Source of the DNA: Synechococcus sp. RS9916
GTDB taxonomy: Bacteria; Cyanobacteriota; Cyanobacteriia; PCC-6307; Cyanobiaceae
Length of the DNA: 64,000 nucleotides
Reading direction: 5' to 3'
Assembly (NCBI RefSeq): GCF_000153825.1
Contig: NZ_DS022299.1
Coordinates: forward strand, 248,001-312,000
The notes under the pieces were generated by a model. That model was given only the letters and a program-made list of their open reading frames with translations. It did not search any database and was not told the DNA's origin. This document shows positions 1 to 64,000 of the stretch, piece by piece (the first letter of the stretch is position 1; every line of letters begins with the position of its first letter). The translations under genes and the position numbers were made by a program.

Positions 1-1
1 A

Positions 2-673
2 GATTCTGAATCTCCGCGTTTGTTGCGGCAGAACAGCCATGTGCAGTCGATTGAACTGCGCACCTATGTGTTCATTGATTCCCTGCAGCCACAACTGGCG
101 GCCTACATGGGAACGGTGAGCCAGGGTTTCTTGCCGATCCCAGGTGATGCCTGCCTCTGGATGGAGGTGTCCCCGGGGATGGCGGTGCACCGGGTGACCG
201 ACATCGCACTGAAAGCCAGCAATGTTCGCCTCGGACAGATGGTGGTGGAACGGGCCTTCGGTTCGATGGCTCTTTATCACCGCGATCAGAGCACCGTGAT
301 CCACTCCGGTGATGTCGTTCTCGAAGCGATTGGCAGCTCGGTCGAACAACGCACCCCTGCAGACGTCAGTTGGACAGAAGTGATCAGGGCGATCACCCCT
401 GACCATGCGGTTCTGATCAATCGACAAAATCGCCGCGGTTCGATGATCGAAGCCGGGATGAGCATGTTCATCCTGGAAACCGAGCCGGCGGGCTATGTGC
501 TCATTGCCGCCAATGAAGCCGAAAAAGCGTCCAACATCACCTTGGTGGATGTGAAAGCTGTCGGAGCTTTCGGTCGTCTCACCCTGGCAGGCCGGGAAGG
601 TGATGTGGAGGAAGCTGCTGCTGCAGCCATGCGGGCCATCGAGATGATCAACCGACGTTCAGCATTGCGTTAA
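2..673 (+). CDS. csoS1D: Carboxysome shell protein CsoS1D, tandem-BMC trimer (5' end missing)
   Basis: This is a tandem bacterial-microcompartment domain protein. CsoS1D proteins form trimeric pseudohexamers with a gated central pore in the alpha-carboxysome shell. The frame is open to the left edge of the window (it begins [10 protein letters not shown]), so the true start lies outside. The TTG at 20 is only the first internal start-like codon. From residue IELRTYVF onward it follows CsoS1D of Prochlorococcus as I remember it, including [16 protein letters not shown]-like, [14 protein letters not shown] and [11 protein letters not shown] segments, and the usual length is about 250 residues. 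It sits just upstream of rdgB and the main cso operon, as in other picocyanobacteria. Function is by family. Confidence 0.93.
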
Positions 674-700
674 CGCGCTGCTGCAGGGCTTGGGTTTCGA

Positions 701-1285
701 TCAGTCGAGCTTCAGCCGCTGACGCAGCCGTGGAGCGAGGGCGCGTGCGGCTTTCCCGCGACTGCCAAGCCGTGCAAGCTGGGAGTCATTGAGTTGGCCG
801 TAGCTGCAGCGGGCTTCACGCACCCAGAAGAGGGATTCAATTCCTGCGCCCGGGTAAGCGGGGACGGTGAGTAATTCCCCCCAGCAGACCCCTTCGGCTT
901 CCTCAACACAAACGCCTTCCGGGTTGCACAACACCATTGCGCTGCGGAAGCAGGCGGTGCGGTAGGGCTCGTCGCCCAATGCCTCGATCAACCTCTGGAG
1001 TTTTGCCTCGTTGTTGGGAGCGAAGCGCGCGGTGTAAAGGCCGGGGGCTCCATTGAGGGCATCCACTTCAAGGCCGGAGTCATCGGCGAGAGTCCACGTT
1101 CCTGTGTGCTGGGCTGCAGCCTCAGCTTTGAGGCGTGCATTTTCGAGGTACGTGCTGCCCGTTTCTTCCACATCAAGGTGGTCGGGTTGACGCCTCACCT
1201 CAACCGGAAGAGGACCAAGCATGTGCTCGATCTCCGCCACTTTGTAGGGATTGCCACTGGCAATGGTGAGAACGGGATGACCCAA
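701..1285 (-). CDS. rdgB: Non-canonical purine NTP pyrophosphatase (RdgB/HAM1 family)
   Basis: This enzyme hydrolyses dITP, ITP and XTP to monophosphates and so keeps deaminated purines out of nucleic acids. The N-terminus LTIASGNPYKVAEIEHML carries the family's nucleotide-binding signature (ASGNxxKxxE). The acidic LADDSGLEVDALNGAPG block follows at about residues 67-83, and the length of 194 residues is typical. The start is not certain. The frame has no ATG near the family's usual N-terminus and the TTG at 1285 is the best fit. The gene lies on the opposite strand between csoS1D and csoS1A, an arrangement shared by marine picocyanobacteria. No functional link with the carboxysome is known to me. 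Confidence 0.9.
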   Translation of the reverse strand: MGHPVLTIASGNPYKVAEIEHMLGPLPVEVRRQPDHLDVEETGSTYLENARLKAEAAAQHTGTWTLADDSGLEVDALNGAPGLYTARFAPNNEAKLQRLIEALGDEPYRTACFRSAMVLCNPEGVCVEEAEGVCWGELLTVPAYPGAGIESLFWVREARCSYGQLNDSQLARLGSRGKAARALAPRLRQRLKLD

Positions 1286-1378
1286 TCCGAAGCTGATGCG
1301 GCTTCCATTGTGTGGTCTAGGGGTAGGAAACGTCTGAGTTGATAAGCGGTCGGTCGCGAAGCGGCGTCAGAACGGGTT

Positions 1379-1622
1379 GAACATTCCACCCCTGCAGGCG
1401 CAGGGAACTGACGCCAGGGTGAATTTATGCACTGTGGGCCGGCTTGCAACCGAATGTTCACGGCTCCACACCTGGCTTCCAACAGCCCTGGCAAACAGTC
1501 ACTGACTGGGGTATTAGTCCCACTTATCAAGTTCACTATGGACAGTGATGCGGGAAGTCGTCCAAATCTCTTGACGAGTTCCGGCTTGAGGAAGCAATGT
1601 CGCCAGCGAACATTCCACCCCT
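1379..1622 (+). repeat. 15-base direct repeat flanking the cso promoter region
   Basis: The 15-mer GAACATTCCACCCCT occurs at 1379-1393 and again at 1608-1622, 229 bases apart on the same strand. Both copies lie in the 350-base gap before csoS1A, and the second ends 14 bases before its ATG. The match is exact and read directly. A regulatory role (protein site or leader element) is only an inference. Confidence 0.6.
1513..1527 (+). promoter_or_regulatory. Candidate RbcR/CbbR-type LysR operator upstream of csoS1A
   Basis: ATTAG-N5-CTTAT is close to the cyanobacterial RbcR motif ATTA(G/A)-N5-(C/T)TAAT, matching 8 of 10 defined bases. It lies about 110 bases before csoS1A in the only long non-coding stretch upstream of the carboxysome operon. 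A second inverted repeat, TCACT-N6-AGTGA, follows at 1533-1548. I see no clear -10/-35 pair by eye. The assignment is by motif likeness and position only. Confidence 0.4.
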
Positions 1623-1636
1623 TTCCCCGGTAGGCA

Positions 1637-1948
1637 ATGGCTAACGAAACCATGGGCATCGCTCTCGGCATGATCGAGACCCGCGGCCTGGTCCCCGCGA
1701 TCGAAGCAGCTGACGCCATGACCAAGGCTGCCGAAGTGCGCCTGATCGGTCGTGAGTTCGTCGGCGGCGGTTACGTCACCGTTCTGGTGCGCGGCGAAAC
1801 CGGTGCTGTGAACGCAGCTGTTCGCGCTGGTGCTGATGCTTGCGAGCGCGTCGGCGACGGTCTCGTGGCTGCTCACATCATTGCCCGCCCCCACCGCGAA
1901 GTTGAGCCTGCTCTGGGCAACGGCAACTTCCTCGGCCAGAAGGACTGA
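1637..1948 (+). CDS. csoS1A: Carboxysome shell hexamer CsoS1A (BMC-H)
   Basis: This is the main hexagonal shell tile of the alpha-carboxysome, a single BMC domain of 103 residues. The family core is visible throughout: IALGMIETRGLVPAIEAADA near residues 8-27, the REFVGGGYVTVLVRG strand region, and DGLVAAHIIARPHREVEP near the end. It opens the + strand operon, 69 bases before rbcL. A short stem (1956-1979, CGCT-ACCTC paired with GAGGT-AGCG around a TGAC loop) lies in that gap and may mark processing or stabilise the message. The BMC domain of csoS1E, 7 kb downstream, is nearly identical, so the two are recent paralogues. Confidence 0.97.
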   Translation: MANETMGIALGMIETRGLVPAIEAADAMTKAAEVRLIGREFVGGGYVTVLVRGETGAVNAAVRAGADACERVGDGLVAAHIIARPHREVEPALGNGNFLGQKD

Positions 1949-2017
1949 GATCTGACGCTGAACCTCTGACGAGGTAGCGCTTCTCTCCATTCTTCACCGA
2001 CCTAACGGAGTTATTCC

Positions 2018-3433
2018 ATGAGCAAGAAGTACGACGCTGGGGTCAAGGAGTACAGGGACACTTACTGGACTCCTGATTACGTTCCCCTAGACACCGACCT
2101 GCTGGCCTGCTTCAAGTGCACCGGCCAGGAAGGTGTGCCCAAGGAAGAAGTCGCCGCAGCTGTGGCCGCTGAATCTTCCACCGGTACCTGGTCCACTGTG
2201 TGGTCCGAGCTCCTCACCGACCTCGACTTCTACAAGGGCCGTTGCTACCGCATCGAGGACGTCCCTGGTGACAAGGAGTCCTTCTATGCGTTCATCGCCT
2301 ACCCCCTCGACCTGTTCGAAGAGGGTTCCATCACCAACGTTCTGACCTCCCTGGTCGGCAACGTGTTCGGTTTCAAGGCTCTTCGCCACCTCCGTCTGGA
2401 AGACATCCGCTTCCCGATGGCCTTCATCAAGAGCTGCTACGGCCCGCCGAACGGTATCCAGGTCGAGCGCGACCGGATGAACAAGTACGGCCGTCCTCTG
2501 CTGGGTTGCACCATCAAGCCGAAGCTCGGCCTGAGCGGCAAGAACTACGGCCGTGTGGTCTATGAGTGCCTGCGTGGCGGTCTGGACTTCACCAAGGACG
2601 ACGAGAACATCAACTCCCAGCCTTTCCAGCGTTGGCAGAACCGCTTCGAGTTCGTTGCGGAAGCCATCAAGCTGTCTGAGCAGGAGACCGGCGAGCGCAA
2701 GGGTCACTACCTCAACGTGACCGCCAACACTCCCGAAGAGATGTATGAGCGCGCCGAGTTCGCTAAGGAACTCGGAATGCCGATCATCATGCACGACTTC
2801 ATCACCGGTGGCTTCACGGCCAACACCGGTCTTTCGAAGTGGTGCCGTAAGAACGGCATGCTGCTGCACATCCACCGCGCCATGCACGCGGTGATCGACC
2901 GTCATCCCAAGCACGGCATCCACTTCCGCGTTCTCGCCAAGTGTCTGCGTCTGTCCGGTGGTGACCAGCTCCACACCGGCACCGTGGTCGGCAAGCTGGA
3001 AGGTGATCGTCAGACCACCCTCGGCTACATCGACCAGCTGCGCGAATCCTTCGTGCCCGAAGACCGCAGCCGCGGCAACTTCTTCGATCAGGACTGGGGT
3101 TCCATGCCTGGCGTGTTCGCCGTTGCTTCCGGCGGTATCCACGTGTGGCACATGCCCGCCCTGGTCACCATCTTCGGCGACGACTCCGTTCTGCAGTTCG
3201 GTGGTGGTACCCACGGTCACCCCTGGGGTTCCGCTGCAGGTGCTGCTGCCAACCGTGTGGCCCTCGAGGCCTGCGTCAAGGCACGCAACGCCGGCCGTCA
3301 TCTCGAGAAAGAGAGCCGCGACATCCTCATGGAAGCCGCGAAGCACAGCCCCGAGCTGGCCATCGCCCTCGAGACCTGGAAGGAGATCAAGTTCGAGTTC
3401 GACACCGTCGACAAGCTCGACGTCCAGAGCTGA
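2018..3433 (+). CDS. cbbL: Ribulose bisphosphate carboxylase large subunit, form IA
   Basis: This is the catalytic subunit of Rubisco, the enzyme fixing CO2 on ribulose-1,5-bisphosphate inside the carboxysome. The protein has 471 residues. The catalytic [17 protein letters not shown] segment, the carbamylated lysine motif [14 protein letters not shown], and the loop-6 region [11 protein letters not shown] are all intact. Placement between csoS1A and csoS2 with rbcS next is the form IA alpha-carboxysome arrangement. CGGAG lies 9 bases before the ATG as ribosome site. Codon use is strongly biased to C/G-ending codons, as expected for a very highly expressed gene. Confidence 0.99.
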
Positions 3434-3440
3434 TCGGTGC

Positions 3441-3466
3441 GGAGGGTGCCATCACCGGCACTCTCC
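3441..3466 (+). promoter_or_regulatory. Hairpin in the rbcL-rbcS spacer
   Basis: GGAGGGTGCC (3441-3450) pairs with GGCACTCTCC (3457-3466) around a 6-base loop, ten pairs with one G-U. It starts just after the rbcL stop and has no T-run, so a terminator is unlikely. A role in RNA stability or processing that sets the large-to-small subunit ratio is inference. Confidence 0.5.
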
Positions 3467-3539
3467 ACCCGTTCTTCGTCATGACTCCGGCCGGATCACA
3501 CGAGTTCCGGTCCCAACAATTTCGTAAACCAGGATCCCC

Positions 3540-3881
3540 ATGCCTTTCCAGAGCACCGTGGGTGACTATCAAACAGTCGCCACCCTGGAGACCTTCGGCT
3601 TCCTCCCGCCGATGACCCAGGACGAGATCTACGACCAGATCGCGTACATCATTGCCCAGGGTTGGAGCCCGCTCGTTGAGCACGTCCACCCCAGCAACTC
3701 CATGGCCACCTATTGGTCCTATTGGAAGCTGCCCTTCTTCGGTGAGAAGGACCTCAACGTTGTGGTCAGTGAGCTCGAGGCTTGCCATCGCGCTTACCCC
3801 GACCACCACGTGCGCATCGTCGGTTACGACGCCTACACCCAAAGCCAGGGTGCCTGCTTCGTGGTCTTCGAGGGTCGCTGA
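3540..3881 (+). CDS. cbbS: Ribulose bisphosphate carboxylase small subunit, form IA
   Basis: This is the small subunit of the L8S8 Rubisco. It has 113 residues, the usual form IA length. Family landmarks include the ETFGFLPPMTQDEIYDQI-type N-terminal region, a WSYWKLPFFGE segment in place of the plant YWTMWKLPMFG motif, and the FVVFEGR end. The ATG is preceded by CCAGGA. It is the last gene before a strong hairpin with a T-run (3902-3936) that separates the enzyme genes from csoS2. Confidence 0.98.
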   Translation: MPFQSTVGDYQTVATLETFGFLPPMTQDEIYDQIAYIIAQGWSPLVEHVHPSNSMATYWSYWKLPFFGEKDLNVVVSELEACHRAYPDHHVRIVGYDAYTQSQGACFVVFEGR

Positions 3882-3901
3882 TCCCTCGACCTAACGGTTC
3901 C

Positions 3902-3936
3902 GAGCCCTGACCTTCATCAGGGCTCAACTTTTTTTC
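3902..3936 (+). terminator. Terminator-like hairpin between cbbS and csoS2
   Basis: GAGCCCTGA (3902-3910) pairs perfectly with TCAGGGCTC (3917-3925) around CCTTCA, followed by AAC and a run of eight or more T. It has the form of an intrinsic terminator, yet lies inside a co-directional gene cluster. Partial read-through would give high Rubisco and lower csoS2 and shell transcripts. That use is inference; the structure is directly visible. Confidence 0.8.
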
Positions 3937-3981
3937 GAAGGGATTCATCCCTTCCATTCACGACGACACCCTCGGGCGGAC

Positions 3982-6357
3982 ATGGCAAGACTCTCCAGTC
4001 GCGAACTCGCACTTGAGCGCCGCAAGGCGTTGACTACGGCCGGTAAGAAGGCATCGGTTGCTGCCGGTGACAAGGCCAATCGTGTGCGTAACGCCTCGGA
4101 TGCACGTCCGACCCGCACCAATGCAGCTGAGGCTTCAGCTCCTGCTGCACCTGCTCCCGCTGCTCCGACCCGTTCCTCCGGTCTGAGCGCGAGCGCTCCT
4201 CGCCCCGCCTCGTCCCACTCCTCCCAAGTGAAGGCCGTCCGTCAGCCCAGCCGCGAACTGGTGTTGGCTCGCCGTGAAGCCCTGTCCCGCCGCGGCAAGA
4301 CTGCCGACACCAGTCGGGATCGAAACCGCTCTGATGTGGCCCGTACCACCAAGCCCGCTGCCGCGGCTGAGCCGGCCAAGAAAGAGTGTGGTTGTGGCGG
4401 TGCCCGCGCTACTGAGAAAGCAGCACGTCCTGCAGTCACCGTCGAGCTGAGCAATCGCTCCGGTGATCGCCGTGCTGCTGCGGAGCGTCGCACAGCCTTT
4501 CCGAAGCGTCGTGCCATCGAAAACCCCAGTCGCGCACTGGTGTTGGCCCGTCGTGAAGCCATGGCCAAGCATGGCAAAACCGCTGGCAAGCAGCCCACGA
4601 GCGCAGCAGCTGTTGCGCGTCAGGCCAACCCTGATCTCACCAGCCGTGAGCTCGCCCAACAGGTGCGTGAGCTGCGCACCAAAGCCGGTGCTCGCAACAA
4701 ACAAAGCGCTGGCGTCACCCGCCCCACTGGCCCCAACCGTCACGGCGCCAAGCAAGCTGCTGCCGCTGATGCTCATTGGAAGGTTGGTGAAAGCACCACT
4801 ACCGCTGGTCAGACCGTCACCGGTACCCAGGCCAACCGCTCGGTGAAAACCACCGGCAACGAGGCCAGCACCTGCCGCTCAATCACTGGCACCGAGTATC
4901 TCGGCGCTGAGGTGTTCCAGACCTTCTGCCAGACCGCTCCCGAACCCACCACTCCCGCCAAGGTTCGCGTTACTGCCACCAGCCACGGCAACCGCGTGAC
5001 CGGCAACGAAGTGGGTCGTTCCAGCAAGGTCACCGGCGATGAGCCTGGCACCTGCAAGGCCGTCACCGGCACTGAATACATCTCTGCAAATCAGTCTGCT
5101 GCTTATTGCGGCGGCTCCAACCCTTCTCCTCGCAAGGTGGGCCATAGCCTCACCCTCGAGGGCCGCCCCGTCAGCGGCGTGATGGTCGGTCGCTCCTCCA
5201 GCGTCACCGGTGATGAAGCCGGTGCAGGTCGCGGCCTGACCGGCGATCAGTACCTTGGTTCTGATCCCCTGCCCGAAGGTCGCCCTGCCGCCAAGGTTGG
5301 CGTTTCGGCAACGCTGTCTGGCACCGGCGTGACCGGCACGATGGTCGGCCGCTCCTCCGCCGTCACCGGCGATGAGTTCGGCTCCTGCCATCGCGTCACC
5401 GGTGATCAATACGTCAGTGCCGAGCAGGTCAATGCCTTCTGTGGCAGCAAGCCTGAGCCTGAAGCCGCGAAAGTCGGTTTCAGCATTACCAATCGCAATC
5501 AGGTGGTGAGCGGGACCCGCACCGGTCGCTCCGAGCGCGTCACCGGCGATGAGCCCGGCAGCTGCCAGGCTGTTACCGGCACCCCCTATGCCGGCCTTGA
5601 GCAGGCTGGCCAGCACTGCGGCACTCCCGCTGTGCAAGCCATCCGTGAGCGCACTCCTGTGCGTCTCGGCACCCCTTCCGCTGCGATGACCGGCATTCAG
5701 CCCGGCGTTGGTGGTGTGATGACCGGTGATGAGCGCGGTGCTTGTGAAGCAGTGACCGGTACTCCCTATGTGGGCGCAGATCAACTGGCCGCTGCCTGCG
5801 GCAGTGATGCTCCTGCTGGCACCGAGACCCACGGTGAAGCTCCCGAGGGTGCTGCTTGGACCCGCTTCAGTGTTGTCTCTCCTGCCCGTGCTGCCCAACA
5901 GCAGCGTGATGCCCGCTCCGGTGTGACGGGTACGTCCTACGAACAAGGGAATCGGATTACCGGCCCTTTTGACATGGCTGGCGGCAAGGTGACCGGTACC
6001 GAGCAATTCCGCTTCGATAACCGCGAATTCCAAAACCGTCAGCAGCAGCGTCAGTTCCAGCCGACCGTGGCTGTGGTGAGTGAGCCTCCTGCAAAGCCTG
6101 CATCCCGGGTCACCGGTGAAGGTTCCTCCACCAAGATCACCGGTGACGACTGGGATCGCGGTGAGCATGTGACCGGCACTGAGGGCGCTTCGGCACGCCG
6201 CCGCAACCCCAGCCGTCCCGGCCCGATGAGCGCCATGTCTCCTTTCGAGCGCAAGCGCAATGAAGAGTCTGAATGGCCCGTCAGCCGTGTGACCGGTTCC
6301 AGCGGCAACACGGATAAGGGTTCCCTGATCACCGTCTCCGGCGGCGCACGGGGCTGA
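3982..6357 (+). CDS. csoS2: Carboxysome scaffold protein CsoS2
   Basis: This is the intrinsically disordered scaffold that links Rubisco to the shell. Three regions are visible in 791 residues. The N-terminal region has four basic repeats, near residues 6-22 (RELALERRKALTTAGKK), 90-106, 183-199 and a degenerate one at about 221-236. In the family these bind Rubisco. The middle region (about 270-640) has six VTG/ITG/MTG repeats of the form VTGDE...VTGTxY, five with the usual cysteines. The third (about residues 395-420) has none. The C-terminal region (about 640-791) ends SLITVSGGARG, the shell-binding tail. I see no reason to propose the ribosomal frameshift known in Halothiobacillus. The start ATG follows CTCGGGCGGAC. 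Confidence 0.97.
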   Translation: MARLSSRELALERRKALTTAGKKASVAAGDKANRVRNASDARPTRTNAAEASAPAAPAPAAPTRSSGLSASAPRPASSHSSQVKAVRQPSRELVLARREALSRRGKTADTSRDRNRSDVARTTKPAAAAEPAKKECGCGGARATEKAARPAVTVELSNRSGDRRAAAERRTAFPKRRAIENPSRALVLARREAMAKHGKTAGKQPTSAAAVARQANPDLTSRELAQQVRELRTKAGARNKQSAGVTRPTGPNRHGAKQAAAADAHWKVGESTTTAGQTVTGTQANRSVKTTGNEASTCRSITGTEYLGAEVFQTFCQTAPEPTTPAKVRVTATSHGNRVTGNEVGRSSKVTGDEPGTCKAVTGTEYISANQSAAYCGGSNPSPRKVGHSLTLEGRPVSGVMVGRSSSVTGDEAGAGRGLTGDQYLGSDPLPEGRPAAKVGVSATLSGTGVTGTMVGRSSAVTGDEFGSCHRVTGDQYVSAEQVNAFCGSKPEPEAAKVGFSITNRNQVVSGTRTGRSERVTGDEPGSCQAVTGTPYAGLEQAGQHCGTPAVQAIRERTPVRLGTPSAAMTGIQPGVGGVMTGDERGACEAVTGTPYVGADQLAAACGSDAPAGTETHGEAPEGAAWTRFSVVSPARAAQQQRDARSGVTGTSYEQGNRITGPFDMAGGKVTGTEQFRFDNREFQNRQQQRQFQPTVAVVSEPPAKPASRVTGEGSSTKITGDDWDRGEHVTGTEGASARRRNPSRPGPMSAMSPFERKRNEESEWPVSRVTGSSGNTDKGSLITVSGGARG

Positions 6358-6364
6358 TCGAGGG

Positions 6365-8155
6365 ATGGTTCGCTCCCAATCGTCTCGGAGCGGGCGCCCC
6401 ATGGCCCCTACAGCTCCCACCCGTCGACAGCTGCAACAAGCCAGCACGATCGCCGTCTTGGGCGAAGCCTCATCCTCATCCGATCAGGCTTCAACCCAGG
6501 CAGTCACCAGCTCCACGCGAAGCGCTGCGCTTGAGCGGCGTAAAGCACTGACGACGTCCGGCAAAGCCGCAGTTCTCAATGGTGGAACTGTGAGTGGTGG
6601 TCGGATCCGCACGGGTCGGGACACGCGACGTCCTGTGGCGCAGCAACCCAACTGGGTGCGGCGTAAGAAAGACGCTGGCAAGTCGGAGCCTTCGTGTTCA
6701 CCCAAGTCTCGTTTTCGCTCCGCCACTGCTTCTCAGCGTGGTGTTCTCGGTGCCCATCCCCTCACCAACCTTGAGGACAACGCCCGTCTTCAGGCCTATG
6801 AGCTGGAGGTGAAGGGCCGGTTTGAGCGGATTATTCCGCTTTTGCAGAACGTGTCTGCACTGCAGCACGACGCCGACTTCTTGGATCAGGCACAACGACT
6901 CGCCCGGGCTGAGTTGGGTTTTGATCTACCCGACCACATTCTTGAAAAATCCTGGGTGCGTCCATTGGACATGCGTGCCCTGTTCGCCTGGTGTGTGTTT
7001 CAGTCGCATCAGGCCTTCAGTGAGCGGTTCTTCCTGGATGATCCTCTTGAAGGCTCCTCGGGCAGTGCTCGTGCTGACGCATTCAATGCGTTCCTCCTGG
7101 AGTGCGGATTTCATCTGCTCGATGTGACGCCCTGTGCTGATGGGCGGCTGGCTCATTCGATTGCCTACGCCTTACGCATTCCCTTCAGTGCAGTACGCCG
7201 CCGCTCCCATGCGGGTGCTCTTTTTGATGTTGAAAACACCGTCAATCGTTGGGTCAAGACCGAACATCGTCGGTATCGCGAGAGTCTCCCCAATGAGGCC
7301 CATGCACCAACCCGTTATCTGAAAACGGTCACGTATCACTTCAGCTCCCTTGATCCCCACCATCAAGGGTGTGCAGCCCATGGCAGCAATGACGCTATCG
7401 CCGCCAGTGCTGGTCTCCAGAGACTCCACGACTTTCGTGAGGCCGTCGAAAACAGCTTCTGCTGTGGCGCGTCGGTGGATCTTCTTCTGATTGGCCTCGA
7501 CACCGATACCGATGCGATTCGCGTGCACGTGCCCAGCCGTGATGGGGAGATTCAGCTCGATCACTGGCTCTGTGCCCAATCGCTTTACGAGAGCACAGCT
7601 CCCCTCACAGCAGCCCAGGCATCCGAGGCTGTGACGGCCGCTGTTCAAACCCACTGCTCCCAGGCACCGGAGCCCGGGATGGTGCGGTTCATCAGCCAGT
7701 TGTTGATTAACAACATCTCGCAGCAGGATTATGTGCGCTCTCTGCACCAGGGGCCTTACCCCGATGCGGGCCATGCTGAGCGTTTCATCGGCGTCGGCAT
7801 CGGGTTCAAGGAAGTGCATTTGCGCAACCTCACCTACTTCGCCCATCTCGACACTGTTGAAGAAGGCGCCCCAGATCTCGACGTGGGTGTGAAGATCTTC
7901 AAGGGGCTCAATGTCTCGCGGGATCTGCCGATTCCTGTCGTTGTCCGTTTCGATTACTCCGGCAAAGTCCCGGGTGCTCGCGATCGCGCGATCGCCGACT
8001 GCCGCCGTGTTCAGGACGCAATCACCACGCGCTACCAAGACCTCGTTCGCGAAGGTCTTCTGCATCTGTTGCTCACGGTTCGCGACCGTGACCAGCCCAT
8101 TCCTGCCGAAGCGGTAGGGTCCACCCTCGAGCCTGTTCAGCAGGAGGCCCACTGA
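6365..8155 (+). CDS. csoSCA: Carboxysomal beta-type carbonic anhydrase CsoSCA
   Basis: This enzyme converts bicarbonate to CO2 beside Rubisco inside the carboxysome. In 596 residues, the Cys-x-Asp-x-Arg dyad is CADGR at about 257-261, and the second zinc pair is in HHQGC at about 332-336, as in the divergent beta-CA fold. The first 125 residues are low-complexity and basic. Within them, ALERRKALTTSGKAA (about 55-69) is nearly the same as the first Rubisco-binding repeat of CsoS2. In Halothiobacillus the CsoSCA N-terminus is known to bind Rubisco, so this copy probably docks the enzyme to it. The gene starts 7 bases after csoS2 and ends 2 bases before csoS4A, which suggests coupled translation. 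Confidence 0.96.
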   Translation: MVRSQSSRSGRPMAPTAPTRRQLQQASTIAVLGEASSSSDQASTQAVTSSTRSAALERRKALTTSGKAAVLNGGTVSGGRIRTGRDTRRPVAQQPNWVRRKKDAGKSEPSCSPKSRFRSATASQRGVLGAHPLTNLEDNARLQAYELEVKGRFERIIPLLQNVSALQHDADFLDQAQRLARAELGFDLPDHILEKSWVRPLDMRALFAWCVFQSHQAFSERFFLDDPLEGSSGSARADAFNAFLLECGFHLLDVTPCADGRLAHSIAYALRIPFSAVRRRSHAGALFDVENTVNRWVKTEHRRYRESLPNEAHAPTRYLKTVTYHFSSLDPHHQGCAAHGSNDAIAASAGLQRLHDFREAVENSFCCGASVDLLLIGLDTDTDAIRVHVPSRDGEIQLDHWLCAQSLYESTAPLTAAQASEAVTAAVQTHCSQAPEPGMVRFISQLLINNISQQDYVRSLHQGPYPDAGHAERFIGVGIGFKEVHLRNLTYFAHLDTVEEGAPDLDVGVKIFKGLNVSRDLPIPVVVRFDYSGKVPGARDRAIADCRRVQDAITTRYQDLVREGLLHLLLTVRDRDQPIPAEAVGSTLEPVQQEAH

Positions 8156-8157
8156 TC

Positions 8158-8490
8158 ATGTTGATTGTCAAGGTCATCAAGCCTCTGGTCTCGACGAACC
8201 GGATCCCTGATTTCGAACACAAGCATCTTCAGGTGGTGCTGGATGGCAGCACCAAAAAAGTGGCTGTCGATGCAGTCGGTGCTAAGCCGGGCGACTGGGT
8301 CATCTGTGTGAGCAGTTCCGCTGCCCGTGAGGCCGCTGGGAGTAAGTCGTATCCCAGTGATCTCACCATCGTTGGGATCATCGACCATTGGGAGCCCGAC
8401 CCGCCGAAACCCTCCTCCAGTGCAGCTCCATCGCCTGCTCCGAAGGCTTCCGGTGCTGCGCCTTCCGCTCCCAAGGGGACTGCCGGCTGA
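8158..8490 (+). CDS. csoS4A: Carboxysome pentameric vertex protein CsoS4A
   Basis: This BMV-family pentamer caps the twelve vertices of the icosahedral shell. The N-terminus MLIVKVIKPLVSTNR and the segment VDAVGAKPGDWVICV are typical of the EutN/CcmL/CsoS4 fold. It has 110 residues, longer than the usual 80-90, because of a Pro/Ala/Ser tail after IIDHWEPD that has no counterpart in csoS4B. Its stop codon TGA overlaps the csoS4B ATG by one base. Confidence 0.95.
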   Translation: MLIVKVIKPLVSTNRIPDFEHKHLQVVLDGSTKKVAVDAVGAKPGDWVICVSSSAAREAAGSKSYPSDLTIVGIIDHWEPDPPKPSSSAAPSPAPKASGAAPSAPKGTAG

Positions 8491-8741
8491 TGGAGATCAT
8501 GCAGGTGACTGGAACTCTTGTGTGCACCTTCCGGGTCGCCGGATTGGATCACATGCACCTGCGCCTTCTCAAGAACAACAAGGGCAAAACCCTTGTTGGC
8601 GTCGATCCCGTCGGGGCCCGTGAAGGCAACTGGGTGTTCACAGCCAGCGGTTCGGCTGCTCGTCATGCCTGCCCCGACAACACCGTCCTTACGGATCTCA
8701 CCATCGGTGGGATTATCGACAACTGGACACCGGATGGATAG
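8490..8741 (+). CDS. csoS4B: Carboxysome pentameric vertex protein CsoS4B
   Basis: This is the second vertex pentamer, 83 residues, with VGVDPVGAREGNWVF and TIGGIIDNW matching the EutN/CsoS4 fold. I place the start at the ATG of the TGATG junction with csoS4A. The frame is open further upstream, but an earlier start would overlap csoS4A by about 100 bases and has no family support. Both csoS4 genes are needed in related organisms for a sealed shell (family knowledge). Confidence 0.94.
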   Translation: MEIMQVTGTLVCTFRVAGLDHMHLRLLKNNKGKTLVGVDPVGAREGNWVFTASGSAARHACPDNTVLTDLTIGGIIDNWTPDG

Positions 8742-8784
8742 CTAGCGCTCCGTTCCCTTTCCGTCCTGTTCATCACCTCACGTC

Positions 8785-9399
8785 ATGGCCACACCTACTC
8801 CCCGCCGTCGTTCCAGCGCTGCGTCGTCCTCGGCAGCTGCGAAAGCATCGGCCACCCCTGCTGCCTCGAAGGCAAAGCCAGCTGCCAGCACTGCTGCCCA
8901 GACCACCATTGATGTGACCCCCGTGACCGCCTCCACTTCCGCTGCATCGTCGACAGCCTCAGCGAGCTCCCGCACCACCACGACACGTCGCAGCACTGCG
9001 GCCCGCAGCACCACGCGTTCCACTGCAGCCCGTTCCGGTGGGAACAAAGGTGGAAGCGGTTCCACTACGGGTCGTGCGTCCAGTGCCTCCCCCTCTCGCT
9101 CGGTTCAGGGCATCGCTCTGGGCATGATCGAGACCCGAGGCGTGGTGCCTGCGATCGAAGCAGCTGATGCCATGACCAAGGCCGCTGAGGTCACCCTTGT
9201 CAGCCGCGAGTTTGTCGGCGGTGGTTACGTCACCGTGATGGTTCGGGGTGAGACCGGTGCTGTAAATGCTGCCGTCCGCGCCGGTGCTGACGCCTGTGAG
9301 CGCGTTGGTGATGGCCTGGTGGCTGCCCACATCATTGCCCGCCCCCATCAGGAAGTGGAGCCTGCCCTCACGGCTTCAGGTGCAACCCGCCGACTCTGA
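8785..9399 (+). CDS. csoS1E: BMC-domain shell protein with long low-complexity N-terminus (CsoS1E type)
   Basis: The last 95 residues (about 108-204) form a BMC domain nearly identical to CsoS1A. The first 105 residues are a basic Ala/Ser/Thr-rich extension with repeats such as STTRSTAARS and no predicted fold. This matches CsoS1E, found in a subset of alpha-cyanobacteria. The extension could face the lumen and touch cargo or scaffold, which is inference. It starts 43 bases after csoS4B and closes the shell part of the cluster. Confidence 0.9.
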   Translation: MATPTPRRRSSAASSSAAAKASATPAASKAKPAASTAAQTTIDVTPVTASTSAASSTASASSRTTTTRRSTAARSTTRSTAARSGGNKGGSGSTTGRASSASPSRSVQGIALGMIETRGVVPAIEAADAMTKAAEVTLVSREFVGGGYVTVMVRGETGAVNAAVRAGADACERVGDGLVAAHIIARPHQEVEPALTASGATRRL

Positions 9400-9475
9400 A
9401 GACCCTTGTCAGTCCCTGGCTGATCGGGTGAAAACTCCGTCAGTTCGGGATTCCGCGGTTTATATTCCGCACCCA

Positions 9476-11356
9476 ATGCGGTGGTTCCGCAGCTGTTCTC
9501 GTCACCTCCTCTTGATTTCGGATCTGACCTTTGCTGAACAGACGTCCTGGTTGATCCCTTTGTACGGGTTCACCGGGATGGTGTTGGCGCTTCCCTGGGC
9601 AGCGGGCTGGTTTCGCCGTGATGCGCACCGCCCCGCCGCCTACCTCAATATTCTTCTCACCCTGCTGGCTTTCGTGCACGGAAGCTTGGTGCTGCAGGAC
9701 GTGATGGCGCTTGGACCAGCGACGCTGCACTATCCGTGGCTCAGCGTGGTTGACCTGCAGCTCGACATCAGCTTCAGCCTGTCGCTTACCAATGTTGCGG
9801 CGCTCGAACTGATTACGGGTCTGAGTCTGGTGTCTCAGATCTATTCGCTCGGCTACATGGACAAGGAGTGGGCCCTTGCCCGCTTTTTCGCGCTACTTGG
9901 CTTCTTCGAGGGCGCCATGTCGGGCGTGGTGCTAAGCGACACCCTGTTCCAGAGCTATTTCCTCCTGGAGATGCTCACCCTGTCCACTTATTTGCTGGTG
10001 GGCTTCTGGTACGCACAGCCCTTGGTGATCACCGCGGCCAGGGATGCCTTTCTCACCAAGCGCGTTGGTGATGTGTTGCTTCTGATGGGTGTCGTCGCCC
10101 TGGCTGCCTACGCCGGGGTGATGGGATTTGATGATCTCTACGCCTGGGCCGCAGAAGACAAGCTTTCCCCCCTGGCCACAACCCTGATCGGTCTTGGTCT
10201 GATTGCAGGACCAATGGGGAAGTGTGCCCAATTCCCCATGCATCTCTGGCTCGATGAAGCCATGGAGGGGCCAAACCCTGCATCAATCCTGCGCAACTCC
10301 GTGGTGGTGACGTGCGGAGCCATCGTGCTCCTCAAGGTGATGCCTCTGCTGCAGCACGCCCCAGTCACGCTTGTTGTGCTGCAAGTGGTTGGTGCCATCA
10401 GTGCCATCGGTGGCTCCCTGGTTTCCATTGCCCAGGTCGATATCAAGAGGACTCTGTCGTATTCCACCACCGCCTATCTGGGTCTGGTGTTTATCGCCAT
10501 TGCTCTGCAGGTGCCGGTCCTCGCGCTGTTGATCCTCTTCTCTCACGCCGTATCAAAGGCATTGCTGTCGATGAGCGTCGGCGGTGTGATCGCCGCCACC
10601 AATTGCCAGGACATCACCGAGCTCGGTGGTCTTGGTGGACGCATGCCTGCCACCACCACAGCCTTTCTGGTCGGGGGAGCAGGCTTGGTCGGTCTTGTTC
10701 CTCTTGGTGGCTTCCTCTGTCTGGCCCAATCAGTCGAATTGATTGGAGCGCGCTCCTCCGGATTGGTGGTCATCTTTTTGCTGACCAATGCCCTCACAGC
10801 CCTCAACCTTGCCCGCGTTTACCGCCACGTGTTCTTGGGGCAGCCCCTGCTGAAAACCCGCCGCGCTGTTGAAGTGAACTGGCAAATGGCCTTCCCGATG
10901 GTGGCGATGACCGTCATCGTGATTCTCACCCCCATTTTCCTGATTCGACTCGAGTCCCTTGAAGGGCTTCTCGCATTCCCTCTCTGGGCCGCTGGGCTTG
11001 TGGTGGGCAGTGGCTTGATCGGCGTGGTTGCAGGAACCCTGCTTCCCCTCAGCAAGGCCTGGTCCCGTTCGATCAATCCCGTCGTCCGTTGGTTGCAGGA
11101 TCTGCTGGCCTTCGACTTCTACACCGAGCGCTTCTATCGCATCACCATCGTGAACGTGGTGGCCGGGTTCTCAAGACTCGCCTACGCCTTTGATCGCATT
11201 GTTGTGGATGGACTGCTCCATGGGATGGCTCGGTTCTCCCTCAGCAGTGCTCAGAGCCTCAAATTGAGCATCAGCGGTCGCAGTCAGACCTATGTGCTCA
11301 CTGTGGTGGCCGCCATTCTTCTGTTCCTCAGCTCCTTGAGCTGGCTGCTGCGCTGA
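9476..11356 (+). CDS. ndhF4: NDH-1 subunit NdhF4 (constitutive CO2-uptake complex)
   Basis: This is a large membrane subunit of the NDH-1 variant that couples electron flow to hydration of CO2 in the cytoplasm. About 600 residues are highly hydrophobic with many membrane spans. They include the proton-antiporter core KCAQFPMHLWLDEAMEGPNP and the discontinuous helix QVDIKRTLSYSTTAYLG. The gene is directly followed by ndhD4 (7 bases) and chpX, the classic trio. The start is uncertain: the ATG at 9476 or the TTG at 9512, which would give an N-terminus LISDLTFAEQTSWLIPLYG closer to relatives. An earlier frame extension overlaps csoS1E and is rejected. Confidence 0.9.
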   Translation: MRWFRSCSRHLLLISDLTFAEQTSWLIPLYGFTGMVLALPWAAGWFRRDAHRPAAYLNILLTLLAFVHGSLVLQDVMALGPATLHYPWLSVVDLQLDISFSLSLTNVAALELITGLSLVSQIYSLGYMDKEWALARFFALLGFFEGAMSGVVLSDTLFQSYFLLEMLTLSTYLLVGFWYAQPLVITAARDAFLTKRVGDVLLLMGVVALAAYAGVMGFDDLYAWAAEDKLSPLATTLIGLGLIAGPMGKCAQFPMHLWLDEAMEGPNPASILRNSVVVTCGAIVLLKVMPLLQHAPVTLVVLQVVGAISAIGGSLVSIAQVDIKRTLSYSTTAYLGLVFIAIALQVPVLALLILFSHAVSKALLSMSVGGVIAATNCQDITELGGLGGRMPATTTAFLVGGAGLVGLVPLGGFLCLAQSVELIGARSSGLVVIFLLTNALTALNLARVYRHVFLGQPLLKTRRAVEVNWQMAFPMVAMTVIVILTPIFLIRLESLEGLLAFPLWAAGLVVGSGLIGVVAGTLLPLSKAWSRSINPVVRWLQDLLAFDFYTERFYRITIVNVVAGFSRLAYAFDRIVVDGLLHGMARFSLSSAQSLKLSISGRSQTYVLTVVAAILLFLSSLSWLLR

Positions 11357-11362
11357 TCACCG

Positions 11363-12871
11363 ATGCTCCTCTCTCTTCTCCTCTTGATCCCGCTGCTGGG
11401 AGCATTGCTGATCACTCTGATCCCAGGTGATCGCACCAGTGCTTTTTTCCGCTCCTTCACGGCCGTGCTGCTGATCGCACAGTGCGTTGCCAGTGCGGCC
11501 CTCTTGATCCCCTTCAATCCGGCTGACTCAGGTCTTCAGTTGATTGAGCATTTTGCTTGGTTGCCGAGCATCGGTCTCGACTACGTCCTGGCTGTGGATG
11601 GTCTCTCCATGCCGCTGGTGCTGATGAATGGCGTGCTCTGCCTCGTTGCGGCTCTTGCATCCCGCAAGATTGAGAATCGCCCCAGGATTTATTTCGCGCT
11701 CCTACTGGTGATCAGTGGTGCTGTGAACGGTGCCTTTCTGGCCCAGAACCTCCTTCTCTTTTTCCTGTTCTACGAGCTGGAACTGATTCCCCTCTGGATG
11801 TTGATTGCCATCTGGGGAGGGACCAATCGGGCCTACGCCTCCACCAAGTTCCTGATCGTCACGGCTGTGTCGGGAATGCTGATCCTTGGAGCCTTCCTCG
11901 GCCTGGCGTTGCTGTCCGGCAGCGTTGATTTCAGCCTCAACCCCGTTCTCCCGGGTGCACTGCCGATCACAACCCAGTTGTTGCTGATGGGTGCTCTCCT
12001 GATCGGTTTCGGGATCAAGATCCCTCTCTTCCCTTTCCACACCTGGCTTCCTGATGCCCACACCGAGGCTTCAACTCCAGTCTCTGTGTTGTTGGCAGGG
12101 GTCCTTCTGAAGCTGGGCACCTATGGATTGCTTCGTTTCTGCCTTGGCCTTTTCCCTGAGGCGTGGCACCTGGCTGCGCCTTGGCTGGCTGGTTGGGCTG
12201 CGGTTTCGGTGCTCTATGGCTCTCTTGCCGCCATCGCCCAGACCGACATGAAAAAGATGGTGGCCTACAGCTCCGTTGGCCATATGGGTTACGTGCTTCT
12301 TGCCGCCGCCGCCGCCACACCGCTCGGTTTGATTGGAGCCCTCTTCCAGATGGTGAGTCATGGCTTGATTTCGGCCATCCTCTTCCTCGTGGTTGGGGTT
12401 GTGTATGAACGCACCGGGACGCGCGATCTGAATATCCTTCGGGGATTGCTCAACCCCCAGCGGGGACTTCCCCTCAGTGGCACGTTGATGATCATTGGCG
12501 TGATGGCCAGTGCGGGAATTCCCGGCATGGCTGGATTTATTTCTGAGTTTCTGATTTTCCGGGGCAGCCTTGGGCCGTTCCCCTTGGCCACCCTGTTGAG
12601 CATGGTGGGCTCCGGGCTGACAGCCGTGTATTTCTTGTTGCTGGTCAACCGCGCATTCTTTGGCCGCCTCGCGGTCGCCTCAGGTCAGGATCCAAATCCT
12701 CGTGTGCTCTCGCCCGTTCCGCTTGCCCAACAGATGCCCGCCATTCTTCTTTCACTTGGCATTCTTGTGCTCGGTCTTGTCCCACACCTGTTGGTGGGTC
12801 TGAGTGAAGCCACAACCACCGGCCTCAGCCAATTTGCCGTCACCACGATCTCCGGAGGTCTGTCCTCATGA
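11363..12871 (+). CDS. ndhD4: NDH-1 subunit NdhD4
   Basis: This is the antiporter-like subunit paired with NdhF4, 502 residues and almost entirely transmembrane. The Mrp-type core is clear: FELELIPLWMLI (about 140), GFGIKIPLFPFHTWLPDAHTE at about 213-233 and QTDMKKMVAYSSVGHMGYV near 293-311. The ATG follows CGATGCTCC, seven bases after ndhF4, and the last four bases overlap the chpX start (ATGA). Specificity for the CO2-uptake form is inferred from the chpX neighbour. Confidence 0.93.
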   Translation: MLLSLLLLIPLLGALLITLIPGDRTSAFFRSFTAVLLIAQCVASAALLIPFNPADSGLQLIEHFAWLPSIGLDYVLAVDGLSMPLVLMNGVLCLVAALASRKIENRPRIYFALLLVISGAVNGAFLAQNLLLFFLFYELELIPLWMLIAIWGGTNRAYASTKFLIVTAVSGMLILGAFLGLALLSGSVDFSLNPVLPGALPITTQLLLMGALLIGFGIKIPLFPFHTWLPDAHTEASTPVSVLLAGVLLKLGTYGLLRFCLGLFPEAWHLAAPWLAGWAAVSVLYGSLAAIAQTDMKKMVAYSSVGHMGYVLLAAAAATPLGLIGALFQMVSHGLISAILFLVVGVVYERTGTRDLNILRGLLNPQRGLPLSGTLMIIGVMASAGIPGMAGFISEFLIFRGSLGPFPLATLLSMVGSGLTAVYFLLLVNRAFFGRLAVASGQDPNPRVLSPVPLAQQMPAILLSLGILVLGLVPHLLVGLSEATTTGLSQFAVTTISGGLSS

Positions 12872-14004
12872 CTGTGATCCAGGCTCCCACCCCGACCGAG
12901 GCTCTCCCCGATCTTGATGAGTTAATGGCTCGGCTTCTATCCGACCGTCCGTTGTTGGATGACACGCCTGACCATCTGCTTCAGGTGGTGAATGTGCTTG
13001 AGAGTTACGGCCTGGTTCTTGATGCTTACAGCCGAAACCTGGTCTTTCAGGGGGAGACCCAGCTGTTGAAGCCCTTTCCAGTGATGCGTTTTTTCCATGA
13101 GGGCTTTTCGTTTGAGCGCCTCTGGCAACACCTGATGGGGGATCGCATCAACTTTGAATACGCTGAATACTGCCAAAAAGCGATGTTCTGGCATGCCACT
13201 GGTGGCATGGATGCTTACTTCGACACCGAGCCATTTTTAGAGGCCTGCCAGCGCATTATTCAGCTTCGTTGTCGCCGCGATCCTCTGATGGCGATGATCA
13301 ATCGACTCTTCCCTTCATTTGCTCCGGAGTCGATTCGTTCGCTCACCACGATTTATGCCCTGGGTTTGTTCTGGCGGGTGATGAGCGATATCTTCATTGA
13401 TCTGGCACGTCGCTACAAGATTGGTGAGGTGGCCTGCGTCAATGATGTGGTCCATCACATCCGAGACGGCCTGGTCACGGCTGCAGCGCACCCGATTGAA
13501 TACAAAGTGACAGAGGGTGGAGAAGAAATCTGGATTCTCCCTCCCGAAGCCGGTCTCACCTTCCTGATGGATGTGGCCGTTCCCTATGTGGAAGCGGTGT
13601 TTTTCCGGGGAATGCCCTTCTTGGGCACTGTGTCCTACAACGCCCAGGCCCAGCAGATTGCTCCTGATATCAGCAGCTTTAAGTACGGGGCTCTTTATGC
13701 CGATCCGATTCCCAGCATGGGTGCTGGCATCCCCCCCAGCCTCTGCATGTCGGATATGTTCCGCAACCTCCCTGAGGAGTTGAGCCGTTGGTATGACAGC
13801 CATGGCCGCGGTCAGGTCGATGCCCATGTGCAGATCTGTGTGAGCTTTCAGAAGTCGATGTTCTGCGTCACCAACGCCGCCATTGCCGGCACCCTGCCGC
13901 ATCCCCTCGACAGCACAGATCCCTCTGCCCAGCAAGCCAACCGCGATCATGCTCGCGCCTGGGGTGAGCGTCTGATGGGCTGCCGCCGTGTGGCGTTGCT
14001 CTAG
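12868..14004 (+). CDS. chpX: CO2 hydration protein ChpX/CupB
   Basis: This soluble partner of NDH-1 is proposed to hold a zinc carbonic-anhydrase-like site that turns CO2 into bicarbonate one way. In 378 residues the segments RFFHEGFSFERLWQHLMG, FWHATGGMDAYFDTEPF and YGALYADPIPSMGAGIPPS are typical of the Chp family. It overlaps ndhD4 by four bases, so the three proteins are probably made together. The choice of ChpX (constitutive) over ChpY (inducible) rests on linkage to the cso operon, as in other alpha-cyanobacteria. Confidence 0.93.
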   Translation: MTVIQAPTPTEALPDLDELMARLLSDRPLLDDTPDHLLQVVNVLESYGLVLDAYSRNLVFQGETQLLKPFPVMRFFHEGFSFERLWQHLMGDRINFEYAEYCQKAMFWHATGGMDAYFDTEPFLEACQRIIQLRCRRDPLMAMINRLFPSFAPESIRSLTTIYALGLFWRVMSDIFIDLARRYKIGEVACVNDVVHHIRDGLVTAAAHPIEYKVTEGGEEIWILPPEAGLTFLMDVAVPYVEAVFFRGMPFLGTVSYNAQAQQIAPDISSFKYGALYADPIPSMGAGIPPSLCMSDMFRNLPEELSRWYDSHGRGQVDAHVQICVSFQKSMFCVTNAAIAGTLPHPLDSTDPSAQQANRDHARAWGERLMGCRRVALL

Positions 14005-14028
14005 GTTCAGCACAGTTCAGTCAGGGTT

Positions 14029-14286
14029 GTGGTGAAGCACGGTTGGGAGGAGCGCAATCGGCCGATTCGCCTGGAGCGCCGGTTCGAATTTGAGACGTAT
14101 AGCGCCACCCGTGACTTCCTGGATCGCCTGGGCAGCTTCAGTGAAGACCAACAGCGGTTCCCCGACATCAGCTTCGGACGCACCTACGTCAACATCACCC
14201 TGCGCCCTCTCGATGAGAGTGAGGGGGCTCAACTTCAAGAGAATGACCACGCCTTCGCGGCGGGGGTGGATGGATTGCTCGATTGA
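14029..14286 (+). CDS. Alpha-carboxysome Rubisco assembly factor acRAF (pterin dehydratase-like)
   Basis: This small protein (85 residues, GTG start) has the pterin-4a-carbinolamine dehydratase fold: the [19 protein letters not shown] helix and the [14 protein letters not shown] strand. The histidine motif expected of the active enzyme is not present, which agrees with the acRAF group, a Rubisco assembly chaperone encoded beside alpha-carboxysome genes. It lies 25 bases after chpX and its end overlaps the cbbX start. Family assignment is from pattern and context, and the chaperone role is known only from relatives. Confidence 0.88.
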
Positions 14287-15175
14287 CCTGGCCTCCAGTT
14301 ATGCCGATTCAGGCGTAGCTGAGGTGCTTGAACAGCTGGATCAGGATCTGGTGGGGCTGACGCCTGTCAAAACCAGAATTCGTGAGATTGCAGCCCTGTT
14401 GTTGGTCGAGCAGGCCCGCCGCTCGATGGATCTCACCAGTGCGGCCCCAGGGCTTCACATGTCGTTTACTGGACGGCCTGGAACAGGAAAAACAACTGTG
14501 GCGATGCGGATCTCCGAGATCCTTCATCGCCTTGGTTATCTGCGCAAGGGCCATGTGGTCACCGTGACTCGGGATGACCTTGTGGGGCAATACGTCGGCC
14601 ATACCGCTCCCAAGACCCGAGAGATGATTAAGCGGGCCCAGGGTGGTGTGTTGTTTATCGATGAGGCTTATTACCTCCATAAGCCCGGTAATGAACGTGA
14701 TTACGGGGCGGAGGCGATTGAAATCCTGCTTCAGGATATGGAGCGTCAGCGTTCCGAGTTTGTGGTGATTTTCGCTGGCTACAAAGATGAGATGGAGACT
14801 TTTTATCAGTCCAATCCGGGTTTGAAATCGCGCGTATCACACCACATCGACTTTCCTGATTACAGCAATGAAGAGTTGATGGAAATTGCCAAGATGCTTC
14901 TCAGGCAGCAGAACTATTGCTTTGATGACAATGCTGTTCGTGCATTCGCTGATTACATCGCAAGGCGTAGGCAGCTGCCCTTGTTTGCCAATGCTCGATC
15001 GATTCGCAATGCCATTGATCGGATGCGTTTGCGTCAGGCCAACCGGTTGTTTGCTCGCATGGGGCAGGCCCTTGATCGCGACGACTTAATCACCATTCAG
15101 GCGGCCGATATTCTCACCAGTCGGGTGTTTCTCGGTGAGGTGGAGGGGCAAGATCCAGCTCTACCGCTCACTTGA
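14243..15175 (+). CDS. cbbX: Rubisco activase CbbX (AAA+ ATPase)
   Basis: This AAA+ motor removes inhibitory sugar phosphates from red/form IA-type Rubisco. It has the Walker A motif [13 protein letters not shown], Walker [13 protein letters not shown], the pore-loop region [16 protein letters not shown] and the arginine-finger region [14 protein letters not shown]. From the ATG at 14243 it is 310 residues, close to the 309 of the Rhodobacter protein. An ATG at 14270 is also possible. Either start overlaps acRAF, so the two are likely co-translated. It is the last + strand gene of the CCM cluster. Confidence 0.94.
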
Positions 15176-15189
15176 CCAGGTCAACGCGC

Positions 15190-15413
15190 TCAATCCTTGG
15201 GGGATTCGAGATCCCGGCGAATCAGTGCCAGCAGATAGGAGGGCGCTTTGTATCGGCTTGGCAGGCAGCGGTTAAGGTTTCGAGATGCCCCCAGCAGACC
15301 GTCTTTTTGATGTCGTCCACGCTGCGCCCCTCTTTCAGCAGCCGTCTGAGGGCTTTGCAGTAGAGGGGATAACCCGCTTCGAGTTCACCGATGGTGAGTT
15401 TGGCCTGGGCCAT
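15190..15413 (-). pseudogene. DUF3136-like small protein, frame broken by one base
   Basis: From the ATG at 15413 the frame reads MAQAKLTIGELEAGYPLYCK through VCWGHLETL, then runs into an early stop at 15222. One base added near 15273-15276 (in the GGTTAAGGT stretch) restores a natural end, CLPSRYKAPSYLLALIRRDL, stopping at 15190. The restored protein aligns without gaps to the intact paralogue at 41019-41240 (SIGELEAGFPSYCLAL...CWDYLQRL...LPREYRSPADLL). So the gene is either freshly inactivated or carries a sequencing error. The family is a small cyanobacterial one of unknown function, which I believe is DUF3136. The broken frame follows cbbX tail to tail. Confidence 0.75.
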
Positions 15414-15474
15414 GGAGTCTCGCAGCGCAACACTCAACCTATGCAATCGCTGGTCGACCCCGCTGTTTGACGGC

Positions 15475-15873
15475 TCAACCCAGATAGGCGACACAGTCGA
15501 TTTCCACCTTGGCGCCAAGCGGCAGAGCAGCCACTTGCACACATGCGCGGGCGGGGCTCACACCCTCACCAAACATGCCCGCATACAAGGCATTGACCTT
15601 TTGGAAATCGTTGAGATCGGCAAGAAACACGGTGGTGCGCACCACCCTTGATGCATCCGCTCCTGCTTCCGTCAGAACGGCGTTGAGGTTTTTGAGCACC
15701 TGACGGGTTTCCGCCTCCACATCGCCGTCGCCAACCATGGTGCCGGTGGCGGGATCCAGAGGGATTTGACCAGAGCAATACAGCCAGTCACCCGCCTTCA
15801 CCGCCTGGTTGTAAGGGCCCACGGGAGCAGGCGCCGCAGCGGTGGTGATCGCCTGGGTCGGTGAGGTCGACAT
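15475..15873 (-). CDS. ridA: RidA family reactive-intermediate deaminase
   Basis: RidA (YjgF/UK114) hydrolyses reactive enamine/imine products of PLP enzymes such as IlvA. The 132-residue protein has the family pattern PVGPYNQAVKAGDWLYCSGQ, then VRTTVFLADLNDF and PARACVQVAALPLGAKVEID, with the conserved substrate arginine in PARA. I start it at the ATG at 15873. The frame continues upstream to a weaker start at 15918. It is divergent from the ABC ATPase gene, 64 bases away. Confidence 0.93.
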   Translation of the reverse strand: MSTSPTQAITTAAAPAPVGPYNQAVKAGDWLYCSGQIPLDPATGTMVGDGDVEAETRQVLKNLNAVLTEAGADASRVVRTTVFLADLNDFQKVNALYAGMFGEGVSPARACVQVAALPLGAKVEIDCVAYLG

Positions 15874-15936
15874 GGTGGGGACGCACAATGGGTCTGCATC
15901 ATCGCCTTCGGTGACCATGGCGGGGAGCCATTCGCT

Positions 15937-17103
15937 TTGACAGTGTCTGGAGACACGTCCATAGAAGCCCGGCCTGCTTCTGCGGACGAAGCCTCATCCG
16001 CGTCGGGTCAAGCACCGGTGGAGGTGCGGGGGCTTTGGCATCGCTATTCCTCTGCCAATGCGGACTGGACGCTGCAGGGCATTGACCTCACCCTGCAGCC
16101 CGGCGAGCTGGTCGGTTTGCTGGGTCCCTCGGGGTGCGGAAAAACCACGTTGTTGCGCCTGATTGCAGGTTTTGAGGTGCCCTCGCTGGGCGAGGTGCGG
16201 ATGCATGGCCAGCCGGTGGCGTCGGCTCAGCGCTGGCTGCCCCCCGAGCGGCGCGGGGTGGGCATGGTGTTTCAGGACTACGCCCTGTTCCCCCATCTCA
16301 CGGCCTGGGAGAACACCTGCTTTGGGTTGCGTCGCGGACAGGACACCAGTCGTGCCGCCTGGTTGTTGGAGCTGCTGGGTCTGGAGAGGCTCACCAAACG
16401 CTTCCCCCACGAGCTCTCGGGAGGGCAGCGCCAGCGCCTGGCCCTGGCGCGAGCCCTGGCTCCGGCTCCGGCTGTGGTGTTGCTGGATGAGCCTTTTTCA
16501 AACTTGGATGTGGAGGTGCGGCTGAGACTGCGCAGTGAGCTTCCTGCCGTCCTCAGTCGCTGTGGCACCTCGGGGGTGCTGGTGACCCATGACCCTGGCG
16601 AGGCTTTGGCGATCTGTGACCGTGTGGCGGTGATGAAGGACGGGATCCTTCATCAGTGCGCCTCGCCCCGCACCTTGGTGGAGTCGCCGGCCAGTTCGTT
16701 TGTGGGGCGCTTTGTGTTGCAGGGCAATCTCTTGCCGGTGCACCGCGAGCCTGACGGTCGCTGGCGATGTTTGCTGGGTGTGCTCGAGCGCAACGATGCT
16801 CAGTCTTTGGATCGCCACCCGGACGTTGCAGCTGACCAGGAGCAAACACCGGCCTTGCTGGTGGACCCGTCCGCCATCAGTCTGGAATTGGACCCTGAGG
16901 GGGACGCTTGCGTGATGGGGCGCGAATTTCTCGGTCGCGAGTGGCTTTATCGCGTGGAAGCAGCGGAGCAGCAGATGCGCTTGCTGCTCCCTCTGGCTCA
17001 GGACTATCGCCGCGGAACCCGCTGTCGGCTGCGGCTCAGGGCCGGGGAATCCGTGTTGCTGTATCCCCACCGCATCCCCTTGGTGGCCACTGCTGAGAGC
17101 TGA
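15937..17103 (+). CDS. ABC transporter ATP-binding protein, iron(III)/FbpC type
   Basis: This is the nucleotide-binding subunit of an importer. Walker A GPSGCGKTTLL is at about residues 69-79, the Q-loop is in VFQDYALFPH, the signature is LSGGQRQRLALARAL, and Walker B is VVLLDEPFSNLD. The C-terminal 150 residues form a TOBE/regulatory region. Closest in pattern to Fe(III)-type FbpC/FutC, though spermidine or sulfate relatives look similar. No permease or binding protein lies nearby, so it must work with partners elsewhere. The start is weak: TTG at 15937, or GTG at 15943. Confidence 0.82.
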   Translation: MTVSGDTSIEARPASADEASSASGQAPVEVRGLWHRYSSANADWTLQGIDLTLQPGELVGLLGPSGCGKTTLLRLIAGFEVPSLGEVRMHGQPVASAQRWLPPERRGVGMVFQDYALFPHLTAWENTCFGLRRGQDTSRAAWLLELLGLERLTKRFPHELSGGQRQRLALARALAPAPAVVLLDEPFSNLDVEVRLRLRSELPAVLSRCGTSGVLVTHDPGEALAICDRVAVMKDGILHQCASPRTLVESPASSFVGRFVLQGNLLPVHREPDGRWRCLLGVLERNDAQSLDRHPDVAADQEQTPALLVDPSAISLELDPEGDACVMGREFLGREWLYRVEAAEQQMRLLLPLAQDYRRGTRCRLRLRAGESVLLYPHRIPLVATAES

Positions 17104-17136
17104 GACGACATTGCTTCGGCCAGGCACGGCGCGCAA

Positions 17137-17922
17137 TCACCCGCGCCACTGGTCTTTATCAGCGCGCAGGCTTGCCAGCTTGTCTGGGGTCGAGGCTTGA
17201 AGAAACAGGTTGGTGGCCTGCTCAATCTTGATCGTGCTGGGCAGGCTGCTGGCCCCTTGTCGACGCAGGCCCTGTACTTGCTCAAGCCTCTCTTTGATCT
17301 GTTGATTGAGAGGAGCGCGTTGCATGGCCCAGCGCAGATTGGCCTCGGTGTATTCGTGGGCGCAATGCACCGTTGTGCTGTCGGGGAGAGAGCCAAGCCG
17401 CTGCAAGGCCCTGTGCATGTCTGTGGCTGTTCCTTCAAACAGACGCCCGCAGCCTGCGCTGAACAAGGTGTCACCGCAGAACAACGCCGCTGGTTCGCCA
17501 GCTCGGCCACCCTCTGGCACCAAGAAGGCGATATGCGCCCTGGTGTGGGCTGGCACATCGATCACCTCAAGCTCCTGACCGAGCAGGGGTAATCGGTCTC
17601 CGCCCCGCACGGACACGGTTTGAAAGGGGATCCGTTCCCGGTCTGCGGCCGCAGCAACCACCGCAGCGGCGGGCCACTGCGCCAGGAGTTCGGGCGTGCC
17701 GCCGATGTGATCGGCATGGTGGTGGGTCTGAAGCACCGCCTTCAGTTGCAGGTCGCGGTCTGTCAGCCAGCTGATCACAGGGCCCGCCACCGCAGGGTCC
17801 ACCACCACAGCCTGGTTGCCTCGCACCCAGATCCAAATGATGTTGTCGTTGAGAACGGGCAGCTGATGAATGCCATCAGCCACCGTCTGGGGTGCAGGGG
17901 CGTTCGCCGGGGTCGGGGGCAT
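17137..17922 (-). CDS. gloB: Hydroxyacylglutathione hydrolase (glyoxalase II)
   Basis: This metallo-beta-lactamase-fold enzyme splits S-lactoylglutathione to lactate and glutathione, the last step of methylglyoxal removal. The binuclear metal motif [10 protein letters not shown] is at about residues 66-75, later ligands lie in PAHTRAHI and [17 protein letters not shown], and [11 protein letters not shown] is typical of gloB. It has 261 residues, normal for the family. It faces away from hisG (start at 17952), and the 29-base gap must hold promoters for both. Confidence 0.93.
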
Positions 17923-17951
17923 CGTTAAAGTCCAGGTCGACGCATCAGTCC

Positions 17952-18605
17952 ATGATCACCGTCGCTCTGGCCAAGGGGGCGCTGCTGAAAGAGTCAGTGG
18001 CGCGGTTTAACGCAGCCGGCCTCGATTTCTCCGCGGTCCTCGATCCCGACAACCGTCAGTTGATGGTGCCGTCGCGCTGCGGTCGGGCGCGAGCCTTATT
18101 GGTGCGCAACGGTGATGTGCCTGTCTATGTGGCTTATGGCCAGGCCCAGCTTGGGGTGGTTGGTTACGACGTGCTCAAGGAGCACCAGATGCCCGTGGCT
18201 CAGCTGGTGGATCTGAATTTCGGGGGCTGCCGTATGTCGGTGGCGGTGAAGGAAAGCAGTGGCTACCGCTGCGCCGCCGATCTTCCGCCCCATTGCCGGG
18301 TGGCGAGCAAATTCACCCGTTGCGCGCGTCAATACTTCGATGCCCTGGAGCTTCCGGTGGAACTGGTGCATCTCACCGGTTCGGTCGAGCTGGGCCCCAT
18401 CACCGGCATCGCTGAGGCGATTGTGGATCTGGTGGCCACCGGTCGCACCCTGCGTGACAACGGCCTGATTGCCATTGAAGATCTGTTCCACACCACGGCT
18501 CGCCTTGTGGGGCATCCCCTCTCCATTCGTCTCGACAACGGAGAGCTTCGGGAGATCGTTGATGCGATGCGGGCTGCGACGCCGCAGCCGCTGGTGAATG
18601 CCTGA
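17952..18605 (+). CDS. hisG: ATP phosphoribosyltransferase, short form
   Basis: This is the first enzyme of histidine synthesis, joining ATP and PRPP. The 217-residue protein is the short HisG form, which lacks the C-terminal regulatory domain and normally needs HisZ. Motifs include [15 protein letters not shown] at the N-terminus, the [14 protein letters not shown] segment and [13 protein letters not shown]-like PRPP loop ([20 protein letters not shown]). I take the ATG at 17952. The stop overlaps the next ABC gene start (TGATG). hisIE lies at 45.8-46.4 kb. Confidence 0.94.
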
Positions 18606-20422
18606 TGGCGGGCTCTGATCTCAGGCGCGTTAAGAGGCTGGGCCGTTATCTCGGTCGCGATCGTCGCCGGCTCTCGCTCACCTTGGTGCTGCTGATCCCC
18701 GTGGCTCTGGCCGGAGCCATTCAGCCGTTGCTGGTGGGTCAGGCGATCGCCGTGCTCCGCCGGGTCGGTGGTGAGACCAAGGAATCGGTGCTTCCGCTGC
18801 TTCAGGGGCTTGAGACGCCTGTGGCCTTGCGCCTGATCGTGGCTGTGCTGTTGGTCTCAGTGCTTCTGCGTCTGGGGCTTCAGGGGGTGCAAACCTTCAA
18901 TATTCAGGCGGTGGGCCAACGGCTCACGGCCCGCATTCGAGAAGACCTCTTCGCCCACGCGATCAATCTTTCGGTCCGCTTTCACGACCGCATGCCGGTG
19001 GGCAAGTTGCTCACCCGGCTGACGAGTGATGTGGATGCCCTTGCCGAGGTGTTTGGTAGTGGGGCTGTTGGTGTGTTGGGTGATCTGGTGAGTCTTGTGG
19101 TGATTGCGGTCACCATGCTGTTGGTGGAATGGCGACTGGGACTGCTGTTGCTGGCTGCTCAGATCCCAGTCACCTTTGTGATCCTCTGGCTCCAACGCCG
19201 CTATCGCAAAGCCAACTACCGGGTGAGGGAGGAACTCTCTCAGCTCAATGCGGATTTCCAGGAGAACCTGCAGGGTCTTGAGGTGGTGCAGATGTTCCGG
19301 CGTGAGGCCGTGAATGGCCAACGCTTCAACACCACCGGTTTGGCCTACCGCAGGGCTGTGAATGGCACGATTTTTTTCGACAGCAGCATTTCGGCCTTCA
19401 TTGAATGGGTCGCTCTTGGGGCTGTTGCCCTGGTGTTGGCCTTGGGTGGATGGATGGTGACAGCAGGGGCGATGGGATTGGGCACCCTCACCACGTTCAT
19501 CCTTTATTCCCAGCGTCTGTTCGATCCATTGCGCCAGCTGGCAGAGCGCTTCACCCAGATCCAAGGAGGACTTACCGCCGTTGAGCGCATTGGCGAGCTG
19601 CTCGAGGAGCCTCTCGAGATCGTCGACAACGCCGAGGCGGCCAAAGAGGGCACCATCCGCCAGCTCGCTTCCGCCCGAGCTCCCCGCGGTGAAGTGGTGT
19701 TCGAGAACGTGAGCTTTGCCTACCGCCCCGACGAACCGATCCTGCGCAATCTCAACTTCCGAATTGCAGCCGGAGAGCACGTGGCTCTGGTGGGACCCAC
19801 CGGGTCGGGCAAGAGCACGGTGATTCGTCTGCTCTGCCGCCTGTATGAACCCCAGAAGGGTCGGATCCTGCTGGACGGTCGTGACATCCGCAGCCTGCCG
19901 ATGCAGGAGTTGCGTCGCCAGCTGGGTGTCGTGCTCCAAGACACGTTCCTGTTTAGCGGCACCGTCGGTGACAACCTGCGTCTGGATGTCCCGATCGACG
20001 ACGCCCGCCTTCGGAGCATCTGCCGCGACCTCGGTCTCGACCCGCTGTTGCAACGACTGCCCGATGGGCTGGACACCACCCTGAGGGAGCGGGGCGGCAA
20101 CCTGTCTTCGGGGGAACGGCAGTTGTTGGCCGTGGCCAGGGTTGCGATCCGTAATCCCACGGTGTTGGTGATGGATGAAGCAACGGCCTTCATGGATCCC
20201 TCCACCGAAGCCACCCTGCAACGCGACCTGGATCGTCTGCTCGAAAAGCGCACAGCAGTGGTGATCGCCCACCGTTTGGCCACGGTGGAGGCGGCGGATC
20301 GAATTTTCGTGTTGCGGCGGGGGCAGTTGATTGAGCAGGGCACCCATCAGGAGCTCCGCGCCCTGGGAGGGCTCTATGCCGAATTGGCGGAATTGCAAGA
20401 ACGGGGTCTCGCCAGGCTCTAG
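18605..20422 (+). CDS. ABC exporter, fused membrane and ATPase domains
   Basis: A 605-residue half-transporter of the MsbA/lipid or multidrug exporter type. The first 330 residues carry about six membrane helices and the DRMPVGKLLTRLTSDVD coupling region. The ATPase domain has Walker A GPTGSGKSTVIRL, the Q-loop VVLQDTFLFSG, signature LSSGERQLLAVARV and Walker B VLVMDEATAFMD. It probably acts as a homodimer. Translation is coupled to hisG by a TGATG overlap although no shared role is evident. The substrate cannot be told from sequence. Confidence 0.9.
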   Translation: MAGSDLRRVKRLGRYLGRDRRRLSLTLVLLIPVALAGAIQPLLVGQAIAVLRRVGGETKESVLPLLQGLETPVALRLIVAVLLVSVLLRLGLQGVQTFNIQAVGQRLTARIREDLFAHAINLSVRFHDRMPVGKLLTRLTSDVDALAEVFGSGAVGVLGDLVSLVVIAVTMLLVEWRLGLLLLAAQIPVTFVILWLQRRYRKANYRVREELSQLNADFQENLQGLEVVQMFRREAVNGQRFNTTGLAYRRAVNGTIFFDSSISAFIEWVALGAVALVLALGGWMVTAGAMGLGTLTTFILYSQRLFDPLRQLAERFTQIQGGLTAVERIGELLEEPLEIVDNAEAAKEGTIRQLASARAPRGEVVFENVSFAYRPDEPILRNLNFRIAAGEHVALVGPTGSGKSTVIRLLCRLYEPQKGRILLDGRDIRSLPMQELRRQLGVVLQDTFLFSGTVGDNLRLDVPIDDARLRSICRDLGLDPLLQRLPDGLDTTLRERGGNLSSGERQLLAVARVAIRNPTVLVMDEATAFMDPSTEATLQRDLDRLLEKRTAVVIAHRLATVEAADRIFVLRRGQLIEQGTHQELRALGGLYAELAELQERGLARL

Positions 20423-20448
20423 TTCGACGTTCTGAAGAGGCGCGAACC

Positions 20449-21003
20449 GTGGTTACCACGGGTGATACGCCAAGATCGGGGGCAGGTTGCAATCGCTGGG
20501 TGATCGGAACGCCTGCACTCACAGAGGAGACATTGGCGCAGGCCTATGGGGAGAAGGCTCGCTTCTGCCAGACCCCCAATTCCCAGGTCAGCCTGGTTTT
20601 CAGCCAATCGCGCCCCATGGACCTGGTGGAGCTGGAGCGTCTCCTGGAGTCAGTGGGTTGGAGTCGGCGGCCTGCGCGCCGTGTGAGAAAGGCCCTGGAG
20701 CACAGCCTGATCACTGTGGGCTTGTGGCGACACGACCCACGGCTTCCCCGTCTGGTGGGCTTTGCCCGCTGCACGGGTGATGGCGTGCTGGATGCCACGA
20801 TCTGGGATGTGGCCGTGCATCCCCTCTACCAAGGCTCAGGCCTGGGAAAACAGTTGATGGATTACGTGTTGGATGCCCTGCGGGAGATGGGAACCGAACG
20901 GGCCACGTTGTTTGCTGATCCCGGAGTGTTGCCCTTCTACCAGCGTCTTGGTTGGGAGCTGGAGCCCTCAGGCCATCGCTGTGGTTTCTGGTACGCCAGC
21001 TGA
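20449..21003 (+). CDS. GNAT family N-acetyltransferase, Ycf52/NSI-like
   Basis: The acetyl-CoA binding motif appears as DVAVHPLYQGSGLGKQLMDY with the PGVLPFYQRLGWE C-terminal motif. The GWSRRPARRVRKALEHS region before it resembles the chloroplast NSI and algal Ycf52 proteins. The plant relatives acetylate plastid proteins or serotonin; the cyanobacterial substrate is not known to me. It has 184 residues. The GTG at 20449 is followed closely by no better start. It is 26 bases after the ABC exporter. Confidence 0.8.
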   Translation: MVTTGDTPRSGAGCNRWVIGTPALTEETLAQAYGEKARFCQTPNSQVSLVFSQSRPMDLVELERLLESVGWSRRPARRVRKALEHSLITVGLWRHDPRLPRLVGFARCTGDGVLDATIWDVAVHPLYQGSGLGKQLMDYVLDALREMGTERATLFADPGVLPFYQRLGWELEPSGHRCGFWYAS

Positions 21004-21004
21004 A

Positions 21005-21706
21005 TCAGGGGCTGATCGGTTGTCCGTAGTAATCAGCAGCCAGTTGTTCCGCACTCACGCCCTGCCGCCAGCGCTGGCGAAGTCGGGCATTACGCCAGCT
21101 GCGTTCCAGCACGCCGGTGCGGCTCCAACGGCGTCCATCACTCAGCAACGCCTGACCGATGGGCCTTAATCGGGCGATGGCAGCAAGTCGCTCCACGAGA
21201 TCGAGATCCTCCATCAGAGGGAGAGGGGCATAGCCACCGCAATGGTGGTAAAGATCGCAGTGCACAAGCAACCCTTGGTCGCCATAGGGGCGTTGCAGCC
21301 AACGGCTGCGAAAGGCGACAGCTGCTTCGAGTAATCGCAGGGATGGCCGGCTGGGCGTAAGCCTTAGATCGAAGTACCAGGCCGAGTGTTTGGCAGCGGG
21401 TGCATGGACCAGGGATGCCAGCGTCTGGGCCCAGTTGGTGGGCAGCCGGCTGTCGCTGTGGAGGAATAGCAACCAGGTTCCCTGCGCTTGCGCGGCGCCG
21501 TGGGCCAGCTGGCAGCCTCGCCCCCGTTGCGGAGCCTGAAGCCAGTGCGCACCCGATAAACGGGCAATCTCGCCGCTGCGGTCGTGGCTGCCACCATCAA
21601 CAACGATGCGTTCCAGTGGGCCATCCCAGCGCTGCAGATCGGCCAGCAGCAGCGGTAGACGCTGCGCTTCATTCAGGCAGGGAACGATCACACTCAGGGT
21701 TGGCAT
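21005..21706 (-). CDS. Family 2 glycosyltransferase, TIGR04283 (arsenosugar-type)
   Basis: GT-A fold glycosyltransferase. LSVIVPCLNEAQRLP opens the nucleotide-sugar domain, followed by VVDGGSHDRSGEIA and the LLFLHSDSRLP metal site. The family TIGR04283 is named for its place in arsenosugar synthesis clusters and usually sits beside a TIGR04282 partner, as here. I use the ATG at 21706. A TTG at 21727 would overlap the upstream gene. It has 233 residues. An arsenic-related substrate is by family naming only, with no ars gene visible nearby. Confidence 0.82.
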   Translation of the reverse strand: MPTLSVIVPCLNEAQRLPLLLADLQRWDGPLERIVVDGGSHDRSGEIARLSGAHWLQAPQRGRGCQLAHGAAQAQGTWLLFLHSDSRLPTNWAQTLASLVHAPAAKHSAWYFDLRLTPSRPSLRLLEAAVAFRSRWLQRPYGDQGLLVHCDLYHHCGGYAPLPLMEDLDLVERLAAIARLRPIGQALLSDGRRWSRTGVLERSWRNARLRQRWRQGVSAEQLAADYYGQPISP

Positions 21707-21714
21707 GACGGCGT

Positions 21715-22368
21715 TCAGGCCAGCCAAGGCTTGAGGTCCTCCACGCGGTCGATGTCGTTGTGCTCCCGCAATAGAAACGGTGTGAGGCCTTTGCGATGTG
21801 CCCGCTCGCGGGTGATCGCCAGCACGCTCTCACTGCCCCAGGGCAGTCCTGCGAACAGCCAGGACGGGCATGACCGAGCCAGCGCGGGGCCCAGCCCCAG
21901 GAGCCAGTAGCCACCATCGCTGGCTGGCCCCACCACCAAATCATGGTGCGTCAAGGCATCGATGGCGCAGCAGAGATCCCGACGCGATAGGTCGGGTAGA
22001 TCAGTCCCGATGATCAGTAGCGGTGGCGAAACCCGGCCGCGGCGGGCCTTCAGCAGTTGTCGCCGCATGCGCAGACCCAGGTCTCCTTCCCCTTGGAGAT
22101 GCAGGTGATGGATGGGGTGACGGGTTTGGACTCTCCGGTGAGGGTTGAGCCCCGATCCACTGACTGCCACTTGCAACTCGAGGATGCCGTCGTCGGCCAG
22201 GGAGGTGGCGACGGCGAGGGTATGCAAGCGCAACCGGGCCTGTACTGCAGCGGCTGCACTGGGACCGATCGTGGCCCCGAGCCGGCGCTTGCAACGTCCG
22301 AAGGCCGGCCAGCGGCTCATCACCACCAGAACGGGACGGGTCTGATGGTCGACAGGCGTCTTGGTCAA
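21715..22368 (-). CDS. TIGR04282 family glycosyltransferase-like protein
   Basis: This partner of the TIGR04283 gene has 217 residues. The start LVVMSRWPAFGRCKRRLG resembles the MobA-like nucleotidyl fold (FxRxPxxGxxKTRL pattern), with the LLIIGTDLPDL acidic motif and VVGPASDGGYWLLGL typical of TIGR04282. Its ATG overlaps the stop of htrA by four bases, and it lies eight bases before the next gene, so htrA and the two transferases form one minus-strand operon. Confidence 0.82.
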   Translation of the reverse strand: MTKTPVDHQTRPVLVVMSRWPAFGRCKRRLGATIGPSAAAAVQARLRLHTLAVATSLADDGILELQVAVSGSGLNPHRRVQTRHPIHHLHLQGEGDLGLRMRRQLLKARRGRVSPPLLIIGTDLPDLSRRDLCCAIDALTHHDLVVGPASDGGYWLLGLGPALARSCPSWLFAGLPWGSESVLAITRERAHRKGLTPFLLREHNDIDRVEDLKPWLA

Positions 22369-23519
22369 TCCTGTCGTGGCAGTTCAGCCGGACGCACGGA
22401 CAGCTTCTCGCTGGCTCCGTCGCGTTCCACGGTCAGGGGCATGGGTTCGCCCACCCTCCCACCGTCGACGGCCAACTGCACTTCGGATGGGTCCTTCACG
22501 CGCTTGCCGTTGACCGACTTGATCAGATCACAGGCCTTGATGCCTGCTCGGGAGGCGGGGCTGTTGTCCACCACCTCAACGACAATCACGCCATTGGTTT
22601 CCGGCACGCGGCAGCGGGAACTAGTGGCGTTAATTTCCTTCGCCAGCTGGGGTGTGAGGCTTTGCAGTCGCACGCCGATGTACGGGTGCGATGCCTGGCC
22701 GGTGGTGATGATCTGCTGGGCAATGCGCTTGGCCTGGTTGATCGGAATGGCAAAGCTGAGTCCGGCGCCCGGTGCCTTGCGGATCGCGGTGTTGATGCCG
22801 ATCACCTGACCGGAGGCGTTGATCAGTGGCCCGCCGCTGTTGCCCGGATTCACCGCTGCATCGGTTTGGATGTAAGCCACCCGCTGGCCTGAGCCAAGCG
22901 CGTTGGTGCGATCCACGGCGCTGATGATGCCTGCCGTGACGGTGTTATTGAGTCCCAGGGGGTTGCCGATGGCGATTGCCCATTCGCCTGGTTTGAGGTC
23001 GTTGGAGTCTCCGAGTGGCGCCACGGGCAGCTTCTCGGCCACCACTTTCACCACCGCCACGTCAGTGAGCGGATCCCCCCCCAGCACCTTGCCGCGAAAA
23101 CTGCGCCCGTCTGGAAGGGTGACCGACACCCGATCCGCTCCTTCCACCACATGTTCATTGGTGAAGATCAGACCATCGGAGCGGGTGATGAATCCAGACC
23201 CTTGGCCCTGCTGCTGCTGGATCGCCGGAGCGCCACCGAACAGGTTCCCCAGAGGATTGCTGACCCGTTTGATCGTGTCGATTCGCACGACGGCGGGACC
23301 GACCCGGTCCACTGCTGACACGATCACGTTCCGTCCCGGCTTGAGCGGCGGTGCGCTGGGGCCGTCGCTGACCTGGGGCAGCTTGCTTGGAGTGGGCTCA
23401 GGAGCGATCCCCAGCCGTTGCTTCCAGTTCGCATCGCAGCCACTGAGGCTGAGGCCAATCAGGCTGATCCCCAGCCAGGACAGGGGGCGCAGCTTTCGGT
23501 CATGAGCGGCGCAGGCCAT
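22365..23519 (-). CDS. htrA: HtrA/Deg-type serine protease with PDZ domain
   Basis: This is an envelope or thylakoid-lumen protease that removes damaged proteins. Residues 1-28 form a lipoprotein-like signal (LIGLSLSGC lipobox). The trypsin-like triad is visible: His in FTNEHVVEG, Asp in DPLTDVAVVKV, and Ser in NPGNSGGPLIN. A single PDZ domain follows (about 280-375, GVIVVEVVDNSPASRAGIK). This matches HhoA/HhoB/HtrA of cyanobacteria. It has 384 residues with an ATG start. Divergent from dnaA, separated by 93 bases. Confidence 0.94.
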   Translation of the reverse strand: MACAAHDRKLRPLSWLGISLIGLSLSGCDANWKQRLGIAPEPTPSKLPQVSDGPSAPPLKPGRNVIVSAVDRVGPAVVRIDTIKRVSNPLGNLFGGAPAIQQQQGQGSGFITRSDGLIFTNEHVVEGADRVSVTLPDGRSFRGKVLGGDPLTDVAVVKVVAEKLPVAPLGDSNDLKPGEWAIAIGNPLGLNNTVTAGIISAVDRTNALGSGQRVAYIQTDAAVNPGNSGGPLINASGQVIGINTAIRKAPGAGLSFAIPINQAKRIAQQIITTGQASHPYIGVRLQSLTPQLAKEINATSSRCRVPETNGVIVVEVVDNSPASRAGIKACDLIKSVNGKRVKDPSEVQLAVDGGRVGEPMPLTVERDGASEKLSVRPAELPRQD

Positions 23520-23612
23520 GAGATCAAAAGGATTTCTGACAGCGTCTCATGAAAGACAGGGCTCGCCCGGAGACAAGCGTAGATTTCCCATCTGCATGGG
23601 GGGTTCAGAACG

Positions 23613-25022
23613 TTGCTGAGCGGGAGTGAGCTGTGGAACAAGGTGCAGCACGCTCTTCAGGGCAGCCTCAGCAAGCCGACGTTTGAAACCTGGCTGCGGC
23701 CTGTGCGTTGCAGCAGCTTCTCCGACGGTGAGCTGTGTCTTCAGGCCCCCAACAGTTTTGCCAGCAACTGGCTCAGGAAGCACTATCTGAGCACCATCAC
23801 CGAGCTGGCCACCGACATCATTGGCAGGCCTGTGCAGGTCACCGTGGAGGCCCGTCAGGAGGATCAGGAGGGAGCTGCATCCACTCCGGTGCAGGCGGCA
23901 CCTGCACCCGCACCTGTTGCAATGGCCAGTGATGCAAGCGCGAGCGCTGTGGCCGTCCCCTCCCCTGGCCAGACGCGAGCTCCTCGCCGTCTCCCAGGCC
24001 TCAATCGGCGCTACGTGTTCAATCGTTTCGTGGTGGGGCCCAACAGCCGCATGGCCCATGCGGCTGCTTTGGCGGTGGCCGAATCCCCGGGGCGTGAGTT
24101 CAACCCTTTGTTCATCTGCGGTGGTGTCGGCCTGGGCAAGACCCACCTGATGCAGGCCATCGGCCACTACCGCCTCGAGATCGACCCAGATGCCCGGGTG
24201 TCTTACGTCTCCACGGAGACGTTCACCAACGACTTGATTGTGGCGATCCGCAAAGACGGCATGCAGGCCTTCCGTGATCGCTATCGGGCCACGGATCTGA
24301 TCTTGGTGGACGACATTCAGTTCATTGAAGGCAAGGAGTACACCCAGGAAGAGTTTTTCCACACGTTCAACGCCCTGCATGAAGCTGGGCGTCAGATTGT
24401 GATTGCGAGCGATCGCCCCCCAAGTCAGATCCCCCGGCTGCAGGAACGCTTGATCTCCCGCTTCTCGATGGGATTGATCGCTGACATCCAGGCCCCTGAC
24501 CTGGAAACTCGGATGGCCATCCTTCAGAAGAAGGCTGAGCAGGAGAAGGTCTCGCTGCCCCGTGATCTGATCCAGTACCTCTCCGGTCGTTTCACGTCCA
24601 ACATTCGCGAGCTGGAAGGCGCTTTGACCCGTGCTGTGGCGTTTGCCTCGATCACCGGTCTGCCGATGACGGTCGAATCGGTGGCGCCGATGCTTGACCC
24701 CAGCGGTCAGGGGGTGGAGGTCACGCCCCAGCAAGTGATCGACAAGGTGTCTGAGGTGTTCGATGTCAGTGCGGATGACATGCGCAGCAGTAGCAGGCGC
24801 CGTACTGTTAGTCAGGCCCGCCAGGTCGGCATGTTTCTGATGCGTCAGGGCACTGATCTAAGCCTGCCGCGCATCGGTGAGACGTTCGGTGGCAAGGATC
24901 ACACCACCGTGATGTATGCCATCGAGCAGGTTGAGAAGAAGTTGTCGTCTGACCCCCAGCTCGCCAGTCAGGTGCAGAAGGTCAAGGACCTGCTGCAGAT
25001 CGATTCAAGGAAAAAGCGCTAA
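23613..25022 (+). CDS. dnaA: Chromosomal replication initiator DnaA
   Basis: This binds DnaA boxes and opens the origin. It has 469 residues. Domain I is at 1-85, then a Pro/Ala-rich linker. The AAA+ domain has Walker [12 protein letters not shown] and Walker [14 protein letters not shown], and the C-terminal DNA-binding helix ends with [16 protein letters not shown], the DnaA signature. The start is a TTG at 23613. No ATG or GTG fits the expected N-terminus. dnaN is not adjacent. I saw no cluster of TTATCCACA-type boxes in the 93-base gap before it, so an origin here is not supported. Confidence 0.96.
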
Positions 25023-25040
25023 TCAGCGGCACTTAGCGCT
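25010..25040 (-). terminator. Terminator spanning the stops of two convergent genes
   Basis: AGCGCTAA (25015-25022) pairs perfectly with TTAGCGCT (25033-25040) around ten bases. The left arm contains the dnaA stop and the right arm the stop of the ParB-like gene. On the minus strand the stem is followed by TTTTTCC, a terminator form. On the plus strand there is no T-run. Confidence 0.7.
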
Positions 25041-25758
25041 CTCTTGTCCAGCCGGCCAGATGGGCAGCACCTGATGAGCGAACAAGATGGCGGGCTGCAG
25101 GCAGTGCCGGTTCCAATTGCGCTGAGCTGAAGGGGGGCAGTGGACGGCTGCGCAGCCAGGCTCCCCAGCGGAACTCGTGATATGGGATCAGGGGCTGCGG
25201 CTTGATGGCTCGCTCCTTCTTCAGTTTCCACACCAGGCTTCGGTAAGGGTCATCCTGAAGACCCATCAGGCTGGTCGGCAGTGACTCTGGGGCGTGGGGA
25301 CCAGTGCCGCGACCATCAAACAGATAGAGCCATCCGCGCTGTTGCAGGTGTTGCAGCACTCCCTGGCGATCGTCGGTGTCGAGCTCTTCGATCACGTAGC
25401 CGAAAGTGGTGATCGTGGGATCCATCTCCAGCAATGCCCTTAGGCGATGGTGACGGTCGACCATCCACAGCGCGCCGCTGCGGTTGCGCACAAGCGGCAC
25501 AGGTTTTGTCCGTAGGTAACGCTGACGCTCCTCCTCGCTGTCGTTGAGGAAATCCCGTTGCCGGCTGCGCACTTCGGCCAGTCCGATGCACATCTGGGTT
25601 GGCTGCAGGCGCTGCACATCGACCTCGAACAACGTGTAGCCGTCGTTGGGGTTGGGAATGCGGTCGTACTGAGCGAGATGCAGGGGGCTGAGCTCTGAAT
25701 TCGTCGCCACTATGGCCTGATTGATTGGCTTTGGCGTGTCAGAGCCCACCGATCGCAT
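25033..25758 (-). CDS. ParB-like nuclease-fold protein (PF08857-like)
   Basis: The core VPLVRNRSGALWMVDRHHRL with the DRHHRL histidine motif, and an N-terminal VDVQRLQPTQ segment, resemble the ParB-like nuclease family PF08857 rather than a true chromosome partition ParB. No helix-turn-helix is obvious. From the ATG at 25758 it has 241 residues, and a TTG at 25791 would add 11. The function of this group in cyanobacteria is unknown. It converges on dnaA with a shared hairpin. Confidence 0.7.
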   Translation of the reverse strand: MRSVGSDTPKPINQAIVATNSELSPLHLAQYDRIPNPNDGYTLFEVDVQRLQPTQMCIGLAEVRSRQRDFLNDSEEERQRYLRTKPVPLVRNRSGALWMVDRHHRLRALLEMDPTITTFGYVIEELDTDDRQGVLQHLQQRGWLYLFDGRGTGPHAPESLPTSLMGLQDDPYRSLVWKLKKERAIKPQPLIPYHEFRWGAWLRSRPLPPFSSAQLEPALPAARHLVRSSGAAHLAGWTRER

Positions 25759-25858
25759 CAATCCCCATGCGGAGCGATGCTGTGTCTGCAATCGCCATCG
25801 TCAACACGGTTGAACTTCTCACAGTTCTCTGGAGCACGTGCACAATGCCCGAGTTGAG

Positions 25859-27256
25859 ATGGTTCTGGCTCTGGCGACCGTGGCGCAAAACCTTGATTCC
25901 GCATCTTTTGATCTGATCGTGCTTGGGGCAGGCTCCGGGGGGCTTGCTGCCGCGAAGCGGGCGGCCCGCCATGGGGCGCGGGTGGCGATTGTGGAGGGGG
26001 ATCGGGTCGGCGGGACCTGCGTGATCCGCGGTTGTGTGCCCAAGAAGTTGCTGGTGTACGGATCCCAGGTGCAGGAGCAGTTGGCGGATGCGGCCAGCTA
26101 CGGAGTCACCGTGACCGCCGCGCAACAAGACGCATCGGTGTTGTTGAACAACGTCCGCAATGAGGTTGATCGGCTCAATGCCCTTCACATCTCTTTCTTA
26201 GAGAAAGCGGGGGTGACCCTGGTGCGGGGCTGGGGACGCTTTCTGGACGACCATCGGATTGCTGTGCGTCGTGACGGTGATGGTGAGCGGGAAGAGGTGT
26301 TGCAGGGGAGCCGCATCCTGATCGCCGTTGGCGGTCAGCCCAGTCGACCGTCGATCCCCGGGGCGGATCTGGCCTGGGTGAGTGATCAAATGTTTCTGCA
26401 GGAGAGCTACCCGCAACGGGTGGTGATTGTCGGCGCTGGGTTCATCGCCTGTGAGTTCGCCTGCATCCTCAGGGGGCTTGGCGTTGACGTGACGCAGCTG
26501 GTGCGGCGGGATCACCTGCTGCGTGGCTTTGATCGCGAGCTGGCCGATGCGGTCCAGGAGGGGATGGTTGAAAAGGGGATCGATCTGCGCTTTGGCACGG
26601 CACCGACGGCGATCGAGGGGTCACCCGGAGATTTGGTGGTTTGCACCGATGGTGGTGAGCGGTTGCCGTGTGGTGGGGTGCTGCTGGCCACGGGCCGCCG
26701 CCCTTTCCTGGATGGCCTCGATCTGGCATCTGCTGGTGTGCAGGTGGAAGGCCATCGTGTGCCAGTGGATGCCGACCAGGCCACCAACGTGCCCCATATT
26801 CATGCGGTCGGTGATGTGACCGACCGGATCTGTCTGACGCCCGTGGCGGTGGATGAGGGGCGTGCATTTGCCGATGCTGCCTTTGGCGGGATTCATCGAC
26901 AGGTCAACCACGACTTGGTGGCCAGTGCCGTGTTCAGTCAGCCGGAGCTGGCCACGGTGGGCCTCAGTGAAGAGGCAGCCGTCGAACGTCTGGGTGCTGA
27001 TCAGGTGGTGGTGCATCGCGCCCGCTTCCGTTCGATGGCTCAGGCTCTGCCCAAGCGTGGTCCCCGCTGTCTGCTCAAGCTCGTGGTCGACAACACCAGC
27101 GATCGGGTGCTCGGTTGTCACATGGTGGGCGAACACGCCGCTGAAATCATTCAGATGGCGGCGATTGCCATCGGCATGGGAGCGACCAAGGCGGATTTCG
27201 ATCGCACGATGGCGTTGCACCCTTCGGTGGCAGAAGAGTTCGTCACCATGGGGTGA
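25859..27256 (+). CDS. gor: Glutathione reductase
   Basis: This flavoprotein regenerates GSH from GSSG with NADPH. The FAD-binding motif is LIVLGAGSGGLAAAKRAA, the redox disulfide is GGTCVIRGCVPKK (plant/cyanobacterial form), the NADPH-binding motif is VVIVGAGFIACEFA, and the C-terminal active-site histidine is in ALHPSVAEEFV. The ATG at 25859 gives 465 residues. A GTG at 25838 is possible. The sequence of the GxGxxA second motif followed by VRRDHLLRGFD supports NADPH use. Confidence 0.93.
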   Translation: MVLALATVAQNLDSASFDLIVLGAGSGGLAAAKRAARHGARVAIVEGDRVGGTCVIRGCVPKKLLVYGSQVQEQLADAASYGVTVTAAQQDASVLLNNVRNEVDRLNALHISFLEKAGVTLVRGWGRFLDDHRIAVRRDGDGEREEVLQGSRILIAVGGQPSRPSIPGADLAWVSDQMFLQESYPQRVVIVGAGFIACEFACILRGLGVDVTQLVRRDHLLRGFDRELADAVQEGMVEKGIDLRFGTAPTAIEGSPGDLVVCTDGGERLPCGGVLLATGRRPFLDGLDLASAGVQVEGHRVPVDADQATNVPHIHAVGDVTDRICLTPVAVDEGRAFADAAFGGIHRQVNHDLVASAVFSQPELATVGLSEEAAVERLGADQVVVHRARFRSMAQALPKRGPRCLLKLVVDNTSDRVLGCHMVGEHAAEIIQMAAIAIGMGATKADFDRTMALHPSVAEEFVTMG

Positions 27257-27314
27257 GTCGTCGGGCGCTCATTATCCCGCCAACCTGGCAAAACCATGGA
27301 AGCCGGCGCAGCTG

Positions 27315-28835
27315 TTACCCGTCCAGGCGCCGGCCCAGGCTCTCGCCCAGACGGAGGGCCAGGGCAATGGTAGTGAGTCCTGGGCCCACACTCGGACAGC
27401 TGGGAAACACGCTCGTGTCGGCGATGTAGAGGTTGTCGAGCTCATGGCAGCGGCCATCCGCGTCCACCACGGAGGAGGCCGGATCTGTTCCCATCCGACA
27501 GGTGCCGCAGCTGTAGCCCACCACGCTCATGGGTGCTTCGCCGCGGGGATGGGTAGGAGCCTGGCTCACCACCTTGGTGATGGGGTCCGCCTCCACGGCT
27601 TTGAGGGTGTCAAGCCAGCGGTAAACCAGGCGATCGTGGGCTTCCCGGTTGTTGTGCAGATAGTTGATGCGCACCTGATCGTGGTGGAGCCACACCTTGT
27701 TGTGGGGGTCGGGCAAGACTTCGGTCATGGCCCACCAGGCCACGGAGCGCGAGGCCAGTCGTTCCAGGCCAAAGTCGGGAATCAGCTTGCTCACCAGCGA
27801 CAGCACCGGAGGCGATTCCGCAAACAGCGCATCCTGCAGCACGCCACCAGCGGTCTGGATGTGTCCGAGCGGGAAGCTCACATTCTTGTCGCCCCAGTAG
27901 TAGTCGTTGATCCCAAGCGAGCGCGGGTAACGACCGTCGTTGCGTTCAGTCGCGAGCTGCAGGATTGAAGTCAGCTGCAGGTTCATCAGGTTGCGCCCCA
28001 CCTGATCGGAGCCATTGCTGAGACCACGGGGATGGCGGTCGTTGCTGGAACGCAGCAGGATGGCCGGTGAGTTGATGGCGCCGGCCGCCAGCACCACGAG
28101 GTCGGCGGAAAACAGCCACAGATCTCCGGCGACGTCCGCTTCGACCCCTTTGACGGCTCGGCCGCTGGGGTTCACATGCAGCCGCAGAACCCTGGCTTCG
28201 CTGCGCACAGTTAGATGGTCCTCATCGCCAAGGGCGAGGCCAAAGAGCTGGGAGTCCCCTGTGGGGTCGTCGGCATCGTCCGACCAGCTCAGTGGAATGT
28301 CGTAAGGCTGGCAGCCTTGGCGTTGTAATGCCTCTCGCAAAGGCTCGAGAAAGGGCACCAAGGGGCGGGGAGGCTCCCCAAAGGGGCTTGACCGCGGTGG
28401 CTCGGTGGGATCAACACCGCTCGTCCCATGCACCCGATACAGGGTTTCCGCGTCGTCGTAATAGGGGGCTAGCTCCTGGTAGTCGAATGGCCATGCCGGT
28501 GAGATGCCGTTCTGTAGTGGCAGGTCACTGAAGTCGCGCTCACGCATGCGTTCGAGCACCGCGCCCCAGATCTTGGTGTTGCCCCCGAGGGCATACATGG
28601 TCTGCGGAGCGAACGGATCTCCATCGGGCCCGAACCAGCGCTCCTGGCGGGGGTGGTATCGGTCTTTGCGGAACAGATCCACGTCGGCGACGTTCTGATC
28701 GGCCAGGGCCATCGCTCCGCCCCGCTCCAACACCAACACGTTGCGGCCCTGCCGGCTCAGGGCACCAGCAAGGGTTCCGCCACCGGCTCCACTGCCGATA
28801 ATGATCACGTCGTAGTGGAGATCGTCGATGATCAT
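27315..28835 (-). CDS. GMC family oxidoreductase
   Basis: This is a 506-residue FAD enzyme of the glucose-methanol-choline group. The FAD motif is VIIIGSGAGGGTLAGALS at about 10-27 with VLVLERGG. A LVVLAAGAINSPAILLRSS segment (about 250) and the C-terminal YIADTSVFPSCPSVGPGLT fit the GMC signature. The histidine expected in the C-terminal catalytic pair cannot be assigned with certainty. It lies 19 bases after ctaE on the same strand, the last gene of the oxidase operon, so its reduced product may feed the quinone pool. The substrate is unknown. Confidence 0.85.
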   Translation of the reverse strand: MIIDDLHYDVIIIGSGAGGGTLAGALSRQGRNVLVLERGGAMALADQNVADVDLFRKDRYHPRQERWFGPDGDPFAPQTMYALGGNTKIWGAVLERMRERDFSDLPLQNGISPAWPFDYQELAPYYDDAETLYRVHGTSGVDPTEPPRSSPFGEPPRPLVPFLEPLREALQRQGCQPYDIPLSWSDDADDPTGDSQLFGLALGDEDHLTVRSEARVLRLHVNPSGRAVKGVEADVAGDLWLFSADLVVLAAGAINSPAILLRSSNDRHPRGLSNGSDQVGRNLMNLQLTSILQLATERNDGRYPRSLGINDYYWGDKNVSFPLGHIQTAGGVLQDALFAESPPVLSLVSKLIPDFGLERLASRSVAWWAMTEVLPDPHNKVWLHHDQVRINYLHNNREAHDRLVYRWLDTLKAVEADPITKVVSQAPTHPRGEAPMSVVGYSCGTCRMGTDPASSVVDADGRCHELDNLYIADTSVFPSCPSVGPGLTTIALALRLGESLGRRLDG

Positions 28836-28854
28836 GGTCGTCGAAGAAAGGTGG

Positions 28855-29460
28855 TCAGTTCGTGCGTTGCCAGACGTAAATCAGCACGTAGAGGATGATC
28901 CAGATCACATCCACGAAGTGCCAGAAGAGGCTCACCGATGCCACACCCATCTCGCCTTTGGCGTAGTTGTCGGTGCGGAATGAGCGCACCAGCATCAGTG
29001 CCATCAGCAGGATCCCGGTGATCACATGCAGGCCGTGAAATCCGGTGAGTAGATAGAAGGTTCCTCCGAAGACACCGCTCTGGAGCGTGAAGGCCAGCTC
29101 TGACCATTCGACGTATTGGCCATACACGAAGTAGGTGCCCATCGCCATCGTGAGCAACCAGAAGCCACGGAAGCCCCAAAGGTTGCGGTGATGCAGCTGG
29201 CGTTCGGCGAAGTAGGCCACGAAGCTGGAACTCACCAGCACGATTGTGTTGATGAGGGGCATCCGGGTCTCGAGACCCTCGACTCCCTCAGGGAGCCATT
29301 CGGGAGCGGTGATTTTCAGGAGGGCAAATCCGGCAAAAAAGGCCAGAAAGATGATGCTTTCGGAGCAGAGGAAGATGACGAACCCCGTGAGGTTGTGGCC
29401 GTCATGTTGGATGTGCCCAGGGGTGTGATTCAGGGGGCTCTCAGGTTGAGCTGTGGTCAT
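28855..29460 (-). CDS. ctaE: Haem-copper oxidase subunit III
   Basis: This is the third subunit of a terminal oxidase, about five membrane helices in 201 residues. The landmarks are FVIFLCSESIIFLAFFAGFALL at the first helix, FLLTGFHGLHVITG and LFWHFVDVIWIILYVLIY at the end. It lies four bases after ctaD and 19 before the GMC gene. Its assignment to an alternative (quinol) oxidase follows from the subunit II gene in the same operon. Confidence 0.93.
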   Translation of the reverse strand: MTTAQPESPLNHTPGHIQHDGHNLTGFVIFLCSESIIFLAFFAGFALLKITAPEWLPEGVEGLETRMPLINTIVLVSSSFVAYFAERQLHHRNLWGFRGFWLLTMAMGTYFVYGQYVEWSELAFTLQSGVFGGTFYLLTGFHGLHVITGILLMALMLVRSFRTDNYAKGEMGVASVSLFWHFVDVIWIILYVLIYVWQRTN

Positions 29461-29464
29461 GGGA

Positions 29465-31153
29465 TTAGGCCTCCTGTGCGCGACGCACGTAGTACTCCTC
29501 GTCGTTCACCAGAGGACGTCCCAACCCATAGCCATAGGGCTCATTGATCACCGTGGGCACGTCCTCTTCGAAGTTCTCGGCTGGAGGGGGAGAGGGAAGC
29601 AACCACTCCAGTCCGATGGCCTTCCATGGATTGGCAGGCGCCTTGGGGCCGCGGGCCCAGGAGCTGACCATGTTGAGGATGAAGGGGATTGAGGCAACGC
29701 CAAGCATGAAGGCGCCGATGCTGGCGATCACATTCCAGAGGGCGAACTCCGGGTCGTAGGACGCGACGCGGCGCGGCATCCCCATCAGTCCTGCCCAATG
29801 GAGGGGAAGCCAGTTGAGGGTGGCGCCGATGAAGGTCAGGGCGAAGTGCACTTTCCCAAGACCTTCGTAGAACATGCGGCCGGTGAACTTGGGGAACCAG
29901 TGGTAGAGGCCCGCGAAGATCCCGAAGCCGATGGTGTTGAAGATGATGTAGTGGAAATGGGCAACCACGAAGTAGGTGTTACCGACGTGGATGTCGATCG
30001 GGGCGGTGCCGAGCATCACTCCGGTGATGCCGCCAAAGATGAAGTTCACCAGCCCACCCAACACAAACAGCATCGGGGTGGTGAGCCGGATCTTTCCTCC
30101 CCACAGGGTGCCCAGCCAGGCGAACACCTTCACCCCTGTGGGGACGGCGATCAGCATGGTGGTCACCATGAACAGATTGCGCATCCACTGGGGGGTGCCG
30201 GAATAGAACATGTGATGCACCCACACAATCAGCCCTAGGAAGGTGATCACAAAGGAGGCAAGGGCCACAAAGCGATAGCCAAACAAAGGCTTGCGTGAAT
30301 AAACGGTGATCAGCTCCGAGAAGATGCCAAACACCGGCAGCACCATCACGTAGACCGCAGGGTGGGAATAGAACCAGAAAAAGTGTTGATAGAGCACCGG
30401 GTCTCCACCTCCTTCGGGACGGAAGAAACTGGTGCCAAAGCTGAGATCAAACAGCAGCATGATCGCGCCGCCGGTGAGCGCTGGCAGTCCGACCAGTTGC
30501 AGGGTTTGGGCCGCCCAGGCGGTCCAGACGAACACCGGCATGCGAAAGAACCCCATCCCCGGGGCACGCATGCGGATGATCGTGGTGACGAAATTGATCG
30601 CACCCATGATCGATGAGATCCCCGAGAGGGCCACGGCCAGGATCCAGAGGAACTGGCCGTTAATGAAATGCCCCAATGGGTTCTGAATGCTCACTGGGGG
30701 ATAGGACCACCACCCGGCTGATGCAGGGCCACCAGGCACGAAGAAACTGGCCATTAGCACCACCGCAAACACTGGCACGAGCCAGAAGGCCGCGGCATTT
30801 AGCTTTGGGAAAGCCATGTCGGGTGCGCCGATCATGGTTGGAATCAACAGATTGTTGAATCCATTCAGAACGGGAAATAGAAACAGGAACAGCATCACTG
30901 TTCCGTGCATGGTGTAGAGGCCGTTGTAGACGCTCGGATCGACCAAATCGGAGGGTGGCGTGATCAGTTCGCCACGCATCACCATCGCCAGAAGGCCACC
31001 CACCAGTAGGAAGAAGAGCGCCAAGCCGATGTATTGAATGCCGATCACCTTGGCATCGGTGTTGAAGCTGAAAAAACGCTTCCAGTTGTCGGGTGCGCCG
31101 GGCACCGGATGCGGCGCTTTGAGCACCCGCGGGTCATAGTTGGTGGTGGTCAT
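29465..31153 (-). CDS. ctaD: Haem-copper oxidase subunit I, A2 type
   Basis: The catalytic subunit, 562 residues and about 12 helices, carries the low-spin haem and the haem-CuB centre. The low-spin haem histidine is in TMHGTVMLFLFLFP. The CuB/Tyr region reads WFYSHPAVYVMVLPVFG, so the YSHPxVY motif of A2 oxidases replaces the GHPEVY of A1 types. Further ligands lie in WVHHMFYSG and FVVAHFHYII. Located between ctaC and ctaE. By itself it does not tell cytochrome c from quinol oxidase. Confidence 0.95.
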   Translation of the reverse strand: MTTTNYDPRVLKAPHPVPGAPDNWKRFFSFNTDAKVIGIQYIGLALFFLLVGGLLAMVMRGELITPPSDLVDPSVYNGLYTMHGTVMLFLFLFPVLNGFNNLLIPTMIGAPDMAFPKLNAAAFWLVPVFAVVLMASFFVPGGPASAGWWSYPPVSIQNPLGHFINGQFLWILAVALSGISSIMGAINFVTTIIRMRAPGMGFFRMPVFVWTAWAAQTLQLVGLPALTGGAIMLLFDLSFGTSFFRPEGGGDPVLYQHFFWFYSHPAVYVMVLPVFGIFSELITVYSRKPLFGYRFVALASFVITFLGLIVWVHHMFYSGTPQWMRNLFMVTTMLIAVPTGVKVFAWLGTLWGGKIRLTTPMLFVLGGLVNFIFGGITGVMLGTAPIDIHVGNTYFVVAHFHYIIFNTIGFGIFAGLYHWFPKFTGRMFYEGLGKVHFALTFIGATLNWLPLHWAGLMGMPRRVASYDPEFALWNVIASIGAFMLGVASIPFILNMVSSWARGPKAPANPWKAIGLEWLLPSPPPAENFEEDVPTVINEPYGYGLGRPLVNDEEYYVRRAQEA

Positions 31154-31158
31154 GCGGG

Positions 31159-32064
31159 TCAGGCGTCGTGGGGCGCTTCAGGGGTGCCGGGGTCATTGAC
31201 CATCGGTGGCAATGCCGGGGGGACCGTGGCCCAGCCCCGGTCCCCCTTGGCAAGGCGTTGTGCGTAAAGAGGTGTCGCTGGACTGAGGCCTGGAACCAGT
31301 GGCTGAGAGGCGCTGTGTTCTAACCATTGGTTGAATGTCTCCTCCGACTCGACGATCACGTGGGTCTGGTTATGGGAGAAATAGGCGCCGCTGAACATGG
31401 CATCTCTGAGGCGGTAGGTGCCTGCGCGCGTCGGCGTGACGCTGTAGGAGATCACGCTGCCCGGAATGATGTCTTGTTTGAGCCGAAAGGCCGGGACGTA
31501 AAAACTGTGGAGTACATCGGCGGAGCTGAGCTGAAGGTTGGCGCGCTGATCAATGGGCAGGTGTAACTCGGAGCTGCGCACACCATTGGGGTAAACAAAT
31601 TCCCAGCTCCATTGGCGAGCCATCACACCGATTGGGCCGAAATCCCGACGGGTATCGGCAACCGCCACAGCTCCGGGGGCCTGATCGGCGGCCACGTCGT
31701 ATTTGGTTTGTGGTCCGAGCGAGGCCAGCTGCTCATTGACATGGATGGAATAGAAGGCCAGAGCCATCACCACCACAAACGGAATCACCGTCCAGGTGAT
31801 TTCCAGGCGTGTGTTCCCTTCAATGGGTAAGCCGTCGCTCTCGTCGTATTTCTCGGCCCGGTTAAACAGCACCGACCAGAGGATGAAGCCGACGCAACCC
31901 ACGAAGATGAAGCAGCCAATGCCCACTTCGAGGCTGAATAAGCCGTCCACATAGGGGGCTGCGGTCGAGGCCGCCACCGGGAGCCAGTCGACCGACCAGT
32001 GGGCTACCTGAACGCTCAACACCAGATTGAGCAGGGTGCAGAGGCCGATCACAACCCATCTCAT
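31159..32064 (-). CDS. ctaC: Oxidase subunit II without CuA ligands (ARTO/quinol type)
   Basis: It has the two N-terminal helices and the cupredoxin domain of subunit II, 301 residues. The first CuA-region histidine is present in VLHSFYVPAFRLKQD. However, where cytochrome c oxidases have the Cys-x3-Cys-x3-His-x2-Met cluster, this protein reads TYRLRDAMFSGAYFSHNQT, with no cysteine. The CuA centre therefore cannot form. This is the mark of the cyanobacterial alternative respiratory terminal oxidase, thought to oxidise quinol. The ATG overlaps the upstream DUF2231 gene by four bases. Confidence 0.9.
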   Translation of the reverse strand: MRWVVIGLCTLLNLVLSVQVAHWSVDWLPVAASTAAPYVDGLFSLEVGIGCFIFVGCVGFILWSVLFNRAEKYDESDGLPIEGNTRLEITWTVIPFVVVMALAFYSIHVNEQLASLGPQTKYDVAADQAPGAVAVADTRRDFGPIGVMARQWSWEFVYPNGVRSSELHLPIDQRANLQLSSADVLHSFYVPAFRLKQDIIPGSVISYSVTPTRAGTYRLRDAMFSGAYFSHNQTHVIVESEETFNQWLEHSASQPLVPGLSPATPLYAQRLAKGDRGWATVPPALPPMVNDPGTPEAPHDA

Positions 32065-32693
32065 GGCAGCACCTCCCCTAGGTCAGCACCGGCGGCGAGC
32101 AGTTGGTCTGCAGTGATGTGCACCCCAAACTCACTGGCCAGCCAGGCGCCGAGGCTGCCGTGCAGACCCATCAGCAACAGCACAACAGTGCCGCAAGCCA
32201 AATACAGCCAACTCACCTGACGCCCCAACTCCCGGCGCCAGACGAAGCGTTCATAGGCCCGCCAGATGGTCATTGCCACGATGATCAGCAGCAGAGCCAC
32301 CCCACCGACGGCATGCCAAAGCATGGTGTCGATCGCGTTCTGCCCCAACACACTGCGTACGCCCGGCAGGGGGACCGCTAGAAGCATTTCAAAAAAGCCT
32401 GCGGCCACCGTGAAAAAGCTGATCACGCTGCAGGCGAGCACGTTGTACCAGCCCACGTCGTGGAAGCCGACCCGTGTTACTGGCAACGCCAGGAAGCGGA
32501 ACACCCGTTTCTCAAGGGGGTAGAACGCGCCTGCGAAATCAAAGGCGATGCCGATGGCAAACAACCCGATGGTGAAGTGCACCAGATTCGGGTGGATCGG
32601 AATCGAATAAGGCAGGTCATTGGGCCCTAGTCGGTCAGCGATCTCATTGATCGGCGAACTGATCAGCCCGAGCCCGATCCAGGTGCTGCTCAT
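32061..32693 (-). CDS. DUF2231 membrane protein, second of the pair
   Basis: A 210-residue membrane protein with about four helices, starting MSSTWIGLGLISSP. DUF2231 features are seen: IPIHPNLVHFTIGLFAIGIA with two histidines in the first helix, then LWHAVGGVALLLIIV in the third. The ATG at 32693 overlaps the stop of the upstream DUF2231 gene by four bases. The longer frame upstream is the antisense of nothing and is rejected. Conserved membrane histidines raise the idea of haem binding, but this is inference. Confidence 0.85.
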   Translation of the reverse strand: MSSTWIGLGLISSPINEIADRLGPNDLPYSIPIHPNLVHFTIGLFAIGIAFDFAGAFYPLEKRVFRFLALPVTRVGFHDVGWYNVLACSVISFFTVAAGFFEMLLAVPLPGVRSVLGQNAIDTMLWHAVGGVALLLIIVAMTIWRAYERFVWRRELGRQVSWLYLACGTVVLLLMGLHGSLGAWLASEFGVHITADQLLAAGADLGEVLP

Positions 32694-33229
32694 GACAGCA
32701 CCCCACTGCGGGCGGCCTCCACCACGGGCACGGTGTGCAGTCCATAAATCCAAACGAGCTTGTCGCCGAGATAGACCTGCACAACGACAAGGGCAGCCAG
32801 CAGGCTGTCGACGGCCAGAAAACCTCCAGGTAAACGGTTGGGGTCCTTCTGGCGAACCACAAAACGCCAACCCGTCAGCAACCCCAGTACGCCGGCGAGG
32901 GACCAGCCGATCGTGCTGTGGATGTTGAGAATGTCGCGGGCCGCTCCGTAAGGACTGGCAAGCCCGGCTTCAATCTGGCCAAAGATGATGGCGACGAAAA
33001 TCGCCACCGTCGCCACCAACAGATTCCAGAAGCTGACCTCAAATAAGTTGCGGCGTCCTGTGACGACGCCAATCAGGTCGAACACAACGCTGATCAGCGC
33101 CATCGCAATCACGAAATGGACGACGATGGGATGAATGACGTCGAGCCAGGGCAGGTTCTTGTCGTTGAGGGGCGGGAGCAGCCCGAGCATCGGCAAGCCG
33201 ACGAATAACCCTTTCAGGATGTCCAGCAA
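32690..33229 (-). CDS. DUF2231 membrane protein, first gene of the oxidase operon
   Basis: A 179-residue protein with about four helices. IHPIVVHFVIAMALISVVFDL again carries the paired histidines of DUF2231, and NIHSTIGWSLAGVLGLL another. It resembles its neighbour in plan, so the two probably form a heterodimer. It opens the minus-strand series DUF2231-DUF2231-ctaC-ctaD-ctaE-GMC, whose junctions overlap or are under 20 bases apart. Confidence 0.85.
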   Translation of the reverse strand: MLDILKGLFVGLPMLGLLPPLNDKNLPWLDVIHPIVVHFVIAMALISVVFDLIGVVTGRRNLFEVSFWNLLVATVAIFVAIIFGQIEAGLASPYGAARDILNIHSTIGWSLAGVLGLLTGWRFVVRQKDPNRLPGGFLAVDSLLAALVVVQVYLGDKLVWIYGLHTVPVVEAARSGVLS

Positions 33230-33276
33230 CTAACGCGTGGTCATCCTTCCTGATGAGTTTTGTCGAAATCGCCTGA

Positions 33277-34380
33277 TCAACCGCCGGTGCGGTGGCGTTT
33301 CAGTTGACGCCAGTAGATCAGCGCCTGCGTGCTGATGATCACCATCACCGCTGGCAGCACCAGGCACAGCACCACCAGGCGGAATTCATCGCTCCAGCTG
33401 GCCAGCTGGGTTCTGGGCAGCACGTTGTCGACCATATAAACGCAGTAAAGCCCCACCAACAGTCCTCCCTCCAACCTGGAGATGGATCCCTTCGTCCAGA
33501 AGATCGGGAAACAGGCCAAGCAGGTGAGCAACATCACTGGGATGTCGTCGCTAATCAGTTCAGGGCTCACCTGGAGCCCACGGGCTCCGGCGGCAATGGC
33601 GCCGCCCCCCAGCACCAATAGCAGGTTGAGTAGACAACTGCCCACCACGTTGCCGATCGCCAGGTCGGTGCGGCCCCGCAGTGCTGCCACCAACGAGGTG
33701 ATCAGCTCGGGCATCGAGGTGCCAGCCGAAACGATGGTCAGACCGATCACGGCTTCACTCACCCCCAGCTGCAATGCGGCTGCACTGGCGCCTTTGACCA
33801 GGAGCTGGGCTCCAAAGCCCAGCACCACAATCCCACCCAACAGGCGGATCGATGCCTTGATCCAGCCCTCATCCGCGGTTTCGGCATCAATCTCAGGCTC
33901 GGCGTTTTCCATCTCCTCGGGTTCTTCCCGCGCAGTGCGGATCTCCCAGATGGTGTTGATCACCAGGGCCAGCAGCAGGGCCACGCCCGACTGCCAGGTG
34001 ATCCTGCCTGTCGAAGCCATGCCCCAGACCGCAGCCGATACGGCCAGGAGCAGGGGAACATCCCGTCGCACCAACCGGCTCTCCACCTTCAGGGGCAGCA
34101 CCAGAGCACTGCTCCCCAGCACCACCATCACATTGAAAATGTTGCTGCCTACTGCGTTGCTGACGGCCAGGGCATCGGAGCCCTGAAGCACAGAGCCAAT
34201 GCTCACGAAAAATTCGGGGGCGCTAGTGCCCAGCGACACCACGGTGAGTCCGATCACCAGCTGGGGGATCCCGAAGATCAGCGCCAGGGTGACCGCCCCT
34301 TGCACAAACAGCTCGCCGCCACCAAACAGCAGTGCAATGCCCACCAGCACTTCAAGGGCTGACAGCAAGAAGGGAGGCAT
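33277..34380 (-). CDS. Calcium/cation antiporter, YrbG (CaCA) family
   Basis: A 367-residue integral membrane exchanger with the two inverted alpha-repeats of the CaCA superfamily: SLGTSAPEFFVSIGS with AVGSNIFNVMVVLG in the first half, and SAGTSMPELITSLVAAL with VVGSCLLNLLLVLG in the second. The conserved acidic residue of each repeat (E in APEF and MPEL) is present. An acidic loop (about 158-175, EEPEEMENAEPEIDAETAD) separates them. It is divergent from the bicA-like gene, 120 bases away. Confidence 0.9.
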   Translation of the reverse strand: MPPFLLSALEVLVGIALLFGGGELFVQGAVTLALIFGIPQLVIGLTVVSLGTSAPEFFVSIGSVLQGSDALAVSNAVGSNIFNVMVVLGSSALVLPLKVESRLVRRDVPLLLAVSAAVWGMASTGRITWQSGVALLLALVINTIWEIRTAREEPEEMENAEPEIDAETADEGWIKASIRLLGGIVVLGFGAQLLVKGASAAALQLGVSEAVIGLTIVSAGTSMPELITSLVAALRGRTDLAIGNVVGSCLLNLLLVLGGGAIAAGARGLQVSPELISDDIPVMLLTCLACFPIFWTKGSISRLEGGLLVGLYCVYMVDNVLPRTQLASWSDEFRLVVLCLVLPAVMVIISTQALIYWRQLKRHRTGG

Positions 34381-34500
34381 CGCAGAACCGCTTGATGCGA
34401 TGATTCTGCTACCACAGATGGATTGCGAATGCTGATTGGAAGGGAACTTGTCGCAGGCTGGAGCCGCCTAACATTTCCGAGTCTGTTTATTAGGGGTTCA

Positions 34501-36144
34501 GTGCTTCTGAATCGCATCAGCACCCAGACCATCAAAGGCGATGCCTTTGGTGGTCTGACGGCGGCGGTGGTGGCTCTGCCGATGGCGCTTGCTTTCGGTG
34601 TTGCGGCCACCGGTGACCCGGGCCCCGGGCTTTGGGGTGCCGTGATCATTGGCCTGGTGGCTGCTTTTTTTGGGGGTACTCCCACGCTGATTTCCGAACC
34701 CACAGGTCCAATGACCGTGGTGTTCACTTCGGTAATCATCAGCCTCACCGCCACGGCTCCAGACAAGGAGACCGGTCTGGCCATGGCCTTCACGGTGGTG
34801 ATGCTGGCGGGTTTATTCCAAATCCTCTTTGGGGTCTTCCGCCTGGGGCGTTATGTCACCCAGATGCCCTACACGGTGATCTCGGGCTTCATGTCGGGGA
34901 TCGGGGCCATCCTGGTGATCCTGCAGTTACCCGCCTTTCTTGGCCAAGAAGCCCAAGGAGGGGTGAAAGGGACCATCGTTCGAATCCCTGAACTGCTCAG
35001 CAAGGTTGATGGTCCGGAGCTGGCTCTGGCGGTCGTCACTGTTGCGATTCTGTGGTTCACGCCAGGCGTCGTGAAGCGGTTCTGCCCTCCGCAGCTGCTG
35101 GCGTTGGTGGTGGGCACCTTGCTCTACATCCTTTTGCCCAAGGAGCTGGATCTCGCTGTCATTGGTGAGTTCTCTGCGCAATTGCCAAGCCCCCAGATGC
35201 CGCGCTTTGACGGAGGGCAGCTGAGTTTGATGCTGGTGGATGGGGCTGTCTTGGGCATGCTCGGATGCATCGATGCGTTGCTCACCTCGGTGGTGGCTGA
35301 CAGCCTCACCCGCACCGAGCACGACTCCAATAAAGAGCTGGTGGGGCAGGGGCTGGCCAACATCGCCTCCGGAATTTTTGGTGGTCTCCCCGGCGCCGGC
35401 GCCACCATGGGCACAGTGGTGAATATCCAGGCGGGCGGTCGCTCAGCTCTCTCCGGGATCATCCGGGCTGTGATCCTGATGGTGGTGGTGCTGGTCGCCG
35501 CTCCCCTTGCCTCCATGATTCCTCTGGCGGTCTTGGCCGGGATCGCCTTGAAGGTGGGTATCGACATCATCGACTGGGACTTCCTGCGCCGGGCCCATCA
35601 CCTGTCGGTCAAGGCAGCGTTGATCACCTACGGGGTGATTGCTCTCACTGTTTTGGTGGATCTGATCGCCGCTGTGGGCATTGGTGTGTTTGTGGCGAAC
35701 GTGCTCACCATCGACCGGATGAGCGCTCTGCAGTCGAAGCGCGTGAAGACGATCAGCACAACGGACGATGACGTGGAGCTGTCGGTTGATGAGCAGCAGT
35801 TGGTTGACCATGCCTCAGGCCGAGTGCTGTTGTTCCAGTTGGCGGGGCCGATGATTTTCGGGGTGGCGAAGGCCATTTCCCGCGAGCACAACGCCATTGG
35901 CGAGTGTGAAGCCGTGATTTTTGACCTCCACGAGGTGTCTCACCTGGGCGTGACGGCCTCCTTGGCCCTTGAAAATGCCATCAAGGAAGCCCTTGAAGTG
36001 GGTCGCCAGGTTTATCTGGTGCTTCTGCCTGGTGTCACCCGTCGTCGCCTCGAGAAGCTGAGGTTGCTAGAGCTGATTCCTGAGGAGTGCATTACCACTG
36101 ACCGTTGTGATGCATTGCGCCGGGCGGTCGCCGGCCTCAACTGA
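34501..36144 (+). CDS. bicA: SulP family transporter, BicA-like (Na+-dependent bicarbonate)
   Basis: BicA brings bicarbonate across the plasma membrane with sodium, for the carboxysome to use. The N-terminus [21 protein letters not shown] and [19 protein letters not shown] matches BicA of PCC 7002 closely in memory. There is a C-terminal STAS domain (about 430-547, [17 protein letters not shown]). I set the start at GTG 34501, which gives the same distance to (K/R)GD as in BicA and has AGGGG before it. A longer frame to 34423 is open. Sulfate transport by a SulP relative cannot be ruled out from sequence. Confidence 0.82.
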
Positions 36145-36161
36145 TCTTTTCCCCTGGCTTT

Positions 36162-37274
36162 GTGACTGAAGCTCCGTCTCGCCTCACACTCCGTCGTCCC
36201 GACGATTGGCATGTGCACCTGCGTGATGGGGCGATGTTGCAGGCGGTGCTTCCGGCCACGGCCCGGGTGTTTGCGCGGGCCATCGTGATGCCCAACCTCA
36301 AGCCGCCCGTCACCACGGTTGAGGCAGCACTGGCCTACCGCGAGCGGATCCTCTCCGCCCTGCCAGACGGTGCGCAGTTCACACCCTTGATGACGGCCTA
36401 TCTCACCGATGACCTTGATCCGGCAGTGCTGGAGAAAGGCTTCCGAGCTGGGGTCTTCACGGCCGCGAAGCTTTACCCCGCCAATGCCACCACCAACTCA
36501 GCGGCGGGGGTGACGAATCTCGACACGATCGCTCCCGTGCTGGAAAGGATGGAAGCGCTGGGCATGCCGTTGCTCATCCATGGCGAGGTCACCGATTCCG
36601 CGATCGATATCTTTGACCGTGAGGCGGTGTTCATTGAGCGGCACCTGATTCCGCTGCGCGAGCGTTATTCAGGGCTGAAGGTGGTGCTCGAACACATCAC
36701 CACGGCACAAGCCGTGGATTACGTGTCGGGGCGTAGTCCGTTGCTGGCGGCAACGATCACTCCCCACCATCTCCACCTCAACCGCAACGCCATGTTTGCC
36801 GGCGGATTGCGCAGCGATTTTTACTGTCTGCCGGTTGTGAAGCGCGAGACCCACCGTCGTGCTCTGGTGAAAGCGGCCACCAGTGGTGAACCCTGCTTCT
36901 TTCTGGGTACCGATTCCGCCCCGCACCCCCGGGCCGGCAAGGAATCAGCCTGTGGCTGTGCCGGCATCTTCAATGCTCTCCATGCCCTGGAGAGCTACGC
37001 CGCCGTGTTTGAGCGGGAAGAGGCCCTGCATCAGCTCGAAGCCTTCGCCAGCGAGTTTGGCCCGCGTTTCTACGGCCTACCCCTCAATTCCGGCACCGTC
37101 ACCCTGGAACGCACGCCCCTTGATGTGCCGGCCCGTCTCGTCGGCCCCTTCCCTCCGTCAGCGGATGAGGGCCCCCTTCCAGACGATCAGGCTCCCGTGC
37201 TGTTCCATGGTGGTGACACCCTCCCTTGGAGGATCACCGCGATCTCGTCCGTTGCTCAGACAGGGATTGCCTGA
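36162..37274 (+). CDS. pyrC: Dihydroorotase
   Basis: The third step of pyrimidine synthesis, the reversible closure of carbamoyl aspartate to dihydroorotate. The class II enzyme (370 residues) has the metal motif [10 protein letters not shown], the carboxylated lysine in [15 protein letters not shown], a metal His in LEHITT and the catalytic Asp in LGTDSAPH. It starts with GTG at 36162, 17 bases after bicA on the same strand. Confidence 0.96.
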
Positions 37275-37302
37275 ATAGCCTGAAAGCAATCGGCGCTGGT
37301 GG

Positions 37303-38250
37303 ATGGCTGTTTCCAAGTCCAGCTTCGTCGACACTGAGTACGCGGCGGATCACCCCCGCTTCCACGATCTGTTGCTGTTCAACGCTCAGATGGAAGTGTT
37401 GTTTGAGGGGTGTCGTTGGTTGGAAGGGCCGGTATGGATCGGAGATCAGAACCGGCTCCTGGTCTCAGACATTCCCAATGACCGGATCCTGGCTTGGGAT
37501 GAAGACCACGGGCTGAGTGTCTTCCGCCATCGAGCCGGTTTCCCGAATGGGCAGACCCGAGATCGCCACGGACGGCTGCTGACCTGTAGTCATGGCGAGA
37601 GGGCTTTGCTGCGCACCGAGCACAGCGGCCGGGTGGTGCGCCTTGTCGATTCCCATCGCGGAGAACCCCTCAATACCCCCAACGATGTGGTGGTCAAACG
37701 CGATGGAACGATCTGGTTCAGTGATCCGCTGTACGGACTGATTAACGATTACGAGGGTGGGAGACGCAGTTCTCGCCAGCCGGCCAGGGTCTATCGCTTT
37801 GATCCCAACGATGGATCTTTGACGGCGATGACCGAGCCATCGCAGGTGGTTGGACCCAATGGTTTGGCGTTCTCTCCCGATGAATCGCTCTTGTATGTGG
37901 TCGATACGGGGGCACCGGATGATCCCGATCCAGAACGCCGCATCCTTGTGTTCGATGTGGAGGATGGTGGTGGTGCCCTTGGCGAGGCGCGGTTGTTTCA
38001 CCAGGTGAGTCCGGGTTACGCCGATGGCATCTGCGTGGATGAAGAGGGCCATGTCTGGAGCAGCGCAGGCGATGGCGTGCACTGCATTGCGCCTGATGGT
38101 CATCGCCTCGGCCGCCTACGCACGCCTCAACGGGTCGCCAATCTCTGTTTTGGTGGGGAACACTGCAACCGTTTGTTCATCTGCGCCTGGACGGCGATGT
38201 ACGCCATTCACGTCAACACCCGTGGCGTGCAGCATCCGGCAATGCCTTAA
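37303..38250 (+). CDS. SMP-30/gluconolactonase-type beta-propeller protein
   Basis: A six-bladed propeller of 315 residues. The calcium/metal-site pattern is visible as FEGCRWLEGPVWIGD (Glu ligand in EGP), NTPNDVVVKRDGTIWFSDP (Asn-Asp) and GPNGLAFSPDE (Asn). The enzyme group includes lactonases for gluconolactone and similar sugars, and the real substrate here is open. It follows pyrC by 28 bases and ends before a tRNA gene on the other strand. Confidence 0.85.
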   Translation: MAVSKSSFVDTEYAADHPRFHDLLLFNAQMEVLFEGCRWLEGPVWIGDQNRLLVSDIPNDRILAWDEDHGLSVFRHRAGFPNGQTRDRHGRLLTCSHGERALLRTEHSGRVVRLVDSHRGEPLNTPNDVVVKRDGTIWFSDPLYGLINDYEGGRRSSRQPARVYRFDPNDGSLTAMTEPSQVVGPNGLAFSPDESLLYVVDTGAPDDPDPERRILVFDVEDGGGALGEARLFHQVSPGYADGICVDEEGHVWSSAGDGVHCIAPDGHRLGRLRTPQRVANLCFGGEHCNRLFICAWTAMYAIHVNTRGVQHPAMP

Positions 38251-38274
38251 CCGATGCGGCTCTGGATCAAGCAG

Positions 38275-38360
38275 TGGGGGCAGGGGGACTTGAACCCCCA
38301 CAGGCTTTACAGCCCAAACGATTTTAAGTCGCGTGCGTCTACCAATTCCGCCATGCCCCC
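38275..38360 (-). tRNA. trnL-UAA: tRNA-Leu (anticodon UAA)
   Basis: On the minus strand the acceptor GGGGGCA pairs with TGCCCCC and discriminator A. The D-arm starts TGGCGGAATTGGTAGACGC, the anticodon loop reads CTTAAAA (anticodon TAA), a variable arm follows (GGGCTGTAAAGCC-like) as in class II tRNAs, and the T-arm contains GGGGGTTCAAGTCCCCC. It has no intron, unlike the tRNA-Leu(UAA) of many other cyanobacteria, and CCA is not encoded. Confidence 0.96.
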
Positions 38361-38425
38361 GGCGGTCAGAGCCCTGTCAGTGCTCTTCGCGGCATCTTAG
38401 ATTTCAGCCATCCAGCGGGAGTGAT

Positions 38426-38677
38426 GTGTTGCCGGAAGCCCTCACCAACATGGCCAGTACGGAGACGCTGTTCGTGCTTGCCGCTTATGCCCTTCTGGGT
38501 GGCCTCTATCTGGTGGTGGTGCCCCTGGCTCTTTATTTCTGGATGAACAAGCGCTGGCACCGCATGGGCAAGGTGGAGCGCCTCGGCATCTACGGAATGG
38601 TGTTTCTCTTCTTTCCCGGGATGATCGTGTTTGCTCCCTTCCTCAATTTCCGGCTTCAAGGTCAAGGCGAGGTCTGA
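38426..38677 (+). CDS. ndhL: NDH-1 subunit NdhL
   Basis: A small membrane subunit of photosynthetic NDH-1, needed for the CO2-uptake function of the complex in cyanobacteria. Two membrane helices are clear: [19 protein letters not shown] (19 residues) and [20 protein letters not shown]. Then [10 protein letters not shown] ends the family pattern. GTG at 38426 has GGGAG before it and gives 83 residues. The ATG at 38450 would give 75, closer to the family average. Divergent from the tRNA. Confidence 0.85.
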
Positions 38678-38681
38678 ACCG

Positions 38682-39014
38682 TTGACCCGTTTGAACGTTC
38701 TCCTCATCGGCCTCTTGGTGCTGGTGCTTGGTGGTGTGGGTTACGGCGCATTCACTGCGCTTGGTTTTGAGGATGCGTCCGCCGGCATCGCTGCTGAAGC
38801 GGTGCTGATTGTGATCGTGGTGGTCTGGACGGGCTCTTATCTGTTCCGTGTCGTCACCGGCAAGATGACCTATATGGAGCAGCGTCGCCGTTACCGCAAG
38901 GGTTACGACCAATTGACCGACGACGAGCTTCAGGCGCGGTTTGATGCCTTGAGCCCGGAGGAGCAGCAAGCGCTTCTGGAGCAGCTCTCGCCCGAAGCCA
39001 CCTCAGACCCGTAG
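38682..39014 (+). CDS. DUF3007 family membrane protein
   Basis: A 110-residue protein with two helices (NVLLIGLLVLVLGGVGYGAF and a second at about 40-60) followed by a charged tail KMTYMEQRRRYRKGYDQLTDDELQ. That layout matches DUF3007, a family of cyanobacteria and chloroplasts with no known function. It starts with TTG at 38682, five bases after ndhL, so it is likely cotranscribed with that NDH subunit. Confidence 0.75.
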   Translation: MTRLNVLLIGLLVLVLGGVGYGAFTALGFEDASAGIAAEAVLIVIVVVWTGSYLFRVVTGKMTYMEQRRRYRKGYDQLTDDELQARFDALSPEEQQALLEQLSPEATSDP

Positions 39015-39059
39015 GCTCCCGCAGTGCTTCTGCTGCGCTGAATCAGCATTCTTGGCCCC

Positions 39060-39887
39060 ATGACCACCCCTGCAGTGACCGCAACAGACTCTCTGTCACC
39101 CATTGCGGCACGCTTCGCCAGCCTGCGGGAGCAAGGGCGGATGGCTCTGATGCCTTTCCTGATGGCTGGCGACCCTGATCTCAGCACCACGGCAGAGGTT
39201 CTCCTCAGTCTTCAGGCTCAGGGGGCTGACATGGTCGAACTCGGCATCCCCTACAGCGACCCCCTTGCTGATGGCCCGGTCATTCAGGCGTCCGCCTATC
39301 GGGCGCTGTCAGCGGGCACAACCCCGGATCGGGTGCTCGACATGTTGGCTGGCCTCAAGGGACAGCTCACAATTCCGGTGATCCTGTTCACCTACAGCAA
39401 TCCACTGTTGAATCGCGGGGCTGAGCAGTTTTTTGCCGATGCTGCCGCCGCCGGTGCAGCAGGGCTGGTGGTTCCTGATCTCCCGCTGGAGGAAGCCGAA
39501 CGCCTCTCCCCCCTTGCCCAGGCGGAGGGCCTCGATCTGGTGCTCCTAGTGGCGCCCACCACCCCTGCCGATCGCATGCGCAGAATCGCAGCGGCCAGCC
39601 GCGGCTTCACGTACCTGGTGAGCGTCACGGGCGTCACAGGTGAGCGCTCCAGCCTTGAGGGGCGTGTGTCGTCATTGGTAGCTGATCTGAAAGCCTGCTG
39701 CCCGATTCCTGTTGCTGTGGGCTTCGGTATTTCAGGCCCCGAACAAGTGTCTCAGGTCAAATCCTGGGGCGCGGATGGCGCCATTGTGGGCAGTGCTTTG
39801 GTGAAGCGAATTGCGGCAACGGAGCCCAACTCCGCTGCCGCCCAAGCAGGTGAATTCTGCCGGCAGCTCAGAAGCGCTGCCGACTGA
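39060..39887 (+). CDS. trpA: Tryptophan synthase alpha subunit
   Basis: Splits indole-3-glycerol phosphate into indole and glyceraldehyde-3-phosphate. The catalytic Glu and Asp lie in [19 protein letters not shown], and phosphate-binding [10 protein letters not shown] and the VGSALVKRI end are present. It has 275 residues, a normal length. There is no trpB next to it. Converges with the cyAbrB gene, which ends two bases after it. Confidence 0.96.
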
Positions 39888-39888
39888 A

Positions 39889-40260
39889 TCACTCTTCGTC
39901 TTCTTCGCTGCCGCCGACAGGAACCAGGCGGATCTGTTTACGGCCGAGCTTGATCTCAAACTCATCGCCGGCTTTGAGATCGAGCATGGCGGTGTATGCC
40001 TTGCCGATGAGAAGATTGCCGTTGCCTTGAACAGTTGCGATGTAGGAAAGCTTGCGGCCACCTTTGCCAACACCGGCACCACCGCCGATGCCCAGATTCA
40101 CACCTTTGGCTTCGAGAAGCGCTTCATAGAAAGCGGTGAAGTTGAGACGCTCGCCGCCGTCCTTCTTGCCCGAAACGTAGCCGCAGGCCCTGACGAGATC
40201 GGATTTACTGACATCGCCCAGTTCTTTGACCTTATTGAGCAGGTCACTCCCTGTGAGCAT
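39889..40260 (-). CDS. AbrB-type transcription regulator (cyAbrB)
   Basis: A cyanobacterial AbrB regulator of 123 residues. The N-terminal LLNKVKELGDVSKSDLVRACGY is the cyAbrB-specific region, and the AbrB fold follows as ATVQGNGNLLIGKAYTAMLD with FEIKLGRKQIRLVPV. In relatives these proteins adjust nitrogen and carbon metabolism genes and can respond to the carbon/nitrogen ratio. No link with the CCM genes here is shown. Confidence 0.9.
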   Translation of the reverse strand: MLTGSDLLNKVKELGDVSKSDLVRACGYVSGKKDGGERLNFTAFYEALLEAKGVNLGIGGGAGVGKGGRKLSYIATVQGNGNLLIGKAYTAMLDLKAGDEFEIKLGRKQIRLVPVGGSEEDEE

Positions 40261-40362
40261 GATCGTGGAAAAAGAAGATCTACGGCATAAACATAGCCTT
40301 CAATCCTGCCACTGTGCCATTCTCAAGGAGATATTCAGTGTGTGTTGGAGCATTCAGCATCC

Positions 40363-40632
40363 ATGGCTCGTTTTGTTCTTTGGGGTACTTACTGCGAGAA
40401 CGCTCTGGAAAAACGCACCCCCTTTCGTGATGAGCATCTGGGGCGCCTAAAGCTTCTTCAAGATCAAGGTACGTTGATCACGCTTGGCCCAACCGAAGGC
40501 AGCACCCATGTTTTCGGAATTTTCGAAGGGACTGATATCGCACAGATTCGTGATCTGCTTGAACAGGATGTGTATTGGCGAGAGGGCATTTGGACGGCTC
40601 TAGAGGTTTACCCCTGGATCCAAGCGTTCTGA
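40363..40632 (+). CDS. YCII-family protein
   Basis: An 89-residue protein starting MARFVLWGTYCENALEKR, with LKLLQDQGTLITLGPTEG and the VYWREGIWTALEVYPWI end of YciI-like proteins. Some relatives form dimers with a His-Asp pair and were suggested to act as enzymes; no role is known here. The start is the ATG at 40363. Its last 25 bases overlap the convergent cytochrome gene. Confidence 0.78.
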   Translation: MARFVLWGTYCENALEKRTPFRDEHLGRLKLLQDQGTLITLGPTEGSTHVFGIFEGTDIAQIRDLLEQDVYWREGIWTALEVYPWIQAF

Positions 40633-40985
40633 GCCTGTTCCCAGATCCAGGCGGCCACAAGTTCGTCGCCGCCCACCCCAAGCACATCGCCATAGCCCGA
40701 CATTTGTCCGATTCCTTCGCGAGCAACGCGGGCAATGGCGTCGGGGTCATCGAGGCCATTCTTTTTGAGTGCGGCGAGCTTGAGGGTGCGGCCGCGGCGA
40801 ATGATGTTGCCGCCATTGACATGACATCCGGCGCAATGGTTGCTGAACAACTCTTGGCCACTGGTGGCCAGCACGGGACTCACTCCGGGAAAGATTGCCA
40901 AGGTGGCGAGCACGATCCCAAGTGAGGCAATGGTGTGCAGCAGCTTGGTGATCAATTGGATGGAACGACTGGCCTTCCGGATCAT
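40608..40985 (-). CDS. c-type cytochrome, c6-like, secreted to lumen
   Basis: A 125-residue protein with an N-terminal signal (ITKLLHTIASLGIVLATLAIF) and one haem motif CAGCH at about 51-55 followed by VNGGNIIRRGRTL, close to cytochrome c6. The axial Met is likely that in GIGQMSGYG. It differs from the petJ-like protein at 59 kb in about half its length. It may serve as an extra electron carrier to photosystem I or to an oxidase, which is inference. Confidence 0.85.
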   Translation of the reverse strand: MIRKASRSIQLITKLLHTIASLGIVLATLAIFPGVSPVLATSGQELFSNHCAGCHVNGGNIIRRGRTLKLAALKKNGLDDPDAIARVAREGIGQMSGYGDVLGVGGDELVAAWIWEQAQNAWIQG

Positions 40986-41018
40986 GCAATCAAGGCAGCA
41001 AGCTCTTCATTCTGCTCT

Positions 41019-41240
41019 TTAGGCCTGGAGTGAGCGTTGATAGCGAGCCAAGAGGTCTGCGGGCGATCGGTACTCGCGGGGCAGGCTGGTGTGTAAGCGC
41101 TGCAGATAATCCCAGCAGCGTGTTCGTTCAATAATGCGTTGATCCTTTCCTTGGGTCACAAGTGTTCGCAGTGCCAGGCAGTAACTGGGGAAGCCGGCTT
41201 CCAGTTCTCCGATGGAAAGGACGCTTTTCGCAGCCGTCAT
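41019..41240 (-). CDS. DUF3136-like small protein
   Basis: A 73-residue protein starting MTAAKSVLSIGELEAGFPSY, then CLALRTLVTQGKDQRIIERT and CWDYLQRLHTSLPREYRSP. It is the intact paralogue of the broken gene at 15190-15413. The family (which I take to be DUF3136) is limited to cyanobacteria, has no known role and no membrane segment. The longer frame upstream is not supported. Confidence 0.75.
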   Translation of the reverse strand: MTAAKSVLSIGELEAGFPSYCLALRTLVTQGKDQRIIERTRCWDYLQRLHTSLPREYRSPADLLARYQRSLQA

Positions 41241-41327
41241 CACCTTGCTTTTGCACAACTGCCACAGTCGCTGCGTTGCATGATTCCTGTCTGTTGTCAG
41301 GATCACAGCAAAGAGACCAGGTGACTC

Positions 41328-41897
41328 GTGGCGGAAGTCGATCTGCAGCGTTTTCTGCAGAAGGTGCAGCAGCTCAATGCCTTGGTTGCCTTGCTGGAGC
41401 AGGACCCTGCCCGTCGTGCTGCCTTTGCTGCCTGTTCGGACCACAACCAGGTGGTCCAGCTCGCCAGGGTCTGGGGGTACGAGATCGGTCGGCGCTGGGG
41501 TGAGCAGCCTGTATGGGTTCCCCCTCTAGAACGTCAGCCTGAGGGCCAGGCACTTCCCCCAGGGGCAACGGTGGTGGATCCTTTGCTGCGCGGCAGCCTG
41601 CCTCCACCGGGAACGGAACACGTCCGCATTCTTCATGCGGGGGAGTCCTGGCGTTTGGAGTTGATTCACTCCTGTGCGGCCCAGAGTGCTGATGGGTTTT
41701 GGTATGACCAGCGTGAGCATGAATGGTTGACGCTCCTGCGGGGCAGCGCCCGCCTGAGGGTGGCTGATCCAGCCCAGACCCTTGATCTGTGTGTGGGTGA
41801 TGGGGTGCATCTGCCACCCCATCGGCGTCATCGTGTGGAGCGCACCGACCCGGAACCGGGCACGTTGTGGTTAGCGCTCTACTGGTGGGATCCCTGA
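41328..41897 (+). CDS. Nif11-cupin fusion protein
   Basis: Residues 1-60 resemble a Nif11 domain (LQRFLQKVQQLNALVALLEQ then AAFAACSDHNQVVQLARVWGYEIG). Residues 85-189 form a cupin with EHEWLTLLRGSARLRVADPA and a HLPPHRRHRVERTDP metal-site region. Nif11 domains are usually leader peptides of modified peptides or nitrogen-fixation relatives; here joined to a cupin the role is unknown. Starts with GTG at 41328 and its end overlaps the next convergent gene by 19 bases. Confidence 0.8.
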   Translation: MAEVDLQRFLQKVQQLNALVALLEQDPARRAAFAACSDHNQVVQLARVWGYEIGRRWGEQPVWVPPLERQPEGQALPPGATVVDPLLRGSLPPPGTEHVRILHAGESWRLELIHSCAAQSADGFWYDQREHEWLTLLRGSARLRVADPAQTLDLCVGDGVHLPPHRRHRVERTDPEPGTLWLALYWWDP

Positions 41898-42343
41898 TCG
41901 ATGCGTCCTTGGGGTTGGGAGCGAATCACAAGCCAGTAGGCCCCTGCGAGGGCGATGGAGGCGAGCCCCAAACCAATCAGGAGTTGGGGCTTGTTCTCAG
42001 ACCCTGCTGGGAGCACGATCACTTTGCGCGCCACGGCTGTGAGTGCTGTGACCAGCACCAGTTCCAGTTGCACGACGTGGCGGCGCAGGTAGCTGGTGAC
42101 GTTTTGGAGCACTTCCAATGCGATCAACACGGTGAGCAGATCACCCAGCACTTTGATCAGCCCATCACCGAGCCAGTTGGCTGGTTGCGGACTGATCAGG
42201 TCCATGGCGACACGCATGATCAGTTGCCCGAGGGCTGCCACGATCACCACCGCGGTGACCACTGTCAGCACCTTGGCGACGACCTGTTCACCCTTGTCGA
42301 CCACCTTCAAGAAGCTGGGCCAGGCACGACGGGAGGAAGGCAC
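41879..42343 (-). CDS. PsiE-like membrane protein
   Basis: About four membrane helices in 154 residues, starting at GTG 42343 with PSSRRAWPSFLKVVDKGEQV. The first helix VLTVVTAVVIVAALGQLIM and the KVLGDLLTVLIALEVLQNVTSYL core resemble the phosphate-starvation-inducible PsiE family. No phosphate link is seen here. The last 19 bases lie under the Nif11-cupin gene. Frames further upstream pass over the next gene and are rejected. Confidence 0.72.
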   Translation of the reverse strand: MPSSRRAWPSFLKVVDKGEQVVAKVLTVVTAVVIVAALGQLIMRVAMDLISPQPANWLGDGLIKVLGDLLTVLIALEVLQNVTSYLRRHVVQLELVLVTALTAVARKVIVLPAGSENKPQLLIGLGLASIALAGAYWLVIRSQPQGRIDQGSHQ

Positions 42344-42351
42344 AGTCGGGT

Positions 42352-42633
42352 TCAGTTGGTGAAGGGCTCGTAGCCGGGACGCGCTGGAGTGTCGCCGGGA
42401 GGATTTTCGATCTTGGTGTTGCAGGTCACCGAGCCGTCTGCGTTTTCGACGCAATCGGTCGGCACCACTTTGCTGTTTTTGCCGGTGCTGCTGCCGGGGC
42501 CGAGCAGCCATGTCTCTTGCTGAGCCAGTAGCTGCGGGGCAGCCACGATTTGCAGCCCGATCAGAGCGGCGGCGGACGTCTTCAGAACTGTTCCAGCAGA
42601 CACGGCAAGCACTCGTCTGCCCACACTTTGCAT
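42352..42633 (-). CDS. Small exported protein of unknown function
   Basis: A 93-residue protein with a signal-like N-terminus, VLAVSAGTVLKTSAAALIG followed by APQLLAQ, a likely signal peptidase site. The mature part is short, has two cysteines (PTDCVENADGSVTCNTKIEN) that could form a disulfide, and a Pro-rich tail. I recognise no family. Read in the same direction as the neighbours on both sides. Confidence 0.6.
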   Translation of the reverse strand: MQSVGRRVLAVSAGTVLKTSAAALIGLQIVAAPQLLAQQETWLLGPGSSTGKNSKVVPTDCVENADGSVTCNTKIENPPGDTPARPGYEPFTN

Positions 42634-42643
42634 GGGATTGAAC

Positions 42644-42985
42644 TCAGCTGACGGAATCGTCGCGGATTTCCCTGAGAAGCAGGTCCAGTTGGCCAAAGGG
42701 GTCCACGTCGTTGCTTGCTGAACCTGCCTCCGATTGGCTGTCCCCGTTGGAGGGCGATTGGCTCCAGTCCGCTTCGATGGCACAGAGCCTTGCGGCCAGT
42801 TTGGGGAGTCCCCCTTGGCGATGCTCCCGCTCCAATACCTCCAGAAGCGCGGGCATGCGCGTGGAGCTGGCCCGAAGACTGCGGCGCAGGTCCGCTTGGG
42901 TGCGTCCCTGTTGTTTGAGCCAGTCCTTCAACACGGCCACCAGCTCGTCTTCCATGGCTGTGTTCCAGACAGTCATCGATGGCAT
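42644..42985 (-). CDS. Hypothetical protein with helical N-terminal domain
   Basis: A 113-residue protein. The first 70 residues (ELVAVLKDWLKQQGRTQADLRR, MPALLEVLEREHRQGGLPKL) look like a helical helix-turn-helix type fold, followed by an acidic linker SPSNGDSQSEAGSASNDVDP and a short amphipathic C-terminal helix. The family is unknown to me. It starts 4 bases after the DUF1232 gene stop; the ATG at 42976 is an alternative start. Confidence 0.6.
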   Translation of the reverse strand: MPSMTVWNTAMEDELVAVLKDWLKQQGRTQADLRRSLRASSTRMPALLEVLEREHRQGGLPKLAARLCAIEADWSQSPSNGDSQSEAGSASNDVDPFGQLDLLLREIRDDSVS

Positions 42986-42988
42986 CGG

Positions 42989-43363
42989 TCAGGACTGACC
43001 GGGAGGAAACCACCGATCCAGTTTGCGCTGTGCCCGCAGACGGATGTCATCGGTGAGGTGATGTCGCCATAGACCGATGACAGCGGTGAGGGCCACAAGG
43101 TCGTCACTGAAGCCAGCAATCGGCAGGAAATCCGGCACCAGATCTGCTGGCATCACGAGGTAGGTGAGGGCAGCGAGCAGGGTCAGCCGGGCCTTGGGTG
43201 GAGTCGCTGGATCCATCAGCAGCTCGAGTACTTCCAGGGCCGGTCGCGCGACTCCCCGACCGGCCCTGCGCAACAGCCTGCGGAGATTGCCTTCATCGAT
43301 GACGCTGCTGTCGATCACCTCGGCATCGACCACGTGGTCATGAAATGACGATGCCTCAGCCAT
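42989..43363 (-). CDS. DUF1232 (YkvA-like) protein
   Basis: A 124-residue protein with the DUF1232 core LTLLAALTYLVMPADLVPDFLPIAGFSDD, shown here as LTYLVMPADLVPDFLPIAG, and an N-terminal acidic part. The family has one membrane-embedded segment in many bacteria and no settled function. It comes directly before the small helical gene, a four-base gap, so the two are likely one operon. Confidence 0.8.
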   Translation of the reverse strand: MAEASSFHDHVVDAEVIDSSVIDEGNLRRLLRRAGRGVARPALEVLELLMDPATPPKARLTLLAALTYLVMPADLVPDFLPIAGFSDDLVALTAVIGLWRHHLTDDIRLRAQRKLDRWFPPGQS

Positions 43364-43402
43364 TGCGGCGCCTTGCGGAGGTTCCTGACTCCACTCTCGC
43401 CC

Positions 43403-44341
43403 TTAGACCTCGACCCGCGCTTCGATCAGGCCATTTTGGATACCGCTCTTGCGCAGTTTGCGGAGGGCGCGTTGCACCACTTGACGGCAGTATTCGCGGC
43501 TGCAGCCCATGTGGCGTGCGACCTCGGCCAACGTCCGCCATTCGTTGGAGCCATCCAGGCCAAAGCGCAGCATCACCACGGTGCGCTCTTTAGGGGTGAG
43601 GTTGGAGCGATCCAGCAGGGTCCAAGCAGAGGCGGTGCGCTCGTCAATCTCGGCTTGCTCCATCGGTGGTAGTTCTTCGCTGGGAAGCACATCCACAAGT
43701 TCGGAGGGGTCCGATTTCGATTTGACGATCCCCTGCAAACTCACGGTGACGCTCCGCAGTTCACAGCCGAGTAGATCGTCGACTTCGGCGCGGGAAATTT
43801 GCATGGCTTCCGCCAATTGTGCGGGCGTTGCGGCCTGGCCATTGCGTTGCATGAGCCGAGCCTTGGCGGCGCGAAGTTTGGTGAGCTTTTCATTCACATT
43901 CACGGGAATGCGAATGGTGCGGCTTTGGGTGGATAGCGCCCGGTTCAGTCCTTGACGGATCCACCAATAGGCATAAGTCGAAAAACGATGTCCCCTGGTG
44001 GGATCGTATTTTTCAACTGCCCTGGTGAGGCCCAGCGTCCCTTCTTGGATCAGATCGAGAAGGTCGAGGCCTTTGCCCTGATAACGCTTGGCAAGATTGA
44101 CGACTAGGCGCAGATTCGCCGTGATCATTTGATTCTTTGCCTTTTCTCCCTTTTTGATGGTGCGTTTTTCCTCCTCGCTGTAGTTACATGCTGGCCCCGT
44201 ACCTCCGGCAAGCATGCAACGTTCTGTGATCGCGACCATGGCCTGAACCTTGCGGCCCATGGTTAACTCCTGCTCAGGGGTCAACAATTGGTGCCGGCCA
44301 ATTTCGCCGAGGAAGGCGCTCAGGGAACTCACCATCTTCAC
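43403..44341 (-). CDS. Group 2 RNA polymerase sigma factor (RpoD family)
   Basis: A 312-residue sigma-70 protein without the long region 1.1. Region 1.2 is visible as SLSAFLGEIGRHQLLTPEQE, region 2 as NLRLVVNLAKRYQGKGLDLL with FSTYAYWWIRQGLNRAL, and region 4 with the helix-turn-helix TLAEVARHMGCSREYCRQVV. Group 2 sigma factors of cyanobacteria act in stress, light or nitrogen responses; which of SigB to SigE this is cannot be told. Starts with ATG at 44341 or 44335. Upstream lies an AT-rich 190-base spacer. Confidence 0.93.
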   Translation of the reverse strand: MKMVSSLSAFLGEIGRHQLLTPEQELTMGRKVQAMVAITERCMLAGGTGPACNYSEEEKRTIKKGEKAKNQMITANLRLVVNLAKRYQGKGLDLLDLIQEGTLGLTRAVEKYDPTRGHRFSTYAYWWIRQGLNRALSTQSRTIRIPVNVNEKLTKLRAAKARLMQRNGQAATPAQLAEAMQISRAEVDDLLGCELRSVTVSLQGIVKSKSDPSELVDVLPSEELPPMEQAEIDERTASAWTLLDRSNLTPKERTVVMLRFGLDGSNEWRTLAEVARHMGCSREYCRQVVQRALRKLRKSGIQNGLIEARVEV

Positions 44342-44538
44342 ACTCCTGTCTTTTTTGAACCTAGGGCGGAAATGATTGCCACTCGGGGGTGTAATAAAGA
44401 GTGCGGAATTAATGATTAGTGCGTTATTCCGTTTTGTTTTTTAATTTGTTTTTGCTTCGTTTGTAGCGGCTTTGTGTTGGTGTCTCCGGCCCGCCTCCTC
44501 ATGGTCGCCGCTACCCTCACGACTTCTCCGACATCGCC

Positions 44539-45030
44539 ATGACTCTGGCCACCGTTTTGACGCCCGAGATCGCCAAGAGCGCCGGGGTTGCTTACGTCCA
44601 CTACTTGAGCTTTATGCTCTGCTTCGCCGCTCTCGTGGTCGAGCGGCGCCTGATCCGTCCTGACCCTGATCGTCGGACCGCCACCGTGATGGTGGTCACT
44701 GATGTGATCTACGGAATGGCAGCGTTGGCCCTGCTGGTGAGCGGCATTTTCCGGGTGCTCTATTTCGGCCAGGGCAGTGAGTTCTACACGACCAATCCCC
44801 TGTTCTGGTGGAAGGTGGGCCTCTACCTCTCTGTGGGCGGTCTCTCGCTTTACCCCACCATTACTTACGTGCTCTGGGCGATTCCTCTGCGCAAGGGTGA
44901 ACTCCCCAAGGTGTCTGAGGCTCTGGCCTCCCGTTTGGCTTGGATTCTCAATATCGAGCTGGTGGGATTTGCCCTGATTCCTCTGATGGCCACCTTGATG
45001 GCTCGCGGCGTGGGCTTGCCCGCCGCCTGA
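44539..45030 (+). CDS. DUF2214 membrane protein
   Basis: A 163-residue protein with four membrane helices, pattern VHYLSFMLCFAALVVERRLI at the first, then GMAALALLVSGIFRVLYFGQG and WWKVGLYLSVGGLSLYPT. This fits DUF2214, a family of predicted inner membrane proteins. The conserved histidine in helix 1 and Trp/Lys in helix 3 could hold a cofactor, but this is only a guess. It precedes the metalloprotease by 11 bases. Confidence 0.82.
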   Translation: MTLATVLTPEIAKSAGVAYVHYLSFMLCFAALVVERRLIRPDPDRRTATVMVVTDVIYGMAALALLVSGIFRVLYFGQGSEFYTTNPLFWWKVGLYLSVGGLSLYPTITYVLWAIPLRKGELPKVSEALASRLAWILNIELVGFALIPLMATLMARGVGLPAA

Positions 45031-45041
45031 TCGGTTCGAGG

Positions 45042-45716
45042 ATGGTGGCCTTGACCCCCGATCCCTGCCCTCCTGCCCAGGAGGTTCGCAGCGTTGACTT
45101 GCGGTTCGCGCCGATCGCCGTTGCCGATGCTCCTGGGTATGGTCAGCAGTTAGCGACAACCGGGCTGGGGCCGCCAATGCTCCCTCGATGGTGCGTCTGG
45201 GTCGAGCCCGCCAGTTCGAGCGAGCCCTCCCGTTGGGAGGCGCGATGGCAACGGGGAGTCGACCAATCTCTGAAGGTCTGGGGGCAGGTCTTGCCGATGA
45301 TCCGCGTGGTAGATCCGCAGCGGGCCCATGTGCGGATCGAGCGGCGCAGGCCACCACGGCGTCAGCTCCCCGACGGTTGGCGTGCCAGTAACGGTCGCAG
45401 CCTGTTGGAGACCTTGAACGTTCGCCGTCAGGAGGTTTGGCGCTTGGAGCCAAGGGTCACCGTGTTGGTGTCTCCGGAGTTGCGGGCTTCAGCGCTGCAG
45501 GCCACGGCGTTGCATGAACTCGGTCATGCCTTTGGGCTGTGGGGGCATAGCGATCAGGCTGGTGATGCCATGGCTGTGTCGCAGGGGCGCTCACCATTGC
45601 TCCGACTCAGCAAACGTGATCAGCTGACGCTGGAGTGGATGCGACGGCAGCCGACGCAATTCGGAAAGCCCGTGGAGACAGACCAAACCCCTGAGACACG
45701 TCTGCGTAACGATTAA
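45042..45716 (+). CDS. Zinc metalloprotease-like protein (HExxH, metzincin pattern)
   Basis: The motif HELGHAFGLWGHS near residue 157 is the zinc site HExxHxxGxxH of metzincins, here with H at the right spacing. ALQATALHELGH before it and the N-terminal Trp-rich part follow the matrixin-like group. There is no signal peptide or membrane segment, so the protein is probably cytoplasmic, unusual for this class. It has 224 residues from the ATG at 45042. The earlier part of the frame overlaps the DUF2214 gene and is excluded. Confidence 0.75.
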   Translation: MVALTPDPCPPAQEVRSVDLRFAPIAVADAPGYGQQLATTGLGPPMLPRWCVWVEPASSSEPSRWEARWQRGVDQSLKVWGQVLPMIRVVDPQRAHVRIERRRPPRRQLPDGWRASNGRSLLETLNVRRQEVWRLEPRVTVLVSPELRASALQATALHELGHAFGLWGHSDQAGDAMAVSQGRSPLLRLSKRDQLTLEWMRRQPTQFGKPVETDQTPETRLRND

Positions 45717-45780
45717 GTGACTTTTGCGTAACGAGAACGTTTCGAGCGTGGGTTTGGCGCCGATCCCGGCGTTGTGGCGG

Positions 45781-46449
45781 TCAGTGTCGCCTCGGGGCTC
45801 CACGGCGTTGGGCCAACACTTCCTGCACCTGGCGCCAGCTAACGCCGTGGTGGGCGAGGGCCACCTGCATGTGAAAGATGATGTCGGCCGCTTCCCCAGC
45901 AATTTCTGCGGCGTTGTCGTCTTTGCAGGCCATCACGAATTCAGCGCTCTCTTCGCCGATCTTTTTGAGGATGCGGTTGTCGCCTCCCTCCAGCAGTTTG
46001 TTGGTGTAGCTGCCTTCTTCTGGTCTGTCGCGGCGGCCTTCGATCACTCGGGCAAGCTCGGTGCACACATCCGCCGGTGGCGGCAGGGCATTGGCGCCGC
46101 CACCTGTGGGTTGATCGCTGTCGTCGTAGAAGCAGCTGCGGGCGCCGGTGTGACAAGCCACATCTCCGGTCTGCTCAATTGTGATCAGGAGCACGTCGGC
46201 GTCGCAGTCGTAGCGAATGCCTTTGACGGTTTGGGTGTGGCCGCTGGTTGCGCCCTTGTGCCAAAGCTCCTGGCGCGACCGGCTCCAATAGTGCACTTCC
46301 CCGCTGCTGAGGGTGCGCTCGAGGGCCTCTCGGTTCATCCAGGCCTGCATCAGCACAGCGCCATCAAGCCAATCCTGGGCCACGGCCGGGATCAGTCCGG
46401 CCTCGTTGAAACGGAGATGGTTGATGAACTCAGGACTCAGGGGCTGCAT
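45781..46449 (-). CDS. hisIE: Bifunctional phosphoribosyl-AMP cyclohydrolase / phosphoribosyl-ATP diphosphatase
   Basis: Steps two and three of histidine synthesis in one protein. The HisI half has the zinc/Cys region [20 protein letters not shown] and [10 protein letters not shown]. The HisE half has [19 protein letters not shown], then [18 protein letters not shown] start at the ATG at 46449 (222 residues), which matches the usual N-terminus [10 protein letters not shown] weak start at 46533 would add 28. hisG lies at 18 kb, so the pathway is scattered in this genome. Confidence 0.94.
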
Positions 46450-46890
46450 CAGGCCTCTTGGCACGCAGATCTCGTGCCTTGATCCTCCCGCAATGCCGCC
46501 CCCTTCCAAGCGCAGAGCCATTGGGTCTGTCACCTGAATCGGCGTTGGGAAGGCGCGGGCGAGGTAACCCGCGATTTTAGCCTTCCTGCAAAGCGTCGAG
46601 CGCCTACCTGGCCTTTCTAAGGGAATTGATGCCCATTCTCGACTAAGCGTTAATGCCTATTCCTGTTTCTAAAAAGTTTGTGGTGATACAGGGAAAGGGG
46701 GCTTCGATGTCGAAAATTGGAATGTGAAGGCATCAGCCTTATTGCCGTCGAGCGGGAGGTGGGCTGAGGGGCCTTCCTCCCTATTCTTTTGTTGCTTGCC
46801 TCTTCGGGAGTCCTGCCGCTCGCCTTTGGGGGGCGGGGCTTCGGCGTCATCACTTGACCGTGGAGCTGTTCACTTTGCCCCGAAGCTTGA
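46450..46890. other. Intergenic stretch before hisIE, no supported gene
   Basis: I see no convincing coding region. Two overlapping antisense frames (46650-46949 and 46724-46999) are open but have no start site support, no hydrophobic pattern and odd composition. The hisIE promoter must be here. The composition falls in G+C from left to right, joining the pilin/RTX block. Confidence 0.5.
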
Positions 46891-47228
46891 TCAGAAGAGA
46901 ATTGTTCCGGTGTCGTCAAACTGCAACGAGCCAACTGCATTTTTGACAACAGCCATAGCTCTTGTTCTCCCGTCTAGACCAGCTGCATTGAACAAGTGAT
47001 GTGGTCTAGGCCGTCCTGAAAGTCATTGATATAGGCAACGCCGCGCCCTCTTGTTAATTGGAAGGTGTCGCGTCCTTCGCCGCCCCACATCTGGTCGACG
47101 GAGTCGCCACCGGCAACAATTGTGTCGCGACATTCAGTCTGAATCAGCGAATAGACCACTTGCTCAAGGTGATCTTTGAGCTTAAGGAAGTGCTGTCTTA
47201 CTTGATTGTCAGTAGGTACCATAATCAT
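46891..47228 (-). pseudogene. Decayed C-terminus of an RTX-type calcium-binding protein
   Basis: The first part, from 47228, reads DTIVAGGDSVDQMWGGEGRD then FQLTRGRGVAYINDFQDGLD, typical of RTX nonapeptide ends with the GYDxIxDFQDG motif. After DHITC it hits a stop at 46974. A shift to the next frame at about 46975-46990 resumes as AAGLDGRTRAMAVVKNAVGS then LQFDDTGTILF, which is how many RTX proteins end. So a single frameshift has broken the tail. It begins inside the pilin-like gene by 20 bases. It may be a remnant of a second giant protein or of a module once joined to the locus. Confidence 0.65.
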
Positions 47229-47739
47229 TAAAGCGCTTGGAATTGTAGATGTTTTCGTACATGGGAATCACGTTGTTCCCACCTAGTTGGCAAGCCCTAT
47301 TGCGGAAGCCATCACCTTTCCAGCCCTCGTAGCAACTGTCGTCGTGGGTTGGCAAACCAGTGACATCCTCGAAGCCATTTTGGTCTTCATCAGTGAATTG
47401 ACCAGGGTTGCGTTCAAGCGCAGGGAAGGCCAGAAGCAGGTTCTTGCCCCCTACTGTTTGTTTACCAGTAGAGCAGCTGACTTTGAAGTTGAAACCTTCA
47501 TCGTCGTAGCCATAACCGTCCACCTTCTTGCAGTATTTGGTGTTGTAGAGCTCGCGCTTATCGAAGTCGACGTTGTCAGTGCTCCAGATTTTTTTGGCGC
47601 GATCAACTTCAGCTTGATAAAGCAGCCGCGCTTCCATGTTTGCGCGGCCTTTGGCTTGTTGAACGTTGAGTTGAATCATGGGTGCTGCAATGCTCGCCAT
47701 GATTACTGCGCCAATCATGCTGCTAGTAATTCCTGTCAT
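47209..47739 (-). CDS. Pilin-like protein, coupled to pilA
   Basis: A 176-residue protein with an N-terminal helix [20 protein letters not shown] after a short MTG leader, as in minor pilins, but with no Glu at position 5. The remainder is acidic and Tyr-rich, with four or more cysteines ([34 protein letters not shown]) that could pair. The ATG overlaps the pilA stop by four bases, so it is made together with the pilin. No family match is known to me. A minor pilin or pilus-tip protein is the best guess. Confidence 0.7.
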
Positions 47740-48161
47740 GAGCTGACTTTCTCCTCGTTCGCAGGGCGAGCAGGGTTCTTGGCGCCGAAAGCTTCGTAGG
47801 TGCCCGTGACGCTGACTTCAGTGAGGCTGTCTGGGATGGAGACAACACATGTTTCTGGTGCCTTCACGGTTACTGATCCAAGGTGTGTGCCTTCGTAATC
47901 CTTTTTTAGTCGTTCAATGTCAGTGTCATCAGCAACGCTGATGTCATCGGTGATGGCCAATTCGCAAGCACCGACCAGAGCGGCAGCAGCAGCATTAGAA
48001 GCGCCAACTTTTGCTTTCACCCGTTGGCGGTTGTAGTTCGGCAGTGCAACGGCTGTGATGATGCCGACAATGGCAACAACAATCATGAGCTCAATCAGGG
48101 TGAAGCCGTTGGCTTTCTGATTGTCTTTCTTTTGGTAGGCAGAGAGAAGAGAAAGTTTCAT
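47736..48161 (-). CDS. Type IV pilin PilA-like
   Basis: The class III signal [20 protein letters not shown] follows an 18-residue leader and is the prepilin cleavage site with Glu at +5. The C-terminal part (about 120 residues) has one pair of cysteines ([10 protein letters not shown] and [10 protein letters not shown]) and ends [11 protein letters not shown]. It has 141 residues. Marine Synechococcus use such pilins for surface filaments. The other machinery genes (pilB, pilC, pilD, pilQ) are not in the window. A hairpin lies between it and the giant gene upstream. Confidence 0.88.
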
Positions 48162-48179
48162 GGTTTTCCAAGGGGTAAG

Positions 48180-48198
48180 AGGGGACTTGATGTCCCCT
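48180..48198 (-). promoter_or_regulatory. Hairpin in the spacer between the giant gene and pilA
   Basis: AGGGGAC pairs with GTCCCCT around ATCAA, seven perfect pairs, in the 54 bases between the stop of the giant gene and the ATG of pilA. There is no T-run on either strand, so it is not a plain terminator. It could protect or process the transcript. Confidence 0.5.
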
Positions 48199-48215
48199 AG
48201 GAATTGGTGTTCAGA

Positions 48216-51200
48216 TCAAACGAGAGCGGGCTGAGTCCTGCATGTGCAAAGGTCGTCTTTGGAGGATCCAGCAAAATCAGTCGCGATGTTGAAGAGGTCA
48301 TCGCCGAGCTGCACTTCTTCAAAGCCAGAGAAGGTGCTGGAGCCAAGCGTTGCCGTTTGTGTGGCGGCATCAAAGGAGAACTGGGTCTTGAGCGCGTCTA
48401 AATCGTCAGCTGTGAAGCCAGTCAGGGAAACGCGGTCAAAGCCATCACCACCTTTAAAGGTGCTGTTTTGGAATGCTTCTAATGAGGTGCCGCCCATGGT
48501 GAGCATGTCATTGCCAGCACCCATGTCGATGGTGCTGTTACGGGTGATCAGGTCATTACTTGTGAGGTCAACGGTGTCGTTACCCGAACCCATCGAAATG
48601 GTGGAGCAATTAACAGCGCAGGCATCACCAGTGAGGGTGTCTTTGTGGCTGTAAGCGTATTCGTGGCTGTAGCTATATTCTCGACTATGGCTGTAATCGT
48701 GGTTGTAGTTGTAAGAGCTCGAATAACTAGAGCTTTGACCACAAGTGTCTCCATCGTATGACCGTTCATAGTCAGAGCTGTAGCTATGGCTCCTGCTGTA
48801 GTCAGAGCTGCGGTCATAGCCATTGCTGGATTTGTAAGTGCGCTCATATTCCGAGACAGCTTCAGTGTTAATGGAGAGGCTGTCGTTGCCTGACCCCATG
48901 TCTATGGTGCTATTTTTGGCACCAAGCTTGTTGCTGTTCAGATTAATATCGTCATCTCCAGAGCCCATTAAGATGGTCGAAGAATCGACCGCGCAGGCTT
49001 CTCCAGCAACAGTACCCTTAGAGCTATTGATGTACTCACGATTGCTGCTGTTTTCGTTGTTGCTGTTGTAGCTGGAGCTGCCATCGTAAGAGCTCGAATA
49101 ACTAAAGCTTCTACCGCCATTGCCTCGATCGTATGACCGTTCATAGTCAGAGCTGTAGCTATAGCTGCTGCTGTAGTCAGAGCTGCGGTCATAGCCATTG
49201 CTGGATTTGTAAGTGCGCTCGTATTCCGAGACAGCTTCAGTGTTAATGGAGAGGCTGTCGTTGCCTGACCCCATGTCTATGGTGCTATTTTTGGCACCAA
49301 GCTTGTTGCTGTTCAGATTAATATCGTCATCTCCAGAGCCCATTAAGATGGTCGAAGAATCGACCGCGCAGGCTTCTCCAACAACAGTACCCTTAGAGCT
49401 ATTGATGTACTCATTATTGCTGCTGTTTTCGTTGTTGCTGTTGTAGCTGGAGCTGCCATCGTAAGAGCTCGAATAACTAGAGCTACTACCGCCATTGCCT
49501 CGATCGTATGACCGTTCATAGTCAGAGCTGTAGCTATAGCTGCTGCTGTAGTCAGAGCTGCGGTCATAGCCATTGCTGGATTTGTAAGTGCGCTCGTATT
49601 CCGAGACAGCTTCAGTGTTAATGGAGAGGCTGTCGTTGCCTGACCCCATGTCTATGGTGCTATTTTTGGCACCAAGCTTGTTGCTGTTCAGATTAATATC
49701 GTCATCTCCAGAGCCCATTAAGATGGTCGAAGAATCGACCGCGCAGGCTTCTCCAACAACAGTACCCTTAGAGCTATTGATGTACTCATTATTGCTGCTA
49801 TTTTCGTTGTTGCTGTTGTAGCTGGAGCTGCCATCGTAAGAGCTCGAATAACTAGAGCTACTACCGCCATTGCCTCGATCGTATGACCGTTCATAGTCAG
49901 AGCTGTAGCTATAGCTGCTGCTGTAGTCAGAGCTGCTGTCATGGTCATTGGTGGACTTGTAAGTGCGCTCATATTCCGAGACAGCTTCAGTGTTAATGGA
50001 GAGACGGTCGTTGCCAACGCCAGCATCAACGAGAGACCCCTTAACACCAGTTGCAGTATTTTTTGTGCCGAATCTTTGCAGGCCGCTTAAGGAAGAGACG
50101 GTCCGCTCTGCTTTCACGTCAATATCGATATCGTCATCACCCAGCCCGGCAAGAACAACAGAGTTTGCTAAGCCGGCTGCCTCCACAGTATTGCCCGTCG
50201 AAGTGTTATAGCTTTCTCTAGCACTCGCGCTTGTAGATGAGTTAGCGGATGACGCACCAGAACGACTTAGATAATTGGAGATAGTGCTCCTATTCCCTGA
50301 AGAGTACTCATGGGTGCTGGAGTAAGTGTTGTCCCAACTTGAAACAGTTGAGTTTTCATATGCGCTGGAGTACTTGTAAGAGCTGAATTTGAGATCGCTT
50401 GCAGTCGCACGGATCTTTAACTCATCGTTGTCCTGAGGTCTATAGCCACAAGCGTAGTCCTGCCCCAGGGTGATTCGAGCACCCCAGCCACCAATAGCGG
50501 TACCGTTTGATACAGCATTGAGGCCAAGTTTGTCGTTGCCCATGCCAATATCGACTCGACTGTTATCGACAACAGTTGCTTTGGTTTTGAAGTTGTTCCA
50601 CCACCAGTATGAGCGACCTGGGTTATTTCCTCCCTTAGCAAATGCATTCAAGAAGACTTGGTCGTTGCCGCCGCCCGTCAGGATGCTCGATTGGTTGTCC
50701 AGCGTTGTAGCTGAAGCGCTGCGCCCATAGCCATCTTGTCTCTCCCATGTTCTGCTGTACTGGCTTTTTGTAGAGCGCTGATAGCTGTAGTTCCCGGTGT
50801 AGTCGTAAGAACCACTGCCCCAGTTACGGCTGTAGCTGTAGCTTCGGTCATAGGCATAACTGCGCTCATAACTTCGCTTGTAACTACCGCTGCTGCTGTA
50901 GTCCGCATAGTTGTCAGCAGTAGCGCTTAGGCCGACGTAGTCCTTGCCGTTTCCGGAAAAAATGGTGCTGCGATTGAGAACTGCTGCATCTGAGTGCCTG
51001 CCAATACTCGCCTGATCCGCTTTGACTTGGGCGGTGATTACATTGCTGCCTGCGCCCAAATCAATGAGCGAATTCTTCATCCCGGTTGCTTTAGATGTAC
51101 TCCACCAACCCCTTGTGGTCGACTGGTTGTCGAGGCACACGTCGTCGTTGCCGTAGCCCGTTGAGATGACGCTGCGCTCTAGCCCAGTGGTTGCGACATT

Positions 51201-51677
51201 TCCGTTTCCTCGTCCGACGGTTTTGGCAGACGTGGTGATGCTGATGATGTCGTTGCCGTTGCCCGTGTAGAGGCTGCTATTACGCATGGCCCAAGAAGGG
51301 TCATAGCGCCCAGTTAATCGGCTATGAGCATTAATTGTGACTACTTTGTCTCCGCAGCCGAGCATGTAAAGGCGGGAGTAATCCAAGCCGACTGCATAGG
51401 GGTTCGCGCCCAAGGCGAAGGCCGAGATGTTGGCCCGATCACCCTTGAAGGCAATGGTGCTGTTCCTCAGGCCTGTTGCTGTCTGTCTGCCACCCCGCCG
51501 GCTGAAGTCAACGGCAGAGGCTGAGACATTCAAGATGTCCCCTTCGAGGGCCAGGTTTTGTCCGTTGACTGCTGTGGCAGTTGTAGATGAACTCCAGCCC
51601 CAGCGTCGCCAGCCCCAACGACCCCAACGTGAGCCTGTATTGCGCTTAGAGGCGCTAAAGGAAATGCTGTTAGTCAT
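48216..51677 (-). CDS. Giant Ser/Tyr-rich RTX-like repeat protein
   Basis: A protein of 1153 residues with no signal peptide and a strong AAGAAGGA site before the ATG. Residues 15-30 are Trp/Arg-rich (GSRWGRWGWRRWGWSSS). Residues about 60-570 contain spaced RTX-type turns (GNGNDIISI, GYGNDDVCL, GGGNDQVFL, GMGNDKLGL) that bind calcium in beta-rolls, broken by Ser/Tyr-rich stretches. Residues about 572-946 are three almost identical 125-residue units, each with EYERTYKSSNGYDRSSDYSS, SYSSDYERSYDRGNGG, SSSSYSSSYDGSSSYN and two RTX turns (GSGDDDINL, GSGNDSLSI). The tail (about 947-1153) holds a fourth, diverged unit and a GGDGFDRVSLTGF end. A calcium-binding surface or secreted protein is the best reading; type I export is likely for RTX, with no exporter nearby. 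Confidence 0.85.
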   Translation of the reverse strand: MTNSISFSASKRNTGSRWGRWGWRRWGWSSSTTATAVNGQNLALEGDILNVSASAVDFSRRGGRQTATGLRNSTIAFKGDRANISAFALGANPYAVGLDYSRLYMLGCGDKVVTINAHSRLTGRYDPSWAMRNSSLYTGNGNDIISITTSAKTVGRGNGNVATTGLERSVISTGYGNDDVCLDNQSTTRGWWSTSKATGMKNSLIDLGAGSNVITAQVKADQASIGRHSDAAVLNRSTIFSGNGKDYVGLSATADNYADYSSSGSYKRSYERSYAYDRSYSYSRNWGSGSYDYTGNYSYQRSTKSQYSRTWERQDGYGRSASATTLDNQSSILTGGGNDQVFLNAFAKGGNNPGRSYWWWNNFKTKATVVDNSRVDIGMGNDKLGLNAVSNGTAIGGWGARITLGQDYACGYRPQDNDELKIRATASDLKFSSYKYSSAYENSTVSSWDNTYSSTHEYSSGNRSTISNYLSRSGASSANSSTSASARESYNTSTGNTVEAAGLANSVVLAGLGDDDIDIDVKAERTVSSLSGLQRFGTKNTATGVKGSLVDAGVGNDRLSINTEAVSEYERTYKSTNDHDSSSDYSSSYSYSSDYERSYDRGNGGSSSSYSSSYDGSSSYNSNNENSSNNEYINSSKGTVVGEACAVDSSTILMGSGDDDINLNSNKLGAKNSTIDMGSGNDSLSINTEAVSEYERTYKSSNGYDRSSDYSSSYSYSSDYERSYDRGNGGSSSSYSSSYDGSSSYNSNNENSSNNEYINSSKGTVVGEACAVDSSTILMGSGDDDINLNSNKLGAKNSTIDMGSGNDSLSINTEAVSEYERTYKSSNGYDRSSDYSSSYSYSSDYERSYDRGNGGRSFSYSSSYDGSSSYNSNNENSSNREYINSSKGTVAGEACAVDSSTILMGSGDDDINLNSNKLGAKNSTIDMGSGNDSLSINTEAVSEYERTYKSSNGYDRSSDYSRSHSYSSDYERSYDGDTCGQSSSYSSSYNYNHDYSHSREYSYSHEYAYSHKDTLTGDACAVNCSTISMGSGNDTVDLTSNDLITRNSTIDMGAGNDMLTMGGTSLEAFQNSTFKGGDGFDRVSLTGFTADDLDALKTQFSFDAATQTATLGSSTFSGFEEVQLGDDLFNIATDFAGSSKDDLCTCRTQPALV
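48838..49962 (-). repeat. Three tandem 375-bp units inside the giant gene
   Basis: The same bases recur at 48838, 49213, 49588 and (start only) 49963, an exact 375-bp period, 125 codons. By eye the three units differ at only a handful of positions, for example NREYINSS/NNEYINSS and GTVAGEA/GTVVGEA. The block stays in frame, so unit number can change by recombination without breaking the gene. A diverged fourth copy lies at about 48463-48837. Such near identity speaks for recent duplication or gene conversion. Confidence 0.9.
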
Positions 51678-51967
51678 AAATCCTTCTTTGGTTATTCACA
51701 GACGAAAAAATCTCCATATGTCAACCGTGAGCCTCAAGACTCTTTTGAGCCCAAAGCTTTTTTGTGATTGATCTTGTTGATGAAGATTTCCTGAGCAACC
51801 TCTGTGAGTTACCCAAAGAACCTATGGCGACAATCTGACTTTTTCCTTAAATAGTATTCATAAACGTCTGTTTAGGCTAAGCATGCTTTGAAGTCTTTTT
51901 TCTCCTCCTGTCTTTTAGGTCGGCTCGTTTGCTTCGATAGTTGGTCGCCTTGCTGGGAAATTAGTTC
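51678..51967. promoter_or_regulatory. AT-rich spacer upstream of the giant gene
   Basis: This 290-base gap, plus the sequence around the small ORF to 52294, is rich in A/T and holds the promoter of the giant gene on the minus strand. I could not choose a clear -10/-35 pair. No coding region of length is supported here. Confidence 0.4.
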
Positions 51968-52147
51968 TTACAGCTCTTCTATTAATTCCTCGAGAAGATT
52001 TGTGATTCCTTCCTGAAAGTTGACTCCGTATCCTCTCGAGGCTAGTGCGCAGATTATTTTCTTTTTCATCTCTGGCTTTACAAATATGCATATCGCGCTT
52101 TTCCCTCTGCGACTTGCTTGTGCTGGTTTCCCATAGTGCTGGCTCAT
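51968..52147 (-). CDS. Small ORF, 59 residues, upstream of the giant gene
   Basis: An ATG at 52147 opens a frame reading MSQHYGKPAQASRRGKSAIC, IFVKPEMKKKIICALASRGY and GVNFQEGITNLLEELIEEL before a TAA at 51968. The first third is basic, the middle could be a beta strand plus helix, and the end is an acidic amphipathic helix. It reads like a real small folded protein, perhaps a ribbon-helix-helix regulator, but I cannot assign a family. It has the same direction as the giant gene and pilin genes and no strong ribosome site. Below the usual length cut-off of gene finders, so easily missed. Confidence 0.42.
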   Translation of the reverse strand: MSQHYGKPAQASRRGKSAICIFVKPEMKKKIICALASRGYGVNFQEGITNLLEELIEEL

Positions 52148-52294
52148 TTTGCTTCTGACTCTTTTGCGTATGTTCTATCTTTTGTTTTCGGCCCTGCCTT
52201 TAGCATCCCTCAGTTGAGGGATTGTCCGGTTGCATTCCCTCCCTCGATTGGGGGACGCAGATTTTGGTCTCTCGTCAGAATTTCAAGGAGAGCG

Positions 52295-52687
52295 GTGGCT
52301 GAACTCACCGCCGATCTCAACCACCGGCGTTCGCCTTTCGCCGGCACCCCGATTCACAACCGAGGCAGCATGACCGAGGGCGTCGCTCTTGTCCGCAAGG
52401 TTGCTGTGCAGACTCTCTCAATCCTTGATCAAGCCAAAGCACCACTGGAGACAATGCTGCGATCGGGTGAACCGGAACTTGTTGGTCATGGGCTTGCGTC
52501 CCTAGCCCGTCTGCTGCAGCGGTCATCAGAAGCGATGGCAGAAGGTATGGGGTTGGATGCTGGCGAACTGAAGGAGCGTGAAGCTGGCGCCCCCCTGCCC
52601 CGGGTTCTGGTGCGGCACTGCATTGATCTGAAGTGCCATGGTGGGGGCAAGGGATTTGCGCAAGGTCCTGCGCTTGATCGAACGTGA
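52295..52687 (+). CDS. Hypothetical protein preceding the PTPS-like gene
   Basis: A 130-residue protein starting at GTG 52295 with AAGGAG five bases before. The frame is open further left, but without a ribosome site and through AT-rich DNA. It is mostly helical with a long amphipathic central part (VALVRKVAVQTLSILDQAKA, ELVGHGLASLARLLQRSSEA). No membrane helix is visible. I recognise no family. Its TGA overlaps the GTG of the next gene, so the two are likely coupled. Confidence 0.65.
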   Translation: MAELTADLNHRRSPFAGTPIHNRGSMTEGVALVRKVAVQTLSILDQAKAPLETMLRSGEPELVGHGLASLARLLQRSSEAMAEGMGLDAGELKEREAGAPLPRVLVRHCIDLKCHGGGKGFAQGPALDRT

Positions 52688-53196
52688 ACCGAAATCAGAC
52701 TCCTGCTTCGCACAGGCAAGTCGACGGATTACCTCCTTTCACCTGCAGCAAGCGGTTTGAGGGGTATCCCTGCTGTCATCGCCAGTGGCAGCATCCCGGC
52801 CATTGCCGGTTTGTTCATGGGTACAGCCGCAGCTTCACGGTGTGGTTTGCAGCCAAGGCCTTGGATCCCTGTTGCTTTGTGGTGGATTTCTCCAGCCTGC
52901 GTCCACTGGAGCAGCAGCTGCGTGATCAGTTCGATCACACCTTTTTGGTCAATGCCGACGACCCGTTGCTCCCAGAGTGGGAGCGGCTCCATGGCTTGGG
53001 TGCACTGGATCTGCGTGTGATGGACAACGTGGGCATGGAATCCACTGCCCAGTTGGTGTGGACTTGGGCCAATGCCCTTCTGCAGGAGCGGGACGGGGGT
53101 CGCAGTTGTTGCTGGAAAGTGGAGGCCCGGGAAAACCGGGCCAACGGTGCCTGCTTCGAAGCGTTGCCGGATTGGTTCAACGCCCTGGCTGCCTGA
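52684..53196 (+). CDS. 6-pyruvoyl-tetrahydropterin / 6-carboxytetrahydropterin synthase-like protein
   Basis: A 170-residue T-fold enzyme. CCHRQWQHPGHCRFVHGYSR carries the zinc-site region of the family, but where QueD has HGH this has HGY. QFDHTFLVNADDP is the second family motif with the catalytic His/Asp. This HGY subgroup exists in proteobacteria and cyanobacteria as I recall, so it may make another pterin product or act without the usual zinc. It starts with GTG at 52684 and meets clpB tail to tail at 53196. Confidence 0.75.
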   Translation: MNRNQTPASHRQVDGLPPFTCSKRFEGYPCCHRQWQHPGHCRFVHGYSRSFTVWFAAKALDPCCFVVDFSSLRPLEQQLRDQFDHTFLVNADDPLLPEWERLHGLGALDLRVMDNVGMESTAQLVWTWANALLQERDGGRSCCWKVEARENRANGACFEALPDWFNALAA

Positions 53197-55830
53197 TCAA
53201 CGCAGCACCAGTTGCTTGTGCGCATCGCCATCGGTGCTGCCGGTATCACCTGCGATGGCAATGGCATCCACTTCAACGGTGGCGCCTTCTCCATAGTGAC
53301 CGCCAAGGATGGCCTTGGCAATGGGTGTTTCCAGTTCGCGCTGAATCGCTCGCTTCAGCGGCCGTGCGCCATACACCGGGTCGTAGCCCGCGTTGGCCAG
53401 CCAATCGGTCGCTCCTTCGCTGATGGTGAGGCTGAGCTTGCGATCGCTGAGGCGGTGGCGCAACCGCTCCACCTGAAGGCTCACGATCTGGCGCAACTCC
53501 TCGCGCCGCAGGCTGTGGAAGATGATCTGGTCATCCAGACGGTTGAGGAATTCGGGCCGGAAATGGGCCCGTAGAGCCTCATTCACCCGCCGCTCCATTT
53601 CACTGTGCTGGCTGTCATCGCCGCCAAGATCGAGGATCGACTGGCTGCCGATGTTGCTGGTGAGAATCAGCACTGCGTTGGTGAAATCCACCGTGCGCCC
53701 TTGTCCATCCGTGACGCGTCCGTCATCGAGGATCTGCAGCATCACGTTGAACACATCAGGGTGGGCTTTCTCCACCTCGTCGAAGAGGACGACGGAGTAG
53801 GGGCGACGACGGATGGCTTCGGTGAGCTGTCCGCCGGCTTCGTAGCCCACGTAGCCCGGAGGCGCACCGATCAGACGGCTGACGCTGTGCTTCTCCATGT
53901 ATTCCGACATGTCGATGCGCACCATGGCGTCGTCGCTGTCGAACAGCTGCGCCGCTAGGGCTTTGGAGAGTTCGGTTTTGCCCACGCCGGTGGGGCCGAG
54001 GAACAGAAAGCTGGCGATCGGCCTGTTGGGGTCACTGAGGCCGGCGCGGGAGCGCTGGATCGCATCCGCCACTGCGGTGACGGCCTGCTGCTGACCTACC
54101 ACGCGCTCATGCAGCTGACTCTCGAGGCTGAGCAGCTTCTCCATTTCCGATTGCACCAATTTGGCCACGGGAATGCCCGTCCACTTGGCGATCACCTCGG
54201 CGATGTCGTCTTCAGTGACTTCCTCACGCAACAGGGATTTGTCTTGCCCGCCGTCGTCGGCTGCAGCCAGAGCTGCCTCCTGATCGGAGAGCTGCTTTTG
54301 CAGCCCAGCCAACGTGCCGTATTCCAGTTCGGCAGCCTTGTTGAGGTCGTAGTTGCGTTTGGCTTGCTCCACCTGCAGTTGCACCCGTTCGATCTCTTCC
54401 TTGAGATTGGAGAGGTCGTCGATGGCGCCTTTTTCCTGCTGCCATTGGGCGTTGAGGGTGCTCTGCTGCTCGGAGAGCTCCGCGACTTCACGCTCCAACC
54501 GCTCGAGTCGCTCTTGGCTGGCAGCATCCGACTCACGGCCGAGGGAGAGCTTTTCCATCTCCAGTTGGAGAATCTTGCGATCGATTTCATCGATCTCCTC
54601 CGGTTTGGAGGTGATCTCCATCTTCAACCGGGCGGCCGATTCATCCACTAGGTCAATCGCCTTGTCGGGCAGGAAGCGATCGGCGATATAGCGCGTGCTC
54701 AGCACAGCGGCAGCCACCAGGGCGCTGTCGGCGATGCGTACGCCGTGGTGCACTTCGTAGCGCTCCTTCAGGCCGCGCAGAATTGAAATGGTGTCTTCCA
54801 CAGTGGGTTGATCCACCAGCACCTGTTGGAAGCGACGCTCCAACGCAGGGTCTTTTTCGATGTGCTGGCGGTGTTCATCCAGGGTGGTGGCACCGATGCA
54901 GCGCAGTTCCCCCCTGGCCAGCATGGGTTTGAGCAGGTTGCTGGCATCCATGGCTCCACCGGTGGCACCAGCGCCCACCACGGTGTGGATCTCGTCGATG
55001 AACAGCACAATGCGCCCCTCAGAGGAGGTCACCTCCTTCAGTACGGCCTTGAGCCGTTCTTCGAATTCGCCCCGATATTTGGCACCGGCGATCAGTGCGC
55101 CCATGTCGAGGGCGATGAGCTGTCGGTTCTGCAACGCCTGGGGGACGTCGCCATTGACGATCCTCTGCGCCAGGCCTTCCACGATTGCGGTTTTACCAAC
55201 GCCGGGTTCGCCGATCAGCACCGGATTGTTTTTGGTGCGGCGGCTGAGGATCTGAATCGTGCGCCGGATTTCCTCGTCGCGGCCGATCACCGGGTCGAGT
55301 TTGCCGTCGCGGGCGGCGGCGGTCAGATCCCGCCCGTATTTCTCCAAGGATTCGTAGGTGCCCTCAGGGTTTTGGTCAGTCACGGTCTGGCTGCCGCGCA
55401 CGGCATCAATGGCGGTTTTCAGGGATGTTGCATCAGCGCCGACCTGATTGAGCAGGCGCTTCCCGCAGCGGGAATCGTCGGCCAGGGCGAGCACCAGGTG
55501 CTCAATGGCAATGAAGCTGTCGCCATAGCCCTGCTTGAGAGCATCAGCGCGGTCGAGCAGATCACTCAGACCCTTTCCGAGATATACCGACTCAGGGCGG
55601 TTCTGAAGTGCGGGTTGTTGGTGCAGGTGCTGCTCCACAACGGATTGGAGCTCGGGTGGCGAAACACCGGCTTTCTCGAGAATGCGACCGGCAAGACCGT
55701 TTTGCTCCAACAGGGCGAGGAACAGGTGCTCGCTTTCCAGTTGTTGATGCCGATGGCTTTGGGCCAGCTGCTGGGCGGCCACGATGGCGCCCCAGGCTTT
55801 TTCAGTAAACAGCTCTGCTGTTGGTTGCAT
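53197..55830 (-). CDS. clpB: ATP-dependent disaggregase ClpB
   Basis: A hexameric AAA+ chaperone of 877 residues that pulls aggregated proteins apart with the DnaK system. The N-domain (1-150) holds [20 protein letters not shown]. Walker A of the first ring is [17 protein letters not shown] and of the second [15 protein letters not shown]. The long coiled-coil middle domain (about 410-530) has the [20 protein letters not shown] type pattern. The start is the ATG at 55830; a longer frame upstream is not used. Divergent from the small gene at 55975. Confidence 0.96.
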
Positions 55831-55974
55831 GGTTGTCTTCGCTCGGTTGAGCAAACCGTATGCGGATTGGTCTGGTCCGCGAAGGGGAGAACCGATCCCC
55901 CCTCGTTCGGTCTGTACACCAGCCTGCGGGTAACCGTCCCGAATCGGTAGGGTCAGCCGACCGAATCCCTTGGC

Positions 55975-56190
55975 ATGACGGACCAAACCTCAGTGGATGC
56001 AGCACTGGTGCAGTCCCTTGTGGACCGGGTGATCGAGCTTTACGGTCCTTCTCCCTCCGATCTCGAGCGCATGTGCTGGATGGTGGTGCATGAACACCAT
56101 CACCAGGCGATGCCCACGGAGTACGACATCCGGGAGGTGGATGAAACTCTGTACCTTGCGGTCTTGAACGCAACCCGCCAGTCGCTGTAG
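55975..56190 (+). CDS. Small conserved hypothetical protein
   Basis: A 71-residue acidic protein, [20 protein letters not shown], with [20 protein letters not shown] and [16 protein letters not shown]. The run HEHHHQ is notable and could bind metal. I recognise no family. The codon pattern and divergent arrangement with clpB (145 bases apart) favour a real gene. Confidence 0.6.
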
Positions 56191-56251
56191 GGGATCGAAG
56201 GGATCACCCAATCAACGCCATCACCCGCTCAGCCAGCAGTCGCTGGGCGGT

Positions 56252-56449
56252 TCAGGATTTGGGATGAGTATCCACGAATTTCAGATGGAGGTCTTCTCCA
56301 AGCTTGCTCAGAAAGTCGATCTCAGTTTGGTCGTTGAGCAGTAAGCAGATCCTGCCAAAGCCTTCCTTCTGGTAGCAGTGCGTATCAAAACTGCTGGGGT
56401 CTCGATTGGATTCGAAAACATCCCCATTGCGAGCGACAAAATGAGTCAT
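56252..56449 (-). CDS. Small hypothetical protein
   Basis: A 65-residue ORF, MTHFVARNGDVFESNRDPSS, FDTHCYQKEGFGRICLLLND and a hydrophilic end. No signal or membrane segment is visible. There is no recognised family, and support is only an ordinary ATG and a plausible composition. It may be a species-specific protein. Confidence 0.4.
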   Translation of the reverse strand: MTHFVARNGDVFESNRDPSSFDTHCYQKEGFGRICLLLNDQTEIDFLSKLGEDLHLKFVDTHPKS

Positions 56450-56945
56450 GTGATCAAGGCCGTTAAGTTGGTCGTAGCCCTATCAGTGAAGTGATGTCAG
56501 CAGCGGCGACGCGCTTGTGTTGATGTGCACACGCCAGACTTGTTTGGTGTGATTGATGACCATTCAATCGTCCTACTCTGAACATCATTCCAACGTCTGC
56601 TTTGCTCATGGGTAGACGCTTCGGTGAAATTGGGGTCGGGGTGGTTCCTGGCCTTTTTTGTTGAGAAGGTCGATGGGCTGCTGGGCCGTCAATGCCAAGA
56701 GCTATTCCAAGGTCGCAATTACTGAGAATCTCTCGCGCTAGCGCTGGGCGTTGGTCAACCTGTTGTCAGGCGGATGCTGCGTCGAAACGCCATCAAGGCT
56801 TGATGTCACATGCAGAACATCGGACCCTGGCGGCGTTAGTCCAGGTGGTTGGTGTCTCCAGTGAACATGTTCGGTCTGGGTTTGGTGTCACAAACTACTG
56901 CACAATCTTTTGATTGTGGCATTCTCTTCAAAAGCAATTAGTGTT
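56450..56945. other. About 500 bases with no supported gene
   Basis: No intact coding region is convincing. In one plus frame (near 56665-56790) the text LLGRQCQELFQGRNY, a stop, then ESLALALGVGQPVVRRMLRR looks like the remains of a helix-turn-helix protein, interrupted by a stop. It is too weak to call. The ORF at 56692-56913 overlaps this stretch in another frame and is rejected. Confidence 0.35.
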
Positions 56946-57107
56946 ATGACACTCGAGGAGCAATACGTCACTCTGATGGAAGCGGCTGGACGGATTTCTG
57001 ATGAATGGTGTCGCGAGAAATTTATTGAAGAAGCCGACAATGTTTTGCTGCAAATCAATGCTCAGGTTCTGAAGAACAAGCGGGAGGTCGACTCCATCGC
57101 CTTCTGA
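56946..57107 (+). CDS. Small hypothetical protein
   Basis: A 53-residue helical protein from the ATG at 56946: MTLEEQYVTLMEAAGRISDE, WCREKFIEEADNVLLQINAQ and VLKNKREVDSIAF. The pattern is a continuous amphipathic helix. It has no clear ribosome site and no family that I recognise. An upstream ATG at 56910 would add 12 residues. Confidence 0.42.
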   Translation: MTLEEQYVTLMEAAGRISDEWCREKFIEEADNVLLQINAQVLKNKREVDSIAF

Positions 57108-57243
57108 GCTCAGGCCTGGCCTCCGCTTGGGGTGATGCTGTTCGGCATCCATGGAGCTGGCCCTTGCTCCTTGATGGTTCTCTTTAACGGCGTTGCAGTC
57201 CTCTGCAACGGTTGATGCTCTGCTGGAAGCCTGCAGGTGCTGA

Positions 57244-57558
57244 TTAGCTGCCCGCGTCTTCCACGTCGGCCCCTGAGCCAACGGAGTCGCCCGCATCTTG
57301 CCCCGGCCGCCAGCCGGAAGCCCAGATCTCTCGGCATTTGGCGTTGAGTGATTCTCGCTCCAGTCCCCAGCCTTTGATGGCCCGCTCCAGGTCGGTTTGG
57401 ATGTCAGGGGACCCTGGGAAGCCGTCGTAGCGCATCAGCAAGCGCGCGGCATGGCTCAGCTGGTCAGGACCTGGCTCCCCTTGATGGCCCAGCAGAGAAT
57501 CCACCACTTCGCGGTCGGTGGCGTAGAGGGGATGCGTCTGGGATGTGTCGTCGCTCAT
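57244..57558 (-). CDS. DUF3288 family protein
   Basis: A 104-residue protein, MSDDTSQTHPLYATDREVVD followed by SLLGHQGEPGPDQLSHAARL and RYDGFPGSPDIQTDLERAIK. The HPLYxxDxxxVDxLL start is the mark of DUF3288, found in cyanobacteria with no known role. The tail is acidic. The frame upstream of the ATG at 57558 overlaps the next gene and is not used. Confidence 0.75.
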   Translation of the reverse strand: MSDDTSQTHPLYATDREVVDSLLGHQGEPGPDQLSHAARLLMRYDGFPGSPDIQTDLERAIKGWGLERESLNAKCREIWASGWRPGQDAGDSVGSGADVEDAGS

Positions 57559-57583
57559 CGCTCCATGATCCAGCATGGGGCCC

Positions 57584-57979
57584 TCAGCCGAAGCCCTTGG
57601 CCTGCGCTTGCCGGGTGAGATGTCTGTGCTGGCCCTTGAGCAGTGCTTCTCGTTCAGCTGCTTCCCCCACGTGGGGTGCAATTTCCACACCTGCAGTCCG
57701 CAGGGCTTCCAAGCACTGTCGCTCTTGCTCCGACCCCGTTTCGCTCTGCAGGTAGGCCGTCACCAAGGCATGGGCTGCGTCGTTGGTGGCGTAGTAGAGG
57801 GTGCCTGGACCACGGCGTTCCCGCGTCAGCCCCCGAGCCCGACGGCGCTGTTGCACACCTGCCCAGAGTTGGCCAGGCGACTGGGTCATATAGGCGTTGA
57901 GATCCTTGGCATCGGTGTCTTCGCTTAGCGCCATGCAGGTGCCATCCACAAAGTCACTCAGCAGGGTCACCACAGCCAT
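57584..57979 (-). CDS. Conserved hypothetical protein of picocyanobacteria
   Basis: A 131-residue protein starting MAVVTLLSDFVDGTCMALSE. It has a basic middle (VQQRRRARGLTRERRGPG), then LYYATNDAAHALVTAYLQSE and a helical C-terminus. I recognise no domain. The position 26 bases upstream of the DUF3288 gene, same strand, suggests one transcript. Confidence 0.6.
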   Translation of the reverse strand: MAVVTLLSDFVDGTCMALSEDTDAKDLNAYMTQSPGQLWAGVQQRRRARGLTRERRGPGTLYYATNDAAHALVTAYLQSETGSEQERQCLEALRTAGVEIAPHVGEAAEREALLKGQHRHLTRQAQAKGFG

Positions 57980-58042
57980 GGGGGAAGGCGGCGAAAGTAC
58001 AAGTCTGCGTTGCCGCCCAACACTTTGCTGATGGTGACGGGG

Positions 58043-58306
58043 TCAATTGCGCCGCTGCAGTTCTGCGTCGATCTCTTGGTCGCTAATCGGTTGTTCCGGA
58101 TGATTGATGCTCCAGGCCTGGATCAGCAGCGTCATGCCCCAGCCGCCAATGGGCCAGATCGGCCAGAAGTCACCCCTGCCATCCAGCAGCCAGATCACCA
58201 CCAAGGTGAGGTTCACGATCACATAGGCCTGCACTTGTTTCTGAAGGCCACGGCGTCGTTTCACCCTTGCTTTGGCTTCGTCCCTGCGTTGCTGATCTCC
58301 TTGCAT
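58043..58306 (-). CDS. 2TM domain membrane protein
   Basis: An 87-residue protein with a basic N-terminus (RRDEAKARVKRRRGLQKQVQ), two membrane segments (AYVIVNLTLVVIWLLDGRG and FWPIWPIGGWGMTLLIQAW) and a soluble tail. This is the plan of the 2TM family, which is often linked with histidine kinases in other bacteria. The role here is unknown. Confidence 0.75.
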   Translation of the reverse strand: MQGDQQRRDEAKARVKRRRGLQKQVQAYVIVNLTLVVIWLLDGRGDFWPIWPIGGWGMTLLIQAWSINHPEQPISDQEIDAELQRRN

Positions 58307-58356
58307 TGTTCAGCACTTGGAACTGCGTTCATAGTGGTAGCGACTCGAACAGTCCA

Positions 58357-58836
58357 ATGCCATCGAAACCCCGCAATCGTGTCGGCGAGGTCTACGGCCA
58401 GCTGACGGTGGTGCGGCTGTCGGATCGGAGAACCAAAAGCGGCAATGCTTTCTGGTGGTGTCGCTGCACCTGTGGACGGGATCGGGAGGTGCCTGGCGAC
58501 AAGCTCTCTCACAACACAGCCAGGAAGAAGCCAGTGATCACAGCCTGTTTGGACTGCTCTAAGGAACTGCAGGTGGAAGCGGTCTGTGCCAAGAACGACC
58601 GTGAGGAACGGCAGCGGCGGCGGGATGCGGAGCAACGCCGTGCTGATCTGAAGGGAAAGGTTCCTGATAGTTGGTTGAAACTGCCACTCACCGATGCCCA
58701 TGCGCGTGAACAAGGGCAGGTGTTGTTTTTTCGCGGAACGCGCTGCCTCAGGAACCACCTGGCTCCGTATCGCATCAATGGCGGATGCTTGGCCTGTGCT
58801 GGCCAGCGACCGTCAGCAGACCAAAGCTCTGGTTGA
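58357..58836 (+). CDS. Zinc-ribbon-like protein of phage/HNH-associated type
   Basis: A 159-residue protein starting MPSKPRNRVGEVYGQLTVVR. The pattern GxxYGxLTVxxxS, then WWCRCTCGRDREVPGDKL with a later ACLDCSKE, resembles the small N-terminal domain common in phage and HNH endonuclease-linked proteins (there WxCxCxCG...SCGC). The C-terminal half is basic with an extra CLACAG. A nucleic-acid-binding role is the best guess. No phage genes are near it, so it may be a domesticated remnant. Start is the ATG at 58357. Confidence 0.55.
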   Translation: MPSKPRNRVGEVYGQLTVVRLSDRRTKSGNAFWWCRCTCGRDREVPGDKLSHNTARKKPVITACLDCSKELQVEAVCAKNDREERQRRRDAEQRRADLKGKVPDSWLKLPLTDAHAREQGQVLFFRGTRCLRNHLAPYRINGGCLACAGQRPSADQSSG

Positions 58837-58849
58837 CGGCGAGGGAAGC

Positions 58850-59053
58850 TCAGGAAATCCAGCTGTTGGCAAACCAGCGCTCGACCTGGTCGCAGCGGGC
58901 GTCATCCTGAAAATCGGATTCGCTCACGGCAAAACCGTTGTCTCTGGCTAAACCCACCACAGCGTCGATCGAGGGAAGCTGGTGAAGTTGGCGTCTGAGG
59001 GAGGAACTGTGTTCTAAAGCATGGACGAAATCCTTGAAGCCTTGCCGGCTCAT
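58850..59053 (-). CDS. Nif11-family peptide
   Basis: A 67-residue protein, MSRQGFKDFVHALEHSSSLR, then PSIDAVVGLARDNGFAVSES and a short acidic end. This is the Nif11 domain pattern, seen in leader regions of modified peptides in marine picocyanobacteria. No GG/GA cleavage site or Cys/Ser-rich core peptide is present. The ATG overlaps the stop of the cytochrome gene by three bases (ATGA), so it is probably co-translated with it. Confidence 0.72.
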   Translation of the reverse strand: MSRQGFKDFVHALEHSSSLRRQLHQLPSIDAVVGLARDNGFAVSESDFQDDARCDQVERWFANSWIS

Positions 59054-59415
59054 CGCTGCCAACCCCGCTCGGCCTGCTCTTCCACATAGGCCGCGACATC
59101 AGCAATGTCGTCATCGCTGAGCTTGCCCTGATAAGGGGGCATGGCATTTTTCCCGGCTTCGATCTGATGTTCGATGGCTTCGAGGTGATCTTGGCTGTAG
59201 GAATCGAGATGGGCCTGAAGATCGGCTTCGCTCAAGGTGCGGCTTGCCCGGATCACGTTGCCACCGCCCATGTGGCAAGCCGCGCAGTTGGTGGAAAAGA
59301 TCTGACTGCCATTCCCTGAATCAGGGTTAGCCAGTGATGCAGTGGCTGGTAGCGCGCCGATCAGACCGATGACCAGCACGAGTACCAAAGGAAAGATCCG
59401 TTCCGGTCGCGGCAT
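59050..59415 (-). CDS. petJ: Cytochrome c6 (PetJ-like)
   Basis: A luminal electron carrier from cytochrome b6f to photosystem I, or to the oxidase, usable in place of plastocyanin. Signal peptide in the first 30 residues (VLVLVIGLIGALPATASLA), haem motif CAACHMGGGNVI, and axial Met in AGKNAMPPYQG. It has 121 residues from the ATG at 59415. It lies 160 bases downstream of petE on the same strand, so the two alternative carriers are neighbours. Confidence 0.9.
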   Translation of the reverse strand: MPRPERIFPLVLVLVIGLIGALPATASLANPDSGNGSQIFSTNCAACHMGGGNVIRASRTLSEADLQAHLDSYSQDHLEAIEHQIEAGKNAMPPYQGKLSDDDIADVAAYVEEQAERGWQR

Positions 59416-59512
59416 GGCTGCTTGGCTTGGCCTTGTGGGCCACACCCTATCCAGACTGAATCCGATGTGAAGGGGCTGATCGTGGTTCTGAAATGGATGG
59501 CTTTTCAGACAC

Positions 59513-59543
59513 AAAAAAACCAGGTAATCAAAAGATCACCTGG
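59513..59543 (-). terminator. Intrinsic terminator after petE
   Basis: On the minus strand CCAGGTGATC pairs with GATTACCTGG around TTTT, followed by a run of seven T. The stem is directly visible at 59520-59543. It separates petE from petJ transcription. Confidence 0.85.
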
Positions 59544-59576
59544 TGAAAAGTTGATTGTGGATGAAAGATCAGTGGA

Positions 59577-59939
59577 TCACTCAACGATCACCTTGCCGAC
59601 CATGCCAGCACCACGATGGGGCTCGCAGTAGAAGTCATAGGTGCCAGCGGTGGAGAAGGTCTCTTCCCAGGATTCGCCGGGGGCGAAAGCCAGGTCGGAG
59701 TGGCTGAGCTCATCGTGGCCATCGAAGACGGCGTTGTGAGGAGCCATCTTGTTGTTGACGAACTTGACGGTGTCGCCAGCTTTGATGTTCACGGTGCTGG
59801 GCTCGAACGCCAGCATGCCGGAATCGGAGCCAAGCTTCACTTCAACGGTGGCGGCGTTGGCGGAAGCCACGCCCAAGCCGATCACCAGAACAAGGGCGAT
59901 GCAGGCAGAAACAAGGGAGCGCAGACGATTAATCATCAC
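59577..59939 (-). CDS. petE: Plastocyanin
   Basis: A 120-residue precursor of the blue copper protein of the thylakoid lumen. The signal ends at ASANA. The copper ligands are His in [10 protein letters not shown], then Cys, His and Met in [16 protein letters not shown], typical of plastocyanin. It is followed by a strong terminator. Confidence 0.97.
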
Positions 59940-59970
59940 GTCATTGACACTGAATAGAGTTTAACGCCAA

Positions 59971-60972
59971 TTAGGCCTTGCCACGGCGGGGAAGCCCGGA
60001 GTCTTGAAGCACGGCTTCAAGGTTGGGGCCATGGCTGGTCAGTCCGAACGCCTCGGGCTGGGTCACAGGATCGTGGATGAAATGCCGCTGGCGGATGCTG
60101 AAACGATCCCAGGCATTCACTTCAATGGGCAAAATCCGGATCAGCCCTTCGATCAGCCAGGCCCAAAGCGGAATTCCGGGCGTGCGCGCCACACCGCGCC
60201 AACGGCAAAGGGTGGCCACGGCTTCATTCACGCTGATCGCTTTCTGGCCCATCACGATGCGGCGAATCGCCCCCTGACCCGGCGTGCGGTTCAGCACGTG
60301 GGGGCGGGTCGCCAGGGCACCGCAGATCGCTGCAATATCTGCGGCATGAATGAAGTGGAAGCTGGCATCAGCCCGCAGGAAGCGGGCCAGCCAGAGCCAT
60401 TTGCTCGCTTCGGCCAGTCCTTCGGTGAGGTAGCTGGTGGGGAAGCTGCTGGTGCCATCGACGCGTCCGCCGAACACCAGGGTGGGGAACACAGCCACAA
60501 TCCGCTCGGCTAGCGGGTGGCGTTCCAGTTCCTGAAGGCATTGCGCCTTGGTTTGGATGTATTCCGTGCCGTAGGCCAGGGCTTCCGGCAGCGGTTGGAG
60601 ATGCCGATCGAGAATGCTTGCGGTGGAGAAATACACCACTTGCTGCAGCTTGTTGGGGTCGAGCAAGTTGAGCATTTGCTTCACGGCCACCACATTCACC
60701 TGTTGCGCCCGTTCAGGGTCCCCCCAGGCGGTGGCGGTGTGGATGACCCGATTCACCGTGGCCAGTTCGGAGGCAAAACGATTGCTTTCGCGTAGATCGC
60801 CCACCAAGAGATGCACGCGCGGATGATCTGCAGCGATGGCCGTGAGTTTGCTGGGATCCCTTAGCCAGAGCAGGAGCTCTGCATCGGAATTCTTCAGCAA
60901 CCAGGATGCGGTGTATTGACCAACGCAGCCGCTGGCACCGGTGATCAGGATCCGAGCGGGTGAGTTGGTCAA
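59971..60972 (-). CDS. NAD(P)-dependent epimerase/dehydratase
   Basis: A short-chain dehydrogenase of the extended type, 333 residues. The Rossmann motif is ILITGASGCVGQYTASWLL, the tyrosine-lysine pair is probably in AYGTEYIQTKAQ (YxxxK as YIQTK). Substrate unknown: related proteins act on sugar nucleotides or sterol-like lipids. It ends 31 bases before petE in the genome and shares its strand with hemE, which starts its stop 24 bases upstream. Confidence 0.82.
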   Translation of the reverse strand: MTNSPARILITGASGCVGQYTASWLLKNSDAELLLWLRDPSKLTAIAADHPRVHLLVGDLRESNRFASELATVNRVIHTATAWGDPERAQQVNVVAVKQMLNLLDPNKLQQVVYFSTASILDRHLQPLPEALAYGTEYIQTKAQCLQELERHPLAERIVAVFPTLVFGGRVDGTSSFPTSYLTEGLAEASKWLWLARFLRADASFHFIHAADIAAICGALATRPHVLNRTPGQGAIRRIVMGQKAISVNEAVATLCRWRGVARTPGIPLWAWLIEGLIRILPIEVNAWDRFSIRQRHFIHDPVTQPEAFGLTSHGPNLEAVLQDSGLPRRGKA

Positions 60973-60996
60973 GGGTTAGGCCGGTGAGATTGGAGC

Positions 60997-62055
60997 TCAG
61001 GCGAGGGCGCCGAGGCGATCCATCACGCTCTTGCCAGAGCGGAAGAAGGCTGCACCATTCTCCTCCGGGGTGCCGGGCAGGATGCCGTGGCCCAGGTTGA
61101 GGATGTGCTTGCGGCCGCGGGCCTTGCGCACACAATCATCGATGCGGGCTTCGATCGCTTCGGGGGAACCGAACAGAAGGCCGGGATCCACATTGCCCTG
61201 AACACCGATGTGCTCGGGCAAGCGAGCCAGAGCCTCAGCCATGTCCACGGTCCAGTCGAGGGAGACGATGTCGACCCCGGTCGTGGCCATGCGCTCGATC
61301 ACCCCGGCACTGCCGGAGATGTAGAGGATGAAAGGAGTGTCGGGATGGGTCTGCTTGACCAGATCCACCACCTTCTTCTGATAAGGCGCTGCGAAGGTGT
61401 CGTAGTCCGCAGGGCTGAGCTGGCCGGCCCAGGAGTCGAACATCTGCACCACCTGGGCACCGGAATCAATCTGGTAACGCAGGTAGTTGGCGATCGACTC
61501 GGCGAAGTGATCGAGCAGCTTGTGCAGGATGTCTGGTTCGCGGAAGGCCATGGCCTTGATCACCGCGTAGTTCTTGCTGCTCTTGCCTTCAACGACGTAG
61601 GCGGCCAGGGTCCAGGGAGCACCCACGAAGCCCAGAACGGCAGCCTCATTGCCGACGCTCTGGCGCAGACGACCCAGCACTTCACCCACGAAGGGCATGG
61701 ATTCGGCGGGGTTCAGAGGACGCAGAGCATCCACCTGGGCCATGCTGCGGATCGGATCACCAATCTGGGGACCCTTGCTCTCGATGATGTCGAAATCGAT
61801 CCCCATGCCGGGGAGGGGAGTGAGGATGTCGGAGAACAGGATCACGCCATCGGGCTTGAAGGCGTTGAAAGGCTGCATCGAGATCTCATAGGAGAGATCA
61901 GGGTTCTCCGAGCGCTCGCGGAAGCTGGGGTACTTGTCGCGCAGGTCCCGGTAGATCTTCATGTACCGGCCGGCCTGGCGCATCATCCACACCGGGGGAC
62001 GCTCGACAGCCTCTCCGCGGGCAGCACGCAGCAGCAGGGGCAGGGAGTCGCTCAT
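60997..62055 (-). CDS. hemE: Uroporphyrinogen decarboxylase
   Basis: Turns uroporphyrinogen III into coproporphyrinogen III for haem and chlorophyll. The substrate region [18 protein letters not shown] is the family signature near residue 21. [19 protein letters not shown] and [20 protein letters not shown] follow. It has 352 residues. The catalytic Asp is likely in the segment [18 protein letters not shown]. Confidence 0.96.
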
Positions 62056-62151
62056 CAGGAAGTGGAGATCAAGTCGGCAACCTAACTGAGAGAACCAGGC
62101 GCTTAGACCGATCTCCCCCTGAAGGCAACGGCTTCTTCACAAGCCTTGGTC

Positions 62152-64000
62152 TCAACCGCTGCTCTCTGCTCCCTTGGCCTCGAGGCTGCGCTTGGGGTCG
62201 TGTTTGAACACCATCACGCTCAGGGGAGGCAGGCAGAGATCAAGCGAGTTGTCATAGCCATGGATCCCCCACTCCTCGGAGTGCTTGCCGCCCATGTTGC
62301 CCAGGTTGCTGCCGCCATAACGGGCGGCATCGGTGTTGAACAACTCCGCATAGAAACCAGCCAGGGGGACGCCAACGCGGTAATGGGAGTGGCTTTGGGG
62401 GGTGAAGTTGGCCACCACCACGAGCCAGGTGCCACTGGTGCTCTCACGGCGCATGAAGCTGATCACCGAGTGGCGGTTGTCATTGCAGTCGATCCACTGG
62501 AAACCGTACTGATCAAAGTCATCGCGCCAGAGGGCTGGTTCTGCTTTGTAGAGGACGTTGAGGTCGTCCACCAGGCGCTGGACCCCTTGGTGAGGGTCGT
62601 ATTGGAGGAGGTCCCATTGCAGATCTCCCCACACATTCCATTCGGCCCGTTGACCGAATTCCATCCCCATAAAGATCGTCTTCTTGCCGGGATGGGTCCA
62701 CATGTAGGCGAGTAGAGCCCGGGTGTTGGCGTATTTCTGCCAATCGTCTCCCGGCATCTTGTGCAGCAGATGGCTCTTGCCGTGCACCACTTCATCGTGG
62801 CTCAAGGCCAGCATGAAGTTCTCGGTGTAGGTGTACCAGATCGAAAAGGTGATGTTGTTTTGGTGGAACTGGCGGAACCAGGGATCCAGCTCGAAGTAAT
62901 CGAGCATGTCGTGCATCCAGCCCATGTTCCATTTGAGGTTGAACCCGAGTCCTCCGATGTCGGTGGGCTGGGTCACCATCGGCCAGGTGGTGGATTCCTC
63001 CGCGATCGAGAGTGCACCGGGGTAGTGCTGGAACAGCACGTGGTTGGCCTGTTGGAGGAAGCGAACCGCTTCGGTGTTTTCCCGGCCGCCGTGTTCATTC
63101 GGAAGCCATTCACCGTCGGGACGCAGGTAATCGCGGTACAGCATTGATGCCACCGCATCCACTCGGATTCCGTCGATGTGGAACTGTTCGAACCAGAAGA
63201 TGAGGTTTGCCACAAGGAAGTTGCGCACTTCGTTGCGGCTGTAGTTGAAGATCAGCGTTCCCCACTCCTTGTGCTCGCCGATGCGGGGGTCGGCATGTTC
63301 GTAGAGGTGGGTGCCATCGAAGAAGGCCAGGCCATGGCTGTCCTTCGGGAAGTGGCCTGGAACCCAGTCGATGATCACGCCGATTCCTTCGGCATGGCAT
63401 CGATCCACAAAAGCGCGGAATTCATCCGGGCTGCCGAAACGGCTGGTGGGGGCGTACCAGCCCGTCACTTGATAGCCCCACGACCCATCGAACGGATGTT
63501 CCGTGATCGGCATCAGTTCGATATGCGTGAATCCGCGGGCTTTCACGTAGGGGATCACCCGATCAGCCAGCTCGGAGTAGGTGAGGAGTCGGGCCCCGGG
63601 TTTGAGATCGGCGGCCGGAACAGGAGCACGGGGGGTGCCATCGGCTTCGATGAACGGTTGATCCGCTGCGGCATGGATCCAGCTGCCCAGATGCATCTCG
63701 TAGACGGAGATGGGCTGATCGAGCGCGTTGCGGCTGTCGCGCGCTGTCATCCAGGAGCGATCGCTCCACTGGAAGGTGTCGAGTCTGGACACCAAGGAAC
63801 TGGTGTCGGGACGCACTTCGTGGCGGAAACCGTAGGGGTCGGCTTTCTGGTAGCAGTGCCCCTCTTGGGTGCGGATTTCGTATTTGTAAAGCGCTCCTTC
63901 CTGGATCCCAGGAATGAACAGTTCCCAGATGCCGCCCGTGCGTTGCTGCATGGGGTGATGGCGGCCATCCCAGGAGTTGAGATCCCCGATCACACTGACG
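62152..64000 (-). CDS. glgB: 1,4-alpha-glucan branching enzyme (N-terminus missing)
   Basis: Makes alpha-1,6 branches in glycogen. The gene runs off the right edge; the first residues seen ([16 protein letters not shown]) are inside the CBM48 region, and the GTG at 63993 is not the true start. Family motifs include the nucleophile Asp in [16 protein letters not shown], the acid Glu in [26 protein letters not shown] and [14 protein letters not shown]. The part here has 616 codons; the full protein is usually about 750-770. Confidence 0.96.

Follow-up and report, generated by a model that had tools for sequence, protein, structure and literature searches.

The window, a 64,000-nucleotide stretch of the Synechococcus sp. 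RS9916 genome, contains six minus-strand genes in the order DUF2231-A, DUF2231-B, ctaC2, ctaD2, ctaE2 and GMC flavoprotein (Table 1), and these genes form a recurrent unit across cyanobacteria. The encoded oxidase is the known cyanobacterial ARTO, and the DUF2231 pair is a partner of the oxidase, not a stand-in for CuA. Published descriptions present ARTO as a quinol oxidase and also assign it a part in iron reduction; our survey names two candidate ARTO subunits, found in nearly all ARTO operons examined, plus a flavoprotein partner. The candidate subunits also accompany other haem-copper oxidases, and the survey as a whole makes the question of electron entry directly testable. Since ARTO genes mark low-iron Prochlorococcus populations, according to the available part of PMC10119275, its answer bears on marine picocyanobacteria.

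Table 1. Genes of the six-gene unit, with positions in the window.
Gene	Position	Strand	Product and domain match
DUF2231-A	32690..33229	-	first gene; four-helix membrane protein; PF09990 4.9e-35
DUF2231-B	32061..32693	-	second DUF2231 protein; PF09990 2.3e-38
ctaC2	31159..32064	-	oxidase subunit II without CuA; PF02790/PF00116
ctaD2	29465..31153	-	oxidase subunit I; PF00115 4.9e-153
ctaE2	28855..29460	-	oxidase subunit III; PF00510 1e-34
GMC-fold flavoprotein, 506 aa	27315..28835	-	last gene; PF05199 5.1e-20, PF00732 4.2e-6

The PF09990 scores of the two DUF2231 proteins were 131.8 and 121 bits, compared with a cut-off of 26.4. A sequence-only reading had described this gene order as joined by overlaps. 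The order holds, as do two 4-base ATGA overlaps, between DUF2231-A and DUF2231-B (32693-32690) and between DUF2231-B and ctaC (32064-32061), but the genes at the remaining three junctions are separated by 5, 4 and 19 bases. The start of DUF2231-A is uncertain and may be TTG 33229, ATG 33190 or a codon between them: the ORF start matches the ATG 33190 position in 13 of 14 distant orthologues (the 14th, L105, was trimmed by three residues in this comparison), whereas close relatives match the TTG 33229 frame from residues 5-14 onwards, with signs of conservation at a few upstream codons. A promoter scan of 27000-34700 gave no sigma-70-like site, and no shared regulatory motif is claimed from the upstream sequences, which were inspected by eye.

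To compare subunit II with a CuA-bearing protein, residues 218-234 of ctaC2, RLRDAMFSGAYFSHNQT, were aligned with the same genome's own CtaC, CAELCGPYHGGM. In this alignment, the CuA ligands Cys243, Cys247, His251 and Met254 of CtaC are replaced by Asp221, Ser225, Phe229 and Asn232, respectively, while His208 is retained as His186, and no CuA ligands were found elsewhere in ctaC2. The CuA of subunit II that characterizes aa3 cytochrome c oxidases is thus missing. Among the ARTO-linked relatives, both Cys residues and the second His are missing in 101/101 distinct sequences and the first His is present in all 101; these are the sequences at <99% identity among 110 rows, each from a different locus of L079-L198. 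Most of these loci were fetched because they are ARTO loci, and the CuA-bearing DUF2231 loci lie outside the counts. Since both Cys residues and the second His are missing both here and in all distinct relatives, the oxidase is the known ARTO of cyanobacteria, as the sequence-only reading had proposed. Consistently, ctaD2 falls in the ARTO clade of a CtaD tree (31 rows, support 99/100), separate from the CtaI rows. The CuA-less subunit II, haem-copper subunit I and C-D-E order also resemble cyanobacterial ARTO/Qox as described in the available parts of PMC6616624 and PMC7065334.

Subunit I retains the haem and CuB ligands: six His residues are present, as are the expected Tyr and Lys, and all of these positions are kept in 90/90 distinct ARTO relatives (those at <99% identity among 96 rows from L079-L198, one per locus). 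Like E. coli cytochrome bo3, the enzyme is a haem-copper oxidase whose subunit II lacks CuA. Unlike in bo3, however, the positions of CyoB R71, D75, H98 and Q101, which we take to be the quinol-site residues, are occupied in ctaD2 by Val, Leu, Val and Gly, and none of the four CyoB letters occurs in the 90 distinct relatives. In addition, the helix VI glutamate of CyoB, E286, corresponds to Ala within a YSHPAVY motif, and this Ala is present in 90/90. The earlier proposal that electrons arrive as quinol therefore stands in part: CuA is absent, but the usual bo3 quinol-site residues are missing as well, so quinol entry is inferred for ARTO.

We surveyed the gene neighbourhoods in 291 genomes of the class, in which 150 ctaC and 150 DUF2231-A places were counted among the matches listed, the weak end lying outside these figures. 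Of the 150 listed places of ARTO ctaC, which include that of the window's genome, 140 have DUF2231-A <2 kb upstream on the same strand and at least 110 have a GMC gene <8 kb downstream, with a cut of about 355 bits that misses at least one adjacent GMC gene (G073, L101). When the best 80 of 558 loci were named, all six genes stood in order at 54 of the 58 that offered 6.5 kb of room or more, and DUF2231-B was present at 78 of 78 with room, which bears out the recurrence expected from the window. ARTO operons without GMC were found at L079-L081, L093 and L194 and in Nostoc sp. C052, so GMC is dispensable.

Part of this arrangement is already described. According to the available text of PMC6616624, the cox3/ARTO operon of Anabaena 7120 is alr2729-alr2730-coxB3-A3-C3, and, as in the window, two membrane-protein genes lie upstream in the same operon (PMC6616624, PMC7065334, in their available parts). 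From Nostoc records and Nostoc-like loci, rather than from the Anabaena genome itself, we infer that alr2729 and alr2730 are DUF2231 genes; the five-gene part comprising the DUF2231 pair and ctaC-D-E is accordingly known in Anabaena. Trichormus variabilis ATCC 29413 plasmid A and Nostoc edaphicum pNe_5 carry annotated DUF2231-DUF2231-COX II-ctaD-COX III-GMC genes in the same order. Unlike in the window, where no cydA/cydB or BlaI/CopY and M56 genes adjoin the operon, cydA comes next on both plasmids (plus cydB in N. edaphicum) and divergent BlaI/CopY and M56 genes lie upstream. The novelty that the sequence-only reading had seen in the linkage thus falls for the DUF2231 part and may persist for the GMC part, since our literature search found no report of a GMC link with ARTO. 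The available text of the review PMC6616624 has no match for GMC or any DUF name, and calls the existence of further ARTO subunits unclear. The downstream GMC gene, present in most surveyed loci, distinguishes the unit from the cyanobacterial ARTO/Qox of these papers.

In DUF2231-A, His33, His38, His104 and His165 (numbered from 33229) are present in 30/30 and 57/57 rows, window included, and in DUF2231-B, His34, His39, His127 and His192 are present in 30/30 rows, own included. The predicted model of DUF2231-A (pLDDT 81) has four main helices and places the invariant histidines near one membrane face; positive-inside charge puts those ends outside, so the histidine-bearing side is probably the outer side. 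With its histidines at one face, a single such protein would not span the membrane. A Foldseek comparison of DUF2231-A with solved structures reached a best E of 0.074 and identified no haem or quinone site; most of the VIA rows were COX III or four-helix bundles of a generic kind. Searching the solved structures by sequence yielded a single hit, weak and unrelated (E 0.39). DUF2231 pairs also lie beside CtaC with intact CuA (L230, L231, L232, L241) and beside a cbb3-like CcoN/CcoO oxidase (L228, L229), which shows that its presence is independent of CuA loss. In the CtaD tree, the CuA-bearing and CuA-less DUF2231 oxidases are joined weakly (82/0). The genome of the window has two DUF2231 genes only, and its standard cta operon lacks the pair.

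The GMC protein has both its N and C domains over cut-off (PF00732 and PF05199). Tyr441 and Gly484 occupy the positions of the canonical His and Asn, a His plus His/Asn pair being, presumably, the catalytic residues of GMC oxidoreductases. We collected 104 distinct rows, of which 102 scored at least 400 bits; removing the own copy and one near-duplicate left 100 operon-type relatives. A few of these, including L186_198, L180_4510 and L117_6017, are additional copies encoded away from the operon. His occurs at 441 in 16 and Asn at 484 in 1 of the 100, and both together in none. The two rows below 400 bits carry His-Asn (L118_4760) and His-Gly (L196_14516, partial). Six of six non-ARTO relatives have the canonical pair and form one clade (100/99), although the root of the tree is unsure because its outgroup, the same genome's second, distant GMC protein, has a very long branch. 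This second protein has His and Ser at the catalytic columns, so the His-Asn pair is not universal in the family. A loss of the pair in the ARTO branch is therefore suggested only insofar as the nearest relatives and the solved dehydrogenases have it.

As the best explanation of the whole, we tentatively propose that the flavoprotein, the DUF2231 pair and the oxidase form a module around plastoquinol, with ARTO as a terminal oxidase on the quinol side, probably located in the plasma membrane. A flavoprotein, either NDH-2 or the GMC-fold protein through non-standard chemistry, would pass electrons into the plastoquinone pool, and plastoquinol would be oxidized close to the outer face of the membrane. 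There, the invariant histidines of the DUF2231 pair may bind b-haem or copper as a cofactor, from which the pair would pass electrons to subunit I at its low-spin haem, and oxygen would be reduced at the haem-CuB site. CuA may have become dispensable once the pair served the oxidase, the CuA-bearing oxidases with a pair representing an earlier state. We favour this module because of the recurrent six-gene order, the missing CuA together with the conserved haem and CuB histidines, the ATGA overlaps that couple the pair to ctaC, and the outer position predicted for the DUF2231-A histidines. The neighbourhoods argue for it as well: NDH-2-like genes directly adjoin DUF2231 pairs at five loci with no GMC gene in the fetched stretch (L090, L228, L229, L234, L235), cydA lies beside or within the cluster at three of 141 loci (L120, L212, L220), a non-ARTO GMC relative in Streptomyces has cytochrome bd genes and a gene for an FAD/NAD oxidoreductase as neighbours, and in Spirosoma a DUF2231 gene is two genes away from one annotated as cbb3-type subunit I. 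ARTO occurs together with NdbB/NdbC in the plasma membrane of Synechocystis (available part of PMC6878006); that chain likewise pairs a flavoprotein dehydrogenase with ARTO, whereas in the window a GMC-fold protein is co-encoded. Counted against the module are the missing bo3 quinol-site residues, the lack of a specific fold match for DUF2231-A, the copper-resistance clusters discussed below, the dispensability of GMC and the weak tree support, as well as NDH-2-like genes near GMC-containing ARTO operons (L097, L146, L191, L198, L210), which mean that NDH-2 and GMC are not strict alternatives. A broader form, in which DUF2231 pairs are unrecognised electron-inlet subunits of three kinds of cyanobacterial haem-copper oxidase (CuA-less A2, CuA-bearing A2 and cbb3-like), allowing quinol oxidation without cytochrome b6f, and in which the ARTO-linked GMC protein descends from a sugar dehydrogenase that was dismantled and now serves the complex as its own flavin electron donor, seems improbable to us.

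The pair could instead be an assembly factor that handles copper (or haem) on the outer side and loads the haem-CuB site of whichever haem-copper oxidase is co-encoded, without carrying electrons, which we regard as rather unlikely. A CuB site is the common need of the CuA-less, CuA-bearing and cbb3-like oxidases that have the pair, and three of six non-cyanobacterial records (two Sphingobium, one Phenylobacterium) have a single DUF2231 gene within a copper-resistance cluster, which fits metal handling; the sample covers six of eight listed plasmid records (tblastn E 0.1-4, five of the six annotated DUF2231). The other three records, two of Manganitrophus and one of Spirosoma, showed no such cluster. 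BlaI/CopY and M56 genes adjoin the operon at L212 and L220 and lie about 5 kb away at L170 and L234, but such neighbours are rare (3/141 loci), and copper control by a PetRP-like pair was dropped for the genome of the window, where PF03965 was not found. Moreover, this genome's standard cta operon lacks the pair, so CuB loading does not generally require DUF2231. It is very unlikely that the pair specifically took over as electron inlet when subunit II lost its copper; its presence in nearly all ARTO operons examined would fit, but the pairs beside CuA-bearing and cbb3-like oxidases led us to reject a CuA substitute as the main reading, and the relay once envisaged, read as a replacement of CuA, is weakened by these pairs and by the one-faced histidines of DUF2231-A.

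The GMC protein had been read as passing electrons from its substrate to quinone. As an ordinary dehydrogenase of sugars or alcohols it would need relocated catalytic residues, and we consider this unlikely. Among solved structures, those closest to its fold belong to fructose and FAD-glucose dehydrogenases (7w2j, 6a2u), enzymes that hand electrons to the respiratory chain; the GMC fold and FAD motif are shared, and the GxGxxG residues are invariant across the GMC rows. Non-ARTO relatives neighbour gluconolactonase, DoxX, SDR or GH15 genes, and the genome's second GMC protein also lacks the Asn. Unlike in 7w2j and 6a2u, however, the catalytic His and Asn are replaced in the ARTO-linked proteins; neither the window's protein nor any of its 100 distinct relatives has the pair, which all six non-ARTO relatives keep, so the working active site that the proposal assumed is not supported. 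Finally, the unit could be a ferric reductase for iron uptake, in which ARTO and its partners reduce periplasmic Fe(III) to supply FeoB-type import and oxygen reduction takes second place. A Synechocystis ctaD2/ctaE2 mutant is impaired in Fe reduction and uptake, and the low-iron Prochlorococcus distribution points the same way (available parts of PMC10119275 and PMC7676907), as does a feoB gene near one six-gene cluster. The haem-CuB oxygen-site residues are, however, conserved in 90/90 distinct relatives, no Fe-binding module was identified and the feoB neighbour was seen in one record, so that we regard this reading as distinctly unlikely.

A Na+/Ca2+ exchanger gene lies upstream of the operon at 33277-34380. 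It was dropped as a member of the unit, since it was not found at L208-L210 or L118; it adjoins the operon in nine of 12 fetched Cyanobiaceae loci (L199-L207).

The six genes on the minus strand follow the order DUF2231-A, DUF2231-B, ctaC, ctaD, ctaE and the gene for the GMC flavoprotein, and every identity is backed by Pfam. The sequence-only reading had described this order as one with overlaps; the order stands, and ATGA overlaps join DUF2231-A to DUF2231-B and DUF2231-B to ctaC, the remaining junctions being gaps of 5 (ctaC-ctaD), 4 (ctaD-ctaE) and 19 bases (ctaE-GMC). The start of DUF2231-A lies at TTG 33229, ATG 33190 or a codon between them; the ATG position was the ORF start in 13 of 14 distant orthologues, and the match to close relatives extends a few codons upstream of it. 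Across the host genome (2.66 Mb, single contig), two DUF2231 genes were found, both in this unit, and a second, ordinary oxidase operon elsewhere encodes a CtaC carrying the CuA ligands. Nine close relatives share synteny of the region from a glutathione-reductase-like gene through pyrC. A distance of about 4 kb separates the operon from a gluconolactonase gene, and GMC relatives elsewhere neighbour such genes.

To assess recurrence, we joined ctaC, DUF2231-A and GMC matches by position in 291 genomes of the class. Among the matches listed, ctaC of the alternative respiratory oxidase (ARTO) type occupied 150 places in 143 genomes. DUF2231-A lay within 2 kb upstream, in the same orientation, at 140 of these places, and GMC lay within 8 kb downstream at 110 of them. 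At the cut used, 128 genomes held a GMC orthologue, 121 of them with a listed ARTO ctaC, and in four of the remaining seven (fetched loci L091, L092, L099 and L115) oxidase genes adjoin GMC in the fetched stretches. A scan of named genomes gave 558 DUF2231-A relatives, of which the best 80 were used. At the loci with room, DUF2231-B came next after DUF2231-A in 78/78, and ctaC, ctaD and ctaE followed in 70/70, 65/65 and 61/62, respectively. The full six-gene order occurred at 54 of the 58 loci with at least 6.5 kb among these best 80, which bears out the proposal of a recurring unit. GMC was not found in the fetched stretches of four Nostoc-like loci (L079-L081, L093), in the Nostoc sp. C052 plasmid cluster or in the fetched Fischerella stretch (L194). 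It was present in the clusters on plasmids of Trichormus variabilis and Nostoc edaphicum, and in L084, L086, L087 and L089 the orthologue lay away from the oxidase genes. Genome G055, from the window's own genus, had neither GMC nor DUF2231-A among the matches listed.

When subunit II of the window was aligned with the second CtaC of the same genome, the two Cys and second His of the CuA site were replaced by Asp, Ser and Phe and the Met by Asn, and the first His was retained. Of 101 distinct subunit II relatives from ARTO loci, none had either Cys or the second His, whereas the first His was present in all 101 and the Met in 88. Both comparisons agree with the earlier claim that CuA is missing. 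The stretch replacing the copper loop is itself strongly conserved (Asp in 100/101, Ser in 101/101 distinct relatives), so it is not a product of decay. In subunit I, the haem and CuB ligands were intact in 90/90 distinct relatives. In contrast with E. coli bo3, whose CyoB has E286 and R71, D75, H98 and Q101, the last four of which we take to be the quinol site, none of the 90 distinct ARTO subunits I had equivalents of these four residues, and the E286 position was Ala, which in the window lies inside YSHPAVY. Since CuA and the bo3 quinol residues are both missing, no entry point for electrons from cytochrome c can be identified, and none for quinol of the kind known from bo3.

DUF2231-A was predicted to have four main helices (pLDDT 81). 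Its four His and the nearby Asp17, Gln72 and Glu74 (numbered from ATG 33190) were invariant in 57/57 rows. Arg and Lys are most abundant in loops 1 and 3 (means of 1.93 and 3.77, compared with 0.07 at the N-terminus, 0.30 in loop 2 and 1.05 at the C-terminus), so that in DUF2231-A, the protein for which charges were counted, the positive-inside rule would place the four His towards the outer side of the membrane. In a comparison of ten DUF2231 proteins, two of these His occurred in 10/10 and a third in 9/10; for the C-terminal His, alignment was confined to the six cyanobacterial members of this set (A and B). Fold searches identified no cofactor for DUF2231-A.

DUF2231 pairs directly precede a CtaC with intact CuA in L230, L231, L232 and L241, and L229 has a pair beside a cbb3-like oxidase; L228 carries the same COX1-type gene with a pair. 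DUF2231-A of L228, L230 and L241 and DUF2231-B of L230, missed by ORF picking, came from a separate analysis step. The C-type oxidase of L229 and L228 has the same membrane partners as ARTO. The pair is therefore not tied to CuA loss, and a relay that specifically replaced CuA becomes unlikely. In L228, L229, L090, L234 and L235 the pair has a gene for an NDH-2-like flavoprotein as its direct neighbour. By tblastn of 141 loci, a clear NDH-2-like match was obtained in nine, five of which also carry GMC (L097, L146, L191, L198, L210). Six non-cyanobacterial DUF2231 records were also examined. Single DUF2231 genes lie within copper-resistance clusters on two Sphingobium plasmids and one Phenylobacterium plasmid (L215, L219, L221), two Manganitrophus records have DUF2231 near efflux and HupE genes, and in one Spirosoma record a cbb3-type subunit I and a ferritin-like gene are nearby. 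A Gloeothece verrucosa pair lies near SDR, VOC and copper-binding-protein genes.

Positions of the features in the window and in loci fetched from other genomes and plasmids (L-numbers).
Feature	Record	Position	Strand
Six-gene unit	Window	27315-33229	minus
SMP-30/gluconolactonase gene (PF08450)	Window	37303-38250	plus
NDH-2-like gene between DUF2231-B and ctaC	L090	~8.6-9.9 kb	
Second GMC copy near ARTO operon	L118 (Cyanobiaceae)	~3.2-4.8 kb	
DUF2231 pair with no accompanying oxidase genes	L213 (Gloeothece verrucosa plasmid)	6519-7630	
DUF2231 two genes from annotated cbb3-type cytochrome c oxidase subunit I	L218 (Spirosoma plasmid)	5965-9698	
COX1-family and FixO/CcoO genes, then DUF2231-A, DUF2231-B, NDH-2-like gene	L229	~5.8-10.9 kb	

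The closest solved structures to the GMC protein, both by sequence and by its predicted model (pLDDT 75), are glucose and fructose dehydrogenases. Its N-terminus opens directly with the FAD motif and has no export signal by eye, so the protein is probably cytoplasmic. In the alignment to Burkholderia glucose dehydrogenase 6a2u, the His and Asn that we take to be its catalytic pair correspond to Tyr441 and Gly484 of the window protein; solved fructose dehydrogenase variants carry changes at one His and at Asn residues of that enzyme. Among 100 distinct relatives, position 441 was Asn in 59, Tyr in 20, His in 16, Phe in 2, Ser in 2 and Gly in 1, position 484 was Ser in 64, Gly in 30, Thr in 3, Pro in 2 and Asn in 1, and the two canonical residues occurred together in none. 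Six non-ARTO relatives (Gloeothece, two Nostoc, Paraburkholderia, Streptomyces, Caballeronia) retain both, as does the second copy in L118, and the canonical rows formed one clade (100/99) in a 48-row tree whose root is unsure. The ARTO branch seems to have lost the canonical catalytic residues and preserved its FAD framework. The window genome's own second GMC, with His and Ser at the two columns, counts against a simple story. Several non-ARTO relatives neighbour gluconolactonase, DoxX, SDR or GH15 genes, and one on a Streptomyces canus plasmid (L226) adjoins cytochrome bd genes and an FAD/NAD oxidoreductase; these neighbours suggest that the ancestor was a sugar dehydrogenase with some connection to quinol oxidases.

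The composition and order of the unit, its conservation and its residue losses are matters of observation. For its function, we propose a chain on the quinol side: a flavoprotein, either NDH-2 or one of the GMC fold, would reduce plastoquinone, and the DUF2231 pair would either take electrons from plastoquinol close to the outer face and pass them to subunit I, or load the metal centre of that subunit. The latter, an assembly role, is a close rival, because CuB is common to all three kinds of oxidase accompanied by pairs and DUF2231 genes occur in copper clusters. We prefer the electron relay, since oxidases and a dehydrogenase occur together with the pair, ARTO is otherwise without a known inlet, and the standard oxidase of the same genome manages without the pair.

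No report of a link between GMC and ARTO was found, which is weak evidence of absence as most subscription journals lay outside the search, and for DUF2231 the one paper found was on a cysteine database. The operon alr2729-alr2730-coxB3-coxA3-coxC3 has been described and the question raised whether ARTO has further subunits (PMC6616624), alr2729 and alr2730 appear as putative membrane proteins lowered along with the cox3 genes (PMC7065334) and in a SigC table (PMC4390870), and an NtcA-bound site is listed for the alr2729 'cox3 operon' (PMC3898017). Other papers connect ARTO with iron reduction (PMC10119275, PMC7676907), place it in the plasma membrane together with NdbB/NdbC (PMC6878006) and locate it, along with a partial chain, on the cytoplasmic membrane (PMC13331136). 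On a Trichormus (L212) and a Nostoc (L220) plasmid, cydA (and cydB) comes after the six genes, and upstream of them BlaI/CopY and M56 genes point the other way, which recalls the copper-responsive PetRP system (PetR/PetP copper control is treated in PMC12292863). By tblastn, three of the 141 loci had cydA and three had BlaI plus M56.
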